From assembly GCF_030815865.1 (NCBI RefSeq), contig NZ_JAUSXI010000001.1, positions 2,480,001 to 2,544,000 on the forward strand: a stretch of 64,000 nucleotides of DNA. Reading direction: 5' to 3'. This document shows positions 1-64,000 of the stretch, one piece after another; the first letter of the stretch is position 1; each line of letters opens with the position of its first letter. The DNA is from Arthrobacter globiformis. GTDB lineage: Bacteria; Actinomycetota; Actinomycetes; Actinomycetales; Micrococcaceae. The position numbers were made by a program, and so were the translations under genes. The notes beneath the pieces were generated by a model, which was given only the letters and a program-made list of their open reading frames with translations, was not told where the DNA came from and made no database searches.

Positions 1-180
1 AGATGCTTGGATCAGCGATCCAATCTGTCCGGTAGGGGCAACGTCCAAGCCCTTCCCTTGATCCGCGACGATGTCGCTCTTGGGCTCGTCGGCCCGCCCT
101 ACGTCCGGAACGTCGAGTAACTCGTCTTGGGAGCCGTCCACGTGGGTCATGACGGTATAAGGCATCGCACTATTTGGCAT
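1..180 (-). CDS. hypothetical protein, N-terminal part, runs off the left edge
   Basis: This minus-strand frame is open from an ATG at 180 to the window edge (60 codons) and reads MPNSAMPYTV... with acidic, polar content. A GAGGGG ribosome-binding site lies about 8 bases upstream of the ATG; further in-frame ATGs at 165 and 150 are alternatives. I do not recognise the family, and no membrane segment or signal peptide is visible in the part present. It is transcribed away from the decayed plasmid-like gene to its right. It could also be a fragment; the ribosome-binding site and the uninterrupted frame are the only support. Confidence 0.35.
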   Translation of the reverse strand, partial: MPNSAMPYTVMTHVDGSQDELLDVPDVGRADEPKSDIVADQGKGLDVAPTGQIGSLIQAS

Positions 181-291
181 TCAGCAAGCCCCTCTAGCCT
201 TTAGCCGGGACCCGCCGGCCGCTGTCCAGAGTAACCGCGACCGGGCAGTAATGAGGATCAGCCCAGACTGCAAGGTTGGGCGAGGAATTCG

Positions 292-1070
292 GTGCACAGT
301 CCTCCGGATGAACGTCCGATTGGGGGAAGGACTGGGTGGAGGGCCCGGGGATCACGGTTCTCGGACGTTTCCACCGGCACCCTAAGAACAGGCGCCAAGG
401 AAGGTGCAGCTGATGCAGCCGGGCTGTATTCCGATCGCAGCGGCGAACAACTGGCACGAATGAGAGAAGAAGAACAACGCAACATTGCCGCCGCAGAAGA
501 ACAGCGCGCACGGCAACTGCAGGAATGATTCGAGGCCCAACGCGCAGCAGCGCGCGCCCAGCTCGCACCCACCGCACGTGACAACTGGTGGGACAAAGCC
601 CACACCCGGCATGATCGAACAAGCCCATCAAACAGCCACGGCGTGGAAGGCATACGACCCCGAAGCGGCCCAAGCATCAGAACACATCCGCGGTCAGGTA
701 CAGGCCCGGTACGGCATCGCCGTCAACAACACAGGAGTGGACGAAGCGTCCGTTTCCGCGGCCCTCAACCGGGCACAGCAAGCACGAACCGAAGCCGAAA
801 GCGAACGGACCAAAGCCTCTGCTGCACGCACCGGTGAAGTGGTGGCCGAGCTGCGGTGGCGGGCGCCAATAGGCAGGACAAAAGGCACAGGACGAACCGG
901 GCTACGACGCCCCGGAGCGGCGTCAGCAGCTGGCGGAAAGCCTCGAGGGCAAGGGCGACCGTGAAGCGGTCAGCTTCCGACTCCTCGCGGACAAACACCA
1001 AGGCACGCCGGCGACTGCCGCCGTAGCTCCAAAACCGTCTCTTTCTAAGACCTCAAAGACGGCCAAGTAA
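292..1070 (+). pseudogene. decayed plasmid/mobile-element-type protein, coiled-coil rich
   Basis: Three frames join into one Ala/Glu/Arg/Gln-rich helical protein tail. Frame 1 runs from 292 to an in-frame TGA at 526-528 and on as FEAQRAAARAQLAPTARDNWWDKAHT. Frame 2 takes over near 605 (GMIEQAHQTATAWKAYDPEA...). Frame 3 takes over near 870 (AQDEPGYDAPERRQQLAES...) and stops with TAA at 1068-1070. One nonsense codon plus two frameshifts indicate a dead gene. The composition, with a long charged helix and a basic KTSKTAK end, is like C-terminal tails of relaxase or mobilisation proteins on Arthrobacter plasmids, but that attribution is inference. The start is unknown; 292 is only where the reading becomes plausible. 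Confidence 0.5.
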
Positions 1071-1202
1071 GTGGGCAAGGGGAGGACTTTGGAACGCGGA
1101 GGACTCGAACGTTAGCTGTCACGCGTGGCGGTTAGGCCGAGAAGCCTGGAGTAGGTAGATGCTATTCAAAGGCTAGAACCGACGGTTTACGGAAGAGGCG
1201 CT

Positions 1203-2021
1203 GTGACTGTACAACGAAGCGGAATGATGTTCGCGACCATGAAGGTTATCGTCTTCTGTTTGGCACTAACTTTAACTCTGACAGCCTGTGCTCCAGGGCC
1301 AGCACCAGAGCCCTCCGAAAGTTCCACGACAAGATCAGCAGAACCGACCAAAAGTGAGTCGCCGGCGCCCACAAAAGGTGACCCCGTTCCGACGTCTACT
1401 GACGCAACCTTCAACGGCGTGGGATTTGATGTAGCTTTCTCCTTCGACTACCCCGCAACGTGGACCGTGACAAATACTGGCCCGCCCAACCAAGAGGGGG
1501 GTCCCTTCGTGATCTCAAATGAAGCGGGCGTCGAAGTCGCCTCCCTTGTGGTTCAGCCATATCTCGAGGTTGAACCGTGCCGGGGAGTGTGCGGCGATAT
1601 GGCTGTTAGCTACCTCGGCGAAGTCCCTGGGCAGGGAATGCTGGGCGACAAATCATACGCAGTTCAAACCAAAGCTATGGACCTTACTTCAAGGGAGGAT
1701 CTTCAGAAGGGGAACAGGTGGGCAGGCAACGTTCGGCTCATTGTAGGAGTAGTTGGCAACCCTTCCACAACACAGGCAGAGGATCCTTTCCACTTCACTA
1801 CCCGTGCGGGCATTGATGTTCCGTCAACCAGCAGCCCCGTTCGTCCGATTATTTTCGCGGCCGACCGGTACTTCGAAACGATGACCGAAGCGAAGGCCTA
1901 CACCTCATCGAATGAGCACACACGGATTCAGGCGATGATGCGATCGCTCAAGGCAGCAGCCATCACCGGCACCGGAAGAGGTACACCCACCCCTACAGCG
2001 ACACCGACAGGGCTTCGCTAG
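1203..2021 (+). CDS. secreted lipoprotein of unknown function
   Basis: A protein of about 272 residues with a lipoprotein signal: a short basic N-terminus, a hydrophobic stretch VIVFCLALTLTLTAC, and a lipobox ending LTA|C at about residue 29. A Ser/Thr/Pro-rich tether (about 30-65) follows, then a globular part beginning GVGFDVAFSFDYPATWTV, a layout typical of surface lipoproteins with a PsbP/LpqN-like beta fold. The tail is Thr/Pro rich. GTG at 1203 has GGAAGAGG just upstream; ATG at 1224 or 1227 would also give a working signal peptide. A strong hairpin terminator follows at 2163. No function can be assigned. Confidence 0.7.
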   Translation: MTVQRSGMMFATMKVIVFCLALTLTLTACAPGPAPEPSESSTTRSAEPTKSESPAPTKGDPVPTSTDATFNGVGFDVAFSFDYPATWTVTNTGPPNQEGGPFVISNEAGVEVASLVVQPYLEVEPCRGVCGDMAVSYLGEVPGQGMLGDKSYAVQTKAMDLTSREDLQKGNRWAGNVRLIVGVVGNPSTTQAEDPFHFTTRAGIDVPSTSSPVRPIIFAADRYFETMTEAKAYTSSNEHTRIQAMMRSLKAAAITGTGRGTPTPTATPTGLR

Positions 2022-2162
2022 CGGAAGCTGTTGTGCTTAAAAGAGTTCTTATGAGATCCAGAGCGCATTAAGAAAAGGGGCTCCGGCCCGGGTTGAGGAC
2101 GTTCTGCAGCAAACTGGTTGCATGTCCGAGCGATACAACGGACGACATGCAGTAGTTTCTAA

Positions 2163-2199
2163 GAAGGAGTGACCGACGACTCGCATCGGTCACTCCTTC
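2163..2199 (+). terminator. hairpin terminator
   Basis: Perfect 14-bp inverted repeat (GAAGGAGTGACCGA / TCGGTCACTCCTTC) with a 9-nt loop, downstream of the lipoprotein gene and upstream of the membrane protein gene. Confidence 0.65.
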
Positions 2200-2250
2200 C
2201 GTCTTCTGATCCAGTCATCGACAGGCTGGAGCTGCACCTGAAGGGACACC

Positions 2251-3432
2251 ATGCTGGGTTTTTTGTCTAACCTGAGGGATGTCAAAAGCGCGTTGAGTGC
2301 CGGCATGTTGTTGCTGTTCGCAGGATGGTTGCTGCTGGGCGATGAGGTAGCGAGGGTGCGACCAACCGACGAAACCCTCGCTGGTCGGGTAGCAATCCTG
2401 GTTGACTACATTGGGCCTGTGGCAACGCTCGCCGTTCTTCCGTTCGTCGCGTACGTAATTGGACTCATCGTCCCCCTCCACTTTGTAGGGCAATGGATTA
2501 TTGCCAGTCGGAACAGGAGGCAGCAGGAGAATGATGAAGATTCGCAGGGGTCACCGCTGCAGGACTTCATCTTGTCCCAAATCAAGCGGGCAGCGAGAGA
2601 GAAGTCTGTTAGGGAGATGCTCGGACAGTTAAACCGGGAAGTCCCGGGTTTCGTAAAGATGCGAATCTCCTACCCCGTCTGGATGCTTCTCTTCCCGCGC
2701 AGGATCAGGCAGCGAATCAAGCATCTTTGGGGACGCAGATTAGTGGTTCACGCCCTTGAAGATCACTCGGGAGACGAGGAAGCCAAGAACGACAAGGTGA
2801 CGACGCGGGATGGCGGTGCAGCTTCAACAGTCGAAAGGAAAGAGGAGGAGATGCTGGCGAATATAGTGCTTCTCCGCGTCCGCCGGCGACGAGCTCTTAT
2901 GGCGGCCGCTCTGGCCCAGGCGGACAGCGGAGCTTACGAGCGATTCGATAAGGCACAAAGCGAATCCGATTTTCGTGCTGGGCTCTGTGTCCCTTTGCTA
3001 ATTCTCACCATCGTCACCGCACTGCAGATTCCGCTCGACTACCAGACCTGGCAAGAAAGCCCTGTGCTCGCGATCCTTTGGCTGGCTTCAGGAGCTGCGG
3101 CCGCATTCGGTATTGGATGGGGAGTCGTGAAACAACTCGAAATCAGGACAAGAGCAGTGGCTGCGTTCGCAGTCGGCTGGGGAGCTGTGGGTGCCCCAGG
3201 GGTGTTCGGGGTTCCTTGGGGACCGGTGGGAGTGTTGGCAGCGGGATGCCTCGCGGTTCTGGTACTTGCACTATGGGCGTCTCACAAGGGCGCCGAAGCG
3301 CAGGCTGAATTGGACAACGCCATCATTCTTGGACACATCGGGGTCCTCGAGTTGAAGGTACTAGGAACCAGCGAGACGCTTATTCCAAATCTGCGCACTC
3401 GGCTGTGGAATGCTCTTCGAGCTAACCAGTAA
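2251..3432 (+). CDS. multi-pass membrane protein of unknown function
   Basis: 393 residues. Hydrophobic segments are visible near 16-32, 50-77, 247-266, 271-292, 300-320 and 320-342. Between the second and third lies a long, charged cytoplasmic-looking region (about 80-245) with many Arg, Lys and Glu. The C-terminal membrane part is Gly/Ala/Trp rich with repeated GWGxV-type motifs. ATG at 2251 follows a GAAGGGACACC ribosome-binding site. The overall shape (two N-terminal helices, a large soluble insert, about four C-terminal helices) does not match a family I can name. It sits between a terminator and an unassigned stretch, apparently monocistronic. Confidence 0.65.
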   Translation: MLGFLSNLRDVKSALSAGMLLLFAGWLLLGDEVARVRPTDETLAGRVAILVDYIGPVATLAVLPFVAYVIGLIVPLHFVGQWIIASRNRRQQENDEDSQGSPLQDFILSQIKRAAREKSVREMLGQLNREVPGFVKMRISYPVWMLLFPRRIRQRIKHLWGRRLVVHALEDHSGDEEAKNDKVTTRDGGAASTVERKEEEMLANIVLLRVRRRRALMAAALAQADSGAYERFDKAQSESDFRAGLCVPLLILTIVTALQIPLDYQTWQESPVLAILWLASGAAAAFGIGWGVVKQLEIRTRAVAAFAVGWGAVGAPGVFGVPWGPVGVLAAGCLAVLVLALWASHKGAEAQAELDNAIILGHIGVLELKVLGTSETLIPNLRTRLWNALRANQ

Positions 3433-3954
3433 CGCTGCCTTACTGGTAAGGGAGCGAAGTAAGGAGTGTCCGTCAACGCCGGTTGACATAACGTCCGCTA
3501 TCCGTGAGCTGAGGCCTGATATCCAGGGGTGGTCAGTCCTAGACCGGGGAGACCCGAACCGCATAAAGGCCCTGACCAACGGAGAGCAATACATAAACAC
3601 TAGGCAATCAGGGCCAGCCGACCCGCCGTATTCTTGCTTTGGGATGTTTCCACTCCCAGGAAGCCTCTCAGTACTTACTGACAGGCTTCCTAAGTTTGAG
3701 CCCGACGGGCATGCTTTCCTGGCGCCATTCCCTGTCAAACCCCCAGGAGGCGGAACGTATCGCAGAGCCGACCGAACTCTTTGCTTTCGCCACTTCTGGG
3801 TCATTTCAGAATGCCGATATCCAAACTTCTGTCGGCTTTAGCAGTGGGCGCCCAACGTTGCGGCTGGCCGGAATTTCGTTTCGGAAGGCTCCTGGTGGCG
3901 AAATACATGGCTGCGGCGCCCCGGCTTAGGGACCGCCTTAGACATGCTCTGGAC
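3433..3954. other. no confident gene; weak plus-strand coding signal
   Basis: A plus-strand frame (3410-3841) overlaps the end of the membrane protein gene by 23 bases and reads DITSAIRELRPDIQGWSVLDRGDPNRIKA... It looks protein-like to about 3740, and then a different frame (to about 3929) looks better, as if one frameshift were present. Third-position GC is near 50 percent, so coding evidence is weak, and an antisense frame of similar length competes. I do not call a gene. Confidence 0.25.
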
Positions 3955-4077
3955 TGGTGAAAAGTGGGTGTGGACATTGTCCACACTTTTGGCTTCCGAC
4001 TGGCTATTACATCGGGAGGACTCGCTCGGATTGCCTATATTTTCTGGAGCGCCCAGTGTTTGCAAGGGCTGGAATGC

Positions 4078-4100
4078 GGTTCGAGTCCCACCTCGGGCAC
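4078..4100 (+). other. tRNA 3'-end sequence, putative attachment (att) site, left
   Basis: GGTTCGAGTCCCACCTCGGG followed by CAC is a T-loop plus acceptor 3' strand (acceptor CTCGGGC, discriminator A), as in actinobacterial tRNA-Leu. The upstream body (about 4013-4077) retains tRNA-like pieces such as CCCAGTGTTTGCAAGGGC but does not fold, so this is a relic rather than a tRNA gene. An identical copy lies at 34999-35021. Confidence 0.65.
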
Positions 4101-4111
4101 GTGTTTTCCCT

Positions 4112-4180
4112 GGTCAGGGGCTTATTAGCCTCTGACCGTGCACATTTTGTTCACTTGTAGGCCCCTTCGGGGGCCTTTTT
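4112..4180 (+). terminator. two hairpins following the tRNA relic
   Basis: First hairpin GGTCAGGGGCT-TATT-AGCCTCTGACC (4112-4137, 10 of 11 paired), then AGGCCCC-TTC-GGGGGCCT followed by T5 (4159-4180). Both have equivalents in the right-hand copy, which fits the terminators expected immediately after a tRNA gene. Confidence 0.6.
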
Positions 4181-4975
4181 CAGTGGTGGCCGGTGGTGTG
4201 GCCGGATGCCTCCTTGCCTTCCTGGATCGACGGTGCGTCCTTCGTTACTTGTTCATGGACGTCCGTGGCCTGGGCAACATGACCTGGGAAGAATTTGATG
4301 CGGGTTTCTCTATCGCATCGCTGCGTGTTCACGAGGTTCCTCCTGCTCGGTTTTGGGTGGCTGTTGTTCTTCTTCATGGTGGGTCCTGAGGATGGCGACG
4401 TGACTTGCGCTCGACCGGTAGGGAATCGGTGTCGCCGGGCGCTGACAGCCTGTCCGATACTGCCCGACGGCGAGGCGTTGCCCTGCGTTGTAGCCCATGA
4501 TGCTCACCGCCCTTCTTCCTGGGATCGAGGGTTTTTCTGTTGATAGGTGTTCATCGTTGCCCTAGGAGTCGACGACGTGACGCTGTGGATTTTTTGCCGC
4601 GGTGTCCCCGAAGCAAGGTACTGCTGCCTGGCTGGTCTCTCATGTCTGTTCATTGCCGGCCTGTTGGATGACTGCATGAGGGAATGATGAGCCGCCGAAC
4701 CACCCTTAGTGGAGAAGAGCCCACAGGTCAGGCTGTGGTGCGGCTCTGTCTTCTTCGGCGACTTGTCTGCAGACCTCCGCAAAGCCCCTTCCGCAGGCGT
4801 GCAGGCTCTTGCCCAACCAGTTTCGACGTCTCTGGTGCGATGCGCGGGGGTGTCCCTGTCATGTGGCGATCCAGGTGTTTCGAAAGCCGCCGTCAGAGAC
4901 GAAGGAAGCGGGCCTTACCTCGACAGCCCGGCGGCTCCCTGACCGACGTCAGGCTGGGGTGTGCTTAATTTGCAC

Positions 4976-5147
4976 AGAGGCCATCGGAGGCAGGTGCCGT
5001 CGACGCTGAACCCGTCCCAGGGCCCATTTGCTCCGACAAATGCAGTTCGTCGCCGATCTCCTGGCCTAGCCTCAGGTCCGCGAAGTCGATGAGACTCTGC
5101 TGGCGTTTGGAGAGTACGGAATACGCCACAACGCCTCGCGCCGCGTG
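4976..5147. other. no gene seen
   Basis: Short stretch between the repeat and the small gene at 5148. The overlapping frames are short and share no consistent codon bias. Confidence 0.3.
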
Positions 5148-5333
5148 CTATCTGATTTCAGAAACACGCCACACTAATACGGCGTCCGTGCGAGTAAATA
5201 GTCTCCGTCCCGCACCATTGTTGAGGTACAGCCAAAGGACCAGACCGTCTTCGGTCACGGCATCAACTCGACCGGATAGTTCAGGCGCGTCATTTTCGAC
5301 CAGGAGAACCTGTTCTCCTGGGGCCAACAATGC
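5148..5333 (-). CDS. small conserved-looking protein, paralogue of the broken gene at 27761
   Basis: About 60 residues (LAPGEQVLLVENDAPELSG...). It aligns end to end with the decayed product at 27761-28053. Shared positions are G-x-V, the E(D/N)D/G segment, GRVD-x-V, DG-x-V-LWL and (R)RL(F/Y)-x-R-x-(D/N)(A/V)-x-V. The pattern is short beta strands, as in an SH3-like barrel. No ATG is present; TTG at 5333 or 5330 are possible starts with no good ribosome-binding site, and the frame is closed by TAA a little upstream, so it may be 5' truncated. Function unknown. It lies beside the left repeat, upstream of the catabolic operon. Confidence 0.45.
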   Translation of the reverse strand, partial: ALLAPGEQVLLVENDAPELSGRVDAVTEDGLVLWLYLNNGAGRRLFTRTDAVLVWRVSEIR

Positions 5334-5566
5334 CGTCTGATGACGACTCTCCGTTTTACGTTATGCAAGTAGCAGTGGACGGCCACGGGCCATTTTTCCT
5401 CCATCTGATATTTCGAACCGGGCAACTTAGGCGCATGCTTCTTGGGCTCCGAGGGGGGCAAACGTTTTGAGTGTTTTAGGTGATCACTGATTTATTGAGG
5501 GGTTCGGCCTCCCCCTGGGCATTTGAACCGACGAAACCCTTGAGAATCGATCGTCGACGGCGGGGT
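5334..5566. other. intergenic, no gene seen
   Basis: Between the small gene and the aldehyde dehydrogenase stop codon. No terminator-like hairpin of note was found for the operon end. Confidence 0.3.
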
Positions 5567-7054
5567 CTAGCCCGTGTGGGGGTCGTTGATGCCGATGTAT
5601 TGGGTGGTGGTGTATTCGGTGATGCCTTCGGTGCCGCCTTCGCGGCCGAGTCCGGATTGTTTGACGCCGCCGAAGGGTGCTGCGGCGTTGGAGATGATGC
5701 CTGCGTTGAAGCCGACCATGCCGAAGTCGATTTGTTCGGCCACGCGCAGGAGCCGGTTGAAGTCGCGGCTGTAGAGGTAGGAGGCGAGACCGTATTCGCT
5801 GGCGTTGGCCAGGCGGATGGCGTCGTCCTCGGTGGTGAAGGTGGTGACGGGGGCGACCGGGCCGAAGATTTCCTGGCGGAGGATTTCGGCGTCGTTGGGG
5901 ACGTTGCCCAGGACTGTGGGCTGGTAGAAGTAGCCGGGCCCGTCCACGGGTGCGCCGCCGGTGATGGCGGTGGCTCCGGCGTCGACGGCGGCACTGACGA
6001 GGGCGTGGACGTCGTCGCGGGCGCCGGCGTCGATCAGGGGTCCGACCTGGGTGGCGGGTGCGGTGCCGCGGCCGGTGGCCAGGGTACCCATCGCAGCGGC
6101 GAACTTGGCAGTGAACTCGGCGGCGACGGATTCCTGGACGAGGAACCGGTTGGCGGCGGTGCAGGCTTCGCCCATGTTTCGCATTTTGGCGGCCATGGCA
6201 CCTTCGACGGCGTTGTCCAGGTCGGCGTCCTCGAACACGATGAACGGGGCGTTCCCGCCGAGTTCCATGGAGGTGCGCAGGACGTTGCCGGCGGCGTCGG
6301 CCATCAGGCGTTTGCCGACGGGGGTGGAGCCGGTGAAGGAGACCTTCCGCAGCCGGGAGTCCTTGAGCAGCGGTCCGGAAATTCCTGAGGCGGATGAGGA
6401 CGCGACGACGTTGAGGACGCCGGCGGGCAGGCCGGCGTCGAGCATGGTCTGCGCGAAGTACTGGGCGGTGAGCGGGGTGAGCTTGGCGGGTTTGAGGACC
6501 ATGGTGCACCCTGCGGCGACGGCGGGGGCGACTTTCCGGGTGGCCATCGCCAGCGGGAAGTTCCAGGGGGTGATCAGCAGGCACGGCCCGACGGGCTTGT
6601 GCTGGACCAGGATCTTGTTCTTGCCCTCCGGGCTGGTGAGGTAGCGGCCGTAGTCCCGGACGGTTTCTTCGGAGAACCAGCGCAGGAACTCGGCCCCGTA
6701 GGTGACCTCACCGCGGGACTCGGCCAGGGGCTTGCCCATCTCCAGCGTCATCAGCAGCGCGAAGTCCTCTGCCCGTTCGGTGACCAGGTCAAAGGCCCGG
6801 CGCAGGATCTCCGCCCGCGCCCTGGGCGCGGTCCGCGCCCAGGACGCCTGGGCGGCGTCGGCGGCGTCCAAAGCGGCAACTGCGTCGTCACTGGTGGCCG
6901 AGGCGAGGGTTGCGAGCACCTCACCTGTGGCGGGATCGTGGACGTCGAAGGTGCCGCCGTCGGACGCGTTTCGCCATTGGCCGCCGATCAGGAGGCCCTT
7001 GGGGACAGAATCCAGCAGTTCGAGTTCGGTAAGTGCGGGGATAGAAACAGTCAT
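5567..7054 (-). CDS. NAD(P)-dependent aldehyde dehydrogenase, succinate-semialdehyde dehydrogenase type
   Basis: 495 residues, normal for the ALDH superfamily. It oxidises an aldehyde to the carboxylic acid with NAD(P)+ in the cytoplasm. Visible motifs: PWNFPLAMATRKVAPA (cofactor loop, about 158-173), the FTGSTPVG segment, MELGGNAPF carrying the general-base Glu (about 260), GEACTAANR carrying the nucleophilic Cys (about 295), and the EIFGPVAPV and PFGGVKQSG C-terminal motifs. Sequence style is GabD-like. It is the last gene of the minus-strand catabolic operon, 86 bases after the ThDP enzyme. A ThDP lyase/decarboxylase next to an ALDH suggests that decarboxylation of a 2-oxo acid delivers its aldehyde substrate. 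The substrate is inferred, not shown. Confidence 0.85.
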   Translation of the reverse strand: MTVSIPALTELELLDSVPKGLLIGGQWRNASDGGTFDVHDPATGEVLATLASATSDDAVAALDAADAAQASWARTAPRARAEILRRAFDLVTERAEDFALLMTLEMGKPLAESRGEVTYGAEFLRWFSEETVRDYGRYLTSPEGKNKILVQHKPVGPCLLITPWNFPLAMATRKVAPAVAAGCTMVLKPAKLTPLTAQYFAQTMLDAGLPAGVLNVVASSSASGISGPLLKDSRLRKVSFTGSTPVGKRLMADAAGNVLRTSMELGGNAPFIVFEDADLDNAVEGAMAAKMRNMGEACTAANRFLVQESVAAEFTAKFAAAMGTLATGRGTAPATQVGPLIDAGARDDVHALVSAAVDAGATAITGGAPVDGPGYFYQPTVLGNVPNDAEILRQEIFGPVAPVTTFTTEDDAIRLANASEYGLASYLYSRDFNRLLRVAEQIDFGMVGFNAGIISNAAAPFGGVKQSGLGREGGTEGITEYTTTQYIGINDPHTG

Positions 7055-7140
7055 GGGTTTTCCGTTCGTTGAGCAGTTGCCGTGCGCGGGTGCAGAGGTT
7101 GTGGTCTTGTGCGGCGGGGAGAATGCGTGCCGCGGGTGGG

Positions 7141-8788
7141 TTAGTAGGCCTTTACGCGTTGTTCGACGACGAGGTGGATGAGTGCGAAGACGTGGTCTTC
7201 ATCGATGGCTTTGAGCGCTGCTTCGACGGCCGCGGGGACATCGGCGTCCTGATCGACTTTGATGCCGAAGCCGCCGAAGGCCTGGGCCATGAGCGCGAAT
7301 TCCGGGTTTTTCAGTTGTGTGCCGGAGACCCGTTCGGGGTAGTGGCGTTCCTGGTGGGTGCGGATGGTGCCGTATTCCTGGTTGTCCATCACGATGACCA
7401 GGGGAGTGGCACCGTACTGCGCTGCGGTGGCGAGCTCCTGGCCGTTCATGAGGAATTCGCCGTCACCTGCGATGGTGACGATGCGCCGGCCGGGGTATTC
7501 GAGGGACGCTGCGATGGCGGAGGGGACGGAGTAGCCCATTGAGCCGTTGCGGGCGCTGATCATGGCCGCGTAGCGCTGGGTGGGGAAGTAGCGGTGCGCC
7601 CAGTTGGTGTGTTCCCCTGCGCCGAGGGTGATCATGGCATCCGCGGGGAGGGTAGGGACGAGGTTCGCCATCAGGGTATCCATCCGGGCAGGACCGTTCG
7701 TCGGCGCCGCCGCGGGGAGAGCGGCGAAGGCTTCCTGTTCGCCGCGCATCCGTGCTGTCCAGGCTTTCCATTCGTCCTTGACCGGGAGGTCGATCTTGGC
7801 CAGGTCGCGGATGAACACGTCGGGCTTGGCGACGATCTGGTAAGAGACCGGCCCTGACCGGCCGCGGAGGGACGGGTCGATGGTGACGAGGAAGTTTTTC
7901 TTGGACCAGTCCTGGCGGCACAGGAACCCGTCGGTGATGACATTTCCCGGGACGGTGCCGACAAAGATCAGCAGGTCCGTCTCTTCGAGCAGGTCATAGG
8001 TCGGACGGGGACGCCCGTAGCCGATGGGCCCGACGTATGACGGGGAGTCGAAGGGCACGGTGCCCTGGGTCCGCCATTCGGCGGCTGCCGGGATGTGGTG
8101 CTTTTCCAGCCACGCGGTGAACTGGTCAGCGCCTTCCTGGGTCCAGTCGTTGCCGCCGGTGACGAAGAGCGGCTTGCTGGAGCTGGCCAGGGCTGCGGCC
8201 AGGGCATCGGATTCCACCGTGGTCATGCCGCCGGTGGCTACGGGGATTGGTGGGTGTAGTTCGGCGGGGATCTGTTGCCGGATGACGTCCTCGGGCAGGC
8301 CGATGACGACGGGGCCGGGCCGGCCGTTCATGGCCGCGAACAGGGCTTCGGCGACGATTTCTGAGGCACGCTCGGCGTGGTCCAGGACCATGACGCGCTT
8401 GGCGCCGGTGTCGAACCAGGCCTTGATGTCGAATTCCTGGAATGCTTCCCGGTCTCGGTGCGTCGAAGGGGATGAGTCCGACGAAGAGCACCATGGGGGT
8501 GGAGTCCTGCCACGCGGTGTGCAGACCGACGTGGGCGTTCGCCGCACCGGGACCGCGCGTGACCATCGCGATTCCGGGGAGTTGGTTCATTTTGCCGTCT
8601 GCTTCGGCCATGTAGGTAGCACCGCCCTCATGGCGGCAGACAATGGTTTCGATGGGGGAGTCATGGAGTCCGTCGAGGACATCCAAAAAACTCTCACCAG
8701 GGACAACGTGGGCGCGCTTGATCCCGTGGGCGACGAGCGTGTCAACGATGACGTGCCCGGCGGATTTTGCCGCGCGGGCTGCAGTCAC
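7141..8788 (-). pseudogene. thiamine-diphosphate-dependent decarboxylase/lyase (acetolactate synthase or benzoylformate decarboxylase type), frameshifted
   Basis: Two frames form one ~549-residue ThDP enzyme. The N-terminal part (GTG at 8788, GGAAGGA ribosome-binding site) has HVVPGESFLDVLDG and CRHEGGATYMAEA with the ThDP-activating Glu, and GPGAANA. At about 8461 the reading moves one base: PFDAPRPGSIPG in one frame should be PFDHRDREAFQEFD in the other, which a single extra base explains exactly. The C-terminal part runs to 7141 with GNDWTQEGADQFTAW in the middle domain and the ThDP motif GDGEFLMNGQE...MDNQEYGTI. The single indel could be a real recent mutation or a sequencing error; all other positions look intact. 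Likely role: non-oxidative decarboxylation of a 2-oxo acid, handing an aldehyde to the next gene. Confidence 0.8.
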
Positions 8789-8883
8789 TGTTCCTTCCAA
8801 GCCCGTTGCTGTTGGGCGAGTATGGCCTGTTCCGCAGATGAGGACCCAACCGGCCCGGTCTCGGTTTCTATCTGTGATGTCAT
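8785..8883 (-). CDS. small ORF coupled to the ThDP gene
   Basis: 32 residues, MTSQIETETGPVGSSSAEQAILAQ..., ATG at 8883, ending in a TGA that overlaps the GTG start of the ThDP gene (GTGA, 4-base overlap). It may be a translational-coupling leader, the remaining N-terminus of a deleted upstream gene, or a natural N-terminal extension separated by a frameshift. Ribosome-binding site is weak (GAGAGATAAG). Not recognised. Confidence 0.35.
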   Translation of the reverse strand: MTSQIETETGPVGSSSAEQAILAQQQRAWKEQ

Positions 8884-9124
8884 GTTTCTTATCTCTCGCT
8901 CTGCAATCCATACGACTAGTGGGTCGGGACGGGGGGATCGTGACGTCCACGAAAAACACATTGCGTCCGGCCTTGGCTGCTCGTTTGTAGACCACCGGTC
9001 TGCCGGGTAGCGGTGCCGGTGCGGCCCGGCGGACATGAGGACAGCGAAGGGCTGCTCACTGCTCATGTCCGCCGGGCCGCGGAATCGTGCGTCCCAATAG
9101 AGCTAGGGCAGGCTCACGCGGGCT

Positions 9125-9802
9125 CTAGGACAGGTACTGCAGCCCCTTGGCCTCCAAACGCGCACGCATGCCATCTAGAAGATCAAGACTTAGGTTGCCT
9201 TGGGCGTACAGTGCCCGTTTCTCCTCCTCGGCGGCTTCCCGACGCTTGGCCGCGGCAAGCACGCCGGGCGCGTCCTCGCGCCGGACTACGCAGACACCGT
9301 CATCATCGGCAACAATGACGTCGCCGGGGGAGATCATCCGGCCGCCGCACACGATGGGAACTTGAACGTCGGCGAGGGTTTCCTTGACACAGCCTTGTGC
9401 GCTGACCGATTTACTCCATACGGGGAACCCCATGCGCCGGAGGATGGCCAGGTCCCGCACACCTGCATCGATCACGAGGCCTCTGACGCCGCGTGCCATG
9501 GCGGAAGTCGCAAGCAGATCTCCAAAGTACCCGTCGTCGCACGGTGACGTGGGTGTGACGACGAGGATGTCACCTGGCTGCGCTTGTTCGAGCGCGACGT
9601 GAATCATCCAGTTATCACCCGGGGGGACTTCGCAAGTGACAGCGGTGCCGGCGATGGCGACGCCCGACTGGCGAGGTTGCAGACGCGGGTGGAGTAATCC
9701 CGCGCGGCCTTGCGCTTCGTGTGTTGTTGCTACGCCGAGCTCTGCAAATGCCGATGCTGTTAGGGCCGGGGTGCGTACGGTGTTGTTCATGACGCGTGCC
9801 AT
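9125..9802 (-). CDS. ligK: 4-carboxy-4-hydroxy-2-oxoadipate aldolase / HMG aldolase (RraA-like family)
   Basis: 225 residues, RraA-like fold class II pyruvate aldolase. It cleaves 4-carboxy-4-hydroxy-2-oxoadipate to pyruvate and oxaloacetate, the last step of the protocatechuate/gallate 4,5-cleavage (meta) route. Visible: the HEAQGRAGLLHP N-terminal segment, CEVPPGDNWMIHVALEQAQPGD, the DGYFGDLLATSAMARGVRGLVIDAGVRD core with the metal and pyruvate-binding residues (G-x-L-L-A...R-G...D-x-G-x-R-D), and ISPGDVIVADDDGVCVV. It starts 3 bases after the stop of the NMT1-like gene, and ligJ precedes that, so LigJ and LigK act consecutively from one operon. ATG at 9802 is chosen; ATG at 9790 is possible. 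Paralogous fragment: the RraA relic at 31609. Confidence 0.85.
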   Translation of the reverse strand: MARVMNNTVRTPALTASAFAELGVATTHEAQGRAGLLHPRLQPRQSGVAIAGTAVTCEVPPGDNWMIHVALEQAQPGDILVVTPTSPCDDGYFGDLLATSAMARGVRGLVIDAGVRDLAILRRMGFPVWSKSVSAQGCVKETLADVQVPIVCGGRMISPGDVIVADDDGVCVVRREDAPGVLAAAKRREAAEEEKRALYAQGNLSLDLLDGMRARLEAKGLQYLS

Positions 9803-9805
9803 GGG

Positions 9806-10717
9806 TCACGCCCCCACGGTGAAGTTGCTGTCGACTACGCCGCCGGCGGTGGTCCGGTCCGACTCCTCGAGGAGTGCGGAGCTGATCATGACGTCGATCG
9901 TGGCGGCCAGTGCCTCGGGTGACACTCGCAGCCCGGCGGGCCACATGCCGAGGTCACGCGTGTATGCGAGCCCCCGGGCAGCCAGCTCGGGGTCGTCCGG
10001 CGTCGTGAGTCGCTGGTAGATGGGCAGCGTTACGGCGTCGTTTGCCGGGTCATTGACGAAGTCGTGCGCTTCGGAGAGGGCCGCCACAAGATCCTGCACC
10101 GTGTCCCTGTTTTCATCCAGCCACTGTTCATTGCCGATGATGGCGGCGAATATGATCTCCGGGATGACATCTGCAACTTCCCCGAGCAGGTTGTAGCCGG
10201 ACCGTTCGGCAAGGAAGTTCCAGGGCGCCGGCTGGGGTGCGGCGTCGATTTCGTTATCCTGCAGGGCAGTCCAACGGGTGGTGTGCACGCCGGCGAGGAC
10301 GAAGCTGTAGTCGTCGGGATAGCTTAGCCCGGCTTCTCGAAGCATAAGTTGGGTATAGATCGCGGTGCCTTCGGTGAGCGATGAAGTCCCGATCCGCTTG
10401 CCGCGCAACTGCTCAAGTGTGGTGATGCCTGGGCGCGCGACGAGTGACATGGGAAGTCGTTCGGAGTTGGAGCCGACGATGCGTAGGGTACCCCCGGATA
10501 CGAAATCGGCAACTGCACCTTCTGGCGGGGTGATCGCCAGGTCCGTTGTGCCTTCACGCACAGCTGTCGTCGCTTTATCGACGGAGCCCAACTTCTGATA
10601 ATCGATGCTGATTCCGTGCCGGGCGAAGATACCCTGTTCATCTGCGACGAATACCGGAAGCCAGTTGAATCCTTGCGCGGCACCTGAAAAGCGTACGTTT
10701 CTTGCTTTGTTGCTCAT
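9806..10717 (-). CDS. NMT1/SsuA-like (periplasmic-binding-protein fold) protein without signal peptide, probable catabolic enzyme
   Basis: About 303 residues from ATG 10717, which has GGAGG 5 bases upstream (the longer frame MNTEEK... encodes that ribosome-binding site). It has the NMT1/THI5-like substrate-binding-protein signature: VFVADEQGIFARHGISIDY, ITPPEGAVADFVSGG, RIGTSSLTEGTAIYTQLML, DNEIDAAPQPAP. There is no signal peptide or lipobox and no ABC permease or ATPase nearby, so periplasmic transport is unlikely. It lies exactly between ligJ and ligK (22 bases after ligJ, 3 before ligK). The family includes cytoplasmic enzymes such as 4,5-dihydroxyphthalate decarboxylase, so I infer a decarboxylase or an oxalomesaconate tautomerase role. 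Which one cannot be decided from sequence reading. Confidence 0.7.
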   Translation of the reverse strand: MSNKARNVRFSGAAQGFNWLPVFVADEQGIFARHGISIDYQKLGSVDKATTAVREGTTDLAITPPEGAVADFVSGGTLRIVGSNSERLPMSLVARPGITTLEQLRGKRIGTSSLTEGTAIYTQLMLREAGLSYPDDYSFVLAGVHTTRWTALQDNEIDAAPQPAPWNFLAERSGYNLLGEVADVIPEIIFAAIIGNEQWLDENRDTVQDLVAALSEAHDFVNDPANDAVTLPIYQRLTTPDDPELAARGLAYTRDLGMWPAGLRVSPEALAATIDVMISSALLEESDRTTAGGVVDSNFTVGA

Positions 10718-10739
10718 CTTTTCCTCCGTGTTCATTGGT

Positions 10740-11771
10740 TTACCGCCCCTGGGCGGCGAGTCGCGCGTCGAGGCGGGGGTAGACCCGGCGGGCATTTCCC
10801 CCGAGGACGGCATGTCGGTCCTTCTGGTCAAGCTGTAGGGCCTCTATGTACCGCTTGGTGTCGTCGAAGGGGTGGCCTGTCTCCGGGTCGTCGGCTTTGA
10901 CGGCTCCGAGCAATTCGGAGCCGAACAAGATGTTTGAAGGGTCAATGACGGAGAACAGGGCGTTAACTCCCTCCTGGTGGTAGACGCACGTGTCGAAGAA
11001 GACGTTGCGCATCAGGTGCTCGGCCAGGGGCGGCTTGTCGAGCATCATGGCCAAGCCCCGGTAACGGCCCCAGTGATACGGGACGGCGCCTCCGCCGTGG
11101 GGAATAATCAGGCGCAGGTCTGGGTGACGCTCGAAGAGGTCTCCCGCCAGGAGCTGCATGAACACCGCGGTGTCGGCAGCGAGGTAGTGGGCGCCGGTGG
11201 TGTGCAGCGCCGGTGAGCATGATGCTGAGACGTGGATCATCGCAGGTACGTCGAGTCGTTCCAGCGCGTCCCAGAGCGGGTCCCACCAGGGATCGGGCAG
11301 CGGCGGGGCGGACCATTGTCCGCCGGAGGGGTCGGGGTTGAGGTTGCATCCCACGAAGCCGGCTTCAACGCACCGTTCCAGTTCTTCGATCATCGGGCCC
11401 AGTTCGCCTTCGATGGTTTGGGGGAGCTGGCAGACGCCCGCGAAGTTCTGGGGGAAGAGCTCGCAGATCCTTGCGATCGTGTCGTTGGACAGCCGCGCCC
11501 ATTCGTTCGCGGTGTGCTGTCCGGGGACGTGGTGGCCCATCCCTGATGCCCGGGGGGAAAGGATGGTGACATCTGAACCGCGTTCGCGCTGTAGCCGCAG
11601 CTGGTTTGCCGTGATGATCTCGCACAGTTCTTCGTCGGGTATCCCGGCATATGGGTCGGGGACATCTCCTCGACCTTGGGCGTGGGCGATCTGCGCGGCA
11701 CGGTGGGCATGGAAGTCGGCCGGTTCGGTAGTGAAGTGGCCGTGGCAGTCGATGGTGAGGGTTTGTGTCAT
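10740..11771 (-). CDS. ligJ: 4-oxalomesaconate hydratase (amidohydrolase family, LigJ type)
   Basis: 343 residues. It adds water to 4-oxalomesaconate to give 4-carboxy-4-hydroxy-2-oxoadipate in the protocatechuate/gallate 4,5-cleavage pathway. From memory it follows the Sphingobium LigJ sequence closely: IDCHGHFTT (HxH metal motif at 9-11), LSPRASGMGHHV, LNPDPSGGQWSAPPL, MIHVSASCSPALHTTGAHYL, IIPHGGGAVPYHWGR, FFDTCVYHQ, LFGSELLGAVK and a closing GNARRVYPRLDA. All histidines expected for the metal site are present. Its start overlaps the stop of the VAO-type gene by 4 bases (ATGA), so it is translationally coupled. An amidohydrolase decarboxylase is the main alternative family, but the LigJ-specific motifs argue against it. 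Confidence 0.9.
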   Translation of the reverse strand: MTQTLTIDCHGHFTTEPADFHAHRAAQIAHAQGRGDVPDPYAGIPDEELCEIITANQLRLQRERGSDVTILSPRASGMGHHVPGQHTANEWARLSNDTIARICELFPQNFAGVCQLPQTIEGELGPMIEELERCVEAGFVGCNLNPDPSGGQWSAPPLPDPWWDPLWDALERLDVPAMIHVSASCSPALHTTGAHYLAADTAVFMQLLAGDLFERHPDLRLIIPHGGGAVPYHWGRYRGLAMMLDKPPLAEHLMRNVFFDTCVYHQEGVNALFSVIDPSNILFGSELLGAVKADDPETGHPFDDTKRYIEALQLDQKDRHAVLGGNARRVYPRLDARLAAQGR

Positions 11772-13351
11772 CGGGGGTCCTTGGAGGAATGCGCTCCGGC
11801 GGGGCAGGTGGTTGTTGGCCAGATGCCATGCCGGCCGGGGGACAGGATGCCGTCCGGGTCGAGTGCGTCTTTGATGTGGGTGGCCACGCGCCGGTAGGCG
11901 TTGTCGTTGAAGCTGTATTCGGCGGCGGCCAGATCCATGAATTCCAGGTGGGGGCGGCTGTCGCCGAAACCCAGTTTTCCGAGTTCGATGATGAGGCTAC
12001 GGGCCAGCGCGAACGCTGAGCGGGTGGAGCCTTCGTCCGTCTTGTCGTAGCGGATGCCTGCGATCACCACTGCCGATCGTTCCCCGGTCACCATGATCCC
12101 GGCGCCGAAGTCGCGGCCAGCCGCCGCGAACTCCCGACGTATCAGTTCGATGACGTTTCGCATCGTGGTGCCCTGCAGGGGCACGACGGGTGAGACATCT
12201 ACGTGTGCGATGTTGGGGGGAGTGTTTTGGATTGCCTTAAGCGTTGGTTCGCCGGCCATGATCTGCTCTGCGGAGTATTCAAGTTGGTCGTACTCGTCGG
12301 GGGAGTAGGTGCGTCGAGCTTCGACGCGGCCACTGGGGATTGTTTCCCAGGCGTTTCGGATTCGGCGCAGTTTGGCCTCAACGATTTCTGGTTCGCCCCA
12401 TATGGCCGCTCGTACCGCCCAGGCGCCGACGCCTGCACGGTTGCCAATGTCGCGCAGCTCAGTGTCGGTGAAAGGGCTGGTCTGCGCTGCAACCGGGGCG
12501 TCGCGCAGCATGTGGCAGGCCCTGAGGGTGGAATACACTGCCGGCATGCCTTCCAGATGACCTGCAAGACGGAGCTCACGGAGTGTATCAACCGCCGCTT
12601 CAAAGTCCGCCTCATCGTCGACCGCAAGCACCAGGGGGGCGAATGAGGCAGGACGGCGCGTGAGCCATATGCCCATCTTGGTGACGATGCCGAAATTCGA
12701 CTGAACGAACAAGGGTTCGAGGTTCGGGCCCAGGCTTCGCTTATAGAGGTGCCAGGAAGGGCTCGACGGGATCGCGCCTTGACCTGTGCGCAGGATATCG
12801 CCGGTCGGCATGACGACCTCAAGGCCCGCGGGCAGCATGTAGTCCGGACCGTATCGCTGGTAAGTGTGGCCGCCGTCCATGGTGTTTCCCACGATCGAAC
12901 CCCAGCCAAGGTCCGGGCACGGGGTTGAAAGGTCGTAGCCCTTCTCGCGCACGGCTTGGTGAAGATCGAACCATGTCACTCCCGGCTCCACGACGGCGTA
13001 GGCGAGCTCCTCGTTGATTTCGAGGATCCGGTTCATGCGTTGGAAGCCGAGCTGGATTGATCCGCGTACTTTCGGGGATGCACCTCCGTGGCCCAGATTG
13101 CGCCCTTGGCTGTGGGGCCAGACGGGAATGCCATATCGCCGTGCAATGTCCAGGATCCCTTGGACCTGCTCGGTGGTGGTTGGCTGCACGACGGCCGATG
13201 CGGCATACGTTTCGTCGCCGGTGGGCCAGTAATCGTCCTTGAACTCATCGATGCGGGAGCGCTCGATATGTACCGCATCGGTTCCCAGGAGCACGACCAG
13301 CTCCTGCGCCATGGCCTCGGAAATTGTAGGCAGCGCTGCAACTTCACTCAT
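11768..13351 (-). CDS. VAO/PCMH-family FAD-dependent 4-alkylphenol or vanillyl-alcohol-type oxidase/hydroxylase
   Basis: 527 residues. The N-terminal FAD-binding (PCMH) domain has AVVQPTTTEQVQGILDIARRYGIPVWPHSQGRNLGHGG, LEINEELAYAVVEPGVTW, and GNTMDGGHTYQRYGPDY, the counterpart of GNTLE-G-GYTPYGDH in p-cresol methylhydroxylase and vanillyl alcohol oxidase. The C-terminal cap ends HIKDALDPDGILSPGRHGIW. Members oxidise para-substituted phenols at the benzylic carbon. No cytochrome c gene, as needed by the PCMH flavocytochrome, is adjacent, which favours an O2-using oxidase or another acceptor. The ATG at 13351 overlaps the hydroxylase stop (ATGA), 4-base coupling. The FAD-tethering His/Tyr cannot be assigned confidently. 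Natural substrate likely a lignin-type phenol (inference). Confidence 0.85.
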   Translation of the reverse strand: MSEVAALPTISEAMAQELVVLLGTDAVHIERSRIDEFKDDYWPTGDETYAASAVVQPTTTEQVQGILDIARRYGIPVWPHSQGRNLGHGGASPKVRGSIQLGFQRMNRILEINEELAYAVVEPGVTWFDLHQAVREKGYDLSTPCPDLGWGSIVGNTMDGGHTYQRYGPDYMLPAGLEVVMPTGDILRTGQGAIPSSPSWHLYKRSLGPNLEPLFVQSNFGIVTKMGIWLTRRPASFAPLVLAVDDEADFEAAVDTLRELRLAGHLEGMPAVYSTLRACHMLRDAPVAAQTSPFTDTELRDIGNRAGVGAWAVRAAIWGEPEIVEAKLRRIRNAWETIPSGRVEARRTYSPDEYDQLEYSAEQIMAGEPTLKAIQNTPPNIAHVDVSPVVPLQGTTMRNVIELIRREFAAAGRDFGAGIMVTGERSAVVIAGIRYDKTDEGSTRSAFALARSLIIELGKLGFGDSRPHLEFMDLAAAEYSFNDNAYRRVATHIKDALDPDGILSPGRHGIWPTTTCPAGAHSSKDPR

Positions 13352-15132
13352 GGGACGCTGACCATGGGGCTTGCGGTGGAGGGCAGGCGCACTCCGAGGA
13401 TGCCCGTTAAGGCCGCGGAGAGCATCTGTTCGGCCCTTTGTCCGGCTGAGTGCATGGAGCGCCACGCGACGACGCCGTCTGGCCGCACCAGCAGCGCTCC
13501 GTCCTCGTCAATCTCACGGATCTTCTGCCAGCTTTGGTAGAGGTCCTGGGCGTCGGGTTCACCGATCACCCTGACGCGTACGCGTGGGTGCCCGATCTCC
13601 GCGACCGCGTCTACCCAGGCGCTACCCGAAAGTCCGGTCAAGATCGTGAAACAACCATCCCCGACCAGATCGAGCGTTGAGATGCGGTGTCCGGATGCGT
13701 CGACGAGCCAGGCATGGGGGATTTTCGCGCCTGGACGCGTCGAAGCCTGCGCGTAAAGCTCCTTATCCTGAGGCCACACCTCGGGCTGATCGGTGTCGGG
13801 GAGCACAGCTGCGGACTCGTAGCGGTGATTCATCTCGACACCTTGGGCGTTGAACTCGTAGTTCCTAAGTTCAAGAGCCCGCGCGAGTTTCGCCCGCGAG
13901 GCGGCACCCTCTTTTGTGGGAGCTGTCAGCTTTTCCAGTCCTGCCGGCCCGCCGAGACGATCAGCCGCGAGGACTTCCTTCAGTGGTGCGAACTCCCGAC
14001 GCGACTGGTTGGCGCGCTCGACGATCTGCCGGCCGATTGGTGCCCTCTCCTGGGTGTAGGAATCCAGCAGTGACGGCGCCGCATCGCCGTTGATAACGTA
14101 AGCGAGCTTCCACGCAAGATTGAATGCGTCCTGAATGCACGTGTTGGATCCAAGACCATTTGACGGGGGATGGCGGTGAGTAGCGTCTCCGCCGCAAAAA
14201 ATGCGTTTGTTGGAGTAGTAGGGTGCGTAGGCTTCGTTCACGTACCAAGGACTGACCGAGGTGATTTCCGGTTCGAAGTCCGGGTCGCCGATGTAGGCTT
14301 TAATCCGTGTCCTTGCGGTTTTGAAGCTAAGATCAGGGTCCCCCTGGGAGATATCAAATCCCCAGCCGGCGATCCAACGATCCCACGGGCGCACGGCACG
14401 CAATAGCCCGAGCCCGATCTCACCTACGGCTGCGTCCTGGTTCACGATCCACGTCATGATGGCCGGCCGGTGCGCGACGTATTTGGAAAGGTCACCGTTA
14501 AACTGCGCGTAAACCGTTCCGGCTCGGGCCAGGACACCCTCGATGGGCAATCCGGCATCTTCAGCGACTTGGGATCGTGCCCCGTCCGCGCCAACCAGGT
14601 ACCGGGTGCGGTGTTCGTAAACCCGCCCGCTCGGTCGATGTTCGAGCGTGACCGTGACCCCGTCCTCGTCCTGCACGCTTGAGCGGTACAACGTGTTGAA
14701 TTCGAAGGAAGCGCGACGCTTTGCCGCGCCGTTGAGGATGATCGGTTCCAGCTCTGATTGCGGAATGTCGACCATGGTGCAGGGACTGGAGCGGCGGTAG
14801 TCTCCAGAGCGTTCGTCGCCTGTTCCGTAGCTGCTGAGGCGGGCGATCTCCCTCCCGGCGAGACTGGTCGTGAACTTTGTCTCGCCCATGAGCTCCCAAG
14901 GGGTGGCTTGCCGCTTCACCTCTTCCTCGAGGCCCAGGCTACGCAACACTTCCATTGCACGGAGGTTGGTGATGTGGGCTCGCGGTGTATGCGCGAGCCA
15001 GTTTTCGCGGCTGATGGCCAGTGTACGTATGCCGTAGGTTGCGAGTGCAAGGGCGGTGGTGGCGCCCATAGGGCCTGTGCCGACGACCAGCACATCCGAA
15101 TCAAACGGCGCATTAGCGAGTGTCATGTGCAT
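13348..15132 (-). CDS. FAD-dependent phenol hydroxylase, TfdB/PheA family
   Basis: 594 residues, the length of class A TfdB/PheA-type flavoprotein monooxygenases. It hydroxylates a phenolic ring ortho to the OH using NAD(P)H and O2. N-terminal Rossmann motif VVGTGPMGATTALALATYG (16-34), YLVGADGARSQV (the DG motif, about 178), and FCGGDATHRHPPSNGLGSNTCIQDAFNLAWKL (GD motif), almost word for word TfdB; a thioredoxin-like C-terminal domain follows. First gene of a coupled operon (4-base overlap with the VAO gene). An IclR gene is transcribed in the same direction upstream. It starts at ATG 15132; ATG 15126 is an alternative. Confidence 0.88.
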   Translation of the reverse strand: MHMTLANAPFDSDVLVVGTGPMGATTALALATYGIRTLAISRENWLAHTPRAHITNLRAMEVLRSLGLEEEVKRQATPWELMGETKFTTSLAGREIARLSSYGTGDERSGDYRRSSPCTMVDIPQSELEPIILNGAAKRRASFEFNTLYRSSVQDEDGVTVTLEHRPSGRVYEHRTRYLVGADGARSQVAEDAGLPIEGVLARAGTVYAQFNGDLSKYVAHRPAIMTWIVNQDAAVGEIGLGLLRAVRPWDRWIAGWGFDISQGDPDLSFKTARTRIKAYIGDPDFEPEITSVSPWYVNEAYAPYYSNKRIFCGGDATHRHPPSNGLGSNTCIQDAFNLAWKLAYVINGDAAPSLLDSYTQERAPIGRQIVERANQSRREFAPLKEVLAADRLGGPAGLEKLTAPTKEGAASRAKLARALELRNYEFNAQGVEMNHRYESAAVLPDTDQPEVWPQDKELYAQASTRPGAKIPHAWLVDASGHRISTLDLVGDGCFTILTGLSGSAWVDAVAEIGHPRVRVRVIGEPDAQDLYQSWQKIREIDEDGALLVRPDGVVAWRSMHSAGQRAEQMLSAALTGILGVRLPSTASPMVSVP

Positions 15133-15241
15133 CCTTCATTGGAAATCATTCATCGGCATTGGGCAGAGGACGGCCCCGAGTGTTGTGGCCCGTGCGGGTT
15201 CAGGGCGACATCCATCGGTGGGTCCTCAGCGGAGGTAATAC

Positions 15242-16102
15242 TCAGGCCAGTGATTCACCTGGGTCCTGGGCTGTAGTCAGTGAGTGGCTGCGTTCAATGT
15301 GGACTCGTGAGAGCGCCGCTGCCGCCTCGCGCACAGCGCCGGCATGGCGTTCCAGTTCTTGCTGGCCTCCACGTTCGCTGGGAATGACCAGGGAAATGGA
15401 GGCGAGCACGAATCCGTCGGCGGCGAGGACCGGCGCCGCCACTGCGCAGACCCCGGGCTTCCATTCCTCGTTATCGAATGCGATACCGGCGTCCCGAACC
15501 GCGCGCCACTTCTTTCGCATGGAATTCACGTCGAGACCGTGGGGCGTGGCATGGGACAGAGATGCATATCGTGCGTCCCAAACTACCTCTGGCGCGAACG
15601 CCACGAGGACCTGCGCGTCGGCGGTCATGAGCCCGCGGACCACCATTCCGGCTGAGGTGAATGGTTGGAAGTGCCTCTGCGTCGTGACGAGGTCCAGTGA
15701 CAGGGCTCCCTCGTGGCCCCATACCGAAAGAAGTGCGGACTCGGTAGTAGCCTGAGCGAGCTGTTCCAGGTATGGCCTGGCTTCACTGACCAGCACGCTT
15801 GCCGATGTCTTCGCGAACAGGCTTTGAAGCATTCGGGGGCCCAGAGTGAGGTTGCCAGCGGCATCCTGCTCAACCCAGCCCAGCCGCTCCAGCGTAAGCA
15901 TAAGACGCCGCACTGTCGCCTTCGCCAACTGCGATTCTTCCCGCAGTTCCCGAAGTGTCCAACTTGGCCGCTCTGTTGTGAAGAGCCCCAGCAGATACAG
16001 TCCGCGCTCGAGTGTACCCAGCGGCGCGGCCCCCTCAGACTGCGGGCCTGCAGGTTCATAGCCGGCATTGCTTGCCGTGAGGGTGTTTGCAATGTCCGTC
16101 AT
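15242..16102 (-). CDS. IclR-family transcriptional regulator of the aromatic operon
   Basis: 286 residues from ATG 16102, which has GGGGAAGAG just upstream (the longer upstream frame lacks one). N-terminal winged helix about 30-90 (GTLERGLYLLGLFTTERPSWTLRELREESQLAKATVRRLMLTLERLGWVEQD) and a C-terminal IclR effector domain (ALLSVWGHEGALSLDLV, GLDVNSMRKKWRAVRDAGIAFDNEEWKPGVCAVAAPVL). IclR proteins of this kind regulate aromatic catabolism and bind a pathway intermediate. It sits between the minus-strand catabolic operon and the plus-strand dehydrogenase cluster, with a palindromic operator candidate 44 bases upstream of its start, so it could control itself and both transcription units. Confidence 0.85.
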   Translation of the reverse strand: MTDIANTLTASNAGYEPAGPQSEGAAPLGTLERGLYLLGLFTTERPSWTLRELREESQLAKATVRRLMLTLERLGWVEQDAAGNLTLGPRMLQSLFAKTSASVLVSEARPYLEQLAQATTESALLSVWGHEGALSLDLVTTQRHFQPFTSAGMVVRGLMTADAQVLVAFAPEVVWDARYASLSHATPHGLDVNSMRKKWRAVRDAGIAFDNEEWKPGVCAVAAPVLAADGFVLASISLVIPSERGGQQELERHAGAVREAAAALSRVHIERSHSLTTAQDPGESLA

Positions 16103-16145
16103 GGCTCTTCCCCTTTCATCGACGCTGATGTTATGCTCCTCACAG

Positions 16146-16184
16146 GGTTCATTCAGTGGATCCAAGAGATTCACTGGTTGAACC
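16146..16184. promoter_or_regulatory. palindromic operator candidate for the IclR regulator
   Basis: GGTTCATTCAGTG (16146-16158) and CACTGGTTGAACC (16172-16184) form an inverted repeat, 11 of 13 positions, with a 13-base spacer. A third half-site TTCAGTG lies near 16197. The position, between the IclR start and the divergent cluster, fits an IclR-type operator. Confidence 0.5.
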
Positions 16185-16245
16185 GTAGCAGGAAATTTCA
16201 GTGATAGCAATGGATGTTTTGCAACTGGATCAAGGGAGATCAGCT

Positions 16246-16290
16246 ATGGAAAACGCAGCCTCGTGGCAGCGCCTTCGCGCCACTGCTTAG
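16246..16290 (+). CDS. 14-codon ORF with good ribosome-binding site
   Basis: MENAASWQRLRATA with AAGGGAGA 6-7 bases upstream. It may be a leader peptide for the dehydrogenase transcript or the start of a gene deleted in the island. Too short to judge further. Confidence 0.3.
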   Translation: MENAASWQRLRATA

Positions 16291-16375
16291 GACGCCGGCC
16301 TTGGCCTGAATTGGCGAACGAGGGCGGATGTCCGCCATGCCCGCTACCGGCGAGTGAGATAAAAACCGAGATAAA

Positions 16376-16622
16376 GGTTCCGTGGGCCGCCCCTAGTTAG
16401 CCGGGGAAGCGGCTCGGAACCGAGGTATCTGCCTTGCCTCCCACATCGGCTTACAGGCGGAGCAAGGCATCGCCCACCGTGGGTGCCAGGGGCGAAGTCC
16501 CCGTGTAGCAAACCTTCTGCCCAGGCAATGGGCAGGGTCCAGATCAAACAGGTCGACAAACCCAATCGGATGCCGCCGCCAACGATCGGCCCTGGCGCCG
16601 GTCCCCATGAAATAGCCCCACC
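16376..16622 (+). promoter_or_regulatory. hairpin-rich 5' leader of the dehydrogenase cluster
   Basis: Six consecutive hairpins can be read. GGTTCCG..GCCGC / GCGGC..CGGAACC (16376-16421); GCCTTGC-c-TCC / GGA-GCAAGGC (about 16431-16468); a short CCCA-CCG-TGGG; GGGGC-GAAG-TCCCC; CTGCCCA-GGCAA-TGGGCAG; and CCCCACC-GAGCC-GGTGGGG directly before the GGGGAGAGGAG ribosome-binding region. No open frame explains it. It does not match riboswitch consensus sequences I can recall (TPP, FMN, cobalamin, ydaO). The last hairpin could occlude the ribosome-binding site. Whether this is a functional RNA or just GC-rich DNA is undecided. Confidence 0.4.
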
Positions 16623-16651
16623 GAGCCGGTGGGGAGAGGAGAAGAACGACA

Positions 16652-17779
16652 ATGACTCAGACCATGACAGCAGCACGGATGCATGCAGTCGGCGAACCGA
16701 TGGTGCTTGAAGAAGTACCACTGCCCATACCGACAGGCGCCGACGTCCGCGTGCGTGTGGAGAGCTGCAACATCGTCCCCAACCTCGCGAATATCCTTGC
16801 GAATTGGACCACCTGGTTTCCGCAAAACCCGCTGCCGGCGCTTCCGGCCATTTTTGGGCTGGATCCGGCAGGTGTGGTCGAAGCAGTTGGTCCGGACGTT
16901 AGAGTTTTCGCACCCGGGGACCGTGTTTACGTGAATCCGGGTCGTTCCTGTGGTGCATGCAAAGAATGCCGGAGCGGCAAGATCATGCACTGCCAGCACT
17001 TCGCGTTCGCAGGCTACTTCGGACTTACCCCGACGTCGTCAGTCATGCTGGACCGGTACCCCTACGGCGGTCTGGCCGAGTACACCCTTGCTCCCGAGGG
17101 TTCTTTGGTCCGTCTGCCCGATAATCTGAGCTTCCACCGGGCAGCACGGTTCGGTTACCTCGGCACCGGGTACGCAGCCCTGCAGAAGGCACAGCTGGGA
17201 CCTGGCAGCAGCCTGCTGATCAACGGCATCAGCGGAACCCTCGGACTCGGCACAGCACTGTTCGCTCTCGCCCAGGGAGTAACCACCATTTTGGGCACGG
17301 GCAGAAACCGCGAACTGCTCGAGCGGGTGCGCGCAATCTCCCCGGACCGCATCCAGGTCTTTTCCACCGACGACGGGCCCATCGACAAGTGGGTGTCGGA
17401 AGTGACTGACGGTGGTGTGGACGGATACATCAGCGCACTCGGACCCAACACCCCGCACGCTCCTTTCCTTGAAGGGCTGCGGTCGCTGCGCAGGGGCGGT
17501 GTCGCAGTCAACGTCGGCGCAACGGCCGGCGATGTCCCGATCGACGTTCATCACCTGATGGACCAGCAGCAATCCCTCGTGGGATCCTGCTGGTTCTCGC
17601 CCGGAGAAGGCCAGGAAATGGCAGCCCTTGCCGGTTCAGGCGCGGTCGATTTGTCAGTGTTTGAAGATGTCGTCTTCGGCCTGGAAGACGTCAACGACGC
17701 TATTAACGGCCTGGAAAACCGCAACGGAGGCTTCAGCAACTACGTCATCTCTCCCAACGGTGGCAATGGCAATGACTGA
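16652..17779 (+). CDS. zinc-type (MDR family) alcohol dehydrogenase-like oxidoreductase
   Basis: 375 residues, medium-chain dehydrogenase/reductase. Structural-zinc cysteines are present in PGRSCGACKECRSGKIMHCQHF (about 91-112). The Rossmann part reads LLINGISGTLGLGTALFALAQGVTTILGTGRN with a degenerate G-x-G pattern. The usual catalytic GHE is GLD here (FGLDPAGVV), so the standard catalytic-zinc His is missing while a Cys remains (SCNIVPN); activity or zinc use may differ from classical ADH. ATG 16652 follows GGGGAGAGGAGAAG. Its stop lies inside the start of the cupin gene, so the two are coupled. A decayed copy of its 3' end occurs at about 20185-20320. Probable role: oxidation or reduction of an aromatic alcohol/aldehyde intermediate (inferred). 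Confidence 0.8.
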   Translation: MTQTMTAARMHAVGEPMVLEEVPLPIPTGADVRVRVESCNIVPNLANILANWTTWFPQNPLPALPAIFGLDPAGVVEAVGPDVRVFAPGDRVYVNPGRSCGACKECRSGKIMHCQHFAFAGYFGLTPTSSVMLDRYPYGGLAEYTLAPEGSLVRLPDNLSFHRAARFGYLGTGYAALQKAQLGPGSSLLINGISGTLGLGTALFALAQGVTTILGTGRNRELLERVRAISPDRIQVFSTDDGPIDKWVSEVTDGGVDGYISALGPNTPHAPFLEGLRSLRRGGVAVNVGATAGDVPIDVHHLMDQQQSLVGSCWFSPGEGQEMAALAGSGAVDLSVFEDVVFGLEDVNDAINGLENRNGGFSNYVISPNGGNGND

Positions 17780-18374
17780 GCCGGTCACCCGGCCTACGTT
17801 TCACGTCGGGCTCAACGGCGTTGCTCCTCCAGGGGAACCGACCGCCGCCATTCGTCGAGTCGTGACAGGCATTTCCGCTGACGGAAGTTCCTGCGTCGTC
17901 AGCGACGGTATGCCGCCTCGCTCCCACGAGCATCTGGAGACGCCGGGAATGGTGAACACAATTGTCTGGGCGACACCTGCGTCGTCGCGGCCCATGCACC
18001 TCGATCTCACCTCGGACCTTGTCAGCGTTGTCCCGGGCGACGGGGAATCGGTGGCTTTGGTCGTCACCTTTCCACCGGATTCCGTTTTCGCGGACCCGCT
18101 ATTTGATCCCGCCAAAGCGGCGCAGGAACAGCTCGAGGTCACACCCGGACTCGCTGAATTGTTCGAGCAGGACAACCCGGGGTTCCACACAACCCCCACG
18201 ATCGACTACGGAGTCGTGCTAAGTGGAGAGATCGTGCTTGACCTCGACTCGACCCGCACTGTCCTGCGACAGGGGGACATTGTCGTGCAAAACGGAACCA
18301 GGCACGCCTGGCGGAACGTGACCGAGGAACCGACGAGGGTCTTCTTCGTGCTCCTCGGAACGAAGCGAGCATAG
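17766..18374 (+). CDS. cupin-domain protein
   Basis: About 202 residues from ATG 17766 (ATG 17772 also possible), overlapping the dehydrogenase 3' end. The N-terminal half starts FHVGLNGVAPPGEPTAAIRRVVTG; the C-terminal half holds one cupin barrel, IDYGVVLSGEIVLDLDSTRTVLRQGDIVVQNGTRHAWRN, with the second motif (GD-x-V-x-x-x-x-x-x-H) complete and the first poorly conserved. It resembles cupins encoded in aromatic operons that act as accessory isomerases, decarboxylases or ligand sensors. It is too short for a gallate or homogentisate dioxygenase and has only one apparent His-rich motif, so I do not call it a ring-cleavage enzyme. Its end (AACGAAGCGAGCATAG) is duplicated in degraded form near 20645. 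Confidence 0.75.
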   Translation: MAMTEPVTRPTFHVGLNGVAPPGEPTAAIRRVVTGISADGSSCVVSDGMPPRSHEHLETPGMVNTIVWATPASSRPMHLDLTSDLVSVVPGDGESVALVVTFPPDSVFADPLFDPAKAAQEQLEVTPGLAELFEQDNPGFHTTPTIDYGVVLSGEIVLDLDSTRTVLRQGDIVVQNGTRHAWRNVTEEPTRVFFVLLGTKRA

Positions 18375-18497
18375 GGCAGCGCGCCTTCTTAGACCCATAA
18401 GCCGGTCGACGTCCCGCAGCGCAATGTTGCGTTGCGGGAAGGACGCCTCCCACCCACATCAAGTGGTCCGGAATTACCAATACCGAAAGAAATGATC

Positions 18498-20018
18498 ATG
18501 ACTCAAACAACTGTGAGGAGTGCCGGGTCGACGGAACCGACCACGGCAATGAAGTCGTCCTATCTCCTCCACACGCTGGTCGGACTCGTCCTGATGGCAG
18601 TGATTTCCTTCCTCCCGGCACCGGCGCCGGTGACGTCCACTGGGATGGTGGTTATTGGCGTGTTCGTCGGAGTCCTGTACCTCTGGACGTTCGTCGACCT
18701 CGTATGGCCGAGTGTCCTCGGCATCGCACTAAGCTCCTTCTTCATCAATTCAGTCATGGAACCCCCGGGCCTCCACGGCGTTTGGAAGGCACTACAGGAA
18801 TCAGCGGGCAGCTGGGTCGTGGCCTTCGTCGTCGGCAGCCTCCTCCTCACCTATGCTCTGAACGAATCCGGCCTAACCAGCAGGATTGCGGACTGGTTCC
18901 TCTCCCGACGTTGGGCCCAGCGAAGCCCATGGTCATTCACCTACAGCTTGTTCGCGTGCTCTTTCATCCTGGGCATGTTCCTGGACCTCATCCCCACCCT
19001 GGTCTTCATGATCGCCCTTCTGAACGTCGTTTTCCGCAAACTCGGGTACACGTACGGCGAAAAGTATCCTCTGGCAGTCATCATCGGCTGCACCTTCCTG
19101 ATCAACATTGCATTCGCGATCAGCCCGATCTCACACCCGGTCACGCTCATCGGCTTCGGCGTTTTCACGGGCGCATCCAAGGGCGCTTCGATCGGATTCG
19201 TCGAGTACATGATCGTCGGGATCCCCGTAGGGATCATTGCCGCCGTCCTCATTGCCCTGTTTCTGCGATACGTCGCCCGCCCGAACACGGACAGGTTCAA
19301 GACGGTCAACTACGCTGAACTGGCCTCTGAGAACGCCACACCGCTGAGCCGGCGCGAAGTGGCCACAGCAGTAATCTTCACCCTTGTGGTGATCACCTGG
19401 ATTTTGCCGGGCCTGATCAGCCTTTTCGCGCCCCAATCGCCGATCGTTGCGTACTTCGACGACGTGACCTTGATCGTCCCGACGCTCTTCGGGGTTATCC
19501 TCCTGATGCTCCTACGTATCGGAGGTAAACCTCTCCTTGATCATGCGGCGGCATTCCGCTCCATCCCTTGGGGCGTCATTTCGCTCGTCGCATGCGCGAT
19601 TCTCTTCGGTACGTTGCTCACCGAAGACAGGGTAGGGCTGAACGCCTTCCTCGTCGGAGCACTCAGCCCACTATTCGCCTCAGGGATGAGCCCGTTCTGG
19701 GTCATGCTCCTCCTGGTCCTTGCGATCGCACTCATCACCAATGTCGTGAACCATGTGCCGGTGATCATCATGTTCGTCGCAGTTTGCGTGCCCCTTGCCG
19801 AATCGCTCGGGGTGGATAACCGCCTGATCGGAACGCTCGTGATCCTGGCGGCACAAATGGGTTTCGCCTTGCCGTCGTCGCTCGCGTCAGTTGCTTTGAT
19901 CTTCGGCGATCCCTGGGTAAAGCCTGCCGCGGTCGTGCGATACGGAGCGTACGCAACGCTGGTTTCCGCACTTACCATCGCCTTGATCGGCTACCCGATC
20001 GCAAGCCTGGTCTTCTGA
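18498..20018 (+). CDS. SLC13/ArsB-NhaD-superfamily anion transporter
   Basis: About 506 residues with roughly 12-13 hydrophobic segments, starting YLLHTLVGLVLMAVISFLPAP. Polar patches typical of DASS/CitM-type carriers are visible: FILGMFLDLIPTLVFMIALLNVVF, FLINIAFAISPISHPVTLIGFG, and ALITNVVNHVPVIIMFVAVCVPLA in the second half (the SNT/NVV-x-H-x-P motif region). It likely imports a carboxylate, plausibly the aromatic or dicarboxylic acid metabolised by the neighbouring genes, coupled to Na+ or H+. ATG 18492 is an equally good start (MIMTQT...). It follows the cupin by about 120 bases on the same strand and probably shares its transcript. Confidence 0.8.
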   Translation: MTQTTVRSAGSTEPTTAMKSSYLLHTLVGLVLMAVISFLPAPAPVTSTGMVVIGVFVGVLYLWTFVDLVWPSVLGIALSSFFINSVMEPPGLHGVWKALQESAGSWVVAFVVGSLLLTYALNESGLTSRIADWFLSRRWAQRSPWSFTYSLFACSFILGMFLDLIPTLVFMIALLNVVFRKLGYTYGEKYPLAVIIGCTFLINIAFAISPISHPVTLIGFGVFTGASKGASIGFVEYMIVGIPVGIIAAVLIALFLRYVARPNTDRFKTVNYAELASENATPLSRREVATAVIFTLVVITWILPGLISLFAPQSPIVAYFDDVTLIVPTLFGVILLMLLRIGGKPLLDHAAAFRSIPWGVISLVACAILFGTLLTEDRVGLNAFLVGALSPLFASGMSPFWVMLLLVLAIALITNVVNHVPVIIMFVAVCVPLAESLGVDNRLIGTLVILAAQMGFALPSSLASVALIFGDPWVKPAAVVRYGAYATLVSALTIALIGYPIASLVF

Positions 20019-20184
20019 GCCGGATAACAACCGCGAAGAGCACCGCATCCTATCGAATCGCCCCCGTTGCTCTCCTATACCGCTTAGAAGAGTCACATTG
20101 ACCGTCGGCCAAGACCTCATGTCCTTCCTGGTCTCCGACACCGGCGTAAAGGTCCAGAACCCAAGCAAGGGCTGACTTCGGTCT
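20019..20184 (+). other. intergenic with a short coding-like fragment
   Basis: A TTG-started frame at 20099-20175 reads LTVGQDLMSFLVSDTG... and stops with TGA. It looks like the tail of some protein but is too short to place. Confidence 0.25.
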
Positions 20185-20695
20185 CGCGGTCGCTGCGCAG
20201 AGGCGATGCCACAACCCGCACTCTGCGCAGCAGCGGCGCTGTCCCCATCGTCATCAGCGGATGGCCCAGCAATCGCTCGCCGGAACCTGCTGCTCCTCGC
20301 CCTTATGGCGGCATTGGGTTAGACCGGCGTGGTACTGCAGGCCTGCTCCGGACCGGTTCCTCAGTCAGCTTGCCCGTCCCTTCGAACAACGACGTTCAAC
20401 CCCAAGCATGGAAGGCAGTACAATGCATCTCTTGAAGACCCTGCTCCTCCTCAGTTCCGGACAGGCCTCGGCCCCACACCCCATCACCAGCAATGTCCAG
20501 CCAGCGTTTCCCACGGGCTTCCTGACATCCAATGCTTGGGAAGGCTGGTGGCATGACGACACCCCTCACCCCGGAACACCTGCACACCCGGAGAACTAGT
20601 CCTACAACAATTTGCTTTGTACCCCTCGAAACGAAACAGGCATAGGACAACACGTCTTCCTACACCCACCCATCAGCCTGTGCACGTCCCGCAGG
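20185..20695 (+). pseudogene. degenerate, internally deleted copy of the dehydrogenase-cupin 3' ends
   Basis: 20187-20310 (GGTCGCTGCGCAGAGGCG ... CAGCAATCGCTCGCCGGAAC) parallels the dehydrogenase at about 17474-17600 (GGTCGCTGCGCAGGGGCG ... CAGCAATCCCTCGTGGGATC). 20615-20695 (CCCCTCGAAACGAAACAGGCATAGGACAACACG, then CACGTCCCGCAG) parallels the cupin end and its downstream sequence at about 18345-18420 (CTCCTCGGAACGAAGCGAGCATAGGGCAGCGCG, then GACGTCCCGCAG). The order is the same, so this is a remnant of a second dehydrogenase-cupin pair from which most sequence was deleted. No frame survives. Confidence 0.6.
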
Positions 20696-20884
20696 GGCCC
20701 CACGTTCAAGCCACTCATGCAACATGAAGCTTGACATCCGACCCTGGCGCCTCGCGTTTTCCCGTCCAGTGGGAAAGCCATGGATTTACCGACGTGTGAC
20801 CGGCAACACTAGGCAGGCGGGCGGGAAATCGGCGACTAGTGACGTGGCTGGTGCGCCCATCTACTTACTTATCGGAGGTTTTGT

Positions 20885-21847
20885 ATGGAACTGAATGAAC
20901 CGGAGCTCAAGCTCCGCGTCCAACGGAAACAAAGCACTGCAGATGGCGTCACAGCTTTGACCCTCGTCGACGTCAAAGGGCGGCCATTGCCGCCATGGTC
21001 TGCCGGTGCCCACATCGAACTCGACCTGGGCTCGGAGCTGATCCGTCAGTATTCTCTCTGCAGCCCCCTTGACGATCGGACGGAATGGAAGGTGTGCGTC
21101 CTCCGGCAGGCTGAGGGCCGAGGTGGTTCCCGCCACATCTGCGACAACGTTGAAGCCGGGGACGTCCTCATGGCAAGAGGGCCGCGGAACAACTTCGAAC
21201 TGCTGGCAGCCAAACGCTACATCTTCATCGCGGGAGGTATCGGCATCACCCCGCTCCTTCCCATGATTGAGCAGGCCGAGGCGGACGGAATCCCTTGGAC
21301 CCTGACTTACGGCGGCCGAACACTGGGCAGCATGGCAGAGGCTCAAACGCTGCGAAACAAGTACTCCGACAAAGTCGTTCTTTGGCCGCAGGACGAAGCC
21401 GGGCTGATGGACCTGAGAGCCATCATCAGCTCTGCTGGTGAAGAATCACTAATCTATTGCTGCGGACCCGAACCGCTGCTCCAAGGGCTCGAAACAGTAC
21501 GGGTAGAAGCAGGACTGGCCGCCGGGAGGGTACGCACCGAACGCTTTGCTCCGAAGGTACTTGCCGAGCCAGCCCGACAGAAAACTTTCAAAGTCGAATT
21601 CGCCCGCTCCCGCATCGCCGTTGACGTCGGGCCGGGCATCTCAATCATGGACGCCGCCAAGGCAGCCGGGGTACCAGTCCTCTTCTCCTGCTCAGAGGGA
21701 ACATGTGGCACCTGTGAGACCGGCATCATCGCCGGAGCGGTCGAGCACCGGGATTCGGTACTGACGCAGGAGGAACAGGAGGAAAACCAGACAATGATGA
21801 TCTGTGTCAGCCGGGCGGCCTGCGACAAGCTGACACTCGACCTTTAG
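20885..21847 (+). CDS. VanB/PFOR-type oxidoreductase (FMN/FAD, NAD(P)H, C-terminal [2Fe-2S]), electron donor to the adjacent P450
   Basis: 320 residues: flavin-binding barrel (WSAGAHIELDLG, RQYSLCSPLDD), GGSRHICDNVEAGDVLMARGPRNNFEL, NAD(P) domain starting FIAGGIGITPLLPMIEQA, YCCGPEPLL, and a C-terminal plant-type ferredoxin with C-x4-C-x2-C (CSEGTCGTC) and a distal Cys (MMICVSRA). It transfers electrons from NAD(P)H through flavin and the iron-sulfur centre to an oxygenase. From memory the text is very like the reductase half of self-sufficient CYP116B P450s (e.g. P450RhF), and the next gene is like the haem half. GGAGG lies 7 bases before the ATG. About 70 bases separate it from the P450, so one transcript is likely. 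Confidence 0.88.
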   Translation: MELNEPELKLRVQRKQSTADGVTALTLVDVKGRPLPPWSAGAHIELDLGSELIRQYSLCSPLDDRTEWKVCVLRQAEGRGGSRHICDNVEAGDVLMARGPRNNFELLAAKRYIFIAGGIGITPLLPMIEQAEADGIPWTLTYGGRTLGSMAEAQTLRNKYSDKVVLWPQDEAGLMDLRAIISSAGEESLIYCCGPEPLLQGLETVRVEAGLAAGRVRTERFAPKVLAEPARQKTFKVEFARSRIAVDVGPGISIMDAAKAAGVPVLFSCSEGTCGTCETGIIAGAVEHRDSVLTQEEQEENQTMMICVSRAACDKLTLDL

Positions 21848-21919
21848 TCCCGGAACCGGCATAGACGCACCGGGACAGTAATCAGCAAGAACACTACAGC
21901 GAGTACAAGGACGTGCCCC

Positions 21920-23203
21920 ATGACTTCACCAACCCCTGCCGCTGCAACTGCCCCTTCGGGCCGCTGCCCATTCTCCGGGGACGCCGGAGACTTCTCCTCC
22001 TTCTTCTCGGGCCCTTACCAGCAGGATCCAGCCGCTTCCCTCAAACGGGCCAGGACGGAAGAACCTGTTTTTCACGACCCCGAAACCGGCTACTGGGTGG
22101 TAACGCGCTACAAAGACGTCAAGCGCGTCTTCAGCGAATCAAAATCCTTCTCTGCAGCTGTGACACTCGCGCCGGTCATGCCTCCCTCAGCGGAAGCTGG
22201 AGAAGTCCTGCAAAAATACGCTTTCGCGCCGAGCCCTGTCCTCATTGATTCAGACCAACCCGTACATCGCACTATTCGGCGACTCAACGCTCCGGTTTTC
22301 ATGCCTGAAAACATCGACCGCCTGGAAGATTTCATCCGGACCACGACAAATCGTTACATTGACCGTTTTGCCGAGAAAGGTCAAGCTGACCTGGTCGCAG
22401 ATCTCCTCTGGGATGTTCCCTGCCTCATCGCCCTGGAATTCCTGGGTGTCCCCGAGGAAGACGTCGACACCGTCAGGAAGCTTGCGACATCCATGACGGA
22501 GTTCATCTGGGGTCAGGCGTCGCCGGAGGAACAGGTTCACGCGGCCGAAGGCCTGGGCAAGTTCTGGGCTATGGCCGGGCGTATCGTCGAAAAGATGAAG
22601 CAGCTGGACAATCCGCCGGGCTGGATCGGCCACACAGTTAAGCTTCAACGAGAACATCCTGAGTTGTTTCCCGACTCCTACCTGCAGACGAACGTAATCG
22701 GCGGGACTATGGCCGCTCACGAAACCACGACGAACGCTACCGCTAACGCCTTGTTGACCCTGCTGCAAAATCGCGGCCAGTGGGACTCGATCTGCAAGGA
22801 CCCGTCGCTAATTCCGGCAGTGGTCGAGGAGTGCCTTCGCTACAGCAGCTCCGTGGTCGCTTGGCGCCGGACGGCAAAGGTAGATGTTGAGATCGGCGGA
22901 ACAACCATTCCTGCCGGAGCCAACGTTCTGATGGTTATCGCCTCCGCTAATCATGACGAGGACATTTTTGATGCGCCCGACGAATTTGAACCGACGCGGT
23001 CCAACAGCACCGCCCATATTGCCTTCGGCCACGGTCCGCACATGTGCCTGGGCAACCATCTGGCGCGATTGGAGATGAAAATCTTCCTCGAAGAGCTCTC
23101 ACGGCGGCTGCCCGGCATGCGCCTTGATGATCAGGAATTCACTTACCTGCCCAACACCTCATTCCGCGGACCTGAAAAGCTTCAGGTCAGCTGGAACCCG
23201 TAA
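21920..23203 (+). CDS. cytochrome P450, CYP116B-like haem domain, probable aromatic O-demethylase
   Basis: 427 residues, soluble bacterial P450. I-helix motif GGTMAAHETTTNA, E-x-x-R in VEECLRYS, haem loop FGHGPHMCLGNHLARLE with the axial Cys near residue 375, and an end FTYLPNTSFRGPEKLQVSW. These segments, with GYWVVTRYKDVKRVF, closely match the haem domain of CYP116B enzymes as I remember them, but here the haem protein is a separate polypeptide encoded after its reductase. CYP116-type enzymes dealkylate methoxy- and ethoxy-aromatics or thiocarbamates. Formaldehyde-fixing genes directly downstream make O- (or N-/S-) demethylation the likely reaction. The exact substrate is unknown; guaiacol- or vanillate-type compounds are inference. 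Confidence 0.88.
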   Translation: MTSPTPAAATAPSGRCPFSGDAGDFSSFFSGPYQQDPAASLKRARTEEPVFHDPETGYWVVTRYKDVKRVFSESKSFSAAVTLAPVMPPSAEAGEVLQKYAFAPSPVLIDSDQPVHRTIRRLNAPVFMPENIDRLEDFIRTTTNRYIDRFAEKGQADLVADLLWDVPCLIALEFLGVPEEDVDTVRKLATSMTEFIWGQASPEEQVHAAEGLGKFWAMAGRIVEKMKQLDNPPGWIGHTVKLQREHPELFPDSYLQTNVIGGTMAAHETTTNATANALLTLLQNRGQWDSICKDPSLIPAVVEECLRYSSSVVAWRRTAKVDVEIGGTTIPAGANVLMVIASANHDEDIFDAPDEFEPTRSNSTAHIAFGHGPHMCLGNHLARLEMKIFLEELSRRLPGMRLDDQEFTYLPNTSFRGPEKLQVSWNP

Positions 23204-23663
23204 ATCCCTGATCGACCCCATACAGGGAGAACGCAAGACGACGACGGCGATACGCCTAGATCTCCATCCTTCACTGTAAGGAAAAGTTCCTCCAAGGTTG
23301 GCCTTCGCATGTTGCGCGCGTACAACCTCGCCGAGTGGGGTGCCCAAATCGGCAGGACCAGCTGCTGCCGAAACTCTGTACAGGGTCGAAGGCTGGCGGT
23401 GCCCGATGCCCTGTCCGATGTGCTGTGCCCAAGGAGAAGCTCCAGCTGCTCGTAACAACTCAGAGGGGCGGACCAACAGCACTGACCCACGCACATGAAC
23501 CTTGAGTAATCACCCACGCAACTTTCAACCGACCGCAAGTCACTACAGAACGAAAGAACACTCGGCCTAACAGCATTCATTCCGGGGGTCATCCGGATCG
23601 AGACAACTTTCCGAACTCCACGCACGATCCCATAAAGAAATCATCAGAAAGCGAACAATAACA
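23204..23663 (+). other. intergenic, 460 bases, between P450 and the formaldehyde-fixation genes
   Basis: One small frame (about 23309-23455, MLRAYNLAEWGAQIGRT...) has no ribosome-binding site and is probably a relic. AT-rich stretches near 23630-23660 could hold a promoter for the next genes, but I see no clear -35/-10 pair. Confidence 0.3.
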
Positions 23664-23789
23664 ATGCAACGACGCATTACTAGGGCCCTTGGAGCTGCTG
23701 CGATATTCGCATCTATTCCACTCGTCGCCGCGGGCTGTAGAGGCAAAAAGGAACAGCCCGCAGCCACAACCGCGCAGGGTTCCCACTGA
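23664..23789 (+). CDS. 41-residue lipoprotein-like peptide coupled to hxlB
   Basis: MQRRITRALGAAAIFASIPL then VAAGC and a short polar tail ending GSH. This is a complete lipoprotein signal with a lipobox (VAAGC, Cys at 25), but only about 16 residues follow it. The TGA overlaps the ATG of hxlB (TGATG). It is probably the surviving N-terminus of a substrate-binding lipoprotein whose body was deleted, placing hxlB under its translation; a real micro-lipoprotein is the alternative. Confidence 0.5.
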   Translation: MQRRITRALGAAAIFASIPLVAAGCRGKKEQPAATTAQGSH

Positions 23790-24388
23790 TGACCCAGAGG
23801 AACGTTGCGACATCCACCGTGGACGAAACAGCACATTCCCTAGCCCTCAACCTATCTCTCATCCGTGACGAGATCGCTGCAACAGCTGCCGGGATAGACC
23901 AGCGGCAATTGGCGGCATTGACAGCGCATATCGGACTGGCCGACAGGATCTTCGTCGCCGGAGCCGGGCGGAGCGGCCTGATCCTTCGGACCGCAGCCAT
24001 GAGATTGATGCACCTGGGCCATACGGTCCACGTCGTCGGCGACACCACCACACCGGCGATAGCTTCCGGTGACCTGCTCCTGGTTGCTTCCGGCTCCGGA
24101 ACCACATCCGGGGTCGTCAAGGCGTCTGAAACTGCAGCCCGGGCGGGGGCGCGGATCGCTGCATTCACCACCAACCCGGAGTCACCGCTGGCGGCACTGA
24201 CCGATGCCCTGGTCATCATTCCTGCAGCTCAAAAGACCGACCATGGATCCAGTCTTTCCCGCCAATACTCAGGAAGCCTTTTCGAACAGACCTTGTTCAT
24301 CGCCACGGAATCTGTCTTCCAGACCCTCTGGAACAACACCAATGAGCCGGCCGAACAGCTCTGGCTCAGGCACGCAAACCTCGAATAG
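23789..24388 (+). CDS. hxlB: 6-phospho-3-hexuloisomerase (RuMP pathway)
   Basis: 199 residues, one SIS domain. It converts D-arabino-3-hexulose 6-phosphate to fructose 6-phosphate, the second step of formaldehyde fixation. Visible: IFVAGAGRSGLILRTAAMRLMHLG (sugar-phosphate loop), VVGDTTTPAIASGDLLLVASGSGTTSGV (S-G-S-G-T-T phosphate motif) and SLFEQTLFIATESVF with the catalytic-side Glu. Length is right for PHI (about 180-200). Its ATG overlaps the stop of the micro-lipoprotein; hxlA follows after 58 bases on the same strand. The hxlB-hxlA order next to a P450 points to detoxification or assimilation of the formaldehyde released by demethylation. Confidence 0.9.
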   Translation: MTQRNVATSTVDETAHSLALNLSLIRDEIAATAAGIDQRQLAALTAHIGLADRIFVAGAGRSGLILRTAAMRLMHLGHTVHVVGDTTTPAIASGDLLLVASGSGTTSGVVKASETAARAGARIAAFTTNPESPLAALTDALVIIPAAQKTDHGSSLSRQYSGSLFEQTLFIATESVFQTLWNNTNEPAEQLWLRHANLE

Positions 24389-24446
24389 ACGTTCCCGCCT
24401 AGTTTTCCACTCACCGCAATTCATTACAGAAAGAAACAACATCATC

Positions 24447-25070
24447 ATGAAACTCCAAGTTGCTATGGATCTCCTCACCGTCGAAGACGCTCTCGAGCTG
24501 GCTGGTAAGGTCGCTGAGCACGTTGACATCATCGAGCTCGGGACACCGCTGATTAAGGCAGCCGGTCTCTCCGCTGTAACCGCGGTGAAGAATGCCCATC
24601 CTGACAAGATCGTCTTCGCTGATATGAAGACCATGGATGCAGGGGAGCTGGAGGCCGAGATTGCTTTCAAGGCCGGTGCCGACCTCGTCTCTGTGCTCGG
24701 AAGCGCCGATGACTCTACCATCGTGGGAGCCATCAAGGCAGCAAAGGCCCACAACAAGGGCATCGTTGTAGACCTTATCGGTGTTCTCAACAAGGTGGCC
24801 CGGGCCAGGGAAGTGCGTGCCCTCGGCGCCGAATTTGTCGAGTTCCACGCCGGCCTGGACGAGCAGGCACAGCCTGGCTTCGACTTGAATGGTCTGCTGC
24901 AGGCCGGTGAAGAAGCCAAGGTCCCGTTCTCTGTCGCAGGTGGCGTAAACGCATCGACCATCGAGGCTGTCCAGCAGGCCGGAGCTGATGTTGCCGTCGC
25001 CGGCAGCGCCATCTACAGCGCAGCCGACCCGGCCTTGGCCGCCAAGGAACTCAACGCAGCCATCGCCTAA
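24447..25070 (+). CDS. hxlA: 3-hexulose-6-phosphate synthase (RuMP pathway)
   Basis: 207 residues, OMP-decarboxylase superfamily barrel. It condenses formaldehyde with ribulose 5-phosphate to hexulose 6-phosphate. Starts MKLQVAMDLLTVEDALEL; IIELGTPLIKAAG; the superfamily metal/catalytic motif IVFADMKTMDAGE (D-x-K-x-x-D); VEFHAGLDEQA; VAGGVNASTIEAVQQAGADVAVAGSAIY for phosphate binding. The ATG at 24447 matches known HPS starts; the longer upstream frame overlaps hxlB and is not used. Ribosome-binding site is modest (GAAAGAAA). Third-position GC is slightly lower than in zwf, suggesting a different origin for the hxl pair. Confidence 0.92.
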   Translation: MKLQVAMDLLTVEDALELAGKVAEHVDIIELGTPLIKAAGLSAVTAVKNAHPDKIVFADMKTMDAGELEAEIAFKAGADLVSVLGSADDSTIVGAIKAAKAHNKGIVVDLIGVLNKVARAREVRALGAEFVEFHAGLDEQAQPGFDLNGLLQAGEEAKVPFSVAGGVNASTIEAVQQAGADVAVAGSAIYSAADPALAAKELNAAIA

Positions 25071-25226
25071 ATTACCGCCACATCCGGCCTGCGGCGGCGG
25101 CCCGCACCTGACGGTGTCGGCCACCGCTGCAGGCCACTAGGCATCGCAATATGATCAACCCCTTGGGTCGTTCGTTTTTGGCCCCAAGACTCCGCCCTGC
25201 AGCAAATTCAACACAAGAAAGCAGCA

Positions 25227-26780
25227 ATGCACACCACTCTTGAACGGCGCCGGCAGCGGGCGAGTAATCCGCTCCGTGACCCACGCGACCGCCGCTTGAG
25301 CCGGATCGCCGGTCCGTCGTCGCTGGTGCTCTTCGGAGTGACCGGTGACCTTGCCCGCAAGAAGCTCATGCCGGCGGTGTATGACTTGGCGAACCGTGGG
25401 TTGCTGCCGCCCAGCTTCGCGCTGGTCGGTTTCGCCCGGCGTGAATGGGACAAGGAGGACTTCGCCGCTGAGGTGAAGGCCTCCGTGCAGGCCTACGCGC
25501 GCACGCCTTTTGACGAGGCGGTGTGGAACCAGCTCTCGGAGGGCATCCGCTTTGTGCAGGGCGAGTTCGGCGACGACGGCGCCTTCGAGCGGCTCGGCGA
25601 AACCATCAAGGAACTCGACGACGTCCGCGGCACGCGCGGCAACCACGCGTTCTACCTCTCGATCCCGCCCAAGGCGTTCGAACAGGTCTGCCGGCAGCTG
25701 TCCAAGCACGGCCTGGCCCAGGCCGACGGGGACAAGTGGCGCCGCGTGGTGATCGAGAAGCCGTTCGGGCACGACCTCGAGTCGGCCCGGAAGCTAAACG
25801 ACATTGTGGAGTCGGTGTTTCCTGCGGACGCTGTGTTCCGGATCGATCATTACCTGGGCAAGGAGACGGTCCAAAACATCCTGGCGCTGCGCTTCGCGAA
25901 CCAGCTGTTCGAGCCGCTGTGGAACGCGAACTACGTGGACCACGTCCAGATCACCATGGCCGAGGACATCGGCACCGGCGGCCGGGCAGGGTATTACGAC
26001 GGCGTGGGCGCGGCCCGCGACGTCATCCAGAACCACCTGCTCCAGCTGCTCGCCCTGACCGCGATGGAAGAGCCCATCTCCTTCAACGCCGATGACCTGC
26101 GCGCCGAGAAGGAAAAGGTCCTCGCCGCCGTCAAGCTCCCCGACGACCTGTCCACGCACTCCGCGCGCGGCCAGTTCACCGGTGGCTGGCAGGGCGGCGA
26201 ACAGGTCCAGGGCTACCTGGAGGAGGAAGGCATCCCCGCCGATTCCACCACCGAAACGTTCGCCGCGATCCGGGTGGACATCCACACCCGCCGCTGGTCC
26301 GGCGTGCCGTTCTACCTGCGCGCCGGCAAACGGCTGGGCCGGCGCGTGACCGAAATCGCCGTTGTCTTCAAGCGCGCTCCCAACCTGCTGTTCCGCGACC
26401 ACAGTGAAGATGACTTCGGCCAAAACGCGGTGGTGATCCGGGTGCAGCCCGATGAGGGCGTCACCATCCGGTTCGGCTCCAAGGTCCCCGGCACCCAGAT
26501 GGAAGTCCGGGACGTGACCATGGACTTCGGCTACGGGCACTCCTTCACCGAATCGAGCCCCGAGGCTTACGAGCGGCTGATCCTTGACGTGCTCCTGGGC
26601 GAGCCGCCGCTGTTCCCGCGGCACGAGGAAGTGGAGCTGTCCTGGAAGATCCTGGACCCCTTCGAAGAGTACTGGGCCGGGCTGGGTGAACAGCCCGAGC
26701 CGTACGCGCCCGGCAGCTGGGGCCCGGCCTCGGCCGATGAGCTGCTAGCCCGCGACGGACGCACGTGGAGAAGGCCATGA
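25227..26780 (+). CDS. zwf: glucose-6-phosphate 1-dehydrogenase
   Basis: 517 residues, normal for bacterial G6PDH. It oxidises glucose 6-phosphate to 6-phosphogluconolactone, making NADPH. N-terminal cofactor motif FGVTGDLARKKLMPA (about 37-51), substrate motif VIEKPFGHDL, active-site RIDHYLGKETVQN with the catalytic His, and RAGKRLGRR toward the C-terminus. It ends overlapping opcA (ATGA). Placed directly after hxlAB, it can regenerate NADPH for the P450 reductase and, with a 6-phosphogluconate dehydrogenase encoded elsewhere, ribulose 5-phosphate for hxlA. Codon use is more GC-rich than in hxlA. In many actinobacteria zwf-opcA is chromosomal, so this may be a second, island-borne copy. Confidence 0.93.
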   Translation: MHTTLERRRQRASNPLRDPRDRRLSRIAGPSSLVLFGVTGDLARKKLMPAVYDLANRGLLPPSFALVGFARREWDKEDFAAEVKASVQAYARTPFDEAVWNQLSEGIRFVQGEFGDDGAFERLGETIKELDDVRGTRGNHAFYLSIPPKAFEQVCRQLSKHGLAQADGDKWRRVVIEKPFGHDLESARKLNDIVESVFPADAVFRIDHYLGKETVQNILALRFANQLFEPLWNANYVDHVQITMAEDIGTGGRAGYYDGVGAARDVIQNHLLQLLALTAMEEPISFNADDLRAEKEKVLAAVKLPDDLSTHSARGQFTGGWQGGEQVQGYLEEEGIPADSTTETFAAIRVDIHTRRWSGVPFYLRAGKRLGRRVTEIAVVFKRAPNLLFRDHSEDDFGQNAVVIRVQPDEGVTIRFGSKVPGTQMEVRDVTMDFGYGHSFTESSPEAYERLILDVLLGEPPLFPRHEEVELSWKILDPFEEYWAGLGEQPEPYAPGSWGPASADELLARDGRTWRRP

Positions 26781-27782
26781 TCGTAGACCTGCCCAACACC
26801 ACGACCTCGAAGGTTTCCAAGAAGATCCAGTCCCTGCGCGAGCAGGGCGGCGTGATCGCGCTCGGCCGGGTCCTCACCCTGGTGGTGGTCACCAAATCCG
26901 GGCTCGAAGAAGAAGCGATCGAAGCGGCCAACGATGCGAGCCGCGAACACCCCTGCCGGATCATCGTCCTGGCCGATGCCGGGGCAGACGCCGAGGACAA
27001 GCTGGACGCCCAGATCCGCGTCGGCGGTGACGCGGGAGCATCAGAAGTGATCGTGCTGCGTGGTTACGGCCAGTTGGCGCACGAAAGCGAGTCCCTGGTG
27101 GCCGCGCTGCTGCTGCCGGACGCACCCATTGTGGCCTGGTGGCCGCACGGGGCACCGGAAAACGCCTGCGAAACCTCCATCGGCCGGATCGCGCACCGGC
27201 GAATCACGGATTCCGCGAACGAACCGGACCCCCAGCGTGCACTGGAGAATATCCGGCAAACCTACAAGGCCGGCGACACCGACCTCGCCTGGACCAGGCT
27301 GACGAACTGGCGGATCCAGCTCGCCGCCGCCCTGGACCAGGTGGACGGTGCCCCCGTCACCGCCGTGGCCGTCGAGGGTGCCTCGGACTCTCCCAGCACC
27401 ATCCTGCTCGCGGCCTGGCTGACTCTTGCCCTGGGCGCACCCGTGACCATCGTGCCGGACCCTGCCGGGACCGGCATCCGCCGCGTCCGGCTCTCCCGCC
27501 CCCGGGGGCGACGTCCAACTCTTCCGCCCGGGACTGTCAGTCGCCGAACTGACCCAGCCGGGCCAGCCCGCCCAGCGCATCTCCCTGCCGCGCCGCAGCC
27601 TGCGCGACTGCCTCGCGGAGGAGCTGCGCCGCCTCGACCCGGACGAAGTCTTCGGGGACAGTGTTCGTGACGGACTGACCGCCATAAAAAGGGCGACGCC
27701 CTTAGTACCCGCTGAGCTTCCGCAGGCTGGCGGCACCGGCTCTGAACATCAAGGAGTGCCATGCCTCAGCGGCATCAGCTAG
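26777..27782 (+). pseudogene. opcA: glucose-6-phosphate dehydrogenase assembly protein OpcA, frameshifted
   Basis: OpcA activates or assembles G6PDH in actinobacteria. The first ~240 codons are intact (MIVDLPNTTTSKVSKKI ... APIVAWWPHGAPE ... GAPVTIVPDPAGTGIRRVRLSRP). At 27498-27508 the run CCCCCGGGGG shifts the frame by one. Removing one C restores GGDVQLFRPGLSVAEL...RDCLAEELRRLDPDEVFGDSVRDGLTAIKRATPLVP, ending at TAG 27780-27782; unshifted, the protein ends in a Pro/Arg-rich tail at 27670. The homopolymer makes a sequencing error plausible. It overlaps zwf by 4 bases, and its tail overlaps the start of the next small gene. Confidence 0.82.
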
Positions 27783-28053
27783 TGAAAAGGCAACCCGTGG
27801 CGGTTGCTTGCATGTCCCGGATGGGACCCAGCACCACTCCTAATCCTCCGGGCCTGACTCCCATCCTGAATTGGTCAAACCTGACACAGGCTGACCAAGT
27901 AATGATTTACGAGGACGGATCACCCATCGCTTCAGGACGTGTGGACATGGTCGCCAGCGACGCAGCGTGTTGTGGCTTCAAGCAGACGGCACCGACTTGC
28001 GCCGTCTCTACCTGCGCCGCAACGTCACGGTGTACAAACGTGCCGCCCCGTAA
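27761..28053 (+). pseudogene. small conserved-looking gene, frameshifted; paralogue of 5148-5333
   Basis: ATG 27761 with AGGAGTG ribosome-binding site; reads ...LTPILNWSNLTQADQVMIYEDGSPIASGRVDMVASD, then after a frameshift near 27962 RSVLWLQADGTDLRRLYLRRNVTVYKR to TAA 28051-28053. It matches the product at 5148 over its whole length. The family appears to be a single small beta domain of about 60 residues of unknown role. Confidence 0.5.
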
Positions 28054-28130
28054 CGTCCCGCACCCCCACAGGAAGTGCTCCTTCGTAAAGAACGAAGGCA
28101 GGCTTTTCCCAACAGAAAGGAATCTTGAGA

Positions 28131-28440
28131 ATGACCACGCCTGACATAGTTACGACCGTATTAGACGCGGCACAACTCGAGCCTGTTCACGAGCTGAGTT
28201 CAACCTCGTCAATGGACTGCCTGGCCTCACCGGACCAGCTGTGAAAACTTTCCACCCCAGCGGAAGGAAGTTGTTAGCGGGATCGGAAACTGTCGGACTA
28301 CGGCTCCATCCTCAGTACGATAGGCCGGCCAATCCAACAGCACTGCTGTTTAAACCGCGGTGCATCGGTTGGACCTGCCACAAGACATGGAAGGGGCCCA
28401 AAGATCTACCATCTAGTACATCAAGGAACCCGATACGACG
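28131..28440 (+). pseudogene. short broken gene, unrecognised
   Basis: ATG 28131 with AAAGGA upstream gives MTTPDIVTTVLDAAQLEPVHEL and stops at 28242-28244 (37 residues). A second frame entered near 28195 reads EFNLVNGLPGLTGPAVKTFHPSGRKLLAGSETVGLRLHPQYD and stays open to the G tract, so the two probably belong to one frameshifted gene. No family recognised. Confidence 0.35.
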
Positions 28441-28444
28441 ATGC

Positions 28445-28457
28445 GGGGGGGGGGGGG
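28445..28457 (+). repeat. 13-G homopolymer immediately before an IclR gene
   Basis: A run of 13 G is followed by AGGTGC and the ATG at 28464, so the tract merges with the ribosome-binding site. Slipped-strand changes here would alter Shine-Dalgarno spacing or strength. Confidence 0.8.
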
Positions 28458-28463
28458 AGGTGC

Positions 28464-29285
28464 ATGGCTGGAAACAACGCTAAGGCCGGGTTATCGGTTG
28501 TTAGCAAGACGGTAGCCATCTTAGGAGCCTTCTCGGGCGAACGGACCGAACTGGGACTGACAGAACTGTCCCATGCGACTGGCATGCCCACGAGTACGGT
28601 CCATCGATTAGTTCAAGAGCTTGTGCAATGCGGGGCGCTCGAACGAACGGCAACCGGGCGGTACGTCGTCGGACTTAAGCTGTGGGGCATTGCCTCACGG
28701 ACGCCCTACAGCTATGCCCTAAGCGATGCTGCCATGCCCTACCTGCAGCAGCTACTGGAAACGACCCGCGGCCATGCACATCTCGCCGCGCTTCACGGCC
28801 AAAGTGCTCTGGTCTTGGAAAAGCTGTCCTGGGCGGAGTCCGAGCAGACCATCTCACGCATCGGCAGCAACTTGCCGCTGCACGCCACCGCGACCGGCCA
28901 AGTCCTGCTCGCGTATGCACCCCGCGCCTTACAGGAGGAAGTCCTAGCCGGTCCGCTGCCCGCATTTACATCGCGCACGATTACCGATCCGCTCATGTTT
29001 CGTCGGCTCTTGGCTATGATCCGGCACCAAGCAGTCTCGCGTAGCCTGGGTGAACTTGTCCCAGGCCTGGATGCGTGCGCGGCGCCGGTTTTCTGGCCAG
29101 ACCGGCAGATTGCCGGCAGCATCGGCAGCGTCGTCGTTTCAGGATCCTGCCCGCCCGCAGATCTCGAAGCGGCCGTCAGGAAAGCAGCCAAGGGACTTAG
29201 CGGTTTTCTTGAAAGCCCGGACTACGGCCTTGGTTCACGGGCACTATTTCGCCCGGTTCTAAGACCATCACACCCGCCGGAATGA
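28464..29285 (+). CDS. IclR-family transcriptional regulator
   Basis: 273 residues. Winged helix at about 8-75 (GLSVVSKTVAILGAFSGERTELGLTELSHATGMPTSTVHRLVQELVQCGALER) followed by an IclR ligand domain (HLAALHGQSALVLEKLSWAE, GSNLPLHATATGQVLLAYAPRALQEEVLAG, LVPGLDACAAPVFW). It lies downstream of the formaldehyde-fixation genes on the same strand and may regulate the P450/hxl unit (inference). Its ribosome-binding site is embedded in a 13-G tract, which is unusual and may make its translation variable. Confidence 0.82.
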   Translation: MAGNNAKAGLSVVSKTVAILGAFSGERTELGLTELSHATGMPTSTVHRLVQELVQCGALERTATGRYVVGLKLWGIASRTPYSYALSDAAMPYLQQLLETTRGHAHLAALHGQSALVLEKLSWAESEQTISRIGSNLPLHATATGQVLLAYAPRALQEEVLAGPLPAFTSRTITDPLMFRRLLAMIRHQAVSRSLGELVPGLDACAAPVFWPDRQIAGSIGSVVVSGSCPPADLEAAVRKAAKGLSGFLESPDYGLGSRALFRPVLRPSHPPE

Positions 29286-29402
29286 AGTGTCGCTTTTGTA
29301 CCATGCGGGCTGACATACCAATGATTTAGTGCAACTCACGCGTGGCGACGATCGCCGTCGCAGTAACGAACTTAGGAACCACCTACGCAGCATAGGAGAC
29401 CC

Positions 29403-29564
29403 ATGGTGGCCACAACAGAAGTTGAGCCTGCCCATCCGCGCGACGAGCCGCAACTCACGGTGGTGGCGGAAGCCATCCGGATACTACTTGACCAGCCACT
29501 CGAAAGCGACGAACTAGTCGCTTGGCCCTGGATCGGCCTTCACCTCAAGAATGAGCACTTGTAG
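29403..29564 (+). CDS. 53-residue ORF, unrecognised
   Basis: MVATTEVEPAHPRDEPQLTV..., with GGAGA 3 bases before the ATG. Acidic and Leu/Trp rich at the C-terminus (ELVAWPWIGLHLKN). It could be a gene start left by a deletion. Low support. Confidence 0.25.
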   Translation: MVATTEVEPAHPRDEPQLTVVAEAIRILLDQPLESDELVAWPWIGLHLKNEHL

Positions 29565-30369
29565 CACCAGTCCGCTGGCAAGTTCCTCCCGGAACTTCGC
29601 AGAAAGAGAACGGCGACATGGATGCTTGAACCTCGATCGATGTTCGGATTGGATATTGGCCTGCCCACGGCACTGTAGTGCTCGTGGCGGGTCGACCGAC
29701 CTAGGTCTATTGACTCCATCGCTCCGAGGGCTGGAGCGGAAACCCGGCCGTCTAAAGCAACTAATTGACTGACTGTAGCCCGCTGGTACGGCTCGTCCCC
29801 TCGCCCAAAACCCAAAGGAAGAGCCGATAACCGGCCTTTCGTAAACTTTTGAGGAACTACCGCAGGGCTCTCTGTCCGCCGATGCGCTTATCCGAAGCCC
29901 CCTTATCAGGTGCAGGTGAGAACCAGCCCGTCGGCATGTGGCCGCAGCACTTGCAGGCGCTGGGCAGCACTAGGCTTGTGGGGCGGCTTTATGCTGTCGC
30001 CTTCTTCCCAGGCGATGCCGGTGCTGGTGCGCAGGTCGAATTCCCGCAGCGGATGTCGTTCAGGTGGAAGCGTCCGACTGGAACTCTGTGCCACGGATAG
30101 GGACCCTAGGTGCCAATAAACGGACCCGGAGTGCCCTACCCTTGGCTACCGGCGCGTATTGGCCGTTACCAGCGGTAACAGCCGTGTGGAGAAAGGGCCA
30201 CAAACGTCTTTCGACGGCCCCAATATGCGCCCCGGAATTACGGTCCCGTGATTCGATTCCCGGCCGCCTAACGGTTGCACGAAGAACCGGAAACACCCCT
30301 CGTATCGGGCTGTTGGCGCTCCTACGCTGGAGTCATCCAATCACTCGCACCCAAAAAAGGGGTACCCAC
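29565..30369. other. about 800 bases with no supported gene
   Basis: Several short frames occur on both strands, none with a ribosome-binding site and consistent codon bias. The last 60 bases before 30370 presumably hold the promoter of the secreted protein. Confidence 0.35.
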
Positions 30370-30918
30370 ATGAAAAAACTAAGCGCCTGGCTCACTGCCA
30401 TCATCATGGCACTCGGGCTGGGCCTGCTGGCTCCGGGGTCCGCCTCGGCAGCCTCTTACTGCGGACTGGTCTGGAGTTCGCTGGCGAAGTCCAACCAGGC
30501 CATGAGCGGCGCATCGGTCACCAACGTGCGCTCGGGCCAGCACTCCTGCTTCGACCGCCTGGTGATCGACATCAAGGGAAAGGCAGCGGGCTACAACGTC
30601 CGCTACGTTTCAAAGGTTGTACAGGACGGGTCCGGACTGCCCATCAAGCTGAGGGGCGGTGCATTCCTGCAGGTCACCGCCCACTCGCCCAGCTATGACA
30701 GCGCCACGGGCAAGGCCACCTTCGTGCCGGCCAACCGCTCCGAGGTGACCAACGTTTCGAAGTGCAAGACGTTCAGGCAGGTGGCCTGGGCAGGCAGCTT
30801 TGAGGGCTACACGACCCTGGGCCTCGGCGTCCGCGCCCGGCTGCCCTTCAAGGTCTACACCCTTGCGGGCCCCGGCAGCGGATCAAAGCTCGTGATCGAC
30901 GTCGCCCACCAGTGGTGA
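30370..30918 (+). CDS. secreted AMIN-like domain protein
   Basis: 182 residues. Sec signal peptide MKKLSAWLTAIIMALGLGLLAPGSASA with cleavage after ASA, giving a mature protein of about 155 residues. It has conserved pieces LVWSSLAKS, SCFDRLVIDIKG, YNVRYVSKVVQDGSG, KTFRQVAWAGSFEGYTTLGLGVRARLPFKVYTL and LVIDVAHQW, the pattern of AMIN-like proteins found in actinobacteria (beta-strand domain, extracellular or wall-associated). Two cysteine pairs may form disulfides. The ATG 30370 has AAGGGG 7 bases upstream; the longer frame from 30064 lacks a ribosome-binding site. Specific function unknown. Confidence 0.8.
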   Translation: MKKLSAWLTAIIMALGLGLLAPGSASAASYCGLVWSSLAKSNQAMSGASVTNVRSGQHSCFDRLVIDIKGKAAGYNVRYVSKVVQDGSGLPIKLRGGAFLQVTAHSPSYDSATGKATFVPANRSEVTNVSKCKTFRQVAWAGSFEGYTTLGLGVRARLPFKVYTLAGPGSGSKLVIDVAHQW

Positions 30919-30969
30919 CGCCAGATGTGACGACCGACAATACTGAGTAATCGAGCCAGGTATAGCGAA

Positions 30970-31019
30970 GCCCCGCTCTCAGGGAGGCGGGGCACCGCTT
31001 TGCCATCGCGCGGCAAAGC
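30970..31019 (+). terminator. two tandem hairpins after the secreted protein gene
   Basis: GCCCCGC / GCGGGGC (30970-30993) and GCTTTGCC / GGCAAAGC (30997-31019), both perfect, about 50 bases after the stop codon. Confidence 0.55.
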
Positions 31020-31050
31020 TAGTCGGAAACTACAAAGAGGCTCGTCGGGC

Positions 31051-31440
31051 TTAATGAAGCGGGGCACCTGCCGGCAAGGGCCGGCTCCGGGACAGGCACA
31101 GATCATCCGGATCTATGCCCAGCGGTCGTTGCCAGGTTCCTGAGAGGCCAGGACCGATGCGATGACGCCAACGCCGGCGCAACTGTAAATCGTAAATGAC
31201 CAGGCGGCGTTGGCTTAGATGACAACCAATTGCTCTGGCATCTTCGGCTACATCAAGCACGTAGCCCTGTGGTTGGTTCCCTCTCATGGCATCCACGACT
31301 GCCTGCGCGAAGGCGCCATAGGTGGTGGCGTCGGAGGCCTGCCAGTCTCGTACGCGTCCCAGGTGATGGTAGCGGCGGAGTCGTTGATGCCCGGACCAGT
31401 GGCGAGGTAGAAGAACGACGCCGTGACCTTACCAAACGTA
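31051..31440 (-). pseudogene. decayed coding fragment, unrecognised
   Basis: A minus-strand frame (about 31320-31440) reads GKVTASFFYLATGPGINDSAATITWDAY, and a second frame, shifted near 31330, continues ASDATTYGAFAQAVVDAMRG...GYVLDVAEDARAIGCHLS to a stop at 31051. Together they look like one broken protein. The family is not recognised. Confidence 0.35.
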
Positions 31441-31608
31441 TGCTTCGTCTGCGATCGTTGAAGGCTCCTCCCGGGCTCGTTCCACGCCGATAATGCAGAT
31501 TCCGTAAAGCTGGAAAGTGTCAGATTGGGGTGTGCCTCAGCCAGACATCCAGGTAAGACAAGCTGCTGCCTCTAGCCCCCCCCGGCAACGCACAGCGGGG
31601 CGGCATTA

Positions 31609-31941
31609 TTACCGCTCGACGAGGACTCCATCCTCGTCGCTGTAGAGGTGCGCACCGACCTTGAACATCACCCCACCGAACACGACATGCAGATCTACCT
31701 CGCCAGTGCCCTCTTTCGCGCTTTTACGTGGGTTGGTTCCGAGCGCTTTGACGCCAGGCGGAACTTGATTGATGGCGTTCTGATCACGAATAGCGCCGTT
31801 AATTACGACGCCAGCCCATCCGTTTGCAACGGCAATCTCAGCGATGATGTCGCCCATGAGCGCACGCTCTACTGAACCTCCTCCGTCGACCACGAGCACT
31901 GAGCCATGGCCAGGGGTGGACAGTGTGGCCTTGAACTTCCA
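31609..31941 (-). pseudogene. RraA-family protein, C-terminal two thirds only
   Basis: Reads [57 protein letters not shown]...[12 protein letters not shown]...[19 protein letters not shown], the classic RraA C-terminal region (VVDGGGS, G-D-I/L, NGAIRD, YADEDGV-like). The N-terminal ~60 residues are missing, and a stop codon precedes the fragment at 31942. RraA-fold proteins are RNase E inhibitors or class II aldolases; this fragment is close to the RNase-regulator branch and not to ligK at 9125. Confidence 0.7.
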
Positions 31942-32248
31942 TCATCGGAAGACCTCGCCCCCTACCCGGCAACTGACGCGCCACCCCGACTCCACCCTCA
32001 AATGCGATGAGCCTGTTATGCCTAGTCGGTTCCAGGCAATAGCACGATGGTCAATTCGATCGGAAAATCGGTTGTGGATGGCAAAGTCGGAGAAACGCCC
32101 GCGTCGCGCTCAAGGATTATCCCAAAGCGAGGGGTAATGCACAGGTTACTTTCGCATATCGCGCGTGGTAGCTTCGGATAATGCGCTGCAACAAAACAAA
32201 TCAGGCTCGGATCGTTTAGATTGCGAGCCTGATTGTACGTCTAGGTGG
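31942..32248. other. no gene seen
   Basis: Stretch between the RraA relic and the Lsr2 relic without a convincing frame. Confidence 0.3.
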
Positions 32249-32530
32249 CTAATGCGCAGGCAGGTATTTCTTAACGATATCAGCCTGTATTCGGCCGCGA
32301 GTGTTGACCTGGAGGCCGTTATCTATTGCCCACATCCGAATAGCTTTGGCGTCACTACCAGCACCGCCGGATTTGCGAGATACCGGCCGGCCGCGGCCGC
32401 CAGTAACTTTACGGGCCGCGTTGGTATAGCGGATTAGAGCGCTACGGAGTTCGTTTAGCGTGGTCTGTGTTAAGGTCAATCTCATATTCCGCGCCGTCGA
32501 CGGAGAAGTTTAGGGCGGTAGGGGACCAGG
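32249..32530 (-). pseudogene. lsr2: Lsr2-type nucleoid-associated protein, frameshifted
   Basis: The C-terminal DNA-binding domain is intact: SDAKAIRMWAIDNGLQVNTRGRIQADIVKKYL, with the RGR minor-groove hook that targets AT-rich DNA. The N-terminal dimerisation domain survives as SPTALNFSVDGAEYEIDLN in another frame; the shift lies near 32455 and the true N-terminus (the usual VDDLDG region) is unrecognisable. Lsr2 silences horizontally acquired genes; mobile elements often carry their own copy. Dead here. Confidence 0.7.
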
Positions 32531-32718
32531 TGGAGATTCTCCGGAACTGGAAATCCTCGACGGGCTTTAGGACGTCGCACCATTCCGGTGGACAGAAGCA
32601 AGCTGCGCAAATGGCCCACCTGTCGGCCCGAGGTGGGCAGGGTCCACGGGTGGCTGGGGCTAGTGAGGGAATTTGCATATGGTAGCCGCACAATGCACCA
32701 CGGCACCCGGGCCCATAG

Positions 32719-32940
32719 CTAGGCTCCGAGGAAGTACAGGTCCCTGTGCGGGGCATCCTCAATAAACTGCTGGAAGTCCTCGTCGATTCGGAGGAATATG
32801 AGGCGTTGCTTTGTCTGGGGCTGCACCGTGTGCCCGGCGGGAGTTTCCCCGCCTCGGCGCGGTGGCCCGGTTCTGGCGATTATGACGGGGCGGTCGAACT
32901 GAACCAGGACCTGAACATCTTGCTTTCCGGCCTCGCAGCG
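32719..32940 (-). CDS. small unrecognised protein or C-terminal fragment
   Basis: About 73 residues from ATG 32940 (MRCEAGKQDVQVLVQFDRPVI...), ending DAPHRDLYFLGA. Third-position GC is high, supporting coding on this strand. Contains PVIIARTGPPRRGGETPAG and RLIFLRIDEDFQQFIED. It may be truncated at the 5' end. Unknown function. Confidence 0.4.
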   Translation of the reverse strand, partial: RCEAGKQDVQVLVQFDRPVIIARTGPPRRGGETPAGHTVQPQTKQRLIFLRIDEDFQQFIEDAPHRDLYFLGA

Positions 32941-32999
32941 CATCTGCCCCCGCACCCCCCCCGGGGCGTGACCGGGTCTCCTGTTAAGGGCACTAGCAA

Positions 33000-33281
33000 A
33001 TGCTTCGATTCTTCGTCCTTAAGGCCGTCCGGCGCGCTCTGCCCGGACGGGAATCAGCTGCCGGTGCTGCGGGCAGTTCGTACATCGTCGTCACTCGAAG
33101 GACGGGGCACCAGTTCACACTGTTCCTCATTCCCGTCCTCACCACGTCCTGGTCCTACCGCTTCACCTGCTCGAACTGCGCACTCGACGTCCTATGTGTG
33201 AGGAAGCCTTTCAGGAACGGGGCGGACAGCTTTTCTTGGGAAATGGAAGCCCCTGCCAGCCTGGGCAGGCGTCTGGAGTGA
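33000..33281 (+). CDS. zinc-ribbon-like small protein, probably damaged
   Basis: 93 residues. The segment SSYIVVTRRTGHQFTLFLIPVLTTSWSYRFTCSNC follows the layout of small actinobacterial zinc-ribbon proteins (first CxxC, Q-F-T-L-F-x-I-P, second CxxC). Only the second CxxC is present in this frame; a CP-D-G in another frame just upstream (about 33040) suggests that the first knuckle was lost to a frameshift. Function unknown. Confidence 0.4.
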   Translation: MLRFFVLKAVRRALPGRESAAGAAGSSYIVVTRRTGHQFTLFLIPVLTTSWSYRFTCSNCALDVLCVRKPFRNGADSFSWEMEAPASLGRRLE

Positions 33282-33414
33282 GGAAAAGCGACCTCGTAGG
33301 ATCCTCACCGATTGGGATGGTACCCAGCCCGAGGTGGGGAGTTTTTGCGATCACTCTTGCTATCGTGCTCAGTAAAGTTGTCCATCCGGGTTCGGCGAAA
33401 GGTAGGAGTTGGAC

Positions 33415-33681
33415 ATGTTTGGGCGCGCACACGCACTCATGAAGGGGCAGGAGCTTGTCCGCGAGTCCGATGACGTTGTGCCGGCCGCCGTTGGCCGTCG
33501 CGGACGCCGACCGGGTAAAGGTTCCCGGATCGGGTGGATCGTCGCCGGTATCTTGGCCGTCGCTGTCACGCTGACGGTAGTCGTGTGGGAGGTCCTTAAC
33601 CGGGCTGAAGATCCCGATGCCGAGCGAACCGGAGAAGAGTCTGTAGCGCCGGCACTCTTGCCGACCCGCGAGAGCATGTGA
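33415..33681 (+). CDS. single-pass membrane protein, unknown
   Basis: 88 residues from ATG 33415 (AGGAG 6 bases upstream). A charged N-terminal part with GRRGRRPGKGSR is followed by one membrane helix, IGWIVAGILAVAVTLTVVVWEVL (about 42-64), and an acidic tail. By the positive-inside rule the N-terminus is cytoplasmic. It overlaps nothing and precedes the next small gene by about 110 bases. Confidence 0.5.
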   Translation: MFGRAHALMKGQELVRESDDVVPAAVGRRGRRPGKGSRIGWIVAGILAVAVTLTVVVWEVLNRAEDPDAERTGEESVAPALLPTRESM

Positions 33682-33794
33682 CGTCACAGGCGGTCCGCCG
33701 GAGCCATTGTGTCGAGGAGTCCGAGCGGAAGGCCGGGGATGGGTCTAGGGTAGGGTCTGTCGGCAATCGCCGCGACTACCCTCAGGGAGGGTGC

Positions 33795-34274
33795 ATGAAC
33801 TCCATCCAGTCCAGCTCCGAACAATTCGGGCAGCATCTGAAAAGTGTCGGGGGCTCAGAAGCTGACGTTAGCGGCTCAAACTACCTCGTCACGCCGGAAG
33901 ACACCGTTGAAAGCGCGGCGTCGGGCCTGCGGATCAAACAGCAGCAGCAAGGCAACGTCCCGAGTAAACAGTCCACTCTCCATGCGGCCGCGGAGGTGCT
34001 GATAAGCCGACGGGACGAGCAGGACCCCGGAAATCATCCCGGGACGTCCCAGCCAGGGGAGTACCAACTGGACATCCACCTCGAGACGGGCCGCACTACG
34101 CGGGAACCGATCCCGGAAACTGATCTGGAGGCGGCCCAGATTTGGGCCCAGGAACGGATCGAAGCTGACGGCGCTAACTTTGGCGCCATCTACTTCCCGG
34201 CAGGAGGAGGCACTGAGTCAGGTACAGGCGCGCTGGAGTGCAGCTACGACCGCGCCGTTGGCTGGTACCGGTAG
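33795..34274 (+). CDS. hypothetical soluble protein
   Basis: 159 residues from ATG 33795 with AGGGAGG immediately upstream. Gln/Ser/Glu-rich N-terminus (SSEQFGQHLKSVGGSEADVSG, RIKQQQQGN), then EYQLDIHLETGRTTREPIPETDLEAAQIWAQERIEADGANFGAIYF. The longer frame from 33678 lacks a ribosome-binding site. No homology recognised; the acidic soluble composition resembles small proteins carried on actinobacterial plasmids. Confidence 0.5.
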   Translation: MNSIQSSSEQFGQHLKSVGGSEADVSGSNYLVTPEDTVESAASGLRIKQQQQGNVPSKQSTLHAAAEVLISRRDEQDPGNHPGTSQPGEYQLDIHLETGRTTREPIPETDLEAAQIWAQERIEADGANFGAIYFPAGGGTESGTGALECSYDRAVGWYR

Positions 34275-34884
34275 CCCAACCGACCAGCTGAACGCCGCGC
34301 CGCCGACGCGGTACCAAGCATCACCCGCCGCCCCTGATGTGCCCGGACGGGCTCGTACAACCCTCGAGAGTCGGATGCCGCCAGAACCCGCATCCGCGTG
34401 CAGCAGATCAGCGGTTTCTACTGGGACTCCCTTAGCTTCAGTGCACGGGATCCGCACGGTCAGGGGCGCGATGCCATGGGTCCCTTGTTTGGACATTGGT
34501 CTGTCGGCTAGTTTCGGTCGTTGGCACCCGCCCTGTGCCTGCAGCTGTTCGACTCGATTCCCGGACGCCGATAATCGACGTTTCGTCATTCTGGACCGCG
34601 CAACGCCATGTGTCTGTCCGATGCTCGATAGGGCGAAGTTCTGGTCATGGTCTCTTCTACTGTGTCGTCCACTAAATGGTCGAAGGAGGGGGCCACGCTA
34701 TGACGTGCACTGAATCCCAGTCCTCGGATTGCTCCGTGCATCAATGCCAGGTCAAGGCGGTGCATCGCGTTCGGGCTCAAAATCGCTTCCACAGCGTGGA
34801 GGGACAGCACACGGTGAAGCGGGGGCTCTCAGTCTGCGAAGGGCAGCTGCACCTCGCTTGGCAAAGCAGCAGAAATGCTCACAA
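34275..34884 (+). other. decayed coding DNA, no intact gene
   Basis: A plus-strand frame around 34365-34575 reads RIRVQQISGFYWDSLSFSARDPHG..., meets an in-frame TAG, and continues FRSLAPALCLQLFDSIPG to TAA, so a gene with a nonsense codon probably lies here. No family recognised. The last 250 bases before the repeat show nothing clear. Confidence 0.3.
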
Positions 34885-34998
34885 AGAGGATGTGCATAAT
34901 GTCCACACCCTGGGCTTCGGATTGGGTTGTACCGGTATCGGACTGGGTTGGATTGGGGAGGTTTTCGGGGGAGTGGCGGATTCTCAGGGGGAGAGGCT

Positions 34999-35021
34999 GG
35001 TTCGAGTCCCACCTCGGGCAC
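34999..35021 (+). other. tRNA 3'-end sequence, putative attachment (att) site, right
   Basis: Identical 23 bases to 4078-4100 (T-loop plus acceptor 3' strand, discriminator and C), 30.9 kb away in the same orientation. Confidence 0.65.
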
Positions 35022-35036
35022 AGTGTTTTCCCTGTT

Positions 35037-35102
35037 CAGAGGCCCTTTGGCCTCTGAGTGTGGACAAATTGTGTTGTGAAGGGCCCCTTTGGGGGCCTTT
35101 TT
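35037..35102 (+). terminator. two hairpins following the right tRNA relic
   Basis: CAGAGGCC-CTTT-GGCCTCTG (35037-35056, perfect) and AAGGGCCCC-TTT-GGGGGCCTT with a T tract (35079-35102), equivalents of the left-hand pair. Confidence 0.65.
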
Positions 35103-35965
35103 CATTGGTGGCCGTTGGTGTGGCCGGCTGGCTCCTTCCTTCTCTGGTCGGCGGTTTTGCATGGACGTGACTGGCTGAGGCAACATGACCTGAGAAAAAT
35201 TCTGCTTGGGTTTCTTTTCTATCCGTTGGTTGTTCACGGGGCACCTCCTTTTCGGCTTGTGGTGGCTGTTCTGCTTCTTCATGGTGGGTCCGGGGGAGAG
35301 CGACGTGACTTGTGCCCAGCCGGTAGGGAATTGTGGCCGCCGGACACCCGCAAGCACTCTGATACGGGTTATCGTGCCCGACGGGGTACCAGCATCGCCG
35401 TATTCGGCCCCATGAAGTTCACATGCCGTTCTTCCCTGGATCGACGGCTTTTCCGTCGATATACCTGTTCATGGTTGCTTTCGGCGTCTACTACATGAAG
35501 GTGTGGGTTTTTGGCACGTCCCGAGTTGAGGTGCCTGCTGCCTGGCTGATCTTTCATACTCGTTCATTCCCAGCCTGTTGGATGACTGCATGAGGGCATA
35601 GTGATGCACCGACGCACCCTCAGCTGACGCAAACCCAAATGTGACTCCCGCTGTCACCCGCCTGCCAAGGAACCAGCCAGAAGTGTCAGGTTGAAATCTA
35701 GGACTGCGCAAGGTTACGTCCGCAATAAGGAAGATGGACTCCATTCCAACGGCTTTTGAGGCTGTTGCCTGACGTCAGGTTGGGGTGTACTTCAACCTGA
35801 TGTCATCCCGTTCTGCCGGAGTTTGAAGAATGATCCACTTTGAAAAGGGCTCGCTCGGACTGCCGACGCATCCTTGAATGGCGCCAATTTGCCGCATGTT
35901 CGGATTACTGTTTCGGCAAGCTCAACCAGCGGCGAGGTTTTGTCAAGTTCAACCTGCGGCCGGGG

Positions 35966-36772
35966 TCACCGGTGGGTGTAGCCCATCTTTCCGCTGATGC
36001 TCAGGCCAGCTTCCTGCAGGCCCTGGATCAGGCCGGGCGTATTTTCCGGATCGAAGCGGAAGGCAGGCCCGGAGATGCTGACGGACCCGATTACAGTCCC
36101 GAAGTGGTTGTAGACGGGCACGGCAACCGCGGTCAGTCCGATCTCGAATTCCTCGTGGACAACTGCGTAGCCGTCGTGGGAGACGTCGAGGAGCTGGTTT
36201 TCCAGGGTGTCCCGGTCCGTGATGGTCCGCGGGGTGCGGGCCGGAAGGCCCACCTTGTGGAGGATTCGGGAGCGTTCTTCAACCGGCAGTGCTGCCAGCA
36301 GTACCTTGCCGCTGGAGTTGGCATGGAGGGGCGTGAGGCTGCCCACCCAGTCAGATGTTGCCAGCGTTGACGGGCCCATGGCCTGGTCCACGTTCACCGC
36401 GTAGTTGGACCGCAGGACGGCGAGGTTGACGGTTTCCTTGTATTGCTCTGCGAGGCTCTCCAGGATGGGACGTGCCTCGTGGACCAGATTCAGCCGGCCT
36501 GGAATGGAGCTCGCCAGCCGCAGGATGCCAAAGCCCAACTGATACTTGCCGCGGTCGTTGTTTTGCCGCACGATATCCTTGGACACCAGCGATCCGAGCA
36601 GCCGCGAAACGGTGGACTTGTGGACCCCCATTTCATCCGCGATGTCGCTGACGCCTGCGTGTCCGTCCCGGGCGAGGATCTCCAGGATCTGGAGGGCACG
36701 GTCGACGGACTGGACGCCTCCGCCTTGTGCGTCCGGATCCCTGCCAGTCCCCGGTTCGTCTCTTGCAGCCAT
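35966..36772 (-). CDS. IclR-family transcriptional regulator
   Basis: About 268 residues from ATG 36772, placed 8 bases after a GGGAG; an upstream in-frame ATG at 36787 lacks a ribosome-binding site. Winged helix at about 20-85 (GVQSVDRALQILEILARDGHAGVSDIADEMGVHKSTVSRLLGSLVSKDIVRQ) and an IclR effector domain (LRSNYAVNVDQAMGPSTLATSDWVGSLTPLHANSSGKVLLAALP, EEFEIGLTAVAVPVYN). In related genomes such regulators sit by betaine/sarcosine or C1 genes; here the BCCT transporter and the Rieske demethylase follow within 12 kb. Target unknown. Confidence 0.82.
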   Translation of the reverse strand: MAARDEPGTGRDPDAQGGGVQSVDRALQILEILARDGHAGVSDIADEMGVHKSTVSRLLGSLVSKDIVRQNNDRGKYQLGFGILRLASSIPGRLNLVHEARPILESLAEQYKETVNLAVLRSNYAVNVDQAMGPSTLATSDWVGSLTPLHANSSGKVLLAALPVEERSRILHKVGLPARTPRTITDRDTLENQLLDVSHDGYAVVHEEFEIGLTAVAVPVYNHFGTVIGSVSISGPAFRFDPENTPGLIQGLQEAGLSISGKMGYTHR

Positions 36773-36914
36773 CAGAGGTGCTCCCATGTTGTCTCGCCGT
36801 GACCGGCGGTCAGGCTCTGCGCCGTCCCGCCTGCTTCACACGACTGATCCTAGACTGCGGCGGACGCCCGCTCCTCATTTACCCTAGTCGCAGCGTCCGC
36901 GAAAGTACCTGAAC

Positions 36915-37650
36915 TCAGGGAAACCCCGCCGCGGCTGTGAACGGGTCACTGTGCCGTGGCGGGGTTCCTGTTGCGATCTGGTGCTGCCAGCCGATCTTGT
37001 TGGCGGCTTCGGCGTCGGAGAGGGGTGCTGCGCTGAGGTTTGCGCGGAGCTTGGCGCCGAGTTCGGCGTCGTCGTTGGTCCAGTGCTGGATGGCGCGTTC
37101 CTTGATGCCGGCGGGCTTCACGCCGCCCACTGCACCGGTGATGGTGTCCGGGAAGCGGGCCTTTTCGCCGTCGTTGTAGACCTCGCGGTACAGCGCGCCG
37201 GCCTGGACGAAGTCGCCGTCCTCGGCTGCAGGGAGTGCGCGGCGTGCGTCAGCGCGCCGTCGTTCTCCCAGCCGGGGGCCGAGCTCTGTGGCTCAACGGC
37301 GGCGGGGCCGCCGAACGTGTTCGGTGCGTAGACGGGCACGGAAGGAGCGTTGAACAGGAAGCGTCCCGCGCCGTCCTGGCTGTAGTTGTTGACCTGGTTC
37401 TTCGGCTAAGCAGCTTGTCCGGGGACGCGGCGATGCCGGGCACGAAGTTCGACGGCGCGAAGGTAGCCTGCTCGATCTGCGCGAAGTAGTTCTCCGGGTT
37501 CCGGTTCAGTTCCATGGTGCCGACCTTGATCAGCGGGTAGTCCGCGTGCGGCCAGACCTTGGTCAGGTCGAACGGGTTGAACCGGTAGGTCTTGGCGTCC
37601 TCGTAGGGCATGACCTGAATGTGCAGGTCCCAGGAGGACATTGTAGGGTC
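36915..37650 (-). pseudogene. katA: clade-3-like monofunctional catalase, C-terminal relic
   Basis: Three frames together read the C-terminal half of a haem catalase: [69 protein letters not shown] (37450-37650), then after a shift [18 protein letters not shown]...[10 protein letters not shown], then GGVKPAGIKERAIQHWTNDDAELGAKL to a stop at 36915. The N-terminal half with the catalytic His/Asn is gone, and at least two frameshifts are present. A 14-bp hairpin (36922-36966) overlaps the 3' end. An intact katG lies at 50440. Confidence 0.8.
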
Positions 37651-37693
37651 AGGGCACCAGTTGAAGCGGAAGTGTTCTGTACAAGGAGAGGTC

Positions 37694-38020
37694 TTGTCCG
37701 TCGACAATGAAATGCAGATCCTGTCCGAGTGGTGCGAGCAGTTGGCGAGGGCGCTGGAGATCCCGGACCTCGACGTCGATCAAGAGTTGCTGCTGGATTT
37801 GGCGAGGAAATCTGCGGATCAAGTAATTCATGCCGCGGCGCCGGTGACGGCATCTATGGTGGGCTACGTGGCCGGCCATGAAGCCGGGAGGGGCAACATT
37901 GGTTCTGGGGGGTCAAGGGAGGCGACTGCGCGGGCTGCAGACATCGCGTTCCGGCTGTGCGAGAACCGGGCCAGCAGCAGCACGGAGGGCGGGAGCGGCA
38001 GCCCGGCCGGGGCGACGTAG
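37694..38020 (+). CDS. DUF6457-like protein, molybdopterin-gene-associated
   Basis: 108 residues from TTG 37694, which has AGGAGAGG just upstream (the longer frame from 37619 lies over the catalase relic). The first ~65 residues, [53 protein letters not shown], follow the small helical domain (DUF6457) that in actinobacteria sits next to mobA or fdhD or is fused to MobA. The rest is Gly/Ser-rich. Mo-cofactor genes at 43-44 kb and 53-56 kb fit that association, though it is not adjacent to them here. Confidence 0.6.
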
Positions 38021-38212
38021 CGGCAGTCAGTCAGTCGGTCTCGGGGCCGGAACAGAAAAACAGTCCTGATAGTCGCAGTCATCAACAGGGCGGTCTTCAT
38101 CCGATTCGGTTTCAACGGGTGTCTTTGTGGGCGCCGATGCCATGGCCGATGCCATATGGGATGCCTTTCCTAGTGTGGGCCGCGAGTGCGTTTCTTTTAA
38201 GGGCCCAACATC
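38021..38212. other. convergent intergenic region
   Basis: Between the ends of the DUF6457-like gene and the BCCT gene; no gene seen. Confidence 0.3.
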
Positions 38213-38260
38213 AGAGCGGCCGGATCCAGGTGGCTTGCGCCGCCCGGATCCGGCCGCTCT
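38213..38260 (-). terminator. terminator of the BCCT transporter gene
   Basis: Perfect 15-bp inverted repeat AGAGCGGCCGGATCC / GGATCCGGCCGCTCT with an 18-nt loop, just past the BCCT stop codon; it may serve both converging genes. Confidence 0.7.
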
Positions 38261-38264
38261 GTGC

Positions 38265-40163
38265 TCAGTGCCGCTTGTCCCCGTCCGGATCAAGCTCACT
38301 CTTGGCGCACCGTTCATCGCATTCGTGTTTGGTCACCAGGTCGAACTGGCCGCCGCCGTGCTGTTCGACTCCGCTGCGGATGGACCGTTCGACGACGGAC
38401 GTCACCAGCCGCGCGCGCAGCGACAGCGGGTCCCTGCGCAGATCCCTTGTCAGGGCAATACACATCAGGAACATCACTAGCACGAAGGGCAGGGCTGACA
38501 CGATGGTGATCCGTTGCAGTCCGGCGAGTGCCTCGGCAGGCTTGTCACCGCCGGCAAGGAGCATCACTGCGGCCACGGCGCCGGTGAGGGCACCCCAGAA
38601 GATTACGACTCCGCGGCGTGGTTCTTCAGCACCGTCGGAGCTGAGCGATCCCATCACGATGGAGGCCGCATCGGCGCCGGTGACGAAGAAGATGGCCACC
38701 AGGACCATCGCCAGGACGGCGACCGCGCCGGCAATGGCGTTGGGCAGAGGCAGGTGGTGCAGCAAATCGAACAGGGCGCCGTCGAAGGAAATCGAGGGAG
38801 TCCCGTCGACGATCTTGGCCAGGCCATCGCCGGTGTCCGGGGTGGCATCTGCGGTGGCCTGGATGTTGATGGCGGCCCCGCCGAAGATGCCGAACCAGAT
38901 TACGCTGACGATGCTGGGGACCAGCAGGACACCGGTGACGAACTGGCGGATGGTGCGGCCACGGCTGATGCGGGCGATGAACAGGCCAACGAAGGGCGTC
39001 CAGGAGACCCACCAGGCCCAGTAGAAAATGGTCCAGCCGGACATCCACGTGCGCAGGGCGTCATCGCCGACGGCCTCAGTCCGGGAGGCCATCTCGGCCA
39101 GGTCCCGTGCATAGTCGCCGACGGCCGCCGGGATCAGGTTCAGGATGAAGAGCGTTGGCCCGGCCACGAACACGATGATGGCCAGGACTGCGGCCAGTAC
39201 CATGTTGATGTTGGAGAGCCACTGGATGCCGCGGCTGATGCCGGAGACCGCCGAGGCCACGAAGCAGGCTGTAAGCACGGCAACGATCACCACGAGTACG
39301 GGCGTGGCCAGCTGGCCGCTGATCCAGCCGTTGGACGCCATGCCGCTGCCGATCTGCAGAGCACCGAGTCCGAGCGATGCGGCGGTTCCGAAGAGTGTGG
39401 CGAAGATGGCCAGCATGTTGATGACCTTGCCGAGGGGGCCTTCCACCCTGCGGATGCCGAACAGCGACGTGAAGACCGTGGAAATGAGCTGCTTGCGGCC
39501 GAGGCGGTAGCTTCCGTAGGCCATGGCAACGCCTACCACCGCGTACATGGCCCACGGGTGCAGGGTCCAGTGGAAGATCGATGTTGCCATGGCCGTCTGG
39601 ACGGCCGCGGGAGTCTGGCCGTCAACGGTGCCCGGCGGCGGGGAAATGTAGTGGTAGAGCGGCTCGGCCACGCCGTAGAACATAAGGCCGATGCCCATGC
39701 CTGCCGCGAACATCATCGAGACCCACGAGACCATGGAGTACTCGGGCTTTTCCGCGTCTTTCCCCAGCGGAATGTTGCCGAAGCGGCTGAGCGCCAGCCA
39801 CAGCACATAGACGACGAACAGGGAGGAGAGGGCAACGAACAGCCAGCCCGTGTTCTTCATGACCCAGTCAAGGACCACTTGGGACGTGGAGGCCAGGTTC
39901 TCGCGGCCGGCAAAGCCCCAGATTACAAAGGCCACCGTGAGCAGTCCGGCGACGCCGAAAACTACCTTGTCGATGCCTCCCTTCCGGAACAACTGGCTGC
40001 TGCGCCGCGCTTCTTCGTGTTCTGATTCGGTTTCCCGCAGGGCCTGAAGGATCTGCAGGTCTTCCTGGGGAGTTTCAGGTTCTCGTTCCAACGCCGGTTC
40101 CACCCCCGAGGCCCGGTCGTCTTCACTGCTTTCATCGATAGTGACGTCACTATTGATTGTCAT
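38265..40163 (-). CDS. BCCT-family betaine/choline transporter
   Basis: 632 residues with about 12 membrane segments, a charged N-terminal tail of about 65 residues and a C-terminal tail of about 60 (HECDERCAKSELDPDGDKRH). BCCT hallmarks: MFAAGMGIGLMFYGVAEPLYHY (Gly-rich TM3) and IFHWTLHPWAMYAVVGVAMAYGSYRLG, and FYWAWWVSWTPFVGLFIARISRGRTIRQF, which carries the family Trp box of the substrate site. It imports glycine betaine, choline or related quaternary amines with Na+ or H+. The Rieske demethylase 6 kb away is a natural consumer of such a substrate. Monocistronic, ended by a strong hairpin. Confidence 0.9.
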   Translation of the reverse strand: MTINSDVTIDESSEDDRASGVEPALEREPETPQEDLQILQALRETESEHEEARRSSQLFRKGGIDKVVFGVAGLLTVAFVIWGFAGRENLASTSQVVLDWVMKNTGWLFVALSSLFVVYVLWLALSRFGNIPLGKDAEKPEYSMVSWVSMMFAAGMGIGLMFYGVAEPLYHYISPPPGTVDGQTPAAVQTAMATSIFHWTLHPWAMYAVVGVAMAYGSYRLGRKQLISTVFTSLFGIRRVEGPLGKVINMLAIFATLFGTAASLGLGALQIGSGMASNGWISGQLATPVLVVIVAVLTACFVASAVSGISRGIQWLSNINMVLAAVLAIIVFVAGPTLFILNLIPAAVGDYARDLAEMASRTEAVGDDALRTWMSGWTIFYWAWWVSWTPFVGLFIARISRGRTIRQFVTGVLLVPSIVSVIWFGIFGGAAINIQATADATPDTGDGLAKIVDGTPSISFDGALFDLLHHLPLPNAIAGAVAVLAMVLVAIFFVTGADAASIVMGSLSSDGAEEPRRGVVIFWGALTGAVAAVMLLAGGDKPAEALAGLQRITIVSALPFVLVMFLMCIALTRDLRRDPLSLRARLVTSVVERSIRSGVEQHGGGQFDLVTKHECDERCAKSELDPDGDKRH

Positions 40164-40868
40164 GAGGGGTTTCCTTAACTGAATATGTGGGACGGCTCAG
40201 CCGTGGCCGCAGGCGGTTACGCCCGGCGGCAGGTTCGGCTCGTCCACGGAGGACAGCCAGGATAGTCGCCGTCGACGATCCCGACTTCGTGAATGCGGAC
40301 CGGCAGTTTCGCCGGGAGCCTTCTTTCGCTCGTAGTTCCGCCTTAATCAACACACTTCGTCTTCAGCAACAGAGTGCGCCATCTCACAGGCGTTGTCAAG
40401 AACTTTTTGTTGTACTGCCGGCACCTCTTGACAGTGGGCATATAATCCCAGCACTTTGTTGAGGCCTTCTCCGTGAAGACCCGACCCAGAACCTTGCCGT
40501 CGAGTGGCGCGCCGCTCGTTCTGGTCTAGCGTGCTCACTCACCTGTCGATTGAGTTCTATAGCCCCTACTGGAGCAGGTCATGACACCCAGGGTCGACAA
40601 TGTCAGGTTGCGGTGCGGTCCTAACTGGATGCGCAAGCGCATTGACTAACAGGCCGACTTCCCAAGAGTTATGAGAAAGCCATTACGACGATAAACGGCC
40701 TGCGCTCGAGAATTATCTTGCAATCAACCATCCCGCGACTTCTGTGCCTGCTTGACGTACCTGATCCTTCCTCCGAGGAGGCCGGCATCCAAAGCGCGAA
40801 TTTGCCCACTGGCAATGATCCGCCCGAGGGCCTTAGCTCTGACTCGAAGTCATCGTGCAGTCCCGGTG
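40164..40868. other. about 700 bases, regulatory/no gene
   Basis: Contains the BCCT upstream region and the MFS 3' flank. No coding frame with a ribosome-binding site was found. Confidence 0.35.
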
Positions 40869-42281
40869 TCAGTGGGAGAAGTTTGCTGAGATCTCGGCGA
40901 GGGTGCGCCCCTTCGTCTCGGGCGCGAGCCATTGCGAGAGGCCTGCGCCGAGTAATGCGACGGCGGCGGCTACGACCATGGTTGCACCCATGCCGATGTT
41001 GCTGATCGCCCATGGCAGGGCGAAGGTGCCGAGTGCGGCTCCGATGCGGCTGAAGGCCGCGGCGAAGCCCGTGCCGATGCCGCGCAGGTGGCCGGGGAAT
41101 ACCTCGGCCGGATAGACCTGGGTCATCGTGGTGTAGCCGGCATTGAAGTAGGAGAAGGCGAGAAACAGGACGAGCACGAGGATCGCTGGTGCGTTCCCCC
41201 AGACTCCGATGACCAGCAGGATGCCTGCGCAGAGCCACTGCCCGGGCACGGTGAGGATCCGGCGGCCGAGCTTGTCAATCAGAAGCACGCTGGTGACAAC
41301 GCCTGCGACGGCAAGTGCGGACAGGCCTACTCCACCGGCCCAGCCGCCGCCGAAGCCGAATTGGTTGAGCACCTCGTCGGCGAAGGTCGCGATCGCGAAG
41401 TACGGAGTGACCGCGCAGAACCAAAAACCTGCGGTGAAGAGGGTGGTGCGCCAGTACTGCCTCGAGAACAGCATCCCGAAGGAGGCGCCCTTGATTTTGG
41501 TCCTGCTCTGCGCGGCCTGAGCCTCCTGGATCATCCTCAGATCGATCTCTTCGGTGATGCTCTTGTGCATCTCGGGTGATTCGATGTATCTGCGTGCGAT
41601 CGCGAGTGCTTCCTCACGCCGTCCCTTCGAAATGAGCCAGCTCGGCGATTCGGGGAGGCCGATGCGGGCGAGGAACAGGACAAATGCGAGTATCGCGCAG
41701 GTGCCGAGTACGAGGCGCCATGGGGTGCCGGCCTCGTGCAGGAGCGTGCCGATGATGAATGCCATCATGAAACCGACGTACCAGGCGATCAGCGTCAGCC
41801 CGAGCAAACGCCCGCGGAGCTTTGGAGGGGAGAACTCTGATAGCAATGGCCCGCCGATTGAGTACTCGCCGCCGATCGCGACGCCCATGACGAACCGGAT
41901 GATGGCCAGCTGGATCACGGCCCCGTCTCCGGAGGTTATGAAGAACTGGGCCGCTGAGGCGACCAGGAACAGGCCCATGTCCACGAGGAACATGGGCTTG
42001 CGTCCGAACTTGTCAGTAGCCCAGCCGGCCAGCGGGGAGCCGACGAAGATACCAACCAGCGGGCCTGCAGCGATCATGCCCAGCGATAGTGCGTCGAGCT
42101 GGAGATCTGACCGCATGGGTCCGGTGACGGGGCCGATGATTCCGAGGATGTAACCGTCGAGGAACATCCCGCCGATGAAGACAGCGACAAGCCGCACCAT
42201 GAAGCGGCGTTTGAACTTGGAGCTGGTCTCTTTTGATATGGAGGTGTCGACGGAGGCCGTCGTCCCGGGCGAATGGATCAT
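40869..42281 (-). CDS. MFS transporter, sugar-porter/metabolite:H+ symporter type
   Basis: About 470 residues from ATG 42281 (the longer frame starts in an upstream region without a ribosome-binding site). 12 membrane segments. Family motifs: GWATDKFGRKPMF (loop 2-3, D-x-x-G-R-[KR]), IGGEYSIGGPLLSEFSPPKLRGRLLG (TM4-5), GLPESPSWLISKGRREEAL (P-E-S-P-R/S-x-L), and LLIDKLGRRIL in the second half. A ~60-residue cytoplasmic loop lies between TM6 and TM7. Substrate is not predictable: sugars, aromatic acids and osmolytes are all possible for this branch. Isolated between intergenic stretches, with mobile-element relics to its right. Confidence 0.82.
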   Translation of the reverse strand: MIHSPGTTASVDTSISKETSSKFKRRFMVRLVAVFIGGMFLDGYILGIIGPVTGPMRSDLQLDALSLGMIAAGPLVGIFVGSPLAGWATDKFGRKPMFLVDMGLFLVASAAQFFITSGDGAVIQLAIIRFVMGVAIGGEYSIGGPLLSEFSPPKLRGRLLGLTLIAWYVGFMMAFIIGTLLHEAGTPWRLVLGTCAILAFVLFLARIGLPESPSWLISKGRREEALAIARRYIESPEMHKSITEEIDLRMIQEAQAAQSRTKIKGASFGMLFSRQYWRTTLFTAGFWFCAVTPYFAIATFADEVLNQFGFGGGWAGGVGLSALAVAGVVTSVLLIDKLGRRILTVPGQWLCAGILLVIGVWGNAPAILVLVLFLAFSYFNAGYTTMTQVYPAEVFPGHLRGIGTGFAAAFSRIGAALGTFALPWAISNIGMGATMVVAAAVALLGAGLSQWLAPETKGRTLAEISANFSH

Positions 42282-42689
42282 TAAGATTTGTTCCCTTCTG
42301 TCTTCAGCGCAAACCGCTGACGGCACCAGGGCGCCGTTACCTAGATGCTCGGACAACCGCTGCCCTTAGCAACCGGTGGACGATGCCGGCTGGCTCAATG
42401 CCAGCCGATATGGCCGCAGGGCTCGCGAGATGGTTACGGCGTCGTCATGTATCACTGCTCTTCGAGATGGATATCCAGGGCCTTGGTTTCCGGCACCCTC
42501 GCGCCGACCCATCGAGATGAAAACCTCGAGTCGGGGTCGGCAACGTGTGACATACGACTCATATATCAAAACCCTAAGGGTGCGATCCGCCCGAGTCAAG
42601 AGCTTCAGGTTAATTTGGTTGTATCCGTCAACTGTCACCCGGGTCTGTCTGAACCGGCGCAGGCTCCGTGCTGCACTCATACGAGTTGC
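42282..42689. other. no gene seen
   Basis: Upstream region of the MFS gene merging into the Tn3 relic. Confidence 0.3.
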
Positions 42690-42906
42690 GGGGGCGCGTA
42701 GTGGACCGCCTCGAATTCGGTCGGCGTGGTCATTTGCGATGGCTGCCGTGGAGCCTGCAGGGGGAAGCCCGCAACACGTTGGCCAAGGCGGTGTTCTTCA
42801 ACCCGCTCGGCAGATCAGCGACCGTTCCTTCAAGCAGCAACGCTACGGTGCCAGCGGACTGAATCTGCTCACGGCCGGGATGGACTCGTCCATGCGCTCA
42901 GCCTAA
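42690..42906 (+). pseudogene. tnpA: Tn3-family transposase, C-terminal relic
   Basis: GEARNTLAKAVFFNPLG (one frame), then after a one-base loss near 42810 QISDRSFKQQRYGASGLNLLTA (another frame). This is the characteristic Tn3 TnpA C-terminal stretch (LA-x-A-x-FFN-x-LG-x-I-x-DRSFE-x-QR-x-RASGLNLL-x-A). Only about 60 residues survive; no terminal inverted repeats were found. Confidence 0.7.
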
Positions 42907-43016
42907 AGGACCAGGACCAAGACGGACCTTCGCTGCGCTCCGGCCCGTCACAAGCAAGCGGCCAGTCGCGCGGTGGTCCTGATTCAAGCCGTCACACTGG
43001 TCTTGAATCACGTTGA

Positions 43017-43133
43017 CGTATTCACATCAGCGAAAACACCGTGAAGTTTCACATTCGGAACGTCTTCCGGAAACGTAACGTCCGCTCCCGCACCGAAGCA
43101 ATCGCTCCGGCCCACAGCGCCGGACTCCGGTGA
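43017..43133 (+). pseudogene. LuxR/GerE-type HTH, C-terminal relic
   Basis: RIHISENTVKFHIRNVFRKRNVRSRTEAIAPAHSAGL then TGA: the second half of a LuxR helix-turn-helix (I-S-x-N-T-V-K-x-H-I-x-N-x-F-x-K). No upstream coding sequence in frame. Confidence 0.65.
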
Positions 43134-43340
43134 CGCGACACGGCCAATATGCATGTCGCACCCTGGTGGGCCGTCGGTTGGCCTCTCTTTCGGGTCGCAT
43201 CTTCGCCGATTTTGAAGGGCCAGATAAACGGACCTTTCGCCAACCACGAAGTTGTCAACTCCAATCAGGGCGCGCTTGGCGTTGCTGACCACAGTGCGTC
43301 ATCTCAGGAAACCAAGTCTGCAAGGGGGGCTCTGAGGGCG

Positions 43341-43610
43341 CTATCCGCCCGCGAACGGCGGCAGGATGTCGATGACATCCCCCAGACGGAGGGCCGCAGA
43401 GCGGTCCCGTAGGGCGACCTCGTTGCGGAGGAAGCTGCACTGCGGGATGACCCCGGCCAGGGAAGGTGCATCTGCTGAGTATCCGTCGCAGCGTTCAATC
43501 GCCAGTATGGCGGCGATCAGCTCCTCGAAGGTGGTTCCTTCGGGAAGATCGAAGTGTTCCTCCTGGACGCCGGCCGCTGCGCAGGCGGCCGCGAAGTATC
43601 TTACGAGCAT
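43341..43610 (-). CDS. moaD: molybdopterin synthase small subunit MoaD (ThiS/MoaD ubiquitin-like fold)
   Basis: 89 residues, ending in the essential Gly-Gly (DVIDILPPFAGG) that is adenylated and thiocarboxylated to supply sulfur for molybdopterin. MLVRYFAAACAAAGVQEEHFDLPEGTTFEELI at the start and FLRNEVALRDRSAALRLGDVIDILPP before the tail are typical. ATG 43610, with GGAGG upstream at the end of moaA, 6 bases after the moaA stop: coupled moaA-moaD operon. Its partner MoaE is encoded 10 kb away (53139). Confidence 0.9.
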   Translation of the reverse strand: MLVRYFAAACAAAGVQEEHFDLPEGTTFEELIAAILAIERCDGYSADAPSLAGVIPQCSFLRNEVALRDRSAALRLGDVIDILPPFAGG

Positions 43611-43616
43611 GATTCC

Positions 43617-44744
43617 TCAGCCTCCGATCGCACTCATACTGCGCTCTGGCTGCACAAACTCTTCGGTTCCGAGACCAGTCTGGTCCATGCCGTGCGCGCG
43701 GGGTTTCATCCACATGGCATCCTGCCAGCGCCGCACCAGTTCGTCGTCATGCGCACCGGTTCGCAAAGGCCCCAAGAGATCGAACTCGTCCCGGGAGAAG
43801 AGGCAGCTCATGACCTTCCCCTCAGCGGTAATGCGGGTTCGTCGGCAATCGGCACAGAAAGGTTCGCTGACGGACGCGATAATCCCCACGGTTCCCAAAA
43901 CAGGTCCGGATGCCTCACCGGTAGCACCCTTCCGCCGTCGCACTTCAAACCGTTCGGCTGGCGCGCCGTCCCGCTGACGGCGATCCCGATCCAGGACAAA
44001 GTCTGCTGAGAGCAGGGCGCGGATTTCGAGGGCCGTAATCATCTCCCGTTCTGTCCATCCGCGTTGGGCATCCAACGGCATTTGTTCGATGAAGCGCAGT
44101 TCAAAGTTTCGCTCCAATGCCCATGCCAAGAGCCCCGGGGCTCCGTGGTCATTGATACCCCTCATCAGCACTGCGTTGATCTTGACCGGGCCTAGGCCAA
44201 CGGCGCGGGCGGCTTCGACGCCGGCGAGAACCTGGCCGAGGAACGGGCGCCGGGTCAACTGCGTAAAGATTTCCTCATGCAGGGAGTCGAGGGAAACATT
44301 GACCCTGGTTAGCCCCGCCGCCTTGAGCGACTTCGCCTTCTTCTCAAGCCCGACGCCGTTGGTAGTCATGGAGATGGGGAGGCGGGGGTGGCGCTGCCGC
44401 AGTGCGGCGATAATATCCACGAGGTCTGGCCGGACCAGGGGTTCTCCGCCGGTGATTCGGAGTTCCCTCACGCCCAGACGCTCGACGCCGAGGCCGACGA
44501 TTCTCTCAATCTCGCCCGCTGTCATGACGGCTTTTTTTGGCAGCCATTGCAAGCCTTCTGCCGGCATGCAGTAGGTGCAGCGAAGGTTACATTTGTCCGT
44601 GACCGACAGCCGCATGTCCGTTGCTTGACGGCCAAAGCGGTCCAGTAGTGCCGAGGGAAGTTCGGGCGGACGCGGATCCGGAGCGGTCCCCTGATAGTTG
44701 GTGAGGACGGGGCGCAATGCTGGGATACCTAGCTGAACGGTCAT
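43617..44744 (-). CDS. moaA: GTP 3',8-cyclase MoaA (radical SAM, Moco biosynthesis)
   Basis: 375 residues. It rearranges GTP to 3',8-cyclo-GTP, the first step of molybdenum cofactor synthesis. N-terminal radical-SAM cluster CNLRCTYC (about 52-59) in MRLSVTDKCNLRCTYCMPAEG, ELRITGGEPLVRPDLVDII, SMTTNGVGL and NVSLDSL; the C-terminal second cluster has CADCRRTRITAEGKVMSCLF (C-x2-C-x13-C). It ends in Gly-Gly, the functional C-terminus of MoaA. First gene of a two-gene operon with moaD. Needed for the formate dehydrogenase-type enzyme at 58015. Confidence 0.95.
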   Translation of the reverse strand: MTVQLGIPALRPVLTNYQGTAPDPRPPELPSALLDRFGRQATDMRLSVTDKCNLRCTYCMPAEGLQWLPKKAVMTAGEIERIVGLGVERLGVRELRITGGEPLVRPDLVDIIAALRQRHPRLPISMTTNGVGLEKKAKSLKAAGLTRVNVSLDSLHEEIFTQLTRRPFLGQVLAGVEAARAVGLGPVKINAVLMRGINDHGAPGLLAWALERNFELRFIEQMPLDAQRGWTEREMITALEIRALLSADFVLDRDRRQRDGAPAERFEVRRRKGATGEASGPVLGTVGIIASVSEPFCADCRRTRITAEGKVMSCLFSRDEFDLLGPLRTGAHDDELVRRWQDAMWMKPRAHGMDQTGLGTEEFVQPERSMSAIGG

Positions 44745-44781
44745 GGTTCAGGCTGATTCAGGGCGGTGGTCGCAGCCGCCG

Positions 44782-44970
44782 TCAGTGGATGCCAAGATCA
44801 CTGTCAATGTACGAACCAGGGCGGTTTCCGTGGTCGTGCTGGCAACTGCAGTGACCATCCAGCTGTAGCCGAACGGTCACTGGACTGGATGATTCCAGTT
44901 GGATATCCACAGATTCCTTCCCGTTGCCGCTAACTCGAAGAGTATGTATTTGGTCGTTGCGCTGGGTCAT
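44782..44970 (-). CDS. small Cys/His-containing protein of unknown function
   Basis: 62 residues from ATG 44970 (AAAGG 7 bases upstream): MTQRNDQIHTLRVSGNGKES..., with HCSCQHDHGN (C-x-C-x-H-x-H), a possible metal site, and an acidic tail. The frame is also open upstream through a leader ORF (ATG 45051) that is conserved in front of katG, so a longer product of about 90 residues is conceivable. Precedes moaA by 37 bases on the same strand and may be cotranscribed with it. Confidence 0.45.
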   Translation of the reverse strand: MTQRNDQIHTLRVSGNGKESVDIQLESSSPVTVRLQLDGHCSCQHDHGNRPGSYIDSDLGIH

Positions 44971-45053
44971 GTAAAACCTTTCTAATGAGTTGGGGTGTGC
45001 CCAGGCGGCACGGGCTGCGGAGCCACATGCCACCACGGCGGGTTGGTGCATCG
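44968..45053 (-). promoter_or_regulatory. 5' leader element, copy 1 (shared with katG leader)
   Basis: Minus-strand sequence starting ATGCACCAACCCGCCGTGGT matches 52784-52876 upstream of katG: same initiating MHQ codons, a hairpin GGCATG-TGGCTCCGCAGCC-CGTGCC, and an AAAGGTT ribosome-binding region before a second ATG. The hairpin stem differs between copies by changes that keep pairing. Confidence 0.45.
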
Positions 45054-45247
45054 GTTTGATGGCCGGCATCTTGTCCCACATGGCCTCGAGTCAGTGGTGC
45101 GTTTATATCCCGGAAAGGCACGACGTGGATGGGGGAGCCCGCGGATCCATAGGGGGCAAGCGAAACGCCACGCCTGCATTCTCGGCCTTGTATTCTTGCC
45201 GTGAAAACGATCCCTGTTGCTGTCCGGCCTAGAGCAGGTGGAAGCGG
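45054..45247. other. intergenic, no gene seen
   Basis: Between the leader element and the reductase stop codon. No clear terminator for the gbc pair was found. Confidence 0.3.
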
Positions 45248-46663
45248 CTAGGCATCGATCACCATATCGGTCCGCGCTGTGGAGCAGCAGGGCAGGAACT
45301 TGCCTGCATCGATTTCCCGTGCCCGGATCCCGCCCTGGTGGTTCATCTCGATCTCCCCGGAAAGTTTGACGATCTTGCAGGAGCCGCACATGCCTTCCTT
45401 GCAGTTCGCGCCGATCCTGACGCCCGCACGCTGGGCCGGACCCAGGATGTGCTCGGTGGGGTCGATGCGCACATTGATGCCGGTGCGCATGAAGGACAGG
45501 GTGAGGCTTCCCGTTCCGACCGTGTCGAAGCTCGAGGCGTCAGGGGTGGCAGCTTCTGGCCCCACGTCCGGACTGCCGTCGGGGGCTTCGGACGTGGGCG
45601 CGTCCGGGTCGACGGTTTCCAGCGGCAGCCCCGTGGCCTTCAGGGGTCCCTCGGCGTCGTAGCCGGGCTCGTAGAGCCCGAACGCTGTGGGCTGGCTTTC
45701 GTAGTAGTCCTCGGCGGAATCCGCGATTTCCTCGGCGATTTCCTCGGCAATGTCCACTGCAAGCGCGATCTCCGCCTGGTATTCAAGGATCGTCTGGCGG
45801 TCTCCCGTGAAGAATTCCATGTTGATGGAGGTGTCGTCGACCCCGATCTTCCCCAAGAGCTCGGTAGCGGTGTTCAGGTAACCCTCGGGGCCGCAGGCAT
45901 AGACCTGGCGGCCGTTGGCATCGGGGGCAACGTCGTCGAGCATGGCCGCCGTCAGCCTTCCGCTGAGCCATTCCCACCCTTCGGGTTTACTGCGGTCGCC
46001 CAGGGCGTAGAAGACCTTGACTCGCGAGTCCACGGAGGCGATGTAGGCAAGCTCCTCGTGGAAGGCAAATCCTCCGGCCTCCGCTCCGTGGTAGAGCACC
46101 ACGACATCGGCCGTTCCGGGCAGGGAGTGGATGGTCCGCAGCATCGACATGATGGGGGTGATGCCTGCGCCGGCGGCCAGCAAGAGGTACCGTGCCCGCC
46201 GGTCGGCATCGGGCAGGTGAAATGCCCCGACCGGTCCGAGCATCTCGAGGACGGTGCCGGGTGCGACGTTCTCGTGCACCCACGGTGAAACCAGTCCCGT
46301 GGGGTCGCATTTGACTGTGATGCTGAAGGTCCACGGCTCGGTGGGCGAACTGGACAGCGAGTAGCTGCGGTCCACCGGATCCTGGTCCTCGCCGTTCACG
46401 GGAAAGGCAACGTTCACGTACTGGCCCGCACGGAACGCCAGGGGCGCACCGTCGCAGCGGCGGAACACGAAGGTCATCATGCCGCCCGCCTCGGGAACGG
46501 TCTCGACACATTCGGCCATGAACTCCTGCGGATGCCAGGGGCCCAATGCGCGGGCGGCACCGGCGGGTCCCTCGGTGGTGCCCATCACCCTGTTCCACGG
46601 CATCTCCAGACCGCGAATGCGCTGTGGTTCCAGGATTGCCGCGACGGTGCCGAGTTCAATCAT
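45248..46663 (-). CDS. gbcB: Rieske-demethylase reductase (FAD, NAD(P)H, [2Fe-2S]), GbcB type
   Basis: 471 residues. Ferredoxin-reductase module: FRAGQYVNVAFPV, DRSYSLSSSP (R-x-Y-S-L flavin motif), LLAAGAGITPIMSMLRTI and YACGPEGYL. A C-terminal plant-type ferredoxin has ANCKEGMCGSCKIVKLSG and LPCCSTARTD (C-x4-C-x2-C...C). It passes electrons from NADH to the Rieske oxygenase. Oddity: an insertion of about 90 acidic/Pro residues (about 300-390; IAEEIAEEIADSAEDYYES...DAPTSEAPDGSPDV) separates the two modules. ATG 46663 overlaps the oxygenase stop (ATGA). Glycine betaine is the likeliest system substrate, given the BCCT gene, but stachydrine or carnitine oxygenases look similar. Confidence 0.87.
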   Translation of the reverse strand: MIELGTVAAILEPQRIRGLEMPWNRVMGTTEGPAGAARALGPWHPQEFMAECVETVPEAGGMMTFVFRRCDGAPLAFRAGQYVNVAFPVNGEDQDPVDRSYSLSSSPTEPWTFSITVKCDPTGLVSPWVHENVAPGTVLEMLGPVGAFHLPDADRRARYLLLAAGAGITPIMSMLRTIHSLPGTADVVVLYHGAEAGGFAFHEELAYIASVDSRVKVFYALGDRSKPEGWEWLSGRLTAAMLDDVAPDANGRQVYACGPEGYLNTATELLGKIGVDDTSINMEFFTGDRQTILEYQAEIALAVDIAEEIAEEIADSAEDYYESQPTAFGLYEPGYDAEGPLKATGLPLETVDPDAPTSEAPDGSPDVGPEAATPDASSFDTVGTGSLTLSFMRTGINVRIDPTEHILGPAQRAGVRIGANCKEGMCGSCKIVKLSGEIEMNHQGGIRAREIDAGKFLPCCSTARTDMVIDA

Positions 46664-47964
46664 GCCAAGTGCTCCTGCACGCGCTGAACGTACCAGTTGA
46701 TGAATGCCTCCACCTGGTACTCGCTCTTCATGTAAGGGCCGGGCTCGTAGGCGGGGCTGCCGGCGCCCGTCTGGCACAGCTCCACGAACGCCTTGTCCTG
46801 CAGATTGGTCTGCTTCCAGGTGTAGGTGAGTTTCTCCAGGTCATAGTCGACGCCTTCCTCGGCGTCGTCAGCTACCAGCCAGGTGGTGCGCACCAGGGAC
46901 TGGTGTTCGTTGATGGGGAAAACGCCGAACGTGATGACGTGGTCGCTCTGGAAGTGGAACCAGCTGTTGGGCTGCAGGTGCATCGAGCAGCGGCCAAGGC
47001 GGAAGTCGGGCAAGTCGCCGAGCAGCTTCTTGGAGAGCCTGTGCCCATCGGGCGAGAACGATTCGCCGTCGCCGTCGAGCGATTCCCTGGAGATGCGGAT
47101 TCCTGCGATGCGCGTGTCGAGTTCCTCCACCACCTCATAGGGAAGACCATAGCGGCGGCAACGCTCCTCGAGCGATGACTGTGCTTCCTTGTTGCGGTCC
47201 CACACTTCCTCCAGGTGGGCCGGGATGAGGCCCTCCGTCAGGCCCCAGGTGGGAAAGAGGGAACAGGCGAGTTCCGGGTGGCCGTCGCAGTGGTAGCACT
47301 CACGGTTGTTCTCCATGACGAGCTTCCAGTTGCCCTCCTCGACGATGTTCTGCTGGTAGGCGATTTTCGTCTTCGACAGATCGTGGGGCGCGAGGTAAGG
47401 CTCGAAGATCTTAGCGGTTTCGTCGAAATCCGCCGGCGGTTCGTCCGCAATGCAGACGAAGATGAGTCCGGCGACAACGCGGCTGTGGGCGCGCTTGAGG
47501 CCGAAGCAGCCCTTGTCGAACTTCGTTTCCCCCGGTGCCGAGGCGTGGATCAGATTGCCCTCCGGCGAGTATGTCCAGGAGTGGTATCCGCAGACCAGGT
47601 TTCCTGTTGACCCGGCGGGCTCAGTCAGGACGCGGGCGCCGCGGTGGCGGCATACGTTGTGCAGGACGTTCACGCCGCCGTCGTCATTGCGCAGCACGAT
47701 CAGGGAGTAGGGTCCATAGTCAACGGTGACGTAGTCGCCAGCCTCCGGGAGTTCGGCGATGCTGGCGGCAAAAATCCAGTGCTGGCCAAAAATGGCTTCC
47801 ATGTCGATCTTGAAAATCGTGGCATCGGTGTAGAAGGGCGCGTCGAGGGAATATCCCTTGCGCCGGAACTCGAACAGCTCGCTGATCTCCGCCAGCTGCT
47901 CTGCAGGCAAAGATGAAGCGAGTTTTCCGCGTGAATTGAGGGGCGCGTTCACTGAAGCAGTCAT
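46660..47964 (-). CDS. gbcA: Rieske non-haem iron oxygenase, glycine-betaine demethylase alpha subunit (GbcA/choline-monooxygenase type)
   Basis: 434 residues. Rieske motif CRHRGARV (C-x-H, about 107) and CGYHSWTY (C-x2-H, about 125); mononuclear iron site in ENNRECYHCDGHPEL with two His and a conserved Asp further on. C-terminal domain FGVFPINEHQSLVRTTWLVADDAEEGVDYDLEKLTYTWKQTNLQDKAFVE is typical of the choline monooxygenase/GbcA clade. It demethylates glycine betaine (or a similar quaternary amine) to dimethylglycine plus formaldehyde using O2. Translationally coupled to its reductase. A LysR gene is divergent, with an inverted repeat between the two starts. Confidence 0.88.
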   Translation of the reverse strand: MTASVNAPLNSRGKLASSLPAEQLAEISELFEFRRKGYSLDAPFYTDATIFKIDMEAIFGQHWIFAASIAELPEAGDYVTVDYGPYSLIVLRNDDGGVNVLHNVCRHRGARVLTEPAGSTGNLVCGYHSWTYSPEGNLIHASAPGETKFDKGCFGLKRAHSRVVAGLIFVCIADEPPADFDETAKIFEPYLAPHDLSKTKIAYQQNIVEEGNWKLVMENNRECYHCDGHPELACSLFPTWGLTEGLIPAHLEEVWDRNKEAQSSLEERCRRYGLPYEVVEELDTRIAGIRISRESLDGDGESFSPDGHRLSKKLLGDLPDFRLGRCSMHLQPNSWFHFQSDHVITFGVFPINEHQSLVRTTWLVADDAEEGVDYDLEKLTYTWKQTNLQDKAFVELCQTGAGSPAYEPGPYMKSEYQVEAFINWYVQRVQEHLA

Positions 47965-48070
47965 TGGGTGTCCTCCCGGAAGGGCTGGGGAAGTGTGGAA
48001 TTCGTGGAGACCACGGAGTTGGTGGGTGCAACCGGCGTTGTCGCAAACGTTGTAGCGATGACATTAGTCA

Positions 48071-48101
48071 CAAATCTTCTGCAATAAAAGCGTAAGATTT
48101 G
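48071..48101. promoter_or_regulatory. inverted repeat in the gbcA-lysR intergenic region
   Basis: CAAATCTT (48071-48078) and AAGATTTG (48094-48101), perfect 8-bp arms with a 15-base spacer, centred 26 to 56 bases before the LysR ATG. It matches the size of LysR-type binding sites. Confidence 0.5.
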
Positions 48102-48126
48102 ATAGATAACAGTGCACAATGGGTGC

Positions 48127-49059
48127 ATGATCGATTCAAGGCTCATCACACTTCGGGTCTTTGCCCGGTGTGGCACCGTGGGCGCAACTGCGGAGCTCAT
48201 GGGTTATTCTCCCTCTGCCGTCTCCGCGCAATTGCGGGAGCTCCAGCGTGTGCTTGGGATGCAGCTGCTGACGAAGGACGGCCGGGGTGTGCGGCTGACC
48301 GCCACGGGCCGCTTTCTCGTGGCGGGCTCGGACACCCTCATTGCCGACTGGGAGAGCCTGCGCGCCGCTGCCATGGAGGCCGGCGACCAGGTCCAGTCTC
48401 GTTTTGGCCTCGGCGGATTCTCCACGGCGGCCGCCCAGTTGCTCGCGCCGCTGGCCGCCACCCTGCGCTCAACACGCCCCCTGGTAGAGGTGCAGGTACT
48501 CGAGGCCAACCCGGCCCGCTGCTTCGACTTGTTGGTTGCCGAGCGAATCGACCTCGCGGTCATCGTCGCCATGCAGTCCGACACCTATCTTGAGGACGAT
48601 CCGCGCTTCGAGCAGACCGTCCTGCTCGACGATCCCCTGGACGTGATCATCCCCTCCGACCATCCGTTGGCATCACGGGAATCGGTGACGCTCGAAGAGC
48701 TGGCATCGGAACCCTGGATCACCGAGGCCGCCGGTTCCACCTACCATTCCCTGTTCACCGCAGCGTTCACGGCAGTCGGGGTGACGCCGCGGATTGCCCA
48801 TGAGGCCGTTGAATGGGAAACCCAGATCGCCTTCGTTGGTGCCGGGCTGGGCGTGGGCCTGCTGCCGCGACTCGCACCCCTGCGTAGTGCCGAAAACGTG
48901 GTCCGACTGCGCATAACGGGCAAGGGGAAGCCCACACGCCGTATCGTCGCTGCAGTGCGCAGGGGCAGCATCACGTCGCCCCTGATCCAGGAGTCGCTCG
49001 GCATCCTGCAGGTCAGCGCCAATCGGATCCTCGCCGCCCGACCCGAAGACGATCTCTGA
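48127..49059 (+). CDS. LysR-family transcriptional regulator of the demethylase operon
   Basis: 310 residues from ATG 48127 (longer start at 48112 lacks a better ribosome-binding site). N-terminal winged HTH (MIDSRLITLRVFARCGTVGATAELMGYSPSAVSAQLRELQRVLGMQLLTKDGRGVRLTATG) followed by a LysR substrate-binding domain (LLVAERIDLAVIV, DHPLASRESVTLEELASEPWI, VEWETQIAFVGAGLGVGLLPRLA). Divergent from gbcA with about 160 bases between starts, the usual arrangement for a LysR activator and its target. The effector may be betaine or a demethylation product (inference). Confidence 0.88.
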   Translation: MIDSRLITLRVFARCGTVGATAELMGYSPSAVSAQLRELQRVLGMQLLTKDGRGVRLTATGRFLVAGSDTLIADWESLRAAAMEAGDQVQSRFGLGGFSTAAAQLLAPLAATLRSTRPLVEVQVLEANPARCFDLLVAERIDLAVIVAMQSDTYLEDDPRFEQTVLLDDPLDVIIPSDHPLASRESVTLEELASEPWITEAAGSTYHSLFTAAFTAVGVTPRIAHEAVEWETQIAFVGAGLGVGLLPRLAPLRSAENVVRLRITGKGKPTRRIVAAVRRGSITSPLIQESLGILQVSANRILAARPEDDL

Positions 49060-49360
49060 AATCGCATGGCCGCGAGTCGTTGTCGACGGACCAGCAGGCC
49101 CAGAAGGTGGCGACACGTCCGCGCGGCCGGGGCCTCGTCGAGCACTCGTGGCAACACGGCCAGACCGGTCCGGGCCGCAAGCGGTTCACACTCACTGAGC
49201 TGGGTCGGCAGGAATTCGAGGCTCAGGACGGCCTGGCGGAGAATGAACGAAGCTCTTAAGAGATCAGACGGCGCGACGGGAACAACCATGAGCTACGAGG
49301 AACGCAGGACTTCCAATCACCGAGTGCGTGGGCTGCCTGAGCCAGAAATAGCTGAAGCCT
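49060..49360. other. no gene seen
   Basis: Plus-strand frames here overlap the start of the decayed fragment that follows; none has a convincing start. Confidence 0.3.
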
Positions 49361-49737
49361 GGACGAAGTCCGGTCCCACGAGGCTGCCACAGGAACAGCC
49401 GCGGAAGCCGCATTCGGCACGGCCAAGGAGTATGCGAAGCAGCTCCCCAAGCCGAAGAGCCGGACGCGGGGGAAATACCATCACTGCAACCAGCACACCC
49501 TGGCTGCGGCTTATGTTCTGCTCGTGGTCGTCCTGGCGATTCTTAGGGTCGACATTCGTGAGCTCGTCGGTCTGGTCACGCTGTTGCCGGGCACAGGGTG
49601 TTGGTCCTGGCGGGCCTGCTGGCTGGATTCCCGACTGATTACTTCAGCCGGCGCAGCGCTCCACCACCCGCCAGTTGTGACTTTCTTTCCGCAACTTAGT
49701 ACGCAGGCTCGCCGGATGTGACGAGGATGGTCCGCTA
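49361..49737 (+). pseudogene. decayed plasmid/phage-type membrane protein fragment
   Basis: An open frame without a normal start reads DEVRSHEAATGTAAEAAFGTAKEYAKQLPKPKSRTRGKYHHCNQHTLAAAYVLLVVVLAILRVDIRELVGLVTLLPGTG to TGA 49735-49737. It has an Ala/Glu helix, a basic patch and one hydrophobic segment. Upstream coding sequence is lost (stop just before). Composition resembles the relic at 292-1070, suggesting a shared plasmid-like source. Confidence 0.4.
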
Positions 49738-49792
49738 GCGATCAGAATGAGGTGCGGGTAGGTCCATGGAGGTGAGGGCGAGGTGCGGGCAA

Positions 49793-49968
49793 CTAGGCGA
49801 CGGGGTCCCGCTCGGGTTCGTTCCACCACTCGTCGGCCTTGTCCTGGCGTTGCCGGACCCATACCATCAAGCGCTCGATGTCGCCCTGGTGAAGCGGGTT
49901 TCGCCGGTTGCTGAGCCTCGTGTGATGCCGGATTCACGGCAGTAGCGCCGGAGTGCCGTCGTGGTCAT
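49793..49968 (-). pseudogene. short broken gene, unrecognised
   Basis: MTTTALRRYCRESGI from ATG 49968, then after a one-base shift RLSNRRNPLHQGDIERLMVWVRQRQDKADEWWNEPERDPVA to TAG at 49793. It looks like a small DNA-associated protein damaged by one frameshift. Confidence 0.4.
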
Positions 49969-50074
49969 CCCGAGCTCGGGCTACCTCCTCAGGGGTTCGG
50001 GACACGGGCACGATCAATTCATTAGTCATTCTGCCGATGCCAGTGCCCACCTGACGAGCCGGCGGCTCGTCAGA

Positions 50075-50314
50075 ATGAACGGCGAGAATGAATGGAAGGG
50101 CTACCAGCATGTGAACTGCTGCCCGTGTCATACGAGGCGGAAGATTGCCTACAGTCTGGATGAGGCCGCTGCCCTAGTCGGATGCAGTACTACGCCCCTG
50201 CGGCGCCAAATCGAAAACAGCTAATTAGTAGCGTGCTACGTCAATTCGAAACCACTCATCGCCCATGAAGAATTGGTCCCATGGCTCAATAGCCTGCCGG
50301 CAGAGGCCCAGTAG
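50075..50314 (+). pseudogene. helix-turn-helix excisionase-like protein with a premature stop
   Basis: From ATG 50075; the recognisable part KIAYSLDEAAALVGCSTTPLRRQIENS stops at TAA 50222-50224 and, in the same frame, continues LVACYVNSKPLIAHEELVPWLNSLPAEAQ to TAG 50312-50314. This is the MerR-like HTH_17 pattern of small excisionases and directionality factors (Y-S-x-x-E-A-A-x-L-x-G-x-S...L-x-x-x-I...K-x-L-I-x-x-E-E-L-x-x-W-L). One nonsense codon inactivates it. Confidence 0.65.
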
Positions 50315-50341
50315 CAGTTGGGACCTGTATCTCAACGACGA

Positions 50342-50377
50342 AACGCCCCGCCCTCCCTGGATGGAGGGCGGGGCGTT
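50342..50377 (-). terminator. katG terminator
   Basis: Perfect 15-bp stem AACGCCCCGCCCTCC / GGAGGGCGGGGCGTT with a 6-nt loop, about 60 bases past the katG stop codon. Confidence 0.75.
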
Positions 50378-50439
50378 GGTGTTTGGCTTATGCGAGTACG
50401 CGGTCAGGGACCGTGATGGCGATGGCCCGGAGGCAGCGG

Positions 50440-52878
<2,439 letters not shown>

Positions 52879-53138
52879 GGTGAGCAGCTATTTAATGTCC
52901 GGGCCCGGACGCGGGCCTCAACGGTTGGGCGCTCCCCGTGGGAGTCCCTCCTGTACAGTCCGAGTCGGAGCATTTGTCGGCGCATTCGTGCTGTGTTAGG
53001 AGGTCGGACTGCTCGCCGCCGTGTCGTAGTAATCGTTCAGGATGATGGCGCCGTCGGCACCAACTGACCTAGAGCGTCCGTCGGACGTAACGGGGGCACC
53101 TTACTGGGTTGTTGAAATGGCAGTCGAAATGGTGGCAG
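52879..53138. other. intergenic, katG promoter side and moaE 3' flank
   Basis: No supported gene; short plus-strand frames lie antisense to the leader. Confidence 0.35.
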
Positions 53139-53633
53139 TCATGATGCTCCTTTTTCTGGGCTTGGCGAGGTTGTGCGGGTGGCTATGGTTTGGCCTGCGC
53201 CGACCCACTCCACGGTGCCGTCTTCGAAGAACTGTTCTTTCCAGATTGGCACACGGGCTTTGATGCGGTCCACAAGTTCTGAACACAAAGCAAAGGCCTG
53301 GCCACGGTGGGCTGCCGAGACGGCACAGACCAGTGCAGGATCACCCACTTGGAGCATTCCGACGCGATGGGCGGCCCAGATGCGGACCGGTTTGTCGGCC
53401 TTCCCGGCATGCTCCGCGACCAGTTCTGTCACGACTTCGGCCAGGATGTGATGTGCTGTGGGGTGCGCCGAGTAGCTTAGTCTGCTGACGGCCATGCCGC
53501 CGTCGTGGTTCCGGACTACGCCGCTGAAGCTGACCACCGCCCCGGCTTCGTCGCCTTGGACTGCCGCTGTGGCCCGGTCGACCGAGATAGGCTGTTCACT
53601 GAGCTGGGCGAGGACTACGTCAGCGCCGGGCAT
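53139..53633 (-). CDS. moaE: molybdopterin synthase large subunit MoaE
   Basis: 164 residues. It transfers sulfur from MoaD to precursor Z (cPMP) to form molybdopterin. Motifs: GAVVSFSGVVRNHDGG (F-x-G-x-V-R), SYSAHPTAHHILAEVV, RIWAAHRVGMLQVGDPALVCAVSAAHRGQAF (R-x-G-x-L-x-V-G-x-x-x-V-x-V-x-x-x-H-R), DRIKARVPIWKEQFFEDG (K-x-x-x-P-I-W-K). ATG 53633 lies inside the fdhD 3' end (14-base overlap), so it is the third gene of moeA-fdhD-moaE. Confidence 0.93.
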   Translation of the reverse strand: MPGADVVLAQLSEQPISVDRATAAVQGDEAGAVVSFSGVVRNHDGGMAVSRLSYSAHPTAHHILAEVVTELVAEHAGKADKPVRIWAAHRVGMLQVGDPALVCAVSAAHRGQAFALCSELVDRIKARVPIWKEQFFEDGTVEWVGAGQTIATRTTSPSPEKGAS

Positions 53634-54501
53634 AGGTTTCCTCGCGGATCACTTTCTGCTGAGGGCCCAGCCTTTCGCGTCCCGCATAGACATTCAGGCT
53701 GTGTCCCCTGCTGAATGCAACCAAGGTCACTCCGGTCTCGGCGGCGAGGTCGGCGGCCAGGCTGGAGGGCGCGCTCACGGCAGACAGGACGGGAATGGCG
53801 GCCATGGCGGCCTTTTGGACAAGCTCGAAGGAAGCCCGCCCCGAAACCTGGAGTACGGTGCCGCTCAACGGCAGCAGGTCTTGCCGCAGGGCCCACCCCA
53901 CCACTTTGTCGACCGCATTGTGGCGGCCGACGTCTTCCCGGAGACAAAGCAGTTCAGGGCTGGTACCGTCCACCTTGAACAGGCCGGCCGCATGGACGCC
54001 GCCGGTCTTGTCGAACAGACCTTGGGCCTCGCGAAGCCGCTCCGGCAGTTCGGCGAGGAGATCCACGGGAATCCGCAGCGCGTCCTGGGCGGGATCGAAG
54101 GGCAGGGTCTTGCGGACGGAGTCGATGGAGTCTGTCCCACAGATGCCGCAGGAGCTTGAAGTATAGACATGCCGCATAGTCTCCGGCATGGGTACATCCG
54201 GCCTCAGTTGGGCCTCGATCACGTTATACGTCTGTTCTCCGCCGGCATCGCCGGCGCAAAAGCGCAGCGATACCAGCTCGGAGTGGGAACTGATGATGCC
54301 TTCTGAGACCAGGAATCCGGCCACCAGGTCAAAATCGTCCCCGGGGGTCCTCATGGTGACAGCGAAAGAGCGGCCGCCGATTCGGATTTCCAAGGGCTCC
54401 TCAGCGGCGAGTATGTCTTCCTTGAACCGTACCGCGTATTCAGTCCCGGACCGGTCCAGGTGGAAGCGGTGGATCTTTCGGCGCTGTGTCATGCGGGCCA
54501 T
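53620..54501 (-). CDS. fdhD: formate dehydrogenase accessory sulfurtransferase FdhD
   Basis: 293 residues. It sulfurates the bis-MGD cofactor of formate dehydrogenases, taking sulfur from a cysteine desulfurase. Key motif SSCGICGTDSID (C-x-x-C, about 121-124); EPLEIRIGGRSFAVTMRTPGDDFDLVAGFLVSEGII at the N-terminus; LCLREDVGRHNAVDKVVGWAL and SGRASFELVQKAAMAAIPVLSAVSAPSSLA at the C-terminus. Overlaps moeA by 13 bases and moaE by 14, one coupled operon. Its substrate enzyme is presumably the oxidoreductase at 58015. Confidence 0.95.
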   Translation of the reverse strand: MARMTQRRKIHRFHLDRSGTEYAVRFKEDILAAEEPLEIRIGGRSFAVTMRTPGDDFDLVAGFLVSEGIISSHSELVSLRFCAGDAGGEQTYNVIEAQLRPDVPMPETMRHVYTSSSCGICGTDSIDSVRKTLPFDPAQDALRIPVDLLAELPERLREAQGLFDKTGGVHAAGLFKVDGTSPELLCLREDVGRHNAVDKVVGWALRQDLLPLSGTVLQVSGRASFELVQKAAMAAIPVLSAVSAPSSLAADLAAETGVTLVAFSRGHSLNVYAGRERLGPQQKVIREETYARR

Positions 54502-55805
54502 GCGGTGCTCCGTGCTCGGTGTGTGGTGGAAGGATTTTTTTGATTAGCCTGCGTCCAGGGGAGGGGGAGCACAGGCACCGGCTCGCCGGACTGGACTCCG
54601 CCTGGGGGAACGGCCATGACGCCGTCGGCCCAAGCCAGTCCACGCATCATGCCGGGCCCTGTATGCGAGGCGGGGAAGGCCAGCCCCTCGATGAACCTGC
54701 AGGGAATAAGACGCGTACGGCCAGGGTACGGATCAACGTCAGCGGCGGAGGTCACCTGTCCAACGGCGCTCAGGGGCCTGCCTCCGAGTGCCGCCAGCAG
54801 CGGGTCTGCGAGCGTGATGAGTGCCATCATGGCGGCCAAGGGATTTCCAGGAAGTCCGACGACGAAGCGACTATCGGGGAGTTCGGCCAGGACGGCCGGG
54901 TGGCCGGGGCGCATAGCGATGCCGTCCAGCAGCAGGCGCCCACCGAGGGCGGCTACGGCGGCGCGGAAATGGTCTGTCCCTGAACAGCCGGTTCCGCCAG
55001 TGGTTACTATCACGTCCGGCATCACCCCGGGGAACGCATCTGAACCGCCAAGTGCCGCGAGCCAGTCGGGGTAGGAATCCCCGATCCGCAGGGAGCCGGC
55101 GGACGTGCCCCCCAGGAGGGAAATGACCGTGCCCAGCTGCGGACCGAACGTGTCCCTGACCTGTCCTGGTGCCGGAACGCCCTGAGTCACCACTTCGGAA
55201 CCCGTCAGTACGATTCCGACCACCGGCCTGGGCTGCACCTGAAGAGTGTCGTGGCCAGCCACGGCGGCCAAGGCGATGTGGCCCGGATTCAGTGTTGTGC
55301 CGGCAGGGATCAGAAGTTCACCGGCCACAGCTTCTTCAGCTGCAGGCCGGATATGCTGGCCCAGACCCGGTTCGCCTTCCTTTGCGTTGTCATTGAGCCG
55401 CAGGAGAAGGCTGCCGTCAGCGTTTTGATGGAGCTGGCCGCTTTCCTTGCGGAGTATCGACTGGGTGCCGGCAGGTACAAGTCCGCCTGTGGCTATGACG
55501 ATGGCACGCCCGGGGGACACAAAGCACCCATGGTCTGTAAGGACCCAGGGACCGCTGCCGTTGACGGCCCAGCCGTCCATGGCAGAGGAGTCATAATGGG
55601 GGAGTTTTTGCAGAGCGGCGACGTCGCGGGTCAGGGTGCGGCCTGCTGCCAATGGGAGCGGGACATCCAGGGGCGCAAGCGCGACCGCGCAATCGAAAGC
55701 CAGCTGCCGGGCTTCGGGCCAGGTGGGGGAGGGATGTCCGGGTGGGCATCCGGCAGAAGGTAACTCCGGAGTGGGACCGCTGGCGGCGATTTCGTGAGCG
55801 AGCAA
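54489..55805 (-). CDS. moeA: molybdopterin molybdenumtransferase MoeA
   Basis: About 438 residues from TTG 55805, which has AAGGGGC 6 bases upstream (no ATG is suitably placed). It inserts molybdate into adenylylated molybdopterin. Landmarks: LPHYDSSAMDGWAV (D-S-x-M-D-G), GELLIPAGTTLNPGHIALAAVAG, PVVGIVLTGSEVV, PDVIVTTGGTGCSGTDHF (T-G-G-x-S/G), MRPGHPAVLAELPDSRFVVGLPGNPLAAM (P-G-x-P...GLPGNP). First gene of moeA-fdhD-moaE; separated from the upstream formaldehyde dehydrogenase gene by a strong terminator. Confidence 0.94.
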   Translation of the reverse strand: MLAHEIAASGPTPELPSAGCPPGHPSPTWPEARQLAFDCAVALAPLDVPLPLAAGRTLTRDVAALQKLPHYDSSAMDGWAVNGSGPWVLTDHGCFVSPGRAIVIATGGLVPAGTQSILRKESGQLHQNADGSLLLRLNDNAKEGEPGLGQHIRPAAEEAVAGELLIPAGTTLNPGHIALAAVAGHDTLQVQPRPVVGIVLTGSEVVTQGVPAPGQVRDTFGPQLGTVISLLGGTSAGSLRIGDSYPDWLAALGGSDAFPGVMPDVIVTTGGTGCSGTDHFRAAVAALGGRLLLDGIAMRPGHPAVLAELPDSRFVVGLPGNPLAAMMALITLADPLLAALGGRPLSAVGQVTSAADVDPYPGRTRLIPCRFIEGLAFPASHTGPGMMRGLAWADGVMAVPPGGVQSGEPVPVLPLPWTQANQKNPSTTHRARSTAWPA

Positions 55806-55845
55806 CGGTGCCCCTTTTCAAAAGGTAGTAATTCGCTGAAAGATG

Positions 55846-55903
55846 GGGGCCGGGAACCGTGAGGCCAGCACCAGGTGGTGTTTGCCTCACGGTTCCCGGC
55901 CCC
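55846..55903 (-). terminator. terminator of the formaldehyde dehydrogenase gene
   Basis: Perfect 20-bp inverted repeat (55846-55865 with 55884-55903; GGGGCCGGGAACCGTGAGGC and its complement), 18-nt loop, 14 bases past the stop codon. Confidence 0.8.
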
Positions 55904-55916
55904 ATCAGCTGGGGTT

Positions 55917-57134
55917 CTACGCCTTGACGTATCCGTTTGGGTTCAGCACGAATTTCGTTGCCGAGCCCGCGTCGAATTCGGCGTAGCCGCGCGCGGCATC
56001 CTCAAGCGGGATCGCTTTGGCGTTCACAGCCTTGGCGATTTGGACCTTGTCATGCAGGATGGCCATCATAAGCTGGCGGTTGTACGACATGACAGGGCAC
56101 TGGCCGGTGGTGAAGGACAGGGACTTTGCCCATCCTGTGCCCAAGGACAGGGACAGGGAGCCGTGCTTGGCGGCATCGTCAATTCCACCGGGGTCGCCAG
56201 TGACGTAAAGGCCTGGGATGCCAAGGGCCCCACCTGCGGCGGTGATGTCCATGAGGGAGTTCAGCACGGTGGCCGGGGCTTCGTGCGATGCGTCCTTGCC
56301 GTGCCCGCGGGCTTCGAACCCTACGGCGTCGACGCCGCAATCCACTTCGGGGACGCCAAGGATTTGCTCGATCTGGTCCTTCGGATCGCCATTGGAGACG
56401 TTCACCGTTTCGCAACCGAAGGAGCGGGCCTGCGCCAGGCGGTCTTCGTTCATGTCACCGACAATCACGACGGCTGCACCGAGCAGCTGCGCGCCGACGG
56501 CGGCCGCGAGGCCCACCGGGCCTGCACCGGCAATGTAAACGGTGGATCCGACGCCCACTCCTGCAGTGACGGCGCCGTGGAAGCCGGTGGGGAAGATATC
56601 GGAAAGCATGGTCAGGTCCATGATCTTTTCCAGGGCCTGGTCGCGATCCGGGAACCTGAGCAGGTTCCAGTCAGCGTAGGGGACCAGCACGTATTCCGCT
56701 TGGCCGCCCACCCAGCCGCCCATGTCCACATAACCATAGGCGCTGCCCGGGCGGTCTGGGTTGACGTTCAGGCAGATGCCGGTCTTGCGCTCCTTGCAGT
56801 TCCGGCAACGGCCACAGGAGATGTTGAAAGGTACAGAGACGATGTCTCCCACCTTGATGAACTCCACGTCCGGACCGATTTCCACCACTTCGCCGGTGAT
56901 TTCATGGCCGAGGACCAGGTCCTTGGGAGCGGTGGTGCGGCCGCGCACCATGTGCTGGTCCGAGCCACAGATGTTAGTTGTCACCGTGCGCAGGATCGCG
57001 CCGTGGGTTACTTTTCGGCCCACGTTGGCCGGATTGACGCCAGGCCCATCCTTGAGTTCGAACGTCGGGTAGTCGGTGTTGATGATTTCGACGACACCGG
57101 GTTCTTTGTAGGCAACGGCTCTGTTTCCTGACAT
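55917..57134 (-). CDS. fdhA: glutathione-independent formaldehyde dehydrogenase (zinc MDR, tightly bound NAD)
   Basis: 405 residues from ATG 57134 (AAGGAGTG upstream; the longer frame from 57197 has none). It oxidises formaldehyde to formate without added thiol. Catalytic zinc set ICGSDQHMVRGR (Cys), LVLGHEITGEVVEIG (His-Glu); structural zinc CGRCRNCKERKTGIC (about 110-124); cofactor Rossmann motif VYIAGAGPVGLAAAVGAQLLGA; and the long insertion with VDCGVDAVGFEARGHG typical of the PFDH/FdhA group. It disposes of formaldehyde from the Rieske demethylase. Monocistronic, ended by a 20-bp hairpin. A motif shared with the formate dehydrogenase/GntR region lies about 230 bases upstream. Confidence 0.95.
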   Translation of the reverse strand: MSGNRAVAYKEPGVVEIINTDYPTFELKDGPGVNPANVGRKVTHGAILRTVTTNICGSDQHMVRGRTTAPKDLVLGHEITGEVVEIGPDVEFIKVGDIVSVPFNISCGRCRNCKERKTGICLNVNPDRPGSAYGYVDMGGWVGGQAEYVLVPYADWNLLRFPDRDQALEKIMDLTMLSDIFPTGFHGAVTAGVGVGSTVYIAGAGPVGLAAAVGAQLLGAAVVIVGDMNEDRLAQARSFGCETVNVSNGDPKDQIEQILGVPEVDCGVDAVGFEARGHGKDASHEAPATVLNSLMDITAAGGALGIPGLYVTGDPGGIDDAAKHGSLSLSLGTGWAKSLSFTTGQCPVMSYNRQLMMAILHDKVQIAKAVNAKAIPLEDAARGYAEFDAGSATKFVLNPNGYVKA

Positions 57135-57340
57135 GGACACTCCTTTTGGCTGGGGGTCGTATTTGGCGCCAGGCCTGGCATTTCGATCGCCTTGCACTGG
57201 TCCGGCAAAGTTGCCGGCGCTGCCCCGTTGCCCGAAAGCGGTGCTTCGATGAGGCTACCTCCCCAGGTTTCAGGACATCGAAGCACCATTCACGGGCACG
57301 GGACAGCTCATCCTTTGGACGCTTCTCTGACTACACGTGG

Positions 57341-57377
57341 CTGATATTTTTATTTAGCAGAAAAGATATATCAGTTA
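57341..57377. promoter_or_regulatory. candidate regulator site upstream of fdhA
   Basis: CTGATAT (57341-57347) and ATATCAG (57368-57374) form an inverted repeat. The right arm lies within GATATATCAGTTA (57365-57377), which recurs exactly at 60846-60858. The surrounding DNA is unusually AT-rich for this genome. Confidence 0.5.
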
Positions 57378-57418
57378 CACCGTAGTCGTAGCCAGGGGCG
57401 CATGTCCAGCAATTTTTC

Positions 57419-58018
57419 TCAGCGGCTGTGGATCAGGCTCAGCGCCTCGGCGCGGGCCGCCGGCAGGCGCAGTTCACCACGGACTGCTGACGTGATGGTC
57501 TTTGCTCCGGGCTTGCGGACTCCCCGCATGGACATGCACAAATGCTCACATTCGATCACCGCAATCGCGCCCAGCGGCCGCAGCGATGTGACCAGTGCGT
57601 CCACCACCTGGGTGGTCAGCCTCTCCTGCACCTGCGGCCTTCGCGCAAACACGTCCACCAGCCTGGCAAGCTTGCTGAGGCCTGTCACGAGCCCCTCGCC
57701 GGAGGGGATGTAGCCCACATGTGCCACGCCATGGAACGGCACCAGGTGATGTTCGCACGTGGAATAGAACGGGATGTCTTTGACGATGACCATTTCACCG
57801 TGGCCAATGTCGAATGTCCTGTCCAGGACGGCAAGGGGATCCTCATGGAGCCCGCCGAACATTTCGGCGGCGGCGCGGGCTACACGACCCGGCGTGTCCG
57901 CAAGTCCGGGCCTTTCCGGGTCCTCCCCGATGGCCAGAAGATACTCACGGACAGCCCGTTCCACCCTTGGCCCGTCCACGCCCTTTGCAGCGGTTGCTTC
58001 TGTCAGGGCGGCGCTCAC
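57419..58018 (-). CDS. folE: GTP cyclohydrolase I
   Basis: 199 residues from GTG 58018, overlapping the upstream oxidoreductase stop by 4 bases (GTGA). It converts GTP to 7,8-dihydroneopterin triphosphate, the entry to folate. Zinc ligands and active site: [53 protein letters not shown] (C-E-H-H) and [19 protein letters not shown] (C-x-H...C). Its coupling to the formate dehydrogenase-type gene is unusual; many actinobacteria keep folE with ftsH or folP. It may be a second copy dedicated to C1 metabolism. Confidence 0.95.
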
Positions 58019-60342
58019 GCTTCGGCCCGCTCAAGCCGCACAATAACGGACTTGGAGGTTGGCGTGCCGCTCGTGTCGGCCACTGAGTCAAGCGGCACGA
58101 GGACGTTGGTTTCCGGGTAGTAGGCTGCCGCGCAGCCCTTCGGCGTCGAGTATGAAACGATCCGGAAGTTTTCGGCCCGCCGTTCGGTGCCTTGGAATTC
58201 GGAGATGAGATGGACCATCTCCCCGTCTGTGAACCCCAGCTCAGTAATGTCCTCGGCGTTGATCAGGACTACCCGGCGCCCGCCGTGGATGCCGCGGTAG
58301 CGATCATCCTTGCCGTAGATGGTGGTGTTGTACTGGTCATGGGAGCGCAGGGTCTGAAGGACGAGCCGTCCCGCGGGGACCCTGATGAACTCCAGTTCGT
58401 TGCCTGTGAAGTGGGCCTTGCCCGAAGCGGTATCGAACTTCCTGGCGTCCCGGGGCGGGTGGGGAAGGACGAACCCGCCGGGGTTCTGGATCCGTTCCTC
58501 GAAATTCTCGAAGCCGCTGAGGACGGCTTCGATGTGTTTCCTGATGAGGGAGTAGTCGTCCCTCATGGCGAGCCAGTCTGCTTTGGGGGTATTGGGCAGC
58601 GGGAGGTTGTCGCTGCCGGTGAAGATTTTGGCGGCGATGTTGCACACAATGGCTACTTCCGAGTGCAGGTGCTCGCTGGCGGGTTTAAGGCGTCCGCGGG
58701 AGGCGTGGACCGCACTCATGGAATCTTCCACGGTCACCCTCTGGTCGCCGGTGCGCTGTGTGTCCTTCTCAGTACGTCCGAGCGTCGGAAGAATCAGCCC
58801 ACGACGGCCCGTGGATACGTGGGAATGGTTCAATTTCGTGGAGATCTGCACCGTCAGGCGGGTGTTGGCCAACGCTTGCTCCGTGACCTCTGAATCCGGG
58901 GCCGCCCGCACGAAGTTGCCGCCCATCCCGACAAAGACGCGGACCTTGCCGTCCCGCATTGCGCGGATGGCGGCCACGGTGTCGAAGCCATGCGCCCTGG
59001 GGGAGAGGAATCTGAACTCATGGTCAAGCCGGTCGTGGAAGCTCTCGGGCATCTTCTCAAAGATACCCATGGTCCGGTCGCCCTGGACGTTGGAGTGGCC
59101 GCGGACGGGGCAGACACCGGCTCCCGGCTTGCCGATGTTGCCTTGGAGAAGCAGGACGTTGACCACGTCGCGGAGGGTGGGAACCGAGTGCTTGTGCTGG
59201 GTTAAGCCCATGGCCCAGCAGACAATGGTCGCGTTTGAGGCCAGGAGCCGCTCGCCAGTGGCCTTGATCTGTTCCAGTGTCAGTCCGGTGGCTTCGACGA
59301 TGTCGTCCCATTCCGTCTTTTCGAGGTAACGCAGGTACTCGTCGATGCCAACGGTGTGGTCTTTAATGAATTCATGGTCCAGCACGGTGGGGAGGCCCGG
59401 GGTCTTGCGCCCCTGGGCCTCGGCTTCGAGAAGGAACTTGCCAAGCCCCTGGAAGAGGGCCTGATCGCCGCCGGCACGGATTTGGAGGAAGTCGTCTGTT
59501 AGTTGTGTGCCCACCACAATGCCGGAAATGTTCTGCGGATTCTCGAATCGCAGGAGCCCGGCCTCGGGAAGTGGATTCACAGAGATGATGACGGCGCCGT
59601 TCTTCTTCGCCTTCTCCAACGCGCTGAGCATGCGCGGGTGGTTTGTGCCGGGATTTTGACCCGCCACGAAAATCAGCGACGCCGTCTCCAGGTCCGTGAG
59701 GCTGACTGAGCCTTTGCCGATGCCGATCGTTTCCACCAGGGCCGAGCCGGACGATTCATGGCACATGTTGGAGCAGTCGGGCAGGTTATTCGTCCCAATG
59801 CCCCGGACGAGGAGCTGGTAGGCGAAGGCTGCCTCGTTCGATGTCCGCCCGGAAGTGTAGAAGACTGACTGGTCGGGGTGCTCCATGTTCCTGATCTCCT
59901 GGGCGATCAGCTCATAAGCGTCGTCCCACTCGATCGGCTTGTAGTGGGTTGCGCCTTCTTCCAGGAGCATCGGATGCGTAAGCCGGCCTTGTTGACCGAG
60001 CCAGTAGTCGTCCCGCGTTTTCAGGTCCTCGATGGAGTGGTTGGCGAAGAACTCGGGGGTGACGCGGCGGCGGGTGCCCTCCTCGGCCACTGCCTTCGCG
60101 CCATTTTCGCAGAACTCGGCTGCATTGCGCTTTTCGTGTTCGGGCCATGCGCAGCCCATGCAGTCGAACCCGTCGACCTGGTTGACTGCCAGCAGCGTTT
60201 GGACACTGCGCAGCGGACCCATCTGCTCGAGGGAGATCTTCAGCGAGTTCACCACCGCGGGGATTCCGACGGCCTTGGTCTTGGCTTTGGTGACGGTCAG
60301 CTTTGACTCGTCAATGTTATGTAGGGGGGCTTTTGAAGCCAT
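58015..60342 (-). CDS. molybdopterin oxidoreductase, formate dehydrogenase alpha-type (FdhF/YdeP family)
   Basis: 775 residues. N-terminal [4Fe-4S] cysteines at about 61, 64 and 78 ([22 protein letters not shown]), then the Mo-bis-MGD domains: [39 protein letters not shown], where the Cys of NMCHESS is the expected Mo ligand, [65 protein letters not shown], and a C-terminal molybdopterin-binding region ([16 protein letters not shown]). It belongs to the FdhF/YdeP alpha-subunit group, which lacks extra Fe-S domains. Formate oxidation is inferred from fdhD, fdhA and the family; activity of YdeP-type members is less certain. ATG 60342 with AAGGGAAGA. Confidence 0.88.
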
Positions 60343-60360
60343 GTGATCTTCCCTTCAGAT

Positions 60361-60684
60361 CTACGCAGGAAACTGGGTGCTGGTGGGTTTGCTTGGTGGC
60401 TTAGCAGGGGCCTCCTGCGGCCTCGGGAGGCCGTCCAGGAAGCCGGGTAAGCGGCATAGGTCATTGAAGGTGTAGACGTGGAAAGCGGGCAAAGAGGGGA
60501 TCACCTCCAGCTCTTGGTGGACTCCGCGAATCAGTCCGGCCCCCTGCAACTCCAGCAGCAGGGGGATGCAGGTGGACCTTGCTGGTGATGCTGCAGGCGG
60601 CCAAATGGGAACCCTCGGGGTACGCCAAGTGCGCCAGAGGCGTGGATGTCTCCACCTGCGTTCCGTGTGCGGAAGGCACGTCAT
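60361..60684 (-). CDS. hypothetical protein upstream of the formate dehydrogenase gene
   Basis: Up to 107 residues; the C-terminal 65 (LLLELQGAGLIRGVHQELEVIPSLPAFHVYTFNDLCRLPGFLDGLPRPQEAPAKPPSKP) look genuinely coding with good third-position GC. The N-terminal part (Arg/Trp/Pro rich) does not, so the true start may lie downstream or the gene may be truncated. Stop codon 18 bases before the oxidoreductase ATG, same strand, probably cotranscribed. Not recognised. Confidence 0.4.
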   Translation of the reverse strand: MTCLPHTERRWRHPRLWRTWRTPRVPIWPPAASPARSTCIPLLLELQGAGLIRGVHQELEVIPSLPAFHVYTFNDLCRLPGFLDGLPRPQEAPAKPPSKPTSTQFPA

Positions 60685-60819
60685 TACTCAGGGAGCCCGG
60701 AGCTTTAAGCACCGGCGCAGCCGCGCCCTTGCAACAGCTTCATTGCCCATTGCTCTCCATTCGTGGCATACGGGTTGCATATTCCGTGCGGGGCCTTATT
60801 ATCTGGAAGACACCCGATC

Positions 60820-60858
60820 GTTTGATATCCCTATGCTTACATATTGATATATCAGTTA
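60820..60858. promoter_or_regulatory. candidate GntR operator region
   Basis: TTGATATCC (about 60819-60827) and the 10-base palindrome TGATATATCA (60845-60854), the latter within GATATATCAGTTA (60846-60858) identical to the site at 57365-57377. It lies 67-80 bases before the GntR gene and upstream of the divergent formate dehydrogenase unit. Confidence 0.5.
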
Positions 60859-60924
60859 TGGGAATAGTATGTACTAGGAGCGGGGGCGTCAAGGCTCGGA
60901 CGCACATGAGAAGGAGACTTGGAC

Positions 60925-61620
60925 ATGGCACATGCCAGCGGATTACCGGTCAAGGCGGAGGTTTCGTTGGTGCCGCTGAGGCAGGACGACGAGTCCTTCG
61001 CCGACTTCGCCTACAGGGTCTTGTGCGATGAATTGATCGTTCTGGACATTAAACCGGGCGAGCCGCTCAACGATGACGTCATTTCAAGGCGTCTCGGTGT
61101 TGGCAGAACGCCCATCCGGGAAGCTATGAAGCGGCTCGAAAGCGACCATTTGGTGGTGGCCTATCCCCGGCGTGGAACGTTTGCCGCGGGCGTGGACATG
61201 ACTGACCTGGCTGAAATCTCGGAGATACGCCAGCTTCTGGAGCCGGCAGCAGCAGCGCGGGCTGCGCGCATGGCATTGCCGCAGCGTCGGCAGGAGCTGA
61301 GGGACTTTGCCCGGGAAGTCGGCCAGCTACTGCCCGGGATGCACTCGCAACGGGATCTCATGCGTCTGGACATGCGGGTCCACCGGATGATCTACCGCGC
61401 CAGTGGAAGCCGCCACCTTGAAGATATCCTGATTCGGTATGACAACCTGGCAACGCGGATTTGGAGCCTGGTGCTGGAAAAGCTCCCGCCGGTTTCCGAG
61501 CATATCGCCCAGCATATTGAGCTTCTCGAATGCATCGCGGAGGGGGACGCTGAAGCAGCTGCACGGCTGACCTCCCAGCACGTCACCGATTTCGAGAACC
61601 TCATCAGGGCTGTGCTGTAG
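60925..61620 (+). CDS. GntR-family (FCD/FadR subfamily) transcriptional regulator
   Basis: 231 residues from ATG 60925 (AAGGAGA 8 bases upstream; a TTG at 60919 is possible). N-terminal GntR winged helix (FADFAYRVLCDELIVLDIKPGEPLNDDVISRRLGVGRTPIREAMKRLESDHLVVAYPRRGTFAAGV) and an all-helical FCD ligand domain (ISEIRQLLEPAAAARAARMAL, RLDMRVHRMIYRASGSRHLEDIL with metal-site His residues, HIELLECIAEGDAEAAARLTSQHV). Divergent from the formate dehydrogenase unit; its likely operator recurs upstream of fdhA. I infer a repressor or switch for formaldehyde/formate oxidation and folate genes. Confidence 0.88.
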   Translation: MAHASGLPVKAEVSLVPLRQDDESFADFAYRVLCDELIVLDIKPGEPLNDDVISRRLGVGRTPIREAMKRLESDHLVVAYPRRGTFAAGVDMTDLAEISEIRQLLEPAAAARAARMALPQRRQELRDFAREVGQLLPGMHSQRDLMRLDMRVHRMIYRASGSRHLEDILIRYDNLATRIWSLVLEKLPPVSEHIAQHIELLECIAEGDAEAAARLTSQHVTDFENLIRAVL

Positions 61621-63457
61621 CCCGGGCCAGGACCGGCTCAGCATAAGCGGATACGGGAAAAGTCGCCGCGAAAACTCCAAGGATGGCAGTGGCTTTGGTG
61701 TGGATCTCTGCCAGCTCTTCGTCGGGGTCGGAGTCGGCCGTGATGGCCCCGCCAATACCCACGGACAGCCGTTGCCCGCCCGCGGGTGGTTTCTGGAAGA
61801 CGGCGCTGCGAATGGTGACCGACAGGTCCGCGGCGCCGTTGGGCGAAAAGTAGCCGACAACGCCCGAATAGGGCCCGCGCGGGTGGGATTCCAATCGGTC
61901 GAGGATGTCCATGCTGCTGATTTTGGGAGCCCCAGTCATCGAACCGGGGGGGTAGGCAGCAGCCACGACAGCCGCCCTTGACCGGCCACGGGCAATCGTG
62001 GCTTCGATGGTGCTCACAAGCTGGTGCACTGTTGCGTAAGTCTCCACGTCGCAGAGCCGTGTCACAAAGACCGTACCCGGTTCGGCATGGCGTGAGAGAT
62101 CGTTTCGCATCAGATCCACGATCATGATGTTCTCCGCCCTGTCCTTTGCCGACGTTGTGAGGTTATGCTTCAGGCGTCTGTCTGCCTCCGGTGACGCGTC
62201 CCGTCGTCGCGTTCCCTTGATAGGTTCGGCACGGACGCGACCGTCTGCGGTGATACTAAGGAACCGCTCCGGCGAAGAACTCGCGATGGTTACCGCACCG
62301 AGTTGGACGAAGCTTGCGAACGGCGCCGGGCTGGCCCGGCGGAGCTGCCGGTAAAACTCCCACGGATCTACGCCCTCGTGGAGGTTGCTGAAGATCTGCG
62401 TCGTGAGACAGACCTCGTAGGAGTTCCCCTGCGTGATTTCGTCCTGGGACGCAGCGATCTTGCGCAGGTAGGAGCCGGCGGTGTCAGCTGCGCTGAACTG
62501 AACGGCGGGCAATCCGTTGCTCAGGGGCCGGGGCGCCGAGGGCAGGCGCCGGATCCGAAGGGCGGCGTTCCTGCACCATTGCCGGCCTTCCGCGCCGGCC
62601 TCCGCCAGAAGGTATACGCACCGCGCCTCATGGTCGAACACCACCGCCCGGCTGCAGCGGATCAATGAGGCATCCGGCAGCGGTGATTCCACCACACTTC
62701 CACCACACTCGCGCTTGAGCTCGTAGCCCAGGTAGCCCAGCCAGCCGAGGGCGAAATCCAGCCCGGGCGGAAGAGCCGGATCCGTTGCCTGACTGTTGCA
62801 CCAATTCCTGTCCAGCCAGCTGAAGAAGGGACCTGGAATTCGGGCGACCACCAGCTTTGATTCCACGGTGGTCACGCCGTTCGCATGCTGTGCCCTCATT
62901 CCGCGGTTGCCGGAATCGTCAGTCATGATGCTGTAGCGGTTACGTCCCGCCACGGGATCCGTTGCCGTGTTCGAACTGTCCAGCCAGACGCGGTGGCTGG
63001 ACAGCCCGTAGAACTCGTGGAAGGCCGCTTCCGGATCCGGATAGGCCGCTAGCGAAACACAGTGGAGGGCCGGGGAAGCGGCCAGTTGCCGCAAACCTTG
63101 AACTGCGGCGAGGGCGGGAAGCTGCGCCAGGGCCTCGGCAGCGTGCAGCGGCGCCTCCGGGTGTGAGGGGTCCAAGACTGCGATCTCCGCCGGCGCCCCG
63201 AACGGGGAGTCCTGCGGCCCGGGGAGAACCCGAAGCATGCAGTGCCCGGCGTTGCCTGGACCGGTCAGGAAAACAACATCGGGACATCCGCCGGGCGGGT
63301 GCAGCACATCCCGGTCTGTATGAGTCCGCGCCGTGCAGAAGGAATTCATGGCCTGCACCAGCGCGGATACAAAGGCCCGCTTTTCAGGCGCGTCGACGCC
63401 TTCGATGGATACGAGAACGGGTTCCACGGGGTAACAGTTGTGCCCGCGGTGGATCAT
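61604..63457 (-). CDS. pabB: aminodeoxychorismate synthase component I (PabB), chorismate-utilising enzyme
   Basis: 617 residues. It converts chorismate plus ammonia to 4-amino-4-deoxychorismate for p-aminobenzoate and folate. The C-terminal chorismate-binding domain carries [37 protein letters not shown] (S-S-P-E-x-F), [39 protein letters not shown] (E-N-x-M-I-V-D-L-x-R-N-D) and [21 protein letters not shown] (G-S-V/M-T-G-A-P-K). The N-terminal ~250 residues resemble the PabB/TrpE N-domain. Its ATG overlaps the folD stop by 4 bases; its end overlaps the tail of the convergent GntR gene by 17 bases. Confidence 0.92.
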
Positions 63458-64000
63458 CCGGCGGTTCCCGGGACCAAGGCACGCGACTGTTCCCGCGCGG
63501 CCTCGGTTGTGTGCAGGAGAAGCAGGGATGTGGTGACGGAGCCGACGCCGCCCGGGACCGGAGTCAGCGCCGCGGCGATGCCCCGCACGCTGGCCTCCTC
63601 GACATCCCCCACGAGGGACCCGTCAGGAAGGACGTTGGTGCCGACGTCTATCACCACAGCCCCGGAGGAAATGTGGCCGCCGTTCAGCAGGCCGGTACGC
63701 CCCGCGGCGACCACCACGACGTCGGCGGCCTTGGTGTATTTCTCCAACGGACCTGACCGGGAGTGGCAGACGGTGACCGTGGCGTCGCGCTCCAGCAGCA
63801 GCAGGGACAGTGGCTTTCCCACTACGGCGGAACGGCCAATGACGACCACATTCCGGCCCGCCAGTGGGATGTCGAAGTGGTCCAGGATCTCGATTACGGC
63901 GCGAGCCGTGGCAGGGGCGAACGAGGGCTGGCCAACGGCCAGGCGGCCAAGGCTCAAGGGGTTAGCGCCATCGACATCCTTCTCCGGGGCAATGTGCCCG
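63454..64000 (-). CDS. folD: bifunctional methylene-THF dehydrogenase/cyclohydrolase FolD, 3' part (runs off right edge)
   Basis: The frame is open to the window edge. About 181 residues are visible, the C-terminal two thirds. [16 protein letters not shown] (the P-x-K-D-V-D-G motif), [54 protein letters not shown] (NADP-binding G-R-S-x-x-V-G-x-P) and a C-terminal [18 protein letters not shown] (P-G-G-V-G-P/S-x-T). It interconverts methylene-, methenyl- and formyl-tetrahydrofolate, linking formaldehyde and formate to biosynthesis. Directly coupled to pabB (ATGA overlap). Confidence 0.95.

Follow-up and report, generated by a model that had tools for sequence, protein, structure and literature searches.

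Removal of formaldehyde has been described as a possible rate-limiting step in the bacterial degradation of methoxylated lignin aromatics (PMC8963497). In the non-methylotroph Burkholderia cepacia TM1, Hps/Phi accompany vanillate demethylation (Mitsui et al. 2003, as cited in PMC8879981 and PMC8963497) and clear the formaldehyde released from an aromatic methyl ether, the role that we propose for the locus described here. In the C1 islands of methylamine-using Arthrobacter (31Y, 35W and MA-N2), primary oxidation of C1 compounds is joined by genes that oxidise and assimilate formaldehyde, and lateral transfer has been argued for these islands (PMC5023230). A table in that paper gives Hpi, Hps, Zwf and OpcA nearly consecutive gene numbers, as in our locus; unlike our locus, these islands oxidise methylated amines, and the parts of the paper drawn on here do not mention a CYP116-reductase pair.

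As in our locus, plasmid pRHL3 of Rhodococcus jostii RHA1 (NC_008271) carries a PDR/VanB reductase gene followed by a CYP116 gene, with hxlA, hxlB and zwf within ~12 kb. Unlike our locus, it adds pgi, gnd and a LuxR regulator within the same distance, as well as an NADP-malic enzyme, EthD and HemQ; its hxl genes are on the opposite strand, its P450 is 47% identical, and no opcA occurs in the stretch viewed. In the self-sufficient CYP116B P450s (P450 RhF, OhpA, CYP116B234), the haem and reductase domains are homologues of our two gene products, but they are fused into one protein in the other order, and these P450s form a separate set in our tree. The guaiacol demethylase GcoAB is a two-gene P450 plus reductase, like the system described here, whose reductase differs in having its 2Fe-2S domain at the C-terminus.

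Here, we have analysed a 64,000-nucleotide stretch of Arthrobacter globiformis DNA (the window), in which a two-gene CYP116 system is followed by genes for formaldehyde fixation.

Results

The first-pass annotation had placed genes for a reductase, a P450, HxlB, HxlA, Zwf and a frameshifted OpcA consecutively on one strand, and we confirmed this placement and order on the + strand (Table 1). The enzyme classes it had named, a P450 system beside a formaldehyde-fixing pair and glucose-6-phosphate dehydrogenase (G6PDH), are likewise supported: HxlB, HxlA and Zwf were assigned by curated NCBIfam cut-offs, and all three pass. The mechanical hxlA ORF begins upstream of the assigned start, at 24204. 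Since dN/dS against relatives is 0.04-0.13 for all six genes (for opcA, its first part only), they are not chance ORFs, and the five unbroken genes (reductase, P450, hxlB, hxlA, zwf) are under purifying selection. The intergenic gaps are unequal (reductase-P450 72 bp, P450-hxlB 585 bp, hxlB-hxlA 58 bp, hxlA-zwf 156 bp), and the stop codon of a 41-codon ORF shares one base with the hxlB start codon. GC3 of ~9-36 kb is below that of much of 38-64 kb. In the subset of window ORFs scanned, none was recognised as an integrase or transposase. A single 28-bp direct repeat was found in the 15-36 kb region, away from the edges of the hxl unit, and an Rfam search returned nothing at gathering thresholds.

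Table 1. Features of the window, with coordinates and the basis of each call.
Feature	Coordinates	Strand	Basis
Zinc alcohol dehydrogenase	16652..17779	+	PF08240/PF00107; 70% identity to L029:2439-3545 (G062)
Cupin protein, start inferred	17774..18374	+	PF07883; 53% to L028:16537-17049 (G062)
DASS/CitMHS-type anion transporter	18432..20018	+	PF03600
PDR/VanB (phthalate-oxygenase-reductase-type) reductase	20885..21847	+	NAD-binding module, then C-terminal 2Fe-2S
CYP116-family cytochrome P450, unfused to reductase	21920..23203	+	PDB matches, motifs, tree
41-codon ORF, lipobox-like N-terminus	23664..23789	+	sequence reading and frame translation
hxlB, 6-phospho-3-hexuloisomerase	23789..24388	+	TIGR03127 230.8 bits vs cut-off 160
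hxlA, 3-hexulose-6-phosphate synthase	24447..25070	+	TIGR03128 249.1 bits vs cut-off 200
zwf, glucose-6-phosphate dehydrogenase	25227..26780	+	TIGR00871 647.5 bits vs cut-off 400.6
opcA, one frame switch	26777..27782	+	translation and alignment to unbroken host copy
IclR-type regulator	28464..29285	+	PF01614/PF09339; 62% identity to L028:17157-17957 (G062)
BCCT transporter	38265-40163		
GbcB-like	45248-46777		219 bits vs cut-off 500
GbcA-like Rieske enzyme	46660-47964		378 bits vs cut-off 670
Glutathione-independent formaldehyde dehydrogenase	55917-57197		744.7 bits vs cut-off 637

The best PDB matches of the P450 are CYP116B structures (6kbh_A, E 1.5e-139, and others), and the protein contains the heme motif FGHGPHMCLG, AAHETT and ExxR. 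The reductase, with RxYS and C-x4-C-x2-C motifs, best matches the reductase domain of the fused CYP116B (6kbh residues 478-786, E 1.2e-68). Membership of CYP116 takes more than about 40% identity to its members; the window P450 shares 47% identity with an RHA1 protein and 53% with an R. opacus protein, both named CYP116 by their sources. Of 45 plasmid records, 42 are 40.6-53.8% identical to it, the majority of the records having no family name. It falls outside self-sufficient CYP116B, being encoded apart from a reductase that lies upstream. In a tree made by a quick method the fused rows, called so by ORF length, form one set with 100% support and the window outside, and one row of that set, P0058, has just 468 aa. 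CYP116A proteins (ThcB type) have a separate ferredoxin and ferredoxin reductase as partners, whereas the neighbouring partner in the window is of the PDR reductase type, which sets the window P450 apart from ThcB by description. A CYP255/GcoA-type guaiacol demethylase was ruled out, since the best matches are CYP116B and the domain order of the reductase differs; 5ogx, which we take to be GcoB, aligns to the window reductase via the 2Fe-2S domain only. Our related-loci search of genome contigs returned six distant P450s, and from a phylum-wide sample of 396 genomes the window P450 alone was retrieved at E 1e-100. Fused proteins only were found in the genus of G912 (9 of 19 genomes).

That the P450 is an O-demethylase, as the first-pass annotation had it, is suggested by genomic linkage; the P450 itself stands, and is CYP116-like. 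The physiological role given for CYP116B in the portions of the literature cited here is hydroxylation of 2-hydroxyphenylacetate (PMC8449657, PMC11889516), and O-dealkylations appear among its promiscuous activities. It is thus conceivable, though we consider it rather unlikely, that the P450 hydroxylates a ring or a side chain and releases no formaldehyde, and that the hxl unit is a general sink that landed in a mosaic catabolic region. The relative G062 would fit such a hydroxylase: its reductase, P450 and IclR genes are adjacent (IclR 60-100 bp from the P450) and linked also to the cupin and zinc alcohol dehydrogenase genes, and its genome has no hxlA match at E 1e-30. This comparison, one of presence and absence, indicates that the P450 system exists without the hxl module; in the window, 5.3 kb including the hxl unit lie between the P450 and IclR. 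The zinc alcohol dehydrogenase was ruled out as a formaldehyde dehydrogenase, its sole NCBIfam match at 1e-20 being to the generic NF041097 (83.8 bits vs cut-off 450); a clear formaldehyde dehydrogenase is encoded at 55917-57197.

The hxlBA-zwf-opcA genes are a recurring unit in Micrococcaceae, and hxlA is widespread (111 of 395 host-family genomes), which also favours a general sink beside a hydroxylase. The short flanks of the hxl genes contain zwf or opcA at 9 of 30 non-window loci, comprising the 29 best-scoring hxlA matches and the host's other copy; this sample is less biased than our 19 long hxl loci, chosen partly for zwf/opcA already seen beside hxlA. Elsewhere, L078 has the hxl-zwf-opcA unit at a distance of 5 kb from genes for a haem-dependent N-demethylase with its reductase, and in L060 the unit is near the reductase homologue. 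Among relatives, the hxl genes have an integrase gene (L064) or an IstB gene (L065) at no more than ~2 kb. Phage records gave distant hxlA matches only (12 records, <60% identity).

A promoter-like element upstream of hxlB beats all 50 shuffles in 18 of 21 non-window loci (it misses L062, L121 and L082), the consensus having been drawn from an alignment that contains the scored loci; of 26 hxlB loci outside the window, 21 were scored. Before the window hxlB, the element matches at 20 of 47 positions, not above shuffles (mean 21.9), and its 24-base core has no match in the window at up to 3 mismatches. The absence of the usual element fits capture of the unit by another promoter. In the P450-hxlB gap no promoter-like match was found, nor any + strand terminator-like match in 20000-29400. 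Most likely, the hxl unit was inserted between the P450 and its IclR regulator without its usual promoter element; that it lies there, on the same strand, argues against a general sink that landed beside a hydroxylase.

The end of the unit is damaged. Aligned with an unbroken host copy, opcA covers residues 1-271 in its first frame, changes frame within 27507-27586, and covers residues 244-293 in the second; the shifted frame reaches a stop at 27780-27782, where the first-pass annotation also ended the region, and alignment to relatives ends at ~27656-27704. With its frame broken, OpcA fails TIGR00534 (196.1 bits vs cut-off 256.25); the two other host copies are unbroken and also below that cut-off (220-221 bits). 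These copies could work in trans. Two further frame switches, in the TPP gene near 8460 and in the 6-phosphogluconate dehydrogenase (6PGDH) matches at C1:3535005, suggest that errors of assembly may account for some of the indels. The missing promoter element, the frameshifted opcA and a second, broken copy of the P450 gene elsewhere in the genome would all be expected of a functionless remnant, its promoter gone and its opcA decaying. We regard such a remnant as highly improbable, given the low dN/dS, the five unbroken genes, and the possible help in trans or error in assembly for opcA. GC3 is 0.84-0.88 in zwf-opcA vs 0.67-0.69 in the reductase, P450 and hxlBA genes, and the nearest relatives of zwf-opcA are the host's own copies (zwf 93% identical to one of them). 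The unit may therefore be a patchwork, and this uneven composition speaks for the mosaic region of the hydroxylase explanation.

The dissimilatory RuMP parts HPS, PHI and G6PDH are clear in the genome. The locus was, however, described by the first-pass annotation as self-contained, which does not hold: opcA is broken, and the isomerase and 6PGDH would have to come from elsewhere in the host genome, where 6PGDH has one match split over two frames plus one partial match, and phosphoglucose isomerase a weak match only (22 bits).

The first-pass annotation had proposed searching for the same gene order in other Micrococcales islands, and its interpretation is partly supported by comparable linkage in two other genomes. 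We compared 17 reductase-CYP116 loci (the window, G062, RHA1 pRHL3, RHA1 pRHL1, 1CP, JS3073, USK10, G1131, L152-L155, L161-L165; for L162 and L163 a contig end is close by). In three of them hxlA is found within 10 kb: the window and, both retrieved by P450 searches blind to hxl, pRHL3 and the Rhodococcus-like G1131. In G1131 the P450 and hxlA are 0.6 kb apart, and zwf and gnd lie 1.8-4.4 kb past the reductase. In R. opacus 1CP the distance is 24 kb, so that with the window excluded the counts are 2/16 within 10 kb and 3/16 within 25 kb. On the other side, 13 of the 17 have no hxlA within 25 kb or the shorter available stretch, among them all five nearest relatives with readable surroundings (G062 and L152-L155; 63-76% identity). 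L152-L155 (Rhodococcus-like, 63-66%), with no hxl genes within ~9 kb, again favour a hydroxylase. An EthD gene separates P450 and reductase in USK10 and in L161. L152-L154 and pRHL3 have, ~3.5 kb from the P450, a gene for NADP-malic enzyme, a further source of NADPH.

Assuming an 8 Mb genome with one hxlA, we estimate ~0.04 such cases by chance among the 16 loci, and the two found count against a hydroxylase without formaldehyde; within pRHL3 alone the estimated chance is ~0.06. Both pRHL3 and G1131 have their hxl genes on the strand opposite the P450, so there is no shared transcript there, and since the hxl genes of RHA1 and G1131 are 92-96% alike, the two linkages may stem from one event. 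Genomes with fused CYP116B had hxlA nearby in 0 of 17, a count that omits G1176 and further fused genomes of G912's genus. Four of the 17 have a distant hxlA: 0.68 Mb away in G1159 and on other contigs in G378, G1017 and G1088, drafts in which some matches touch contig ends, so that closeness is not fully excluded. The contrast of 3/17 with 0/17 is suggestive only. For standalone CYP116 without this reductase, hxlA is no closer than 34-44 kb (R. koreensis, VOC-14), and none was found in the stretch or genome searched for G1013, G918 and L156-L160.

The window also has betaine-monooxygenase-like genes and a formaldehyde dehydrogenase, likely a second formaldehyde source and sink, and FdhF-like, FolD, FolE and PabB genes. 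With BCCT uptake and GbcA-like Rieske demethylation at hand, the hxl unit could serve another methyl donor, betaine or similar. Consistent with this, relatives of IclR3 and BCCT are encoded 2-4 kb from the host's other hxlBA, and three more genomes have hxlBA and BCCT as neighbours (L036/L066, a single place; L041; L053); in L076 the BCCT is farther off. We nevertheless judge it improbable, because the genes concerned are 10-36 kb off on the other strand with their own formaldehyde dehydrogenase, and the GbcA and GbcB models score below their cut-offs.

Discussion

Taken jointly, we put at roughly 50% the reading that hxlB-hxlA-zwf-opcA, behind a two-gene CYP116 system, removes formaldehyde released by the P450 and restores reductant. 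The reductase would hand NAD(P)H electrons to the P450, which may strip an O- or N-methyl group from its substrate and thereby yield formaldehyde. By family function, HxlA would join formaldehyde to ribulose 5-phosphate and HxlB isomerise the product to fructose 6-phosphate, from which a host isomerase and local or host G6PDH could form 6-phosphogluconate, and host 6PGDH would return ribulose 5-phosphate and CO2. By the established chemistry of this pathway, two NAD(P)H are gained for every formaldehyde oxidised, and each demethylation costs one. We infer demethylation, co-transcription and metabolic coupling from the arrangement of the genes; the 585 bp P450-hxlB gap, the broken opcA and the opposite-strand hxl genes of the parallels count against them. 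So does the release of formaldehyde into the medium by RHA1 on vanillate, reported in PMC8963497, despite the set on pRHL3.

The first-pass annotation was aware of no described mobile cassette joining the three functions. For the specific linkage of CYP116 to hxlAB this agrees with our search, in which no description was found in open-licence PMC literature among the matches listed; more broadly, C1 islands are in print and pRHL3 is in the public record, and looser versions of the pairing of a P450 with formaldehyde-fixing genes are already on Rhodococcus plasmids.

More tentatively, reductase-CYP116 P450s may form a recurrent class of self-provisioned demethylases, with their own hxlAB sink and zwf, gnd or malic enzyme as NADPH makers, recruited separately in Micrococcaceae and Rhodococcus. 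If P450 demethylation systems travel with a formaldehyde sink and NADPH supply, they would offer a natural blueprint for engineering. The prediction would extend to the laboratory strain R. jostii RHA1, whose pRHL3 carries such a set, and gaining the oxygenase would then also bring tolerance of its toxic product and cover its reductant cost.

Gene cluster and a probable point of insertion

In the window, a formaldehyde-fixation unit of a known kind, hxlB-hxlA-zwf-opcA, sits between a CYP116 P450 gene and the regulator of that gene, and lacks the control site that such units usually have. The first-pass annotation had the gene cluster right: reductase, P450, hxlB, hxlA, zwf and opcA were all found consecutively on one strand. 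The start of hxlA differs from that of the mechanical ORF, and opcA overlaps the zwf stop and carries a single frame change; its C-terminal part, in the other frame, has 98% identity to a host copy over 50 residues. Values of dN/dS against relatives were 0.04-0.13 for the reductase, P450, hxlB, hxlA, zwf and the initial part of opcA, with synonymous change near saturation for the reductase and P450. The host genome holds intact copies in two further zwf-opcA pairs and one further hxlBA.

A relative of the region, in family genome G062, has the order ADH (70% identity to the window), reductase (65%), P450 (76%), IclR (62%) and cupin (53%); P450 and IclR are 60-100 bp apart, and no hxlA match was found anywhere in the genome. 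The same two genes are separated in the window by 5.3 kb, where hxlB, hxlA, zwf and opcA lie. Comparison of these two genomes shows the pattern of an insertion, loss in G062 being a possible alternative. GC3 is 0.67-0.69 in the reductase, P450, hxlB and hxlA and 0.84-0.88 in zwf and opcA, and the latter two share ∼87% DNA identity with the host's own copies, as against at most 84% for the hxl-linked zwf of relatives. The unit may thus have been assembled in two steps, though composition alone is no proof of this since relative L065 has a similar, weaker GC3 step (0.71-0.79 versus 0.84-0.90). A 13-G run just upstream of the IclR gene is a possible phase-variable or error-prone tract.

Coordinates of features in the window and in related loci
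Feature	Position	Strand	Remarks
Best window match to hxlB element	∼341-391	-	31/47 positions
Aromatic set	5567-16210	-	IclR, 2-hydroxybiphenyl-3-monooxygenase-like, vanillyl-alcohol/eugenol-oxidase-like, 4-oxalomesaconate hydratase (LigJ-like), NMT1-type binding protein, 4-carboxy-4-hydroxy-2-oxoadipate aldolase (LigK-like), frame-broken TPP enzyme, aldehyde dehydrogenase
Frame switch in TPP gene	near 8460		
41-codon ORF	23664-23789		Lipoprotein-like, with lipobox-like start; stop overlaps hxlB start codon
hxlA start	24447		
opcA start	26777		
opcA frame change	inside 27507-27586		
13-G run	28445-28457		
Betaine/C1 cluster	38265-63957	mostly -	BCCT transporter, GbcB- and GbcA-like Rieske system, glutathione-independent formaldehyde dehydrogenase, FdhF-like oxidoreductase, FdhD, MoaA/MoeA/MoaE, FolE, PabB, FolD
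P450 second copy, broken and partial	L017:8660-9441 (host genome C1:2861660-2862441)		77% DNA identity over 784 bp
Exact 17-base core before tkt	L060:14998-15014		
hxlB promoter-like element	L078:8755-8778		Also in other hxlB upstream regions
Formaldehyde genes, R. qingshengii TG-1	L083 5997-22520		

The P450 and its reductase

The window P450 and reductase find their best matches in the two halves of one fused protein, 6kbh, and the P450 is therefore of CYP116 type, with a phthalate-oxygenase-type reductase as a separate upstream gene. A quick tree with 104 rows placed those classed as fused by length in one set (39 rows, 100% support, including P0058 of only 468 aa), and the window P450 in a separate set of 25 rows (99%). 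A third set (6 rows, 88%) held RHA1 pRHL3 and pRHL1, both 1CP proteins, JS3073 and G1131; USK10 was a lone branch. The reductase-P450 order, we infer, is not what a P450-reductase fusion would give on simply splitting in two. Standalone relatives of 61-97% identity came from metagenomes and Rhodococcus, among others; at E 1e-100, the 395 family genomes gave only the window's own P450, that of G062 and two fused proteins.

The hxl unit in relatives and its control

hxlA is present in 111 of the 395 family genomes. It is adjoined by zwf or opcA in 9 of the 30 short-flank loci outside the window, and the order hxlB-hxlA-zwf-opcA recurs in 7 of 19 longer stretches, partly chosen for zwf/opcA linkage (hxlA is doubled in one). 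In 12 of 20 loci (the 19 and the host's own) the stretch also holds a regulator cluster; the member scanned carries a GerE domain. The hxl region of L078 includes genes for a haem-dependent oxidative N-demethylase and a DmmA-like reductase, the reductase homologue occurs in L060, and tkt, tal and rpe are present in L060, L067 and L074. PMC5023230 gives near-consecutive gene numbers for Hpi, Hps, Zwf and OpcA in methylamine-using Arthrobacter and argues for lateral exchange. The hxlBA-zwf-opcA half of the proposed three-function module thus represents a known type of unit.

Scores for a 51-bp element upstream of hxlB (47 positions counted) ranged from 28 to 47 across 17 Arthrobacter-type loci, and the host's other copy scored 29, in every case above all 50 shuffles. 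An exact 17-base core also precedes tkt in L060, and this conserved promoter-like element is likely to be a site for a C1 regulon among relatives of Arthrobacter. The exceptions are L062, the Rhodococcus-type L121 and L082, and the window itself (score 20), where the 24-base core has no match at up to 3 mismatches throughout; the window unit thus lacks the usual control site. The best match in the window, above 60 of 60 surrogates, is distant from hxlB. No terminator-like site was found on the + strand between the cluster genes, and read-through from the P450 promoter could possibly reach the hxl unit.

Linkage of CYP116 and hxl in Rhodococcus

The window arrangement has looser parallels in Rhodococcus. 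RHA1 pRHL3 emerged from a plasmid P450 search made without regard to hxl, and has the order PDR/VanB reductase, CYP116, HemQ, pgi, gnd, hxlA, hxlB, LuxR and zwf. CYP116 was found at E 1e-100 in 18 of 387 genomes (order of G431), 3 of the 18 standalone by frame length; in one of these, Rhodococcus-like G1131, 0.6 kb separates hxlA and the P450, with LuxR, hxlB, zwf and gnd within the same 10 kb. In pRHL3 and G1131 the hxl genes are opposite in strand to the P450, and in R. opacus 1CP 24 kb separate hxlA and P450. In R. qingshengii TG-1 (NZ_CP077418), hxlA, adjoined by gnd, zwf, hxlB and LuxR, lies 7.6 kb from a reductase (51%) accompanied by a different P450. Within a few kb of these formaldehyde genes are 2,4'-dihydroxyacetophenone dioxygenase genes and a set of IclR, reductase, P450 and aldehyde dehydrogenase genes, which places a second type of P450 beside such genes.

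Against such linkage, hxlA was absent within 25 kb, or within the available stretch, in 13 of 17 reductase-CYP116 loci (G062, pRHL1, JS3073, USK10, L152-L155 and L161-L165). An NADP-malic enzyme gene lies ∼3.5 kb from the P450 in L152-L154, and likewise in pRHL3; in L153, the one of the three scanned, this gene is separated from the reductase-CYP116 pair by MoaF-like and alpha/beta hydrolase genes. According to PMC8963497, RHA1 releases formaldehyde when growing on vanillate, pRHL3 notwithstanding, and the pRHL3 set therefore does not clear formaldehyde in that condition.

Window context and possible function

The aromatic catabolic set runs divergent to the ADH gene. No ring-cleavage dioxygenase was recognised among its ORFs scanned. 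Its gene content would fit lignin-type phenolics and, by extension, a methoxy substrate for the P450, a putative demethylase. However, the betaine/C1 genes at 38-64 kb are, by their predicted functions, another formaldehyde source and sink. The idea that demethylation, formaldehyde fixation and supply of reductant are coupled in this cluster is plausible.
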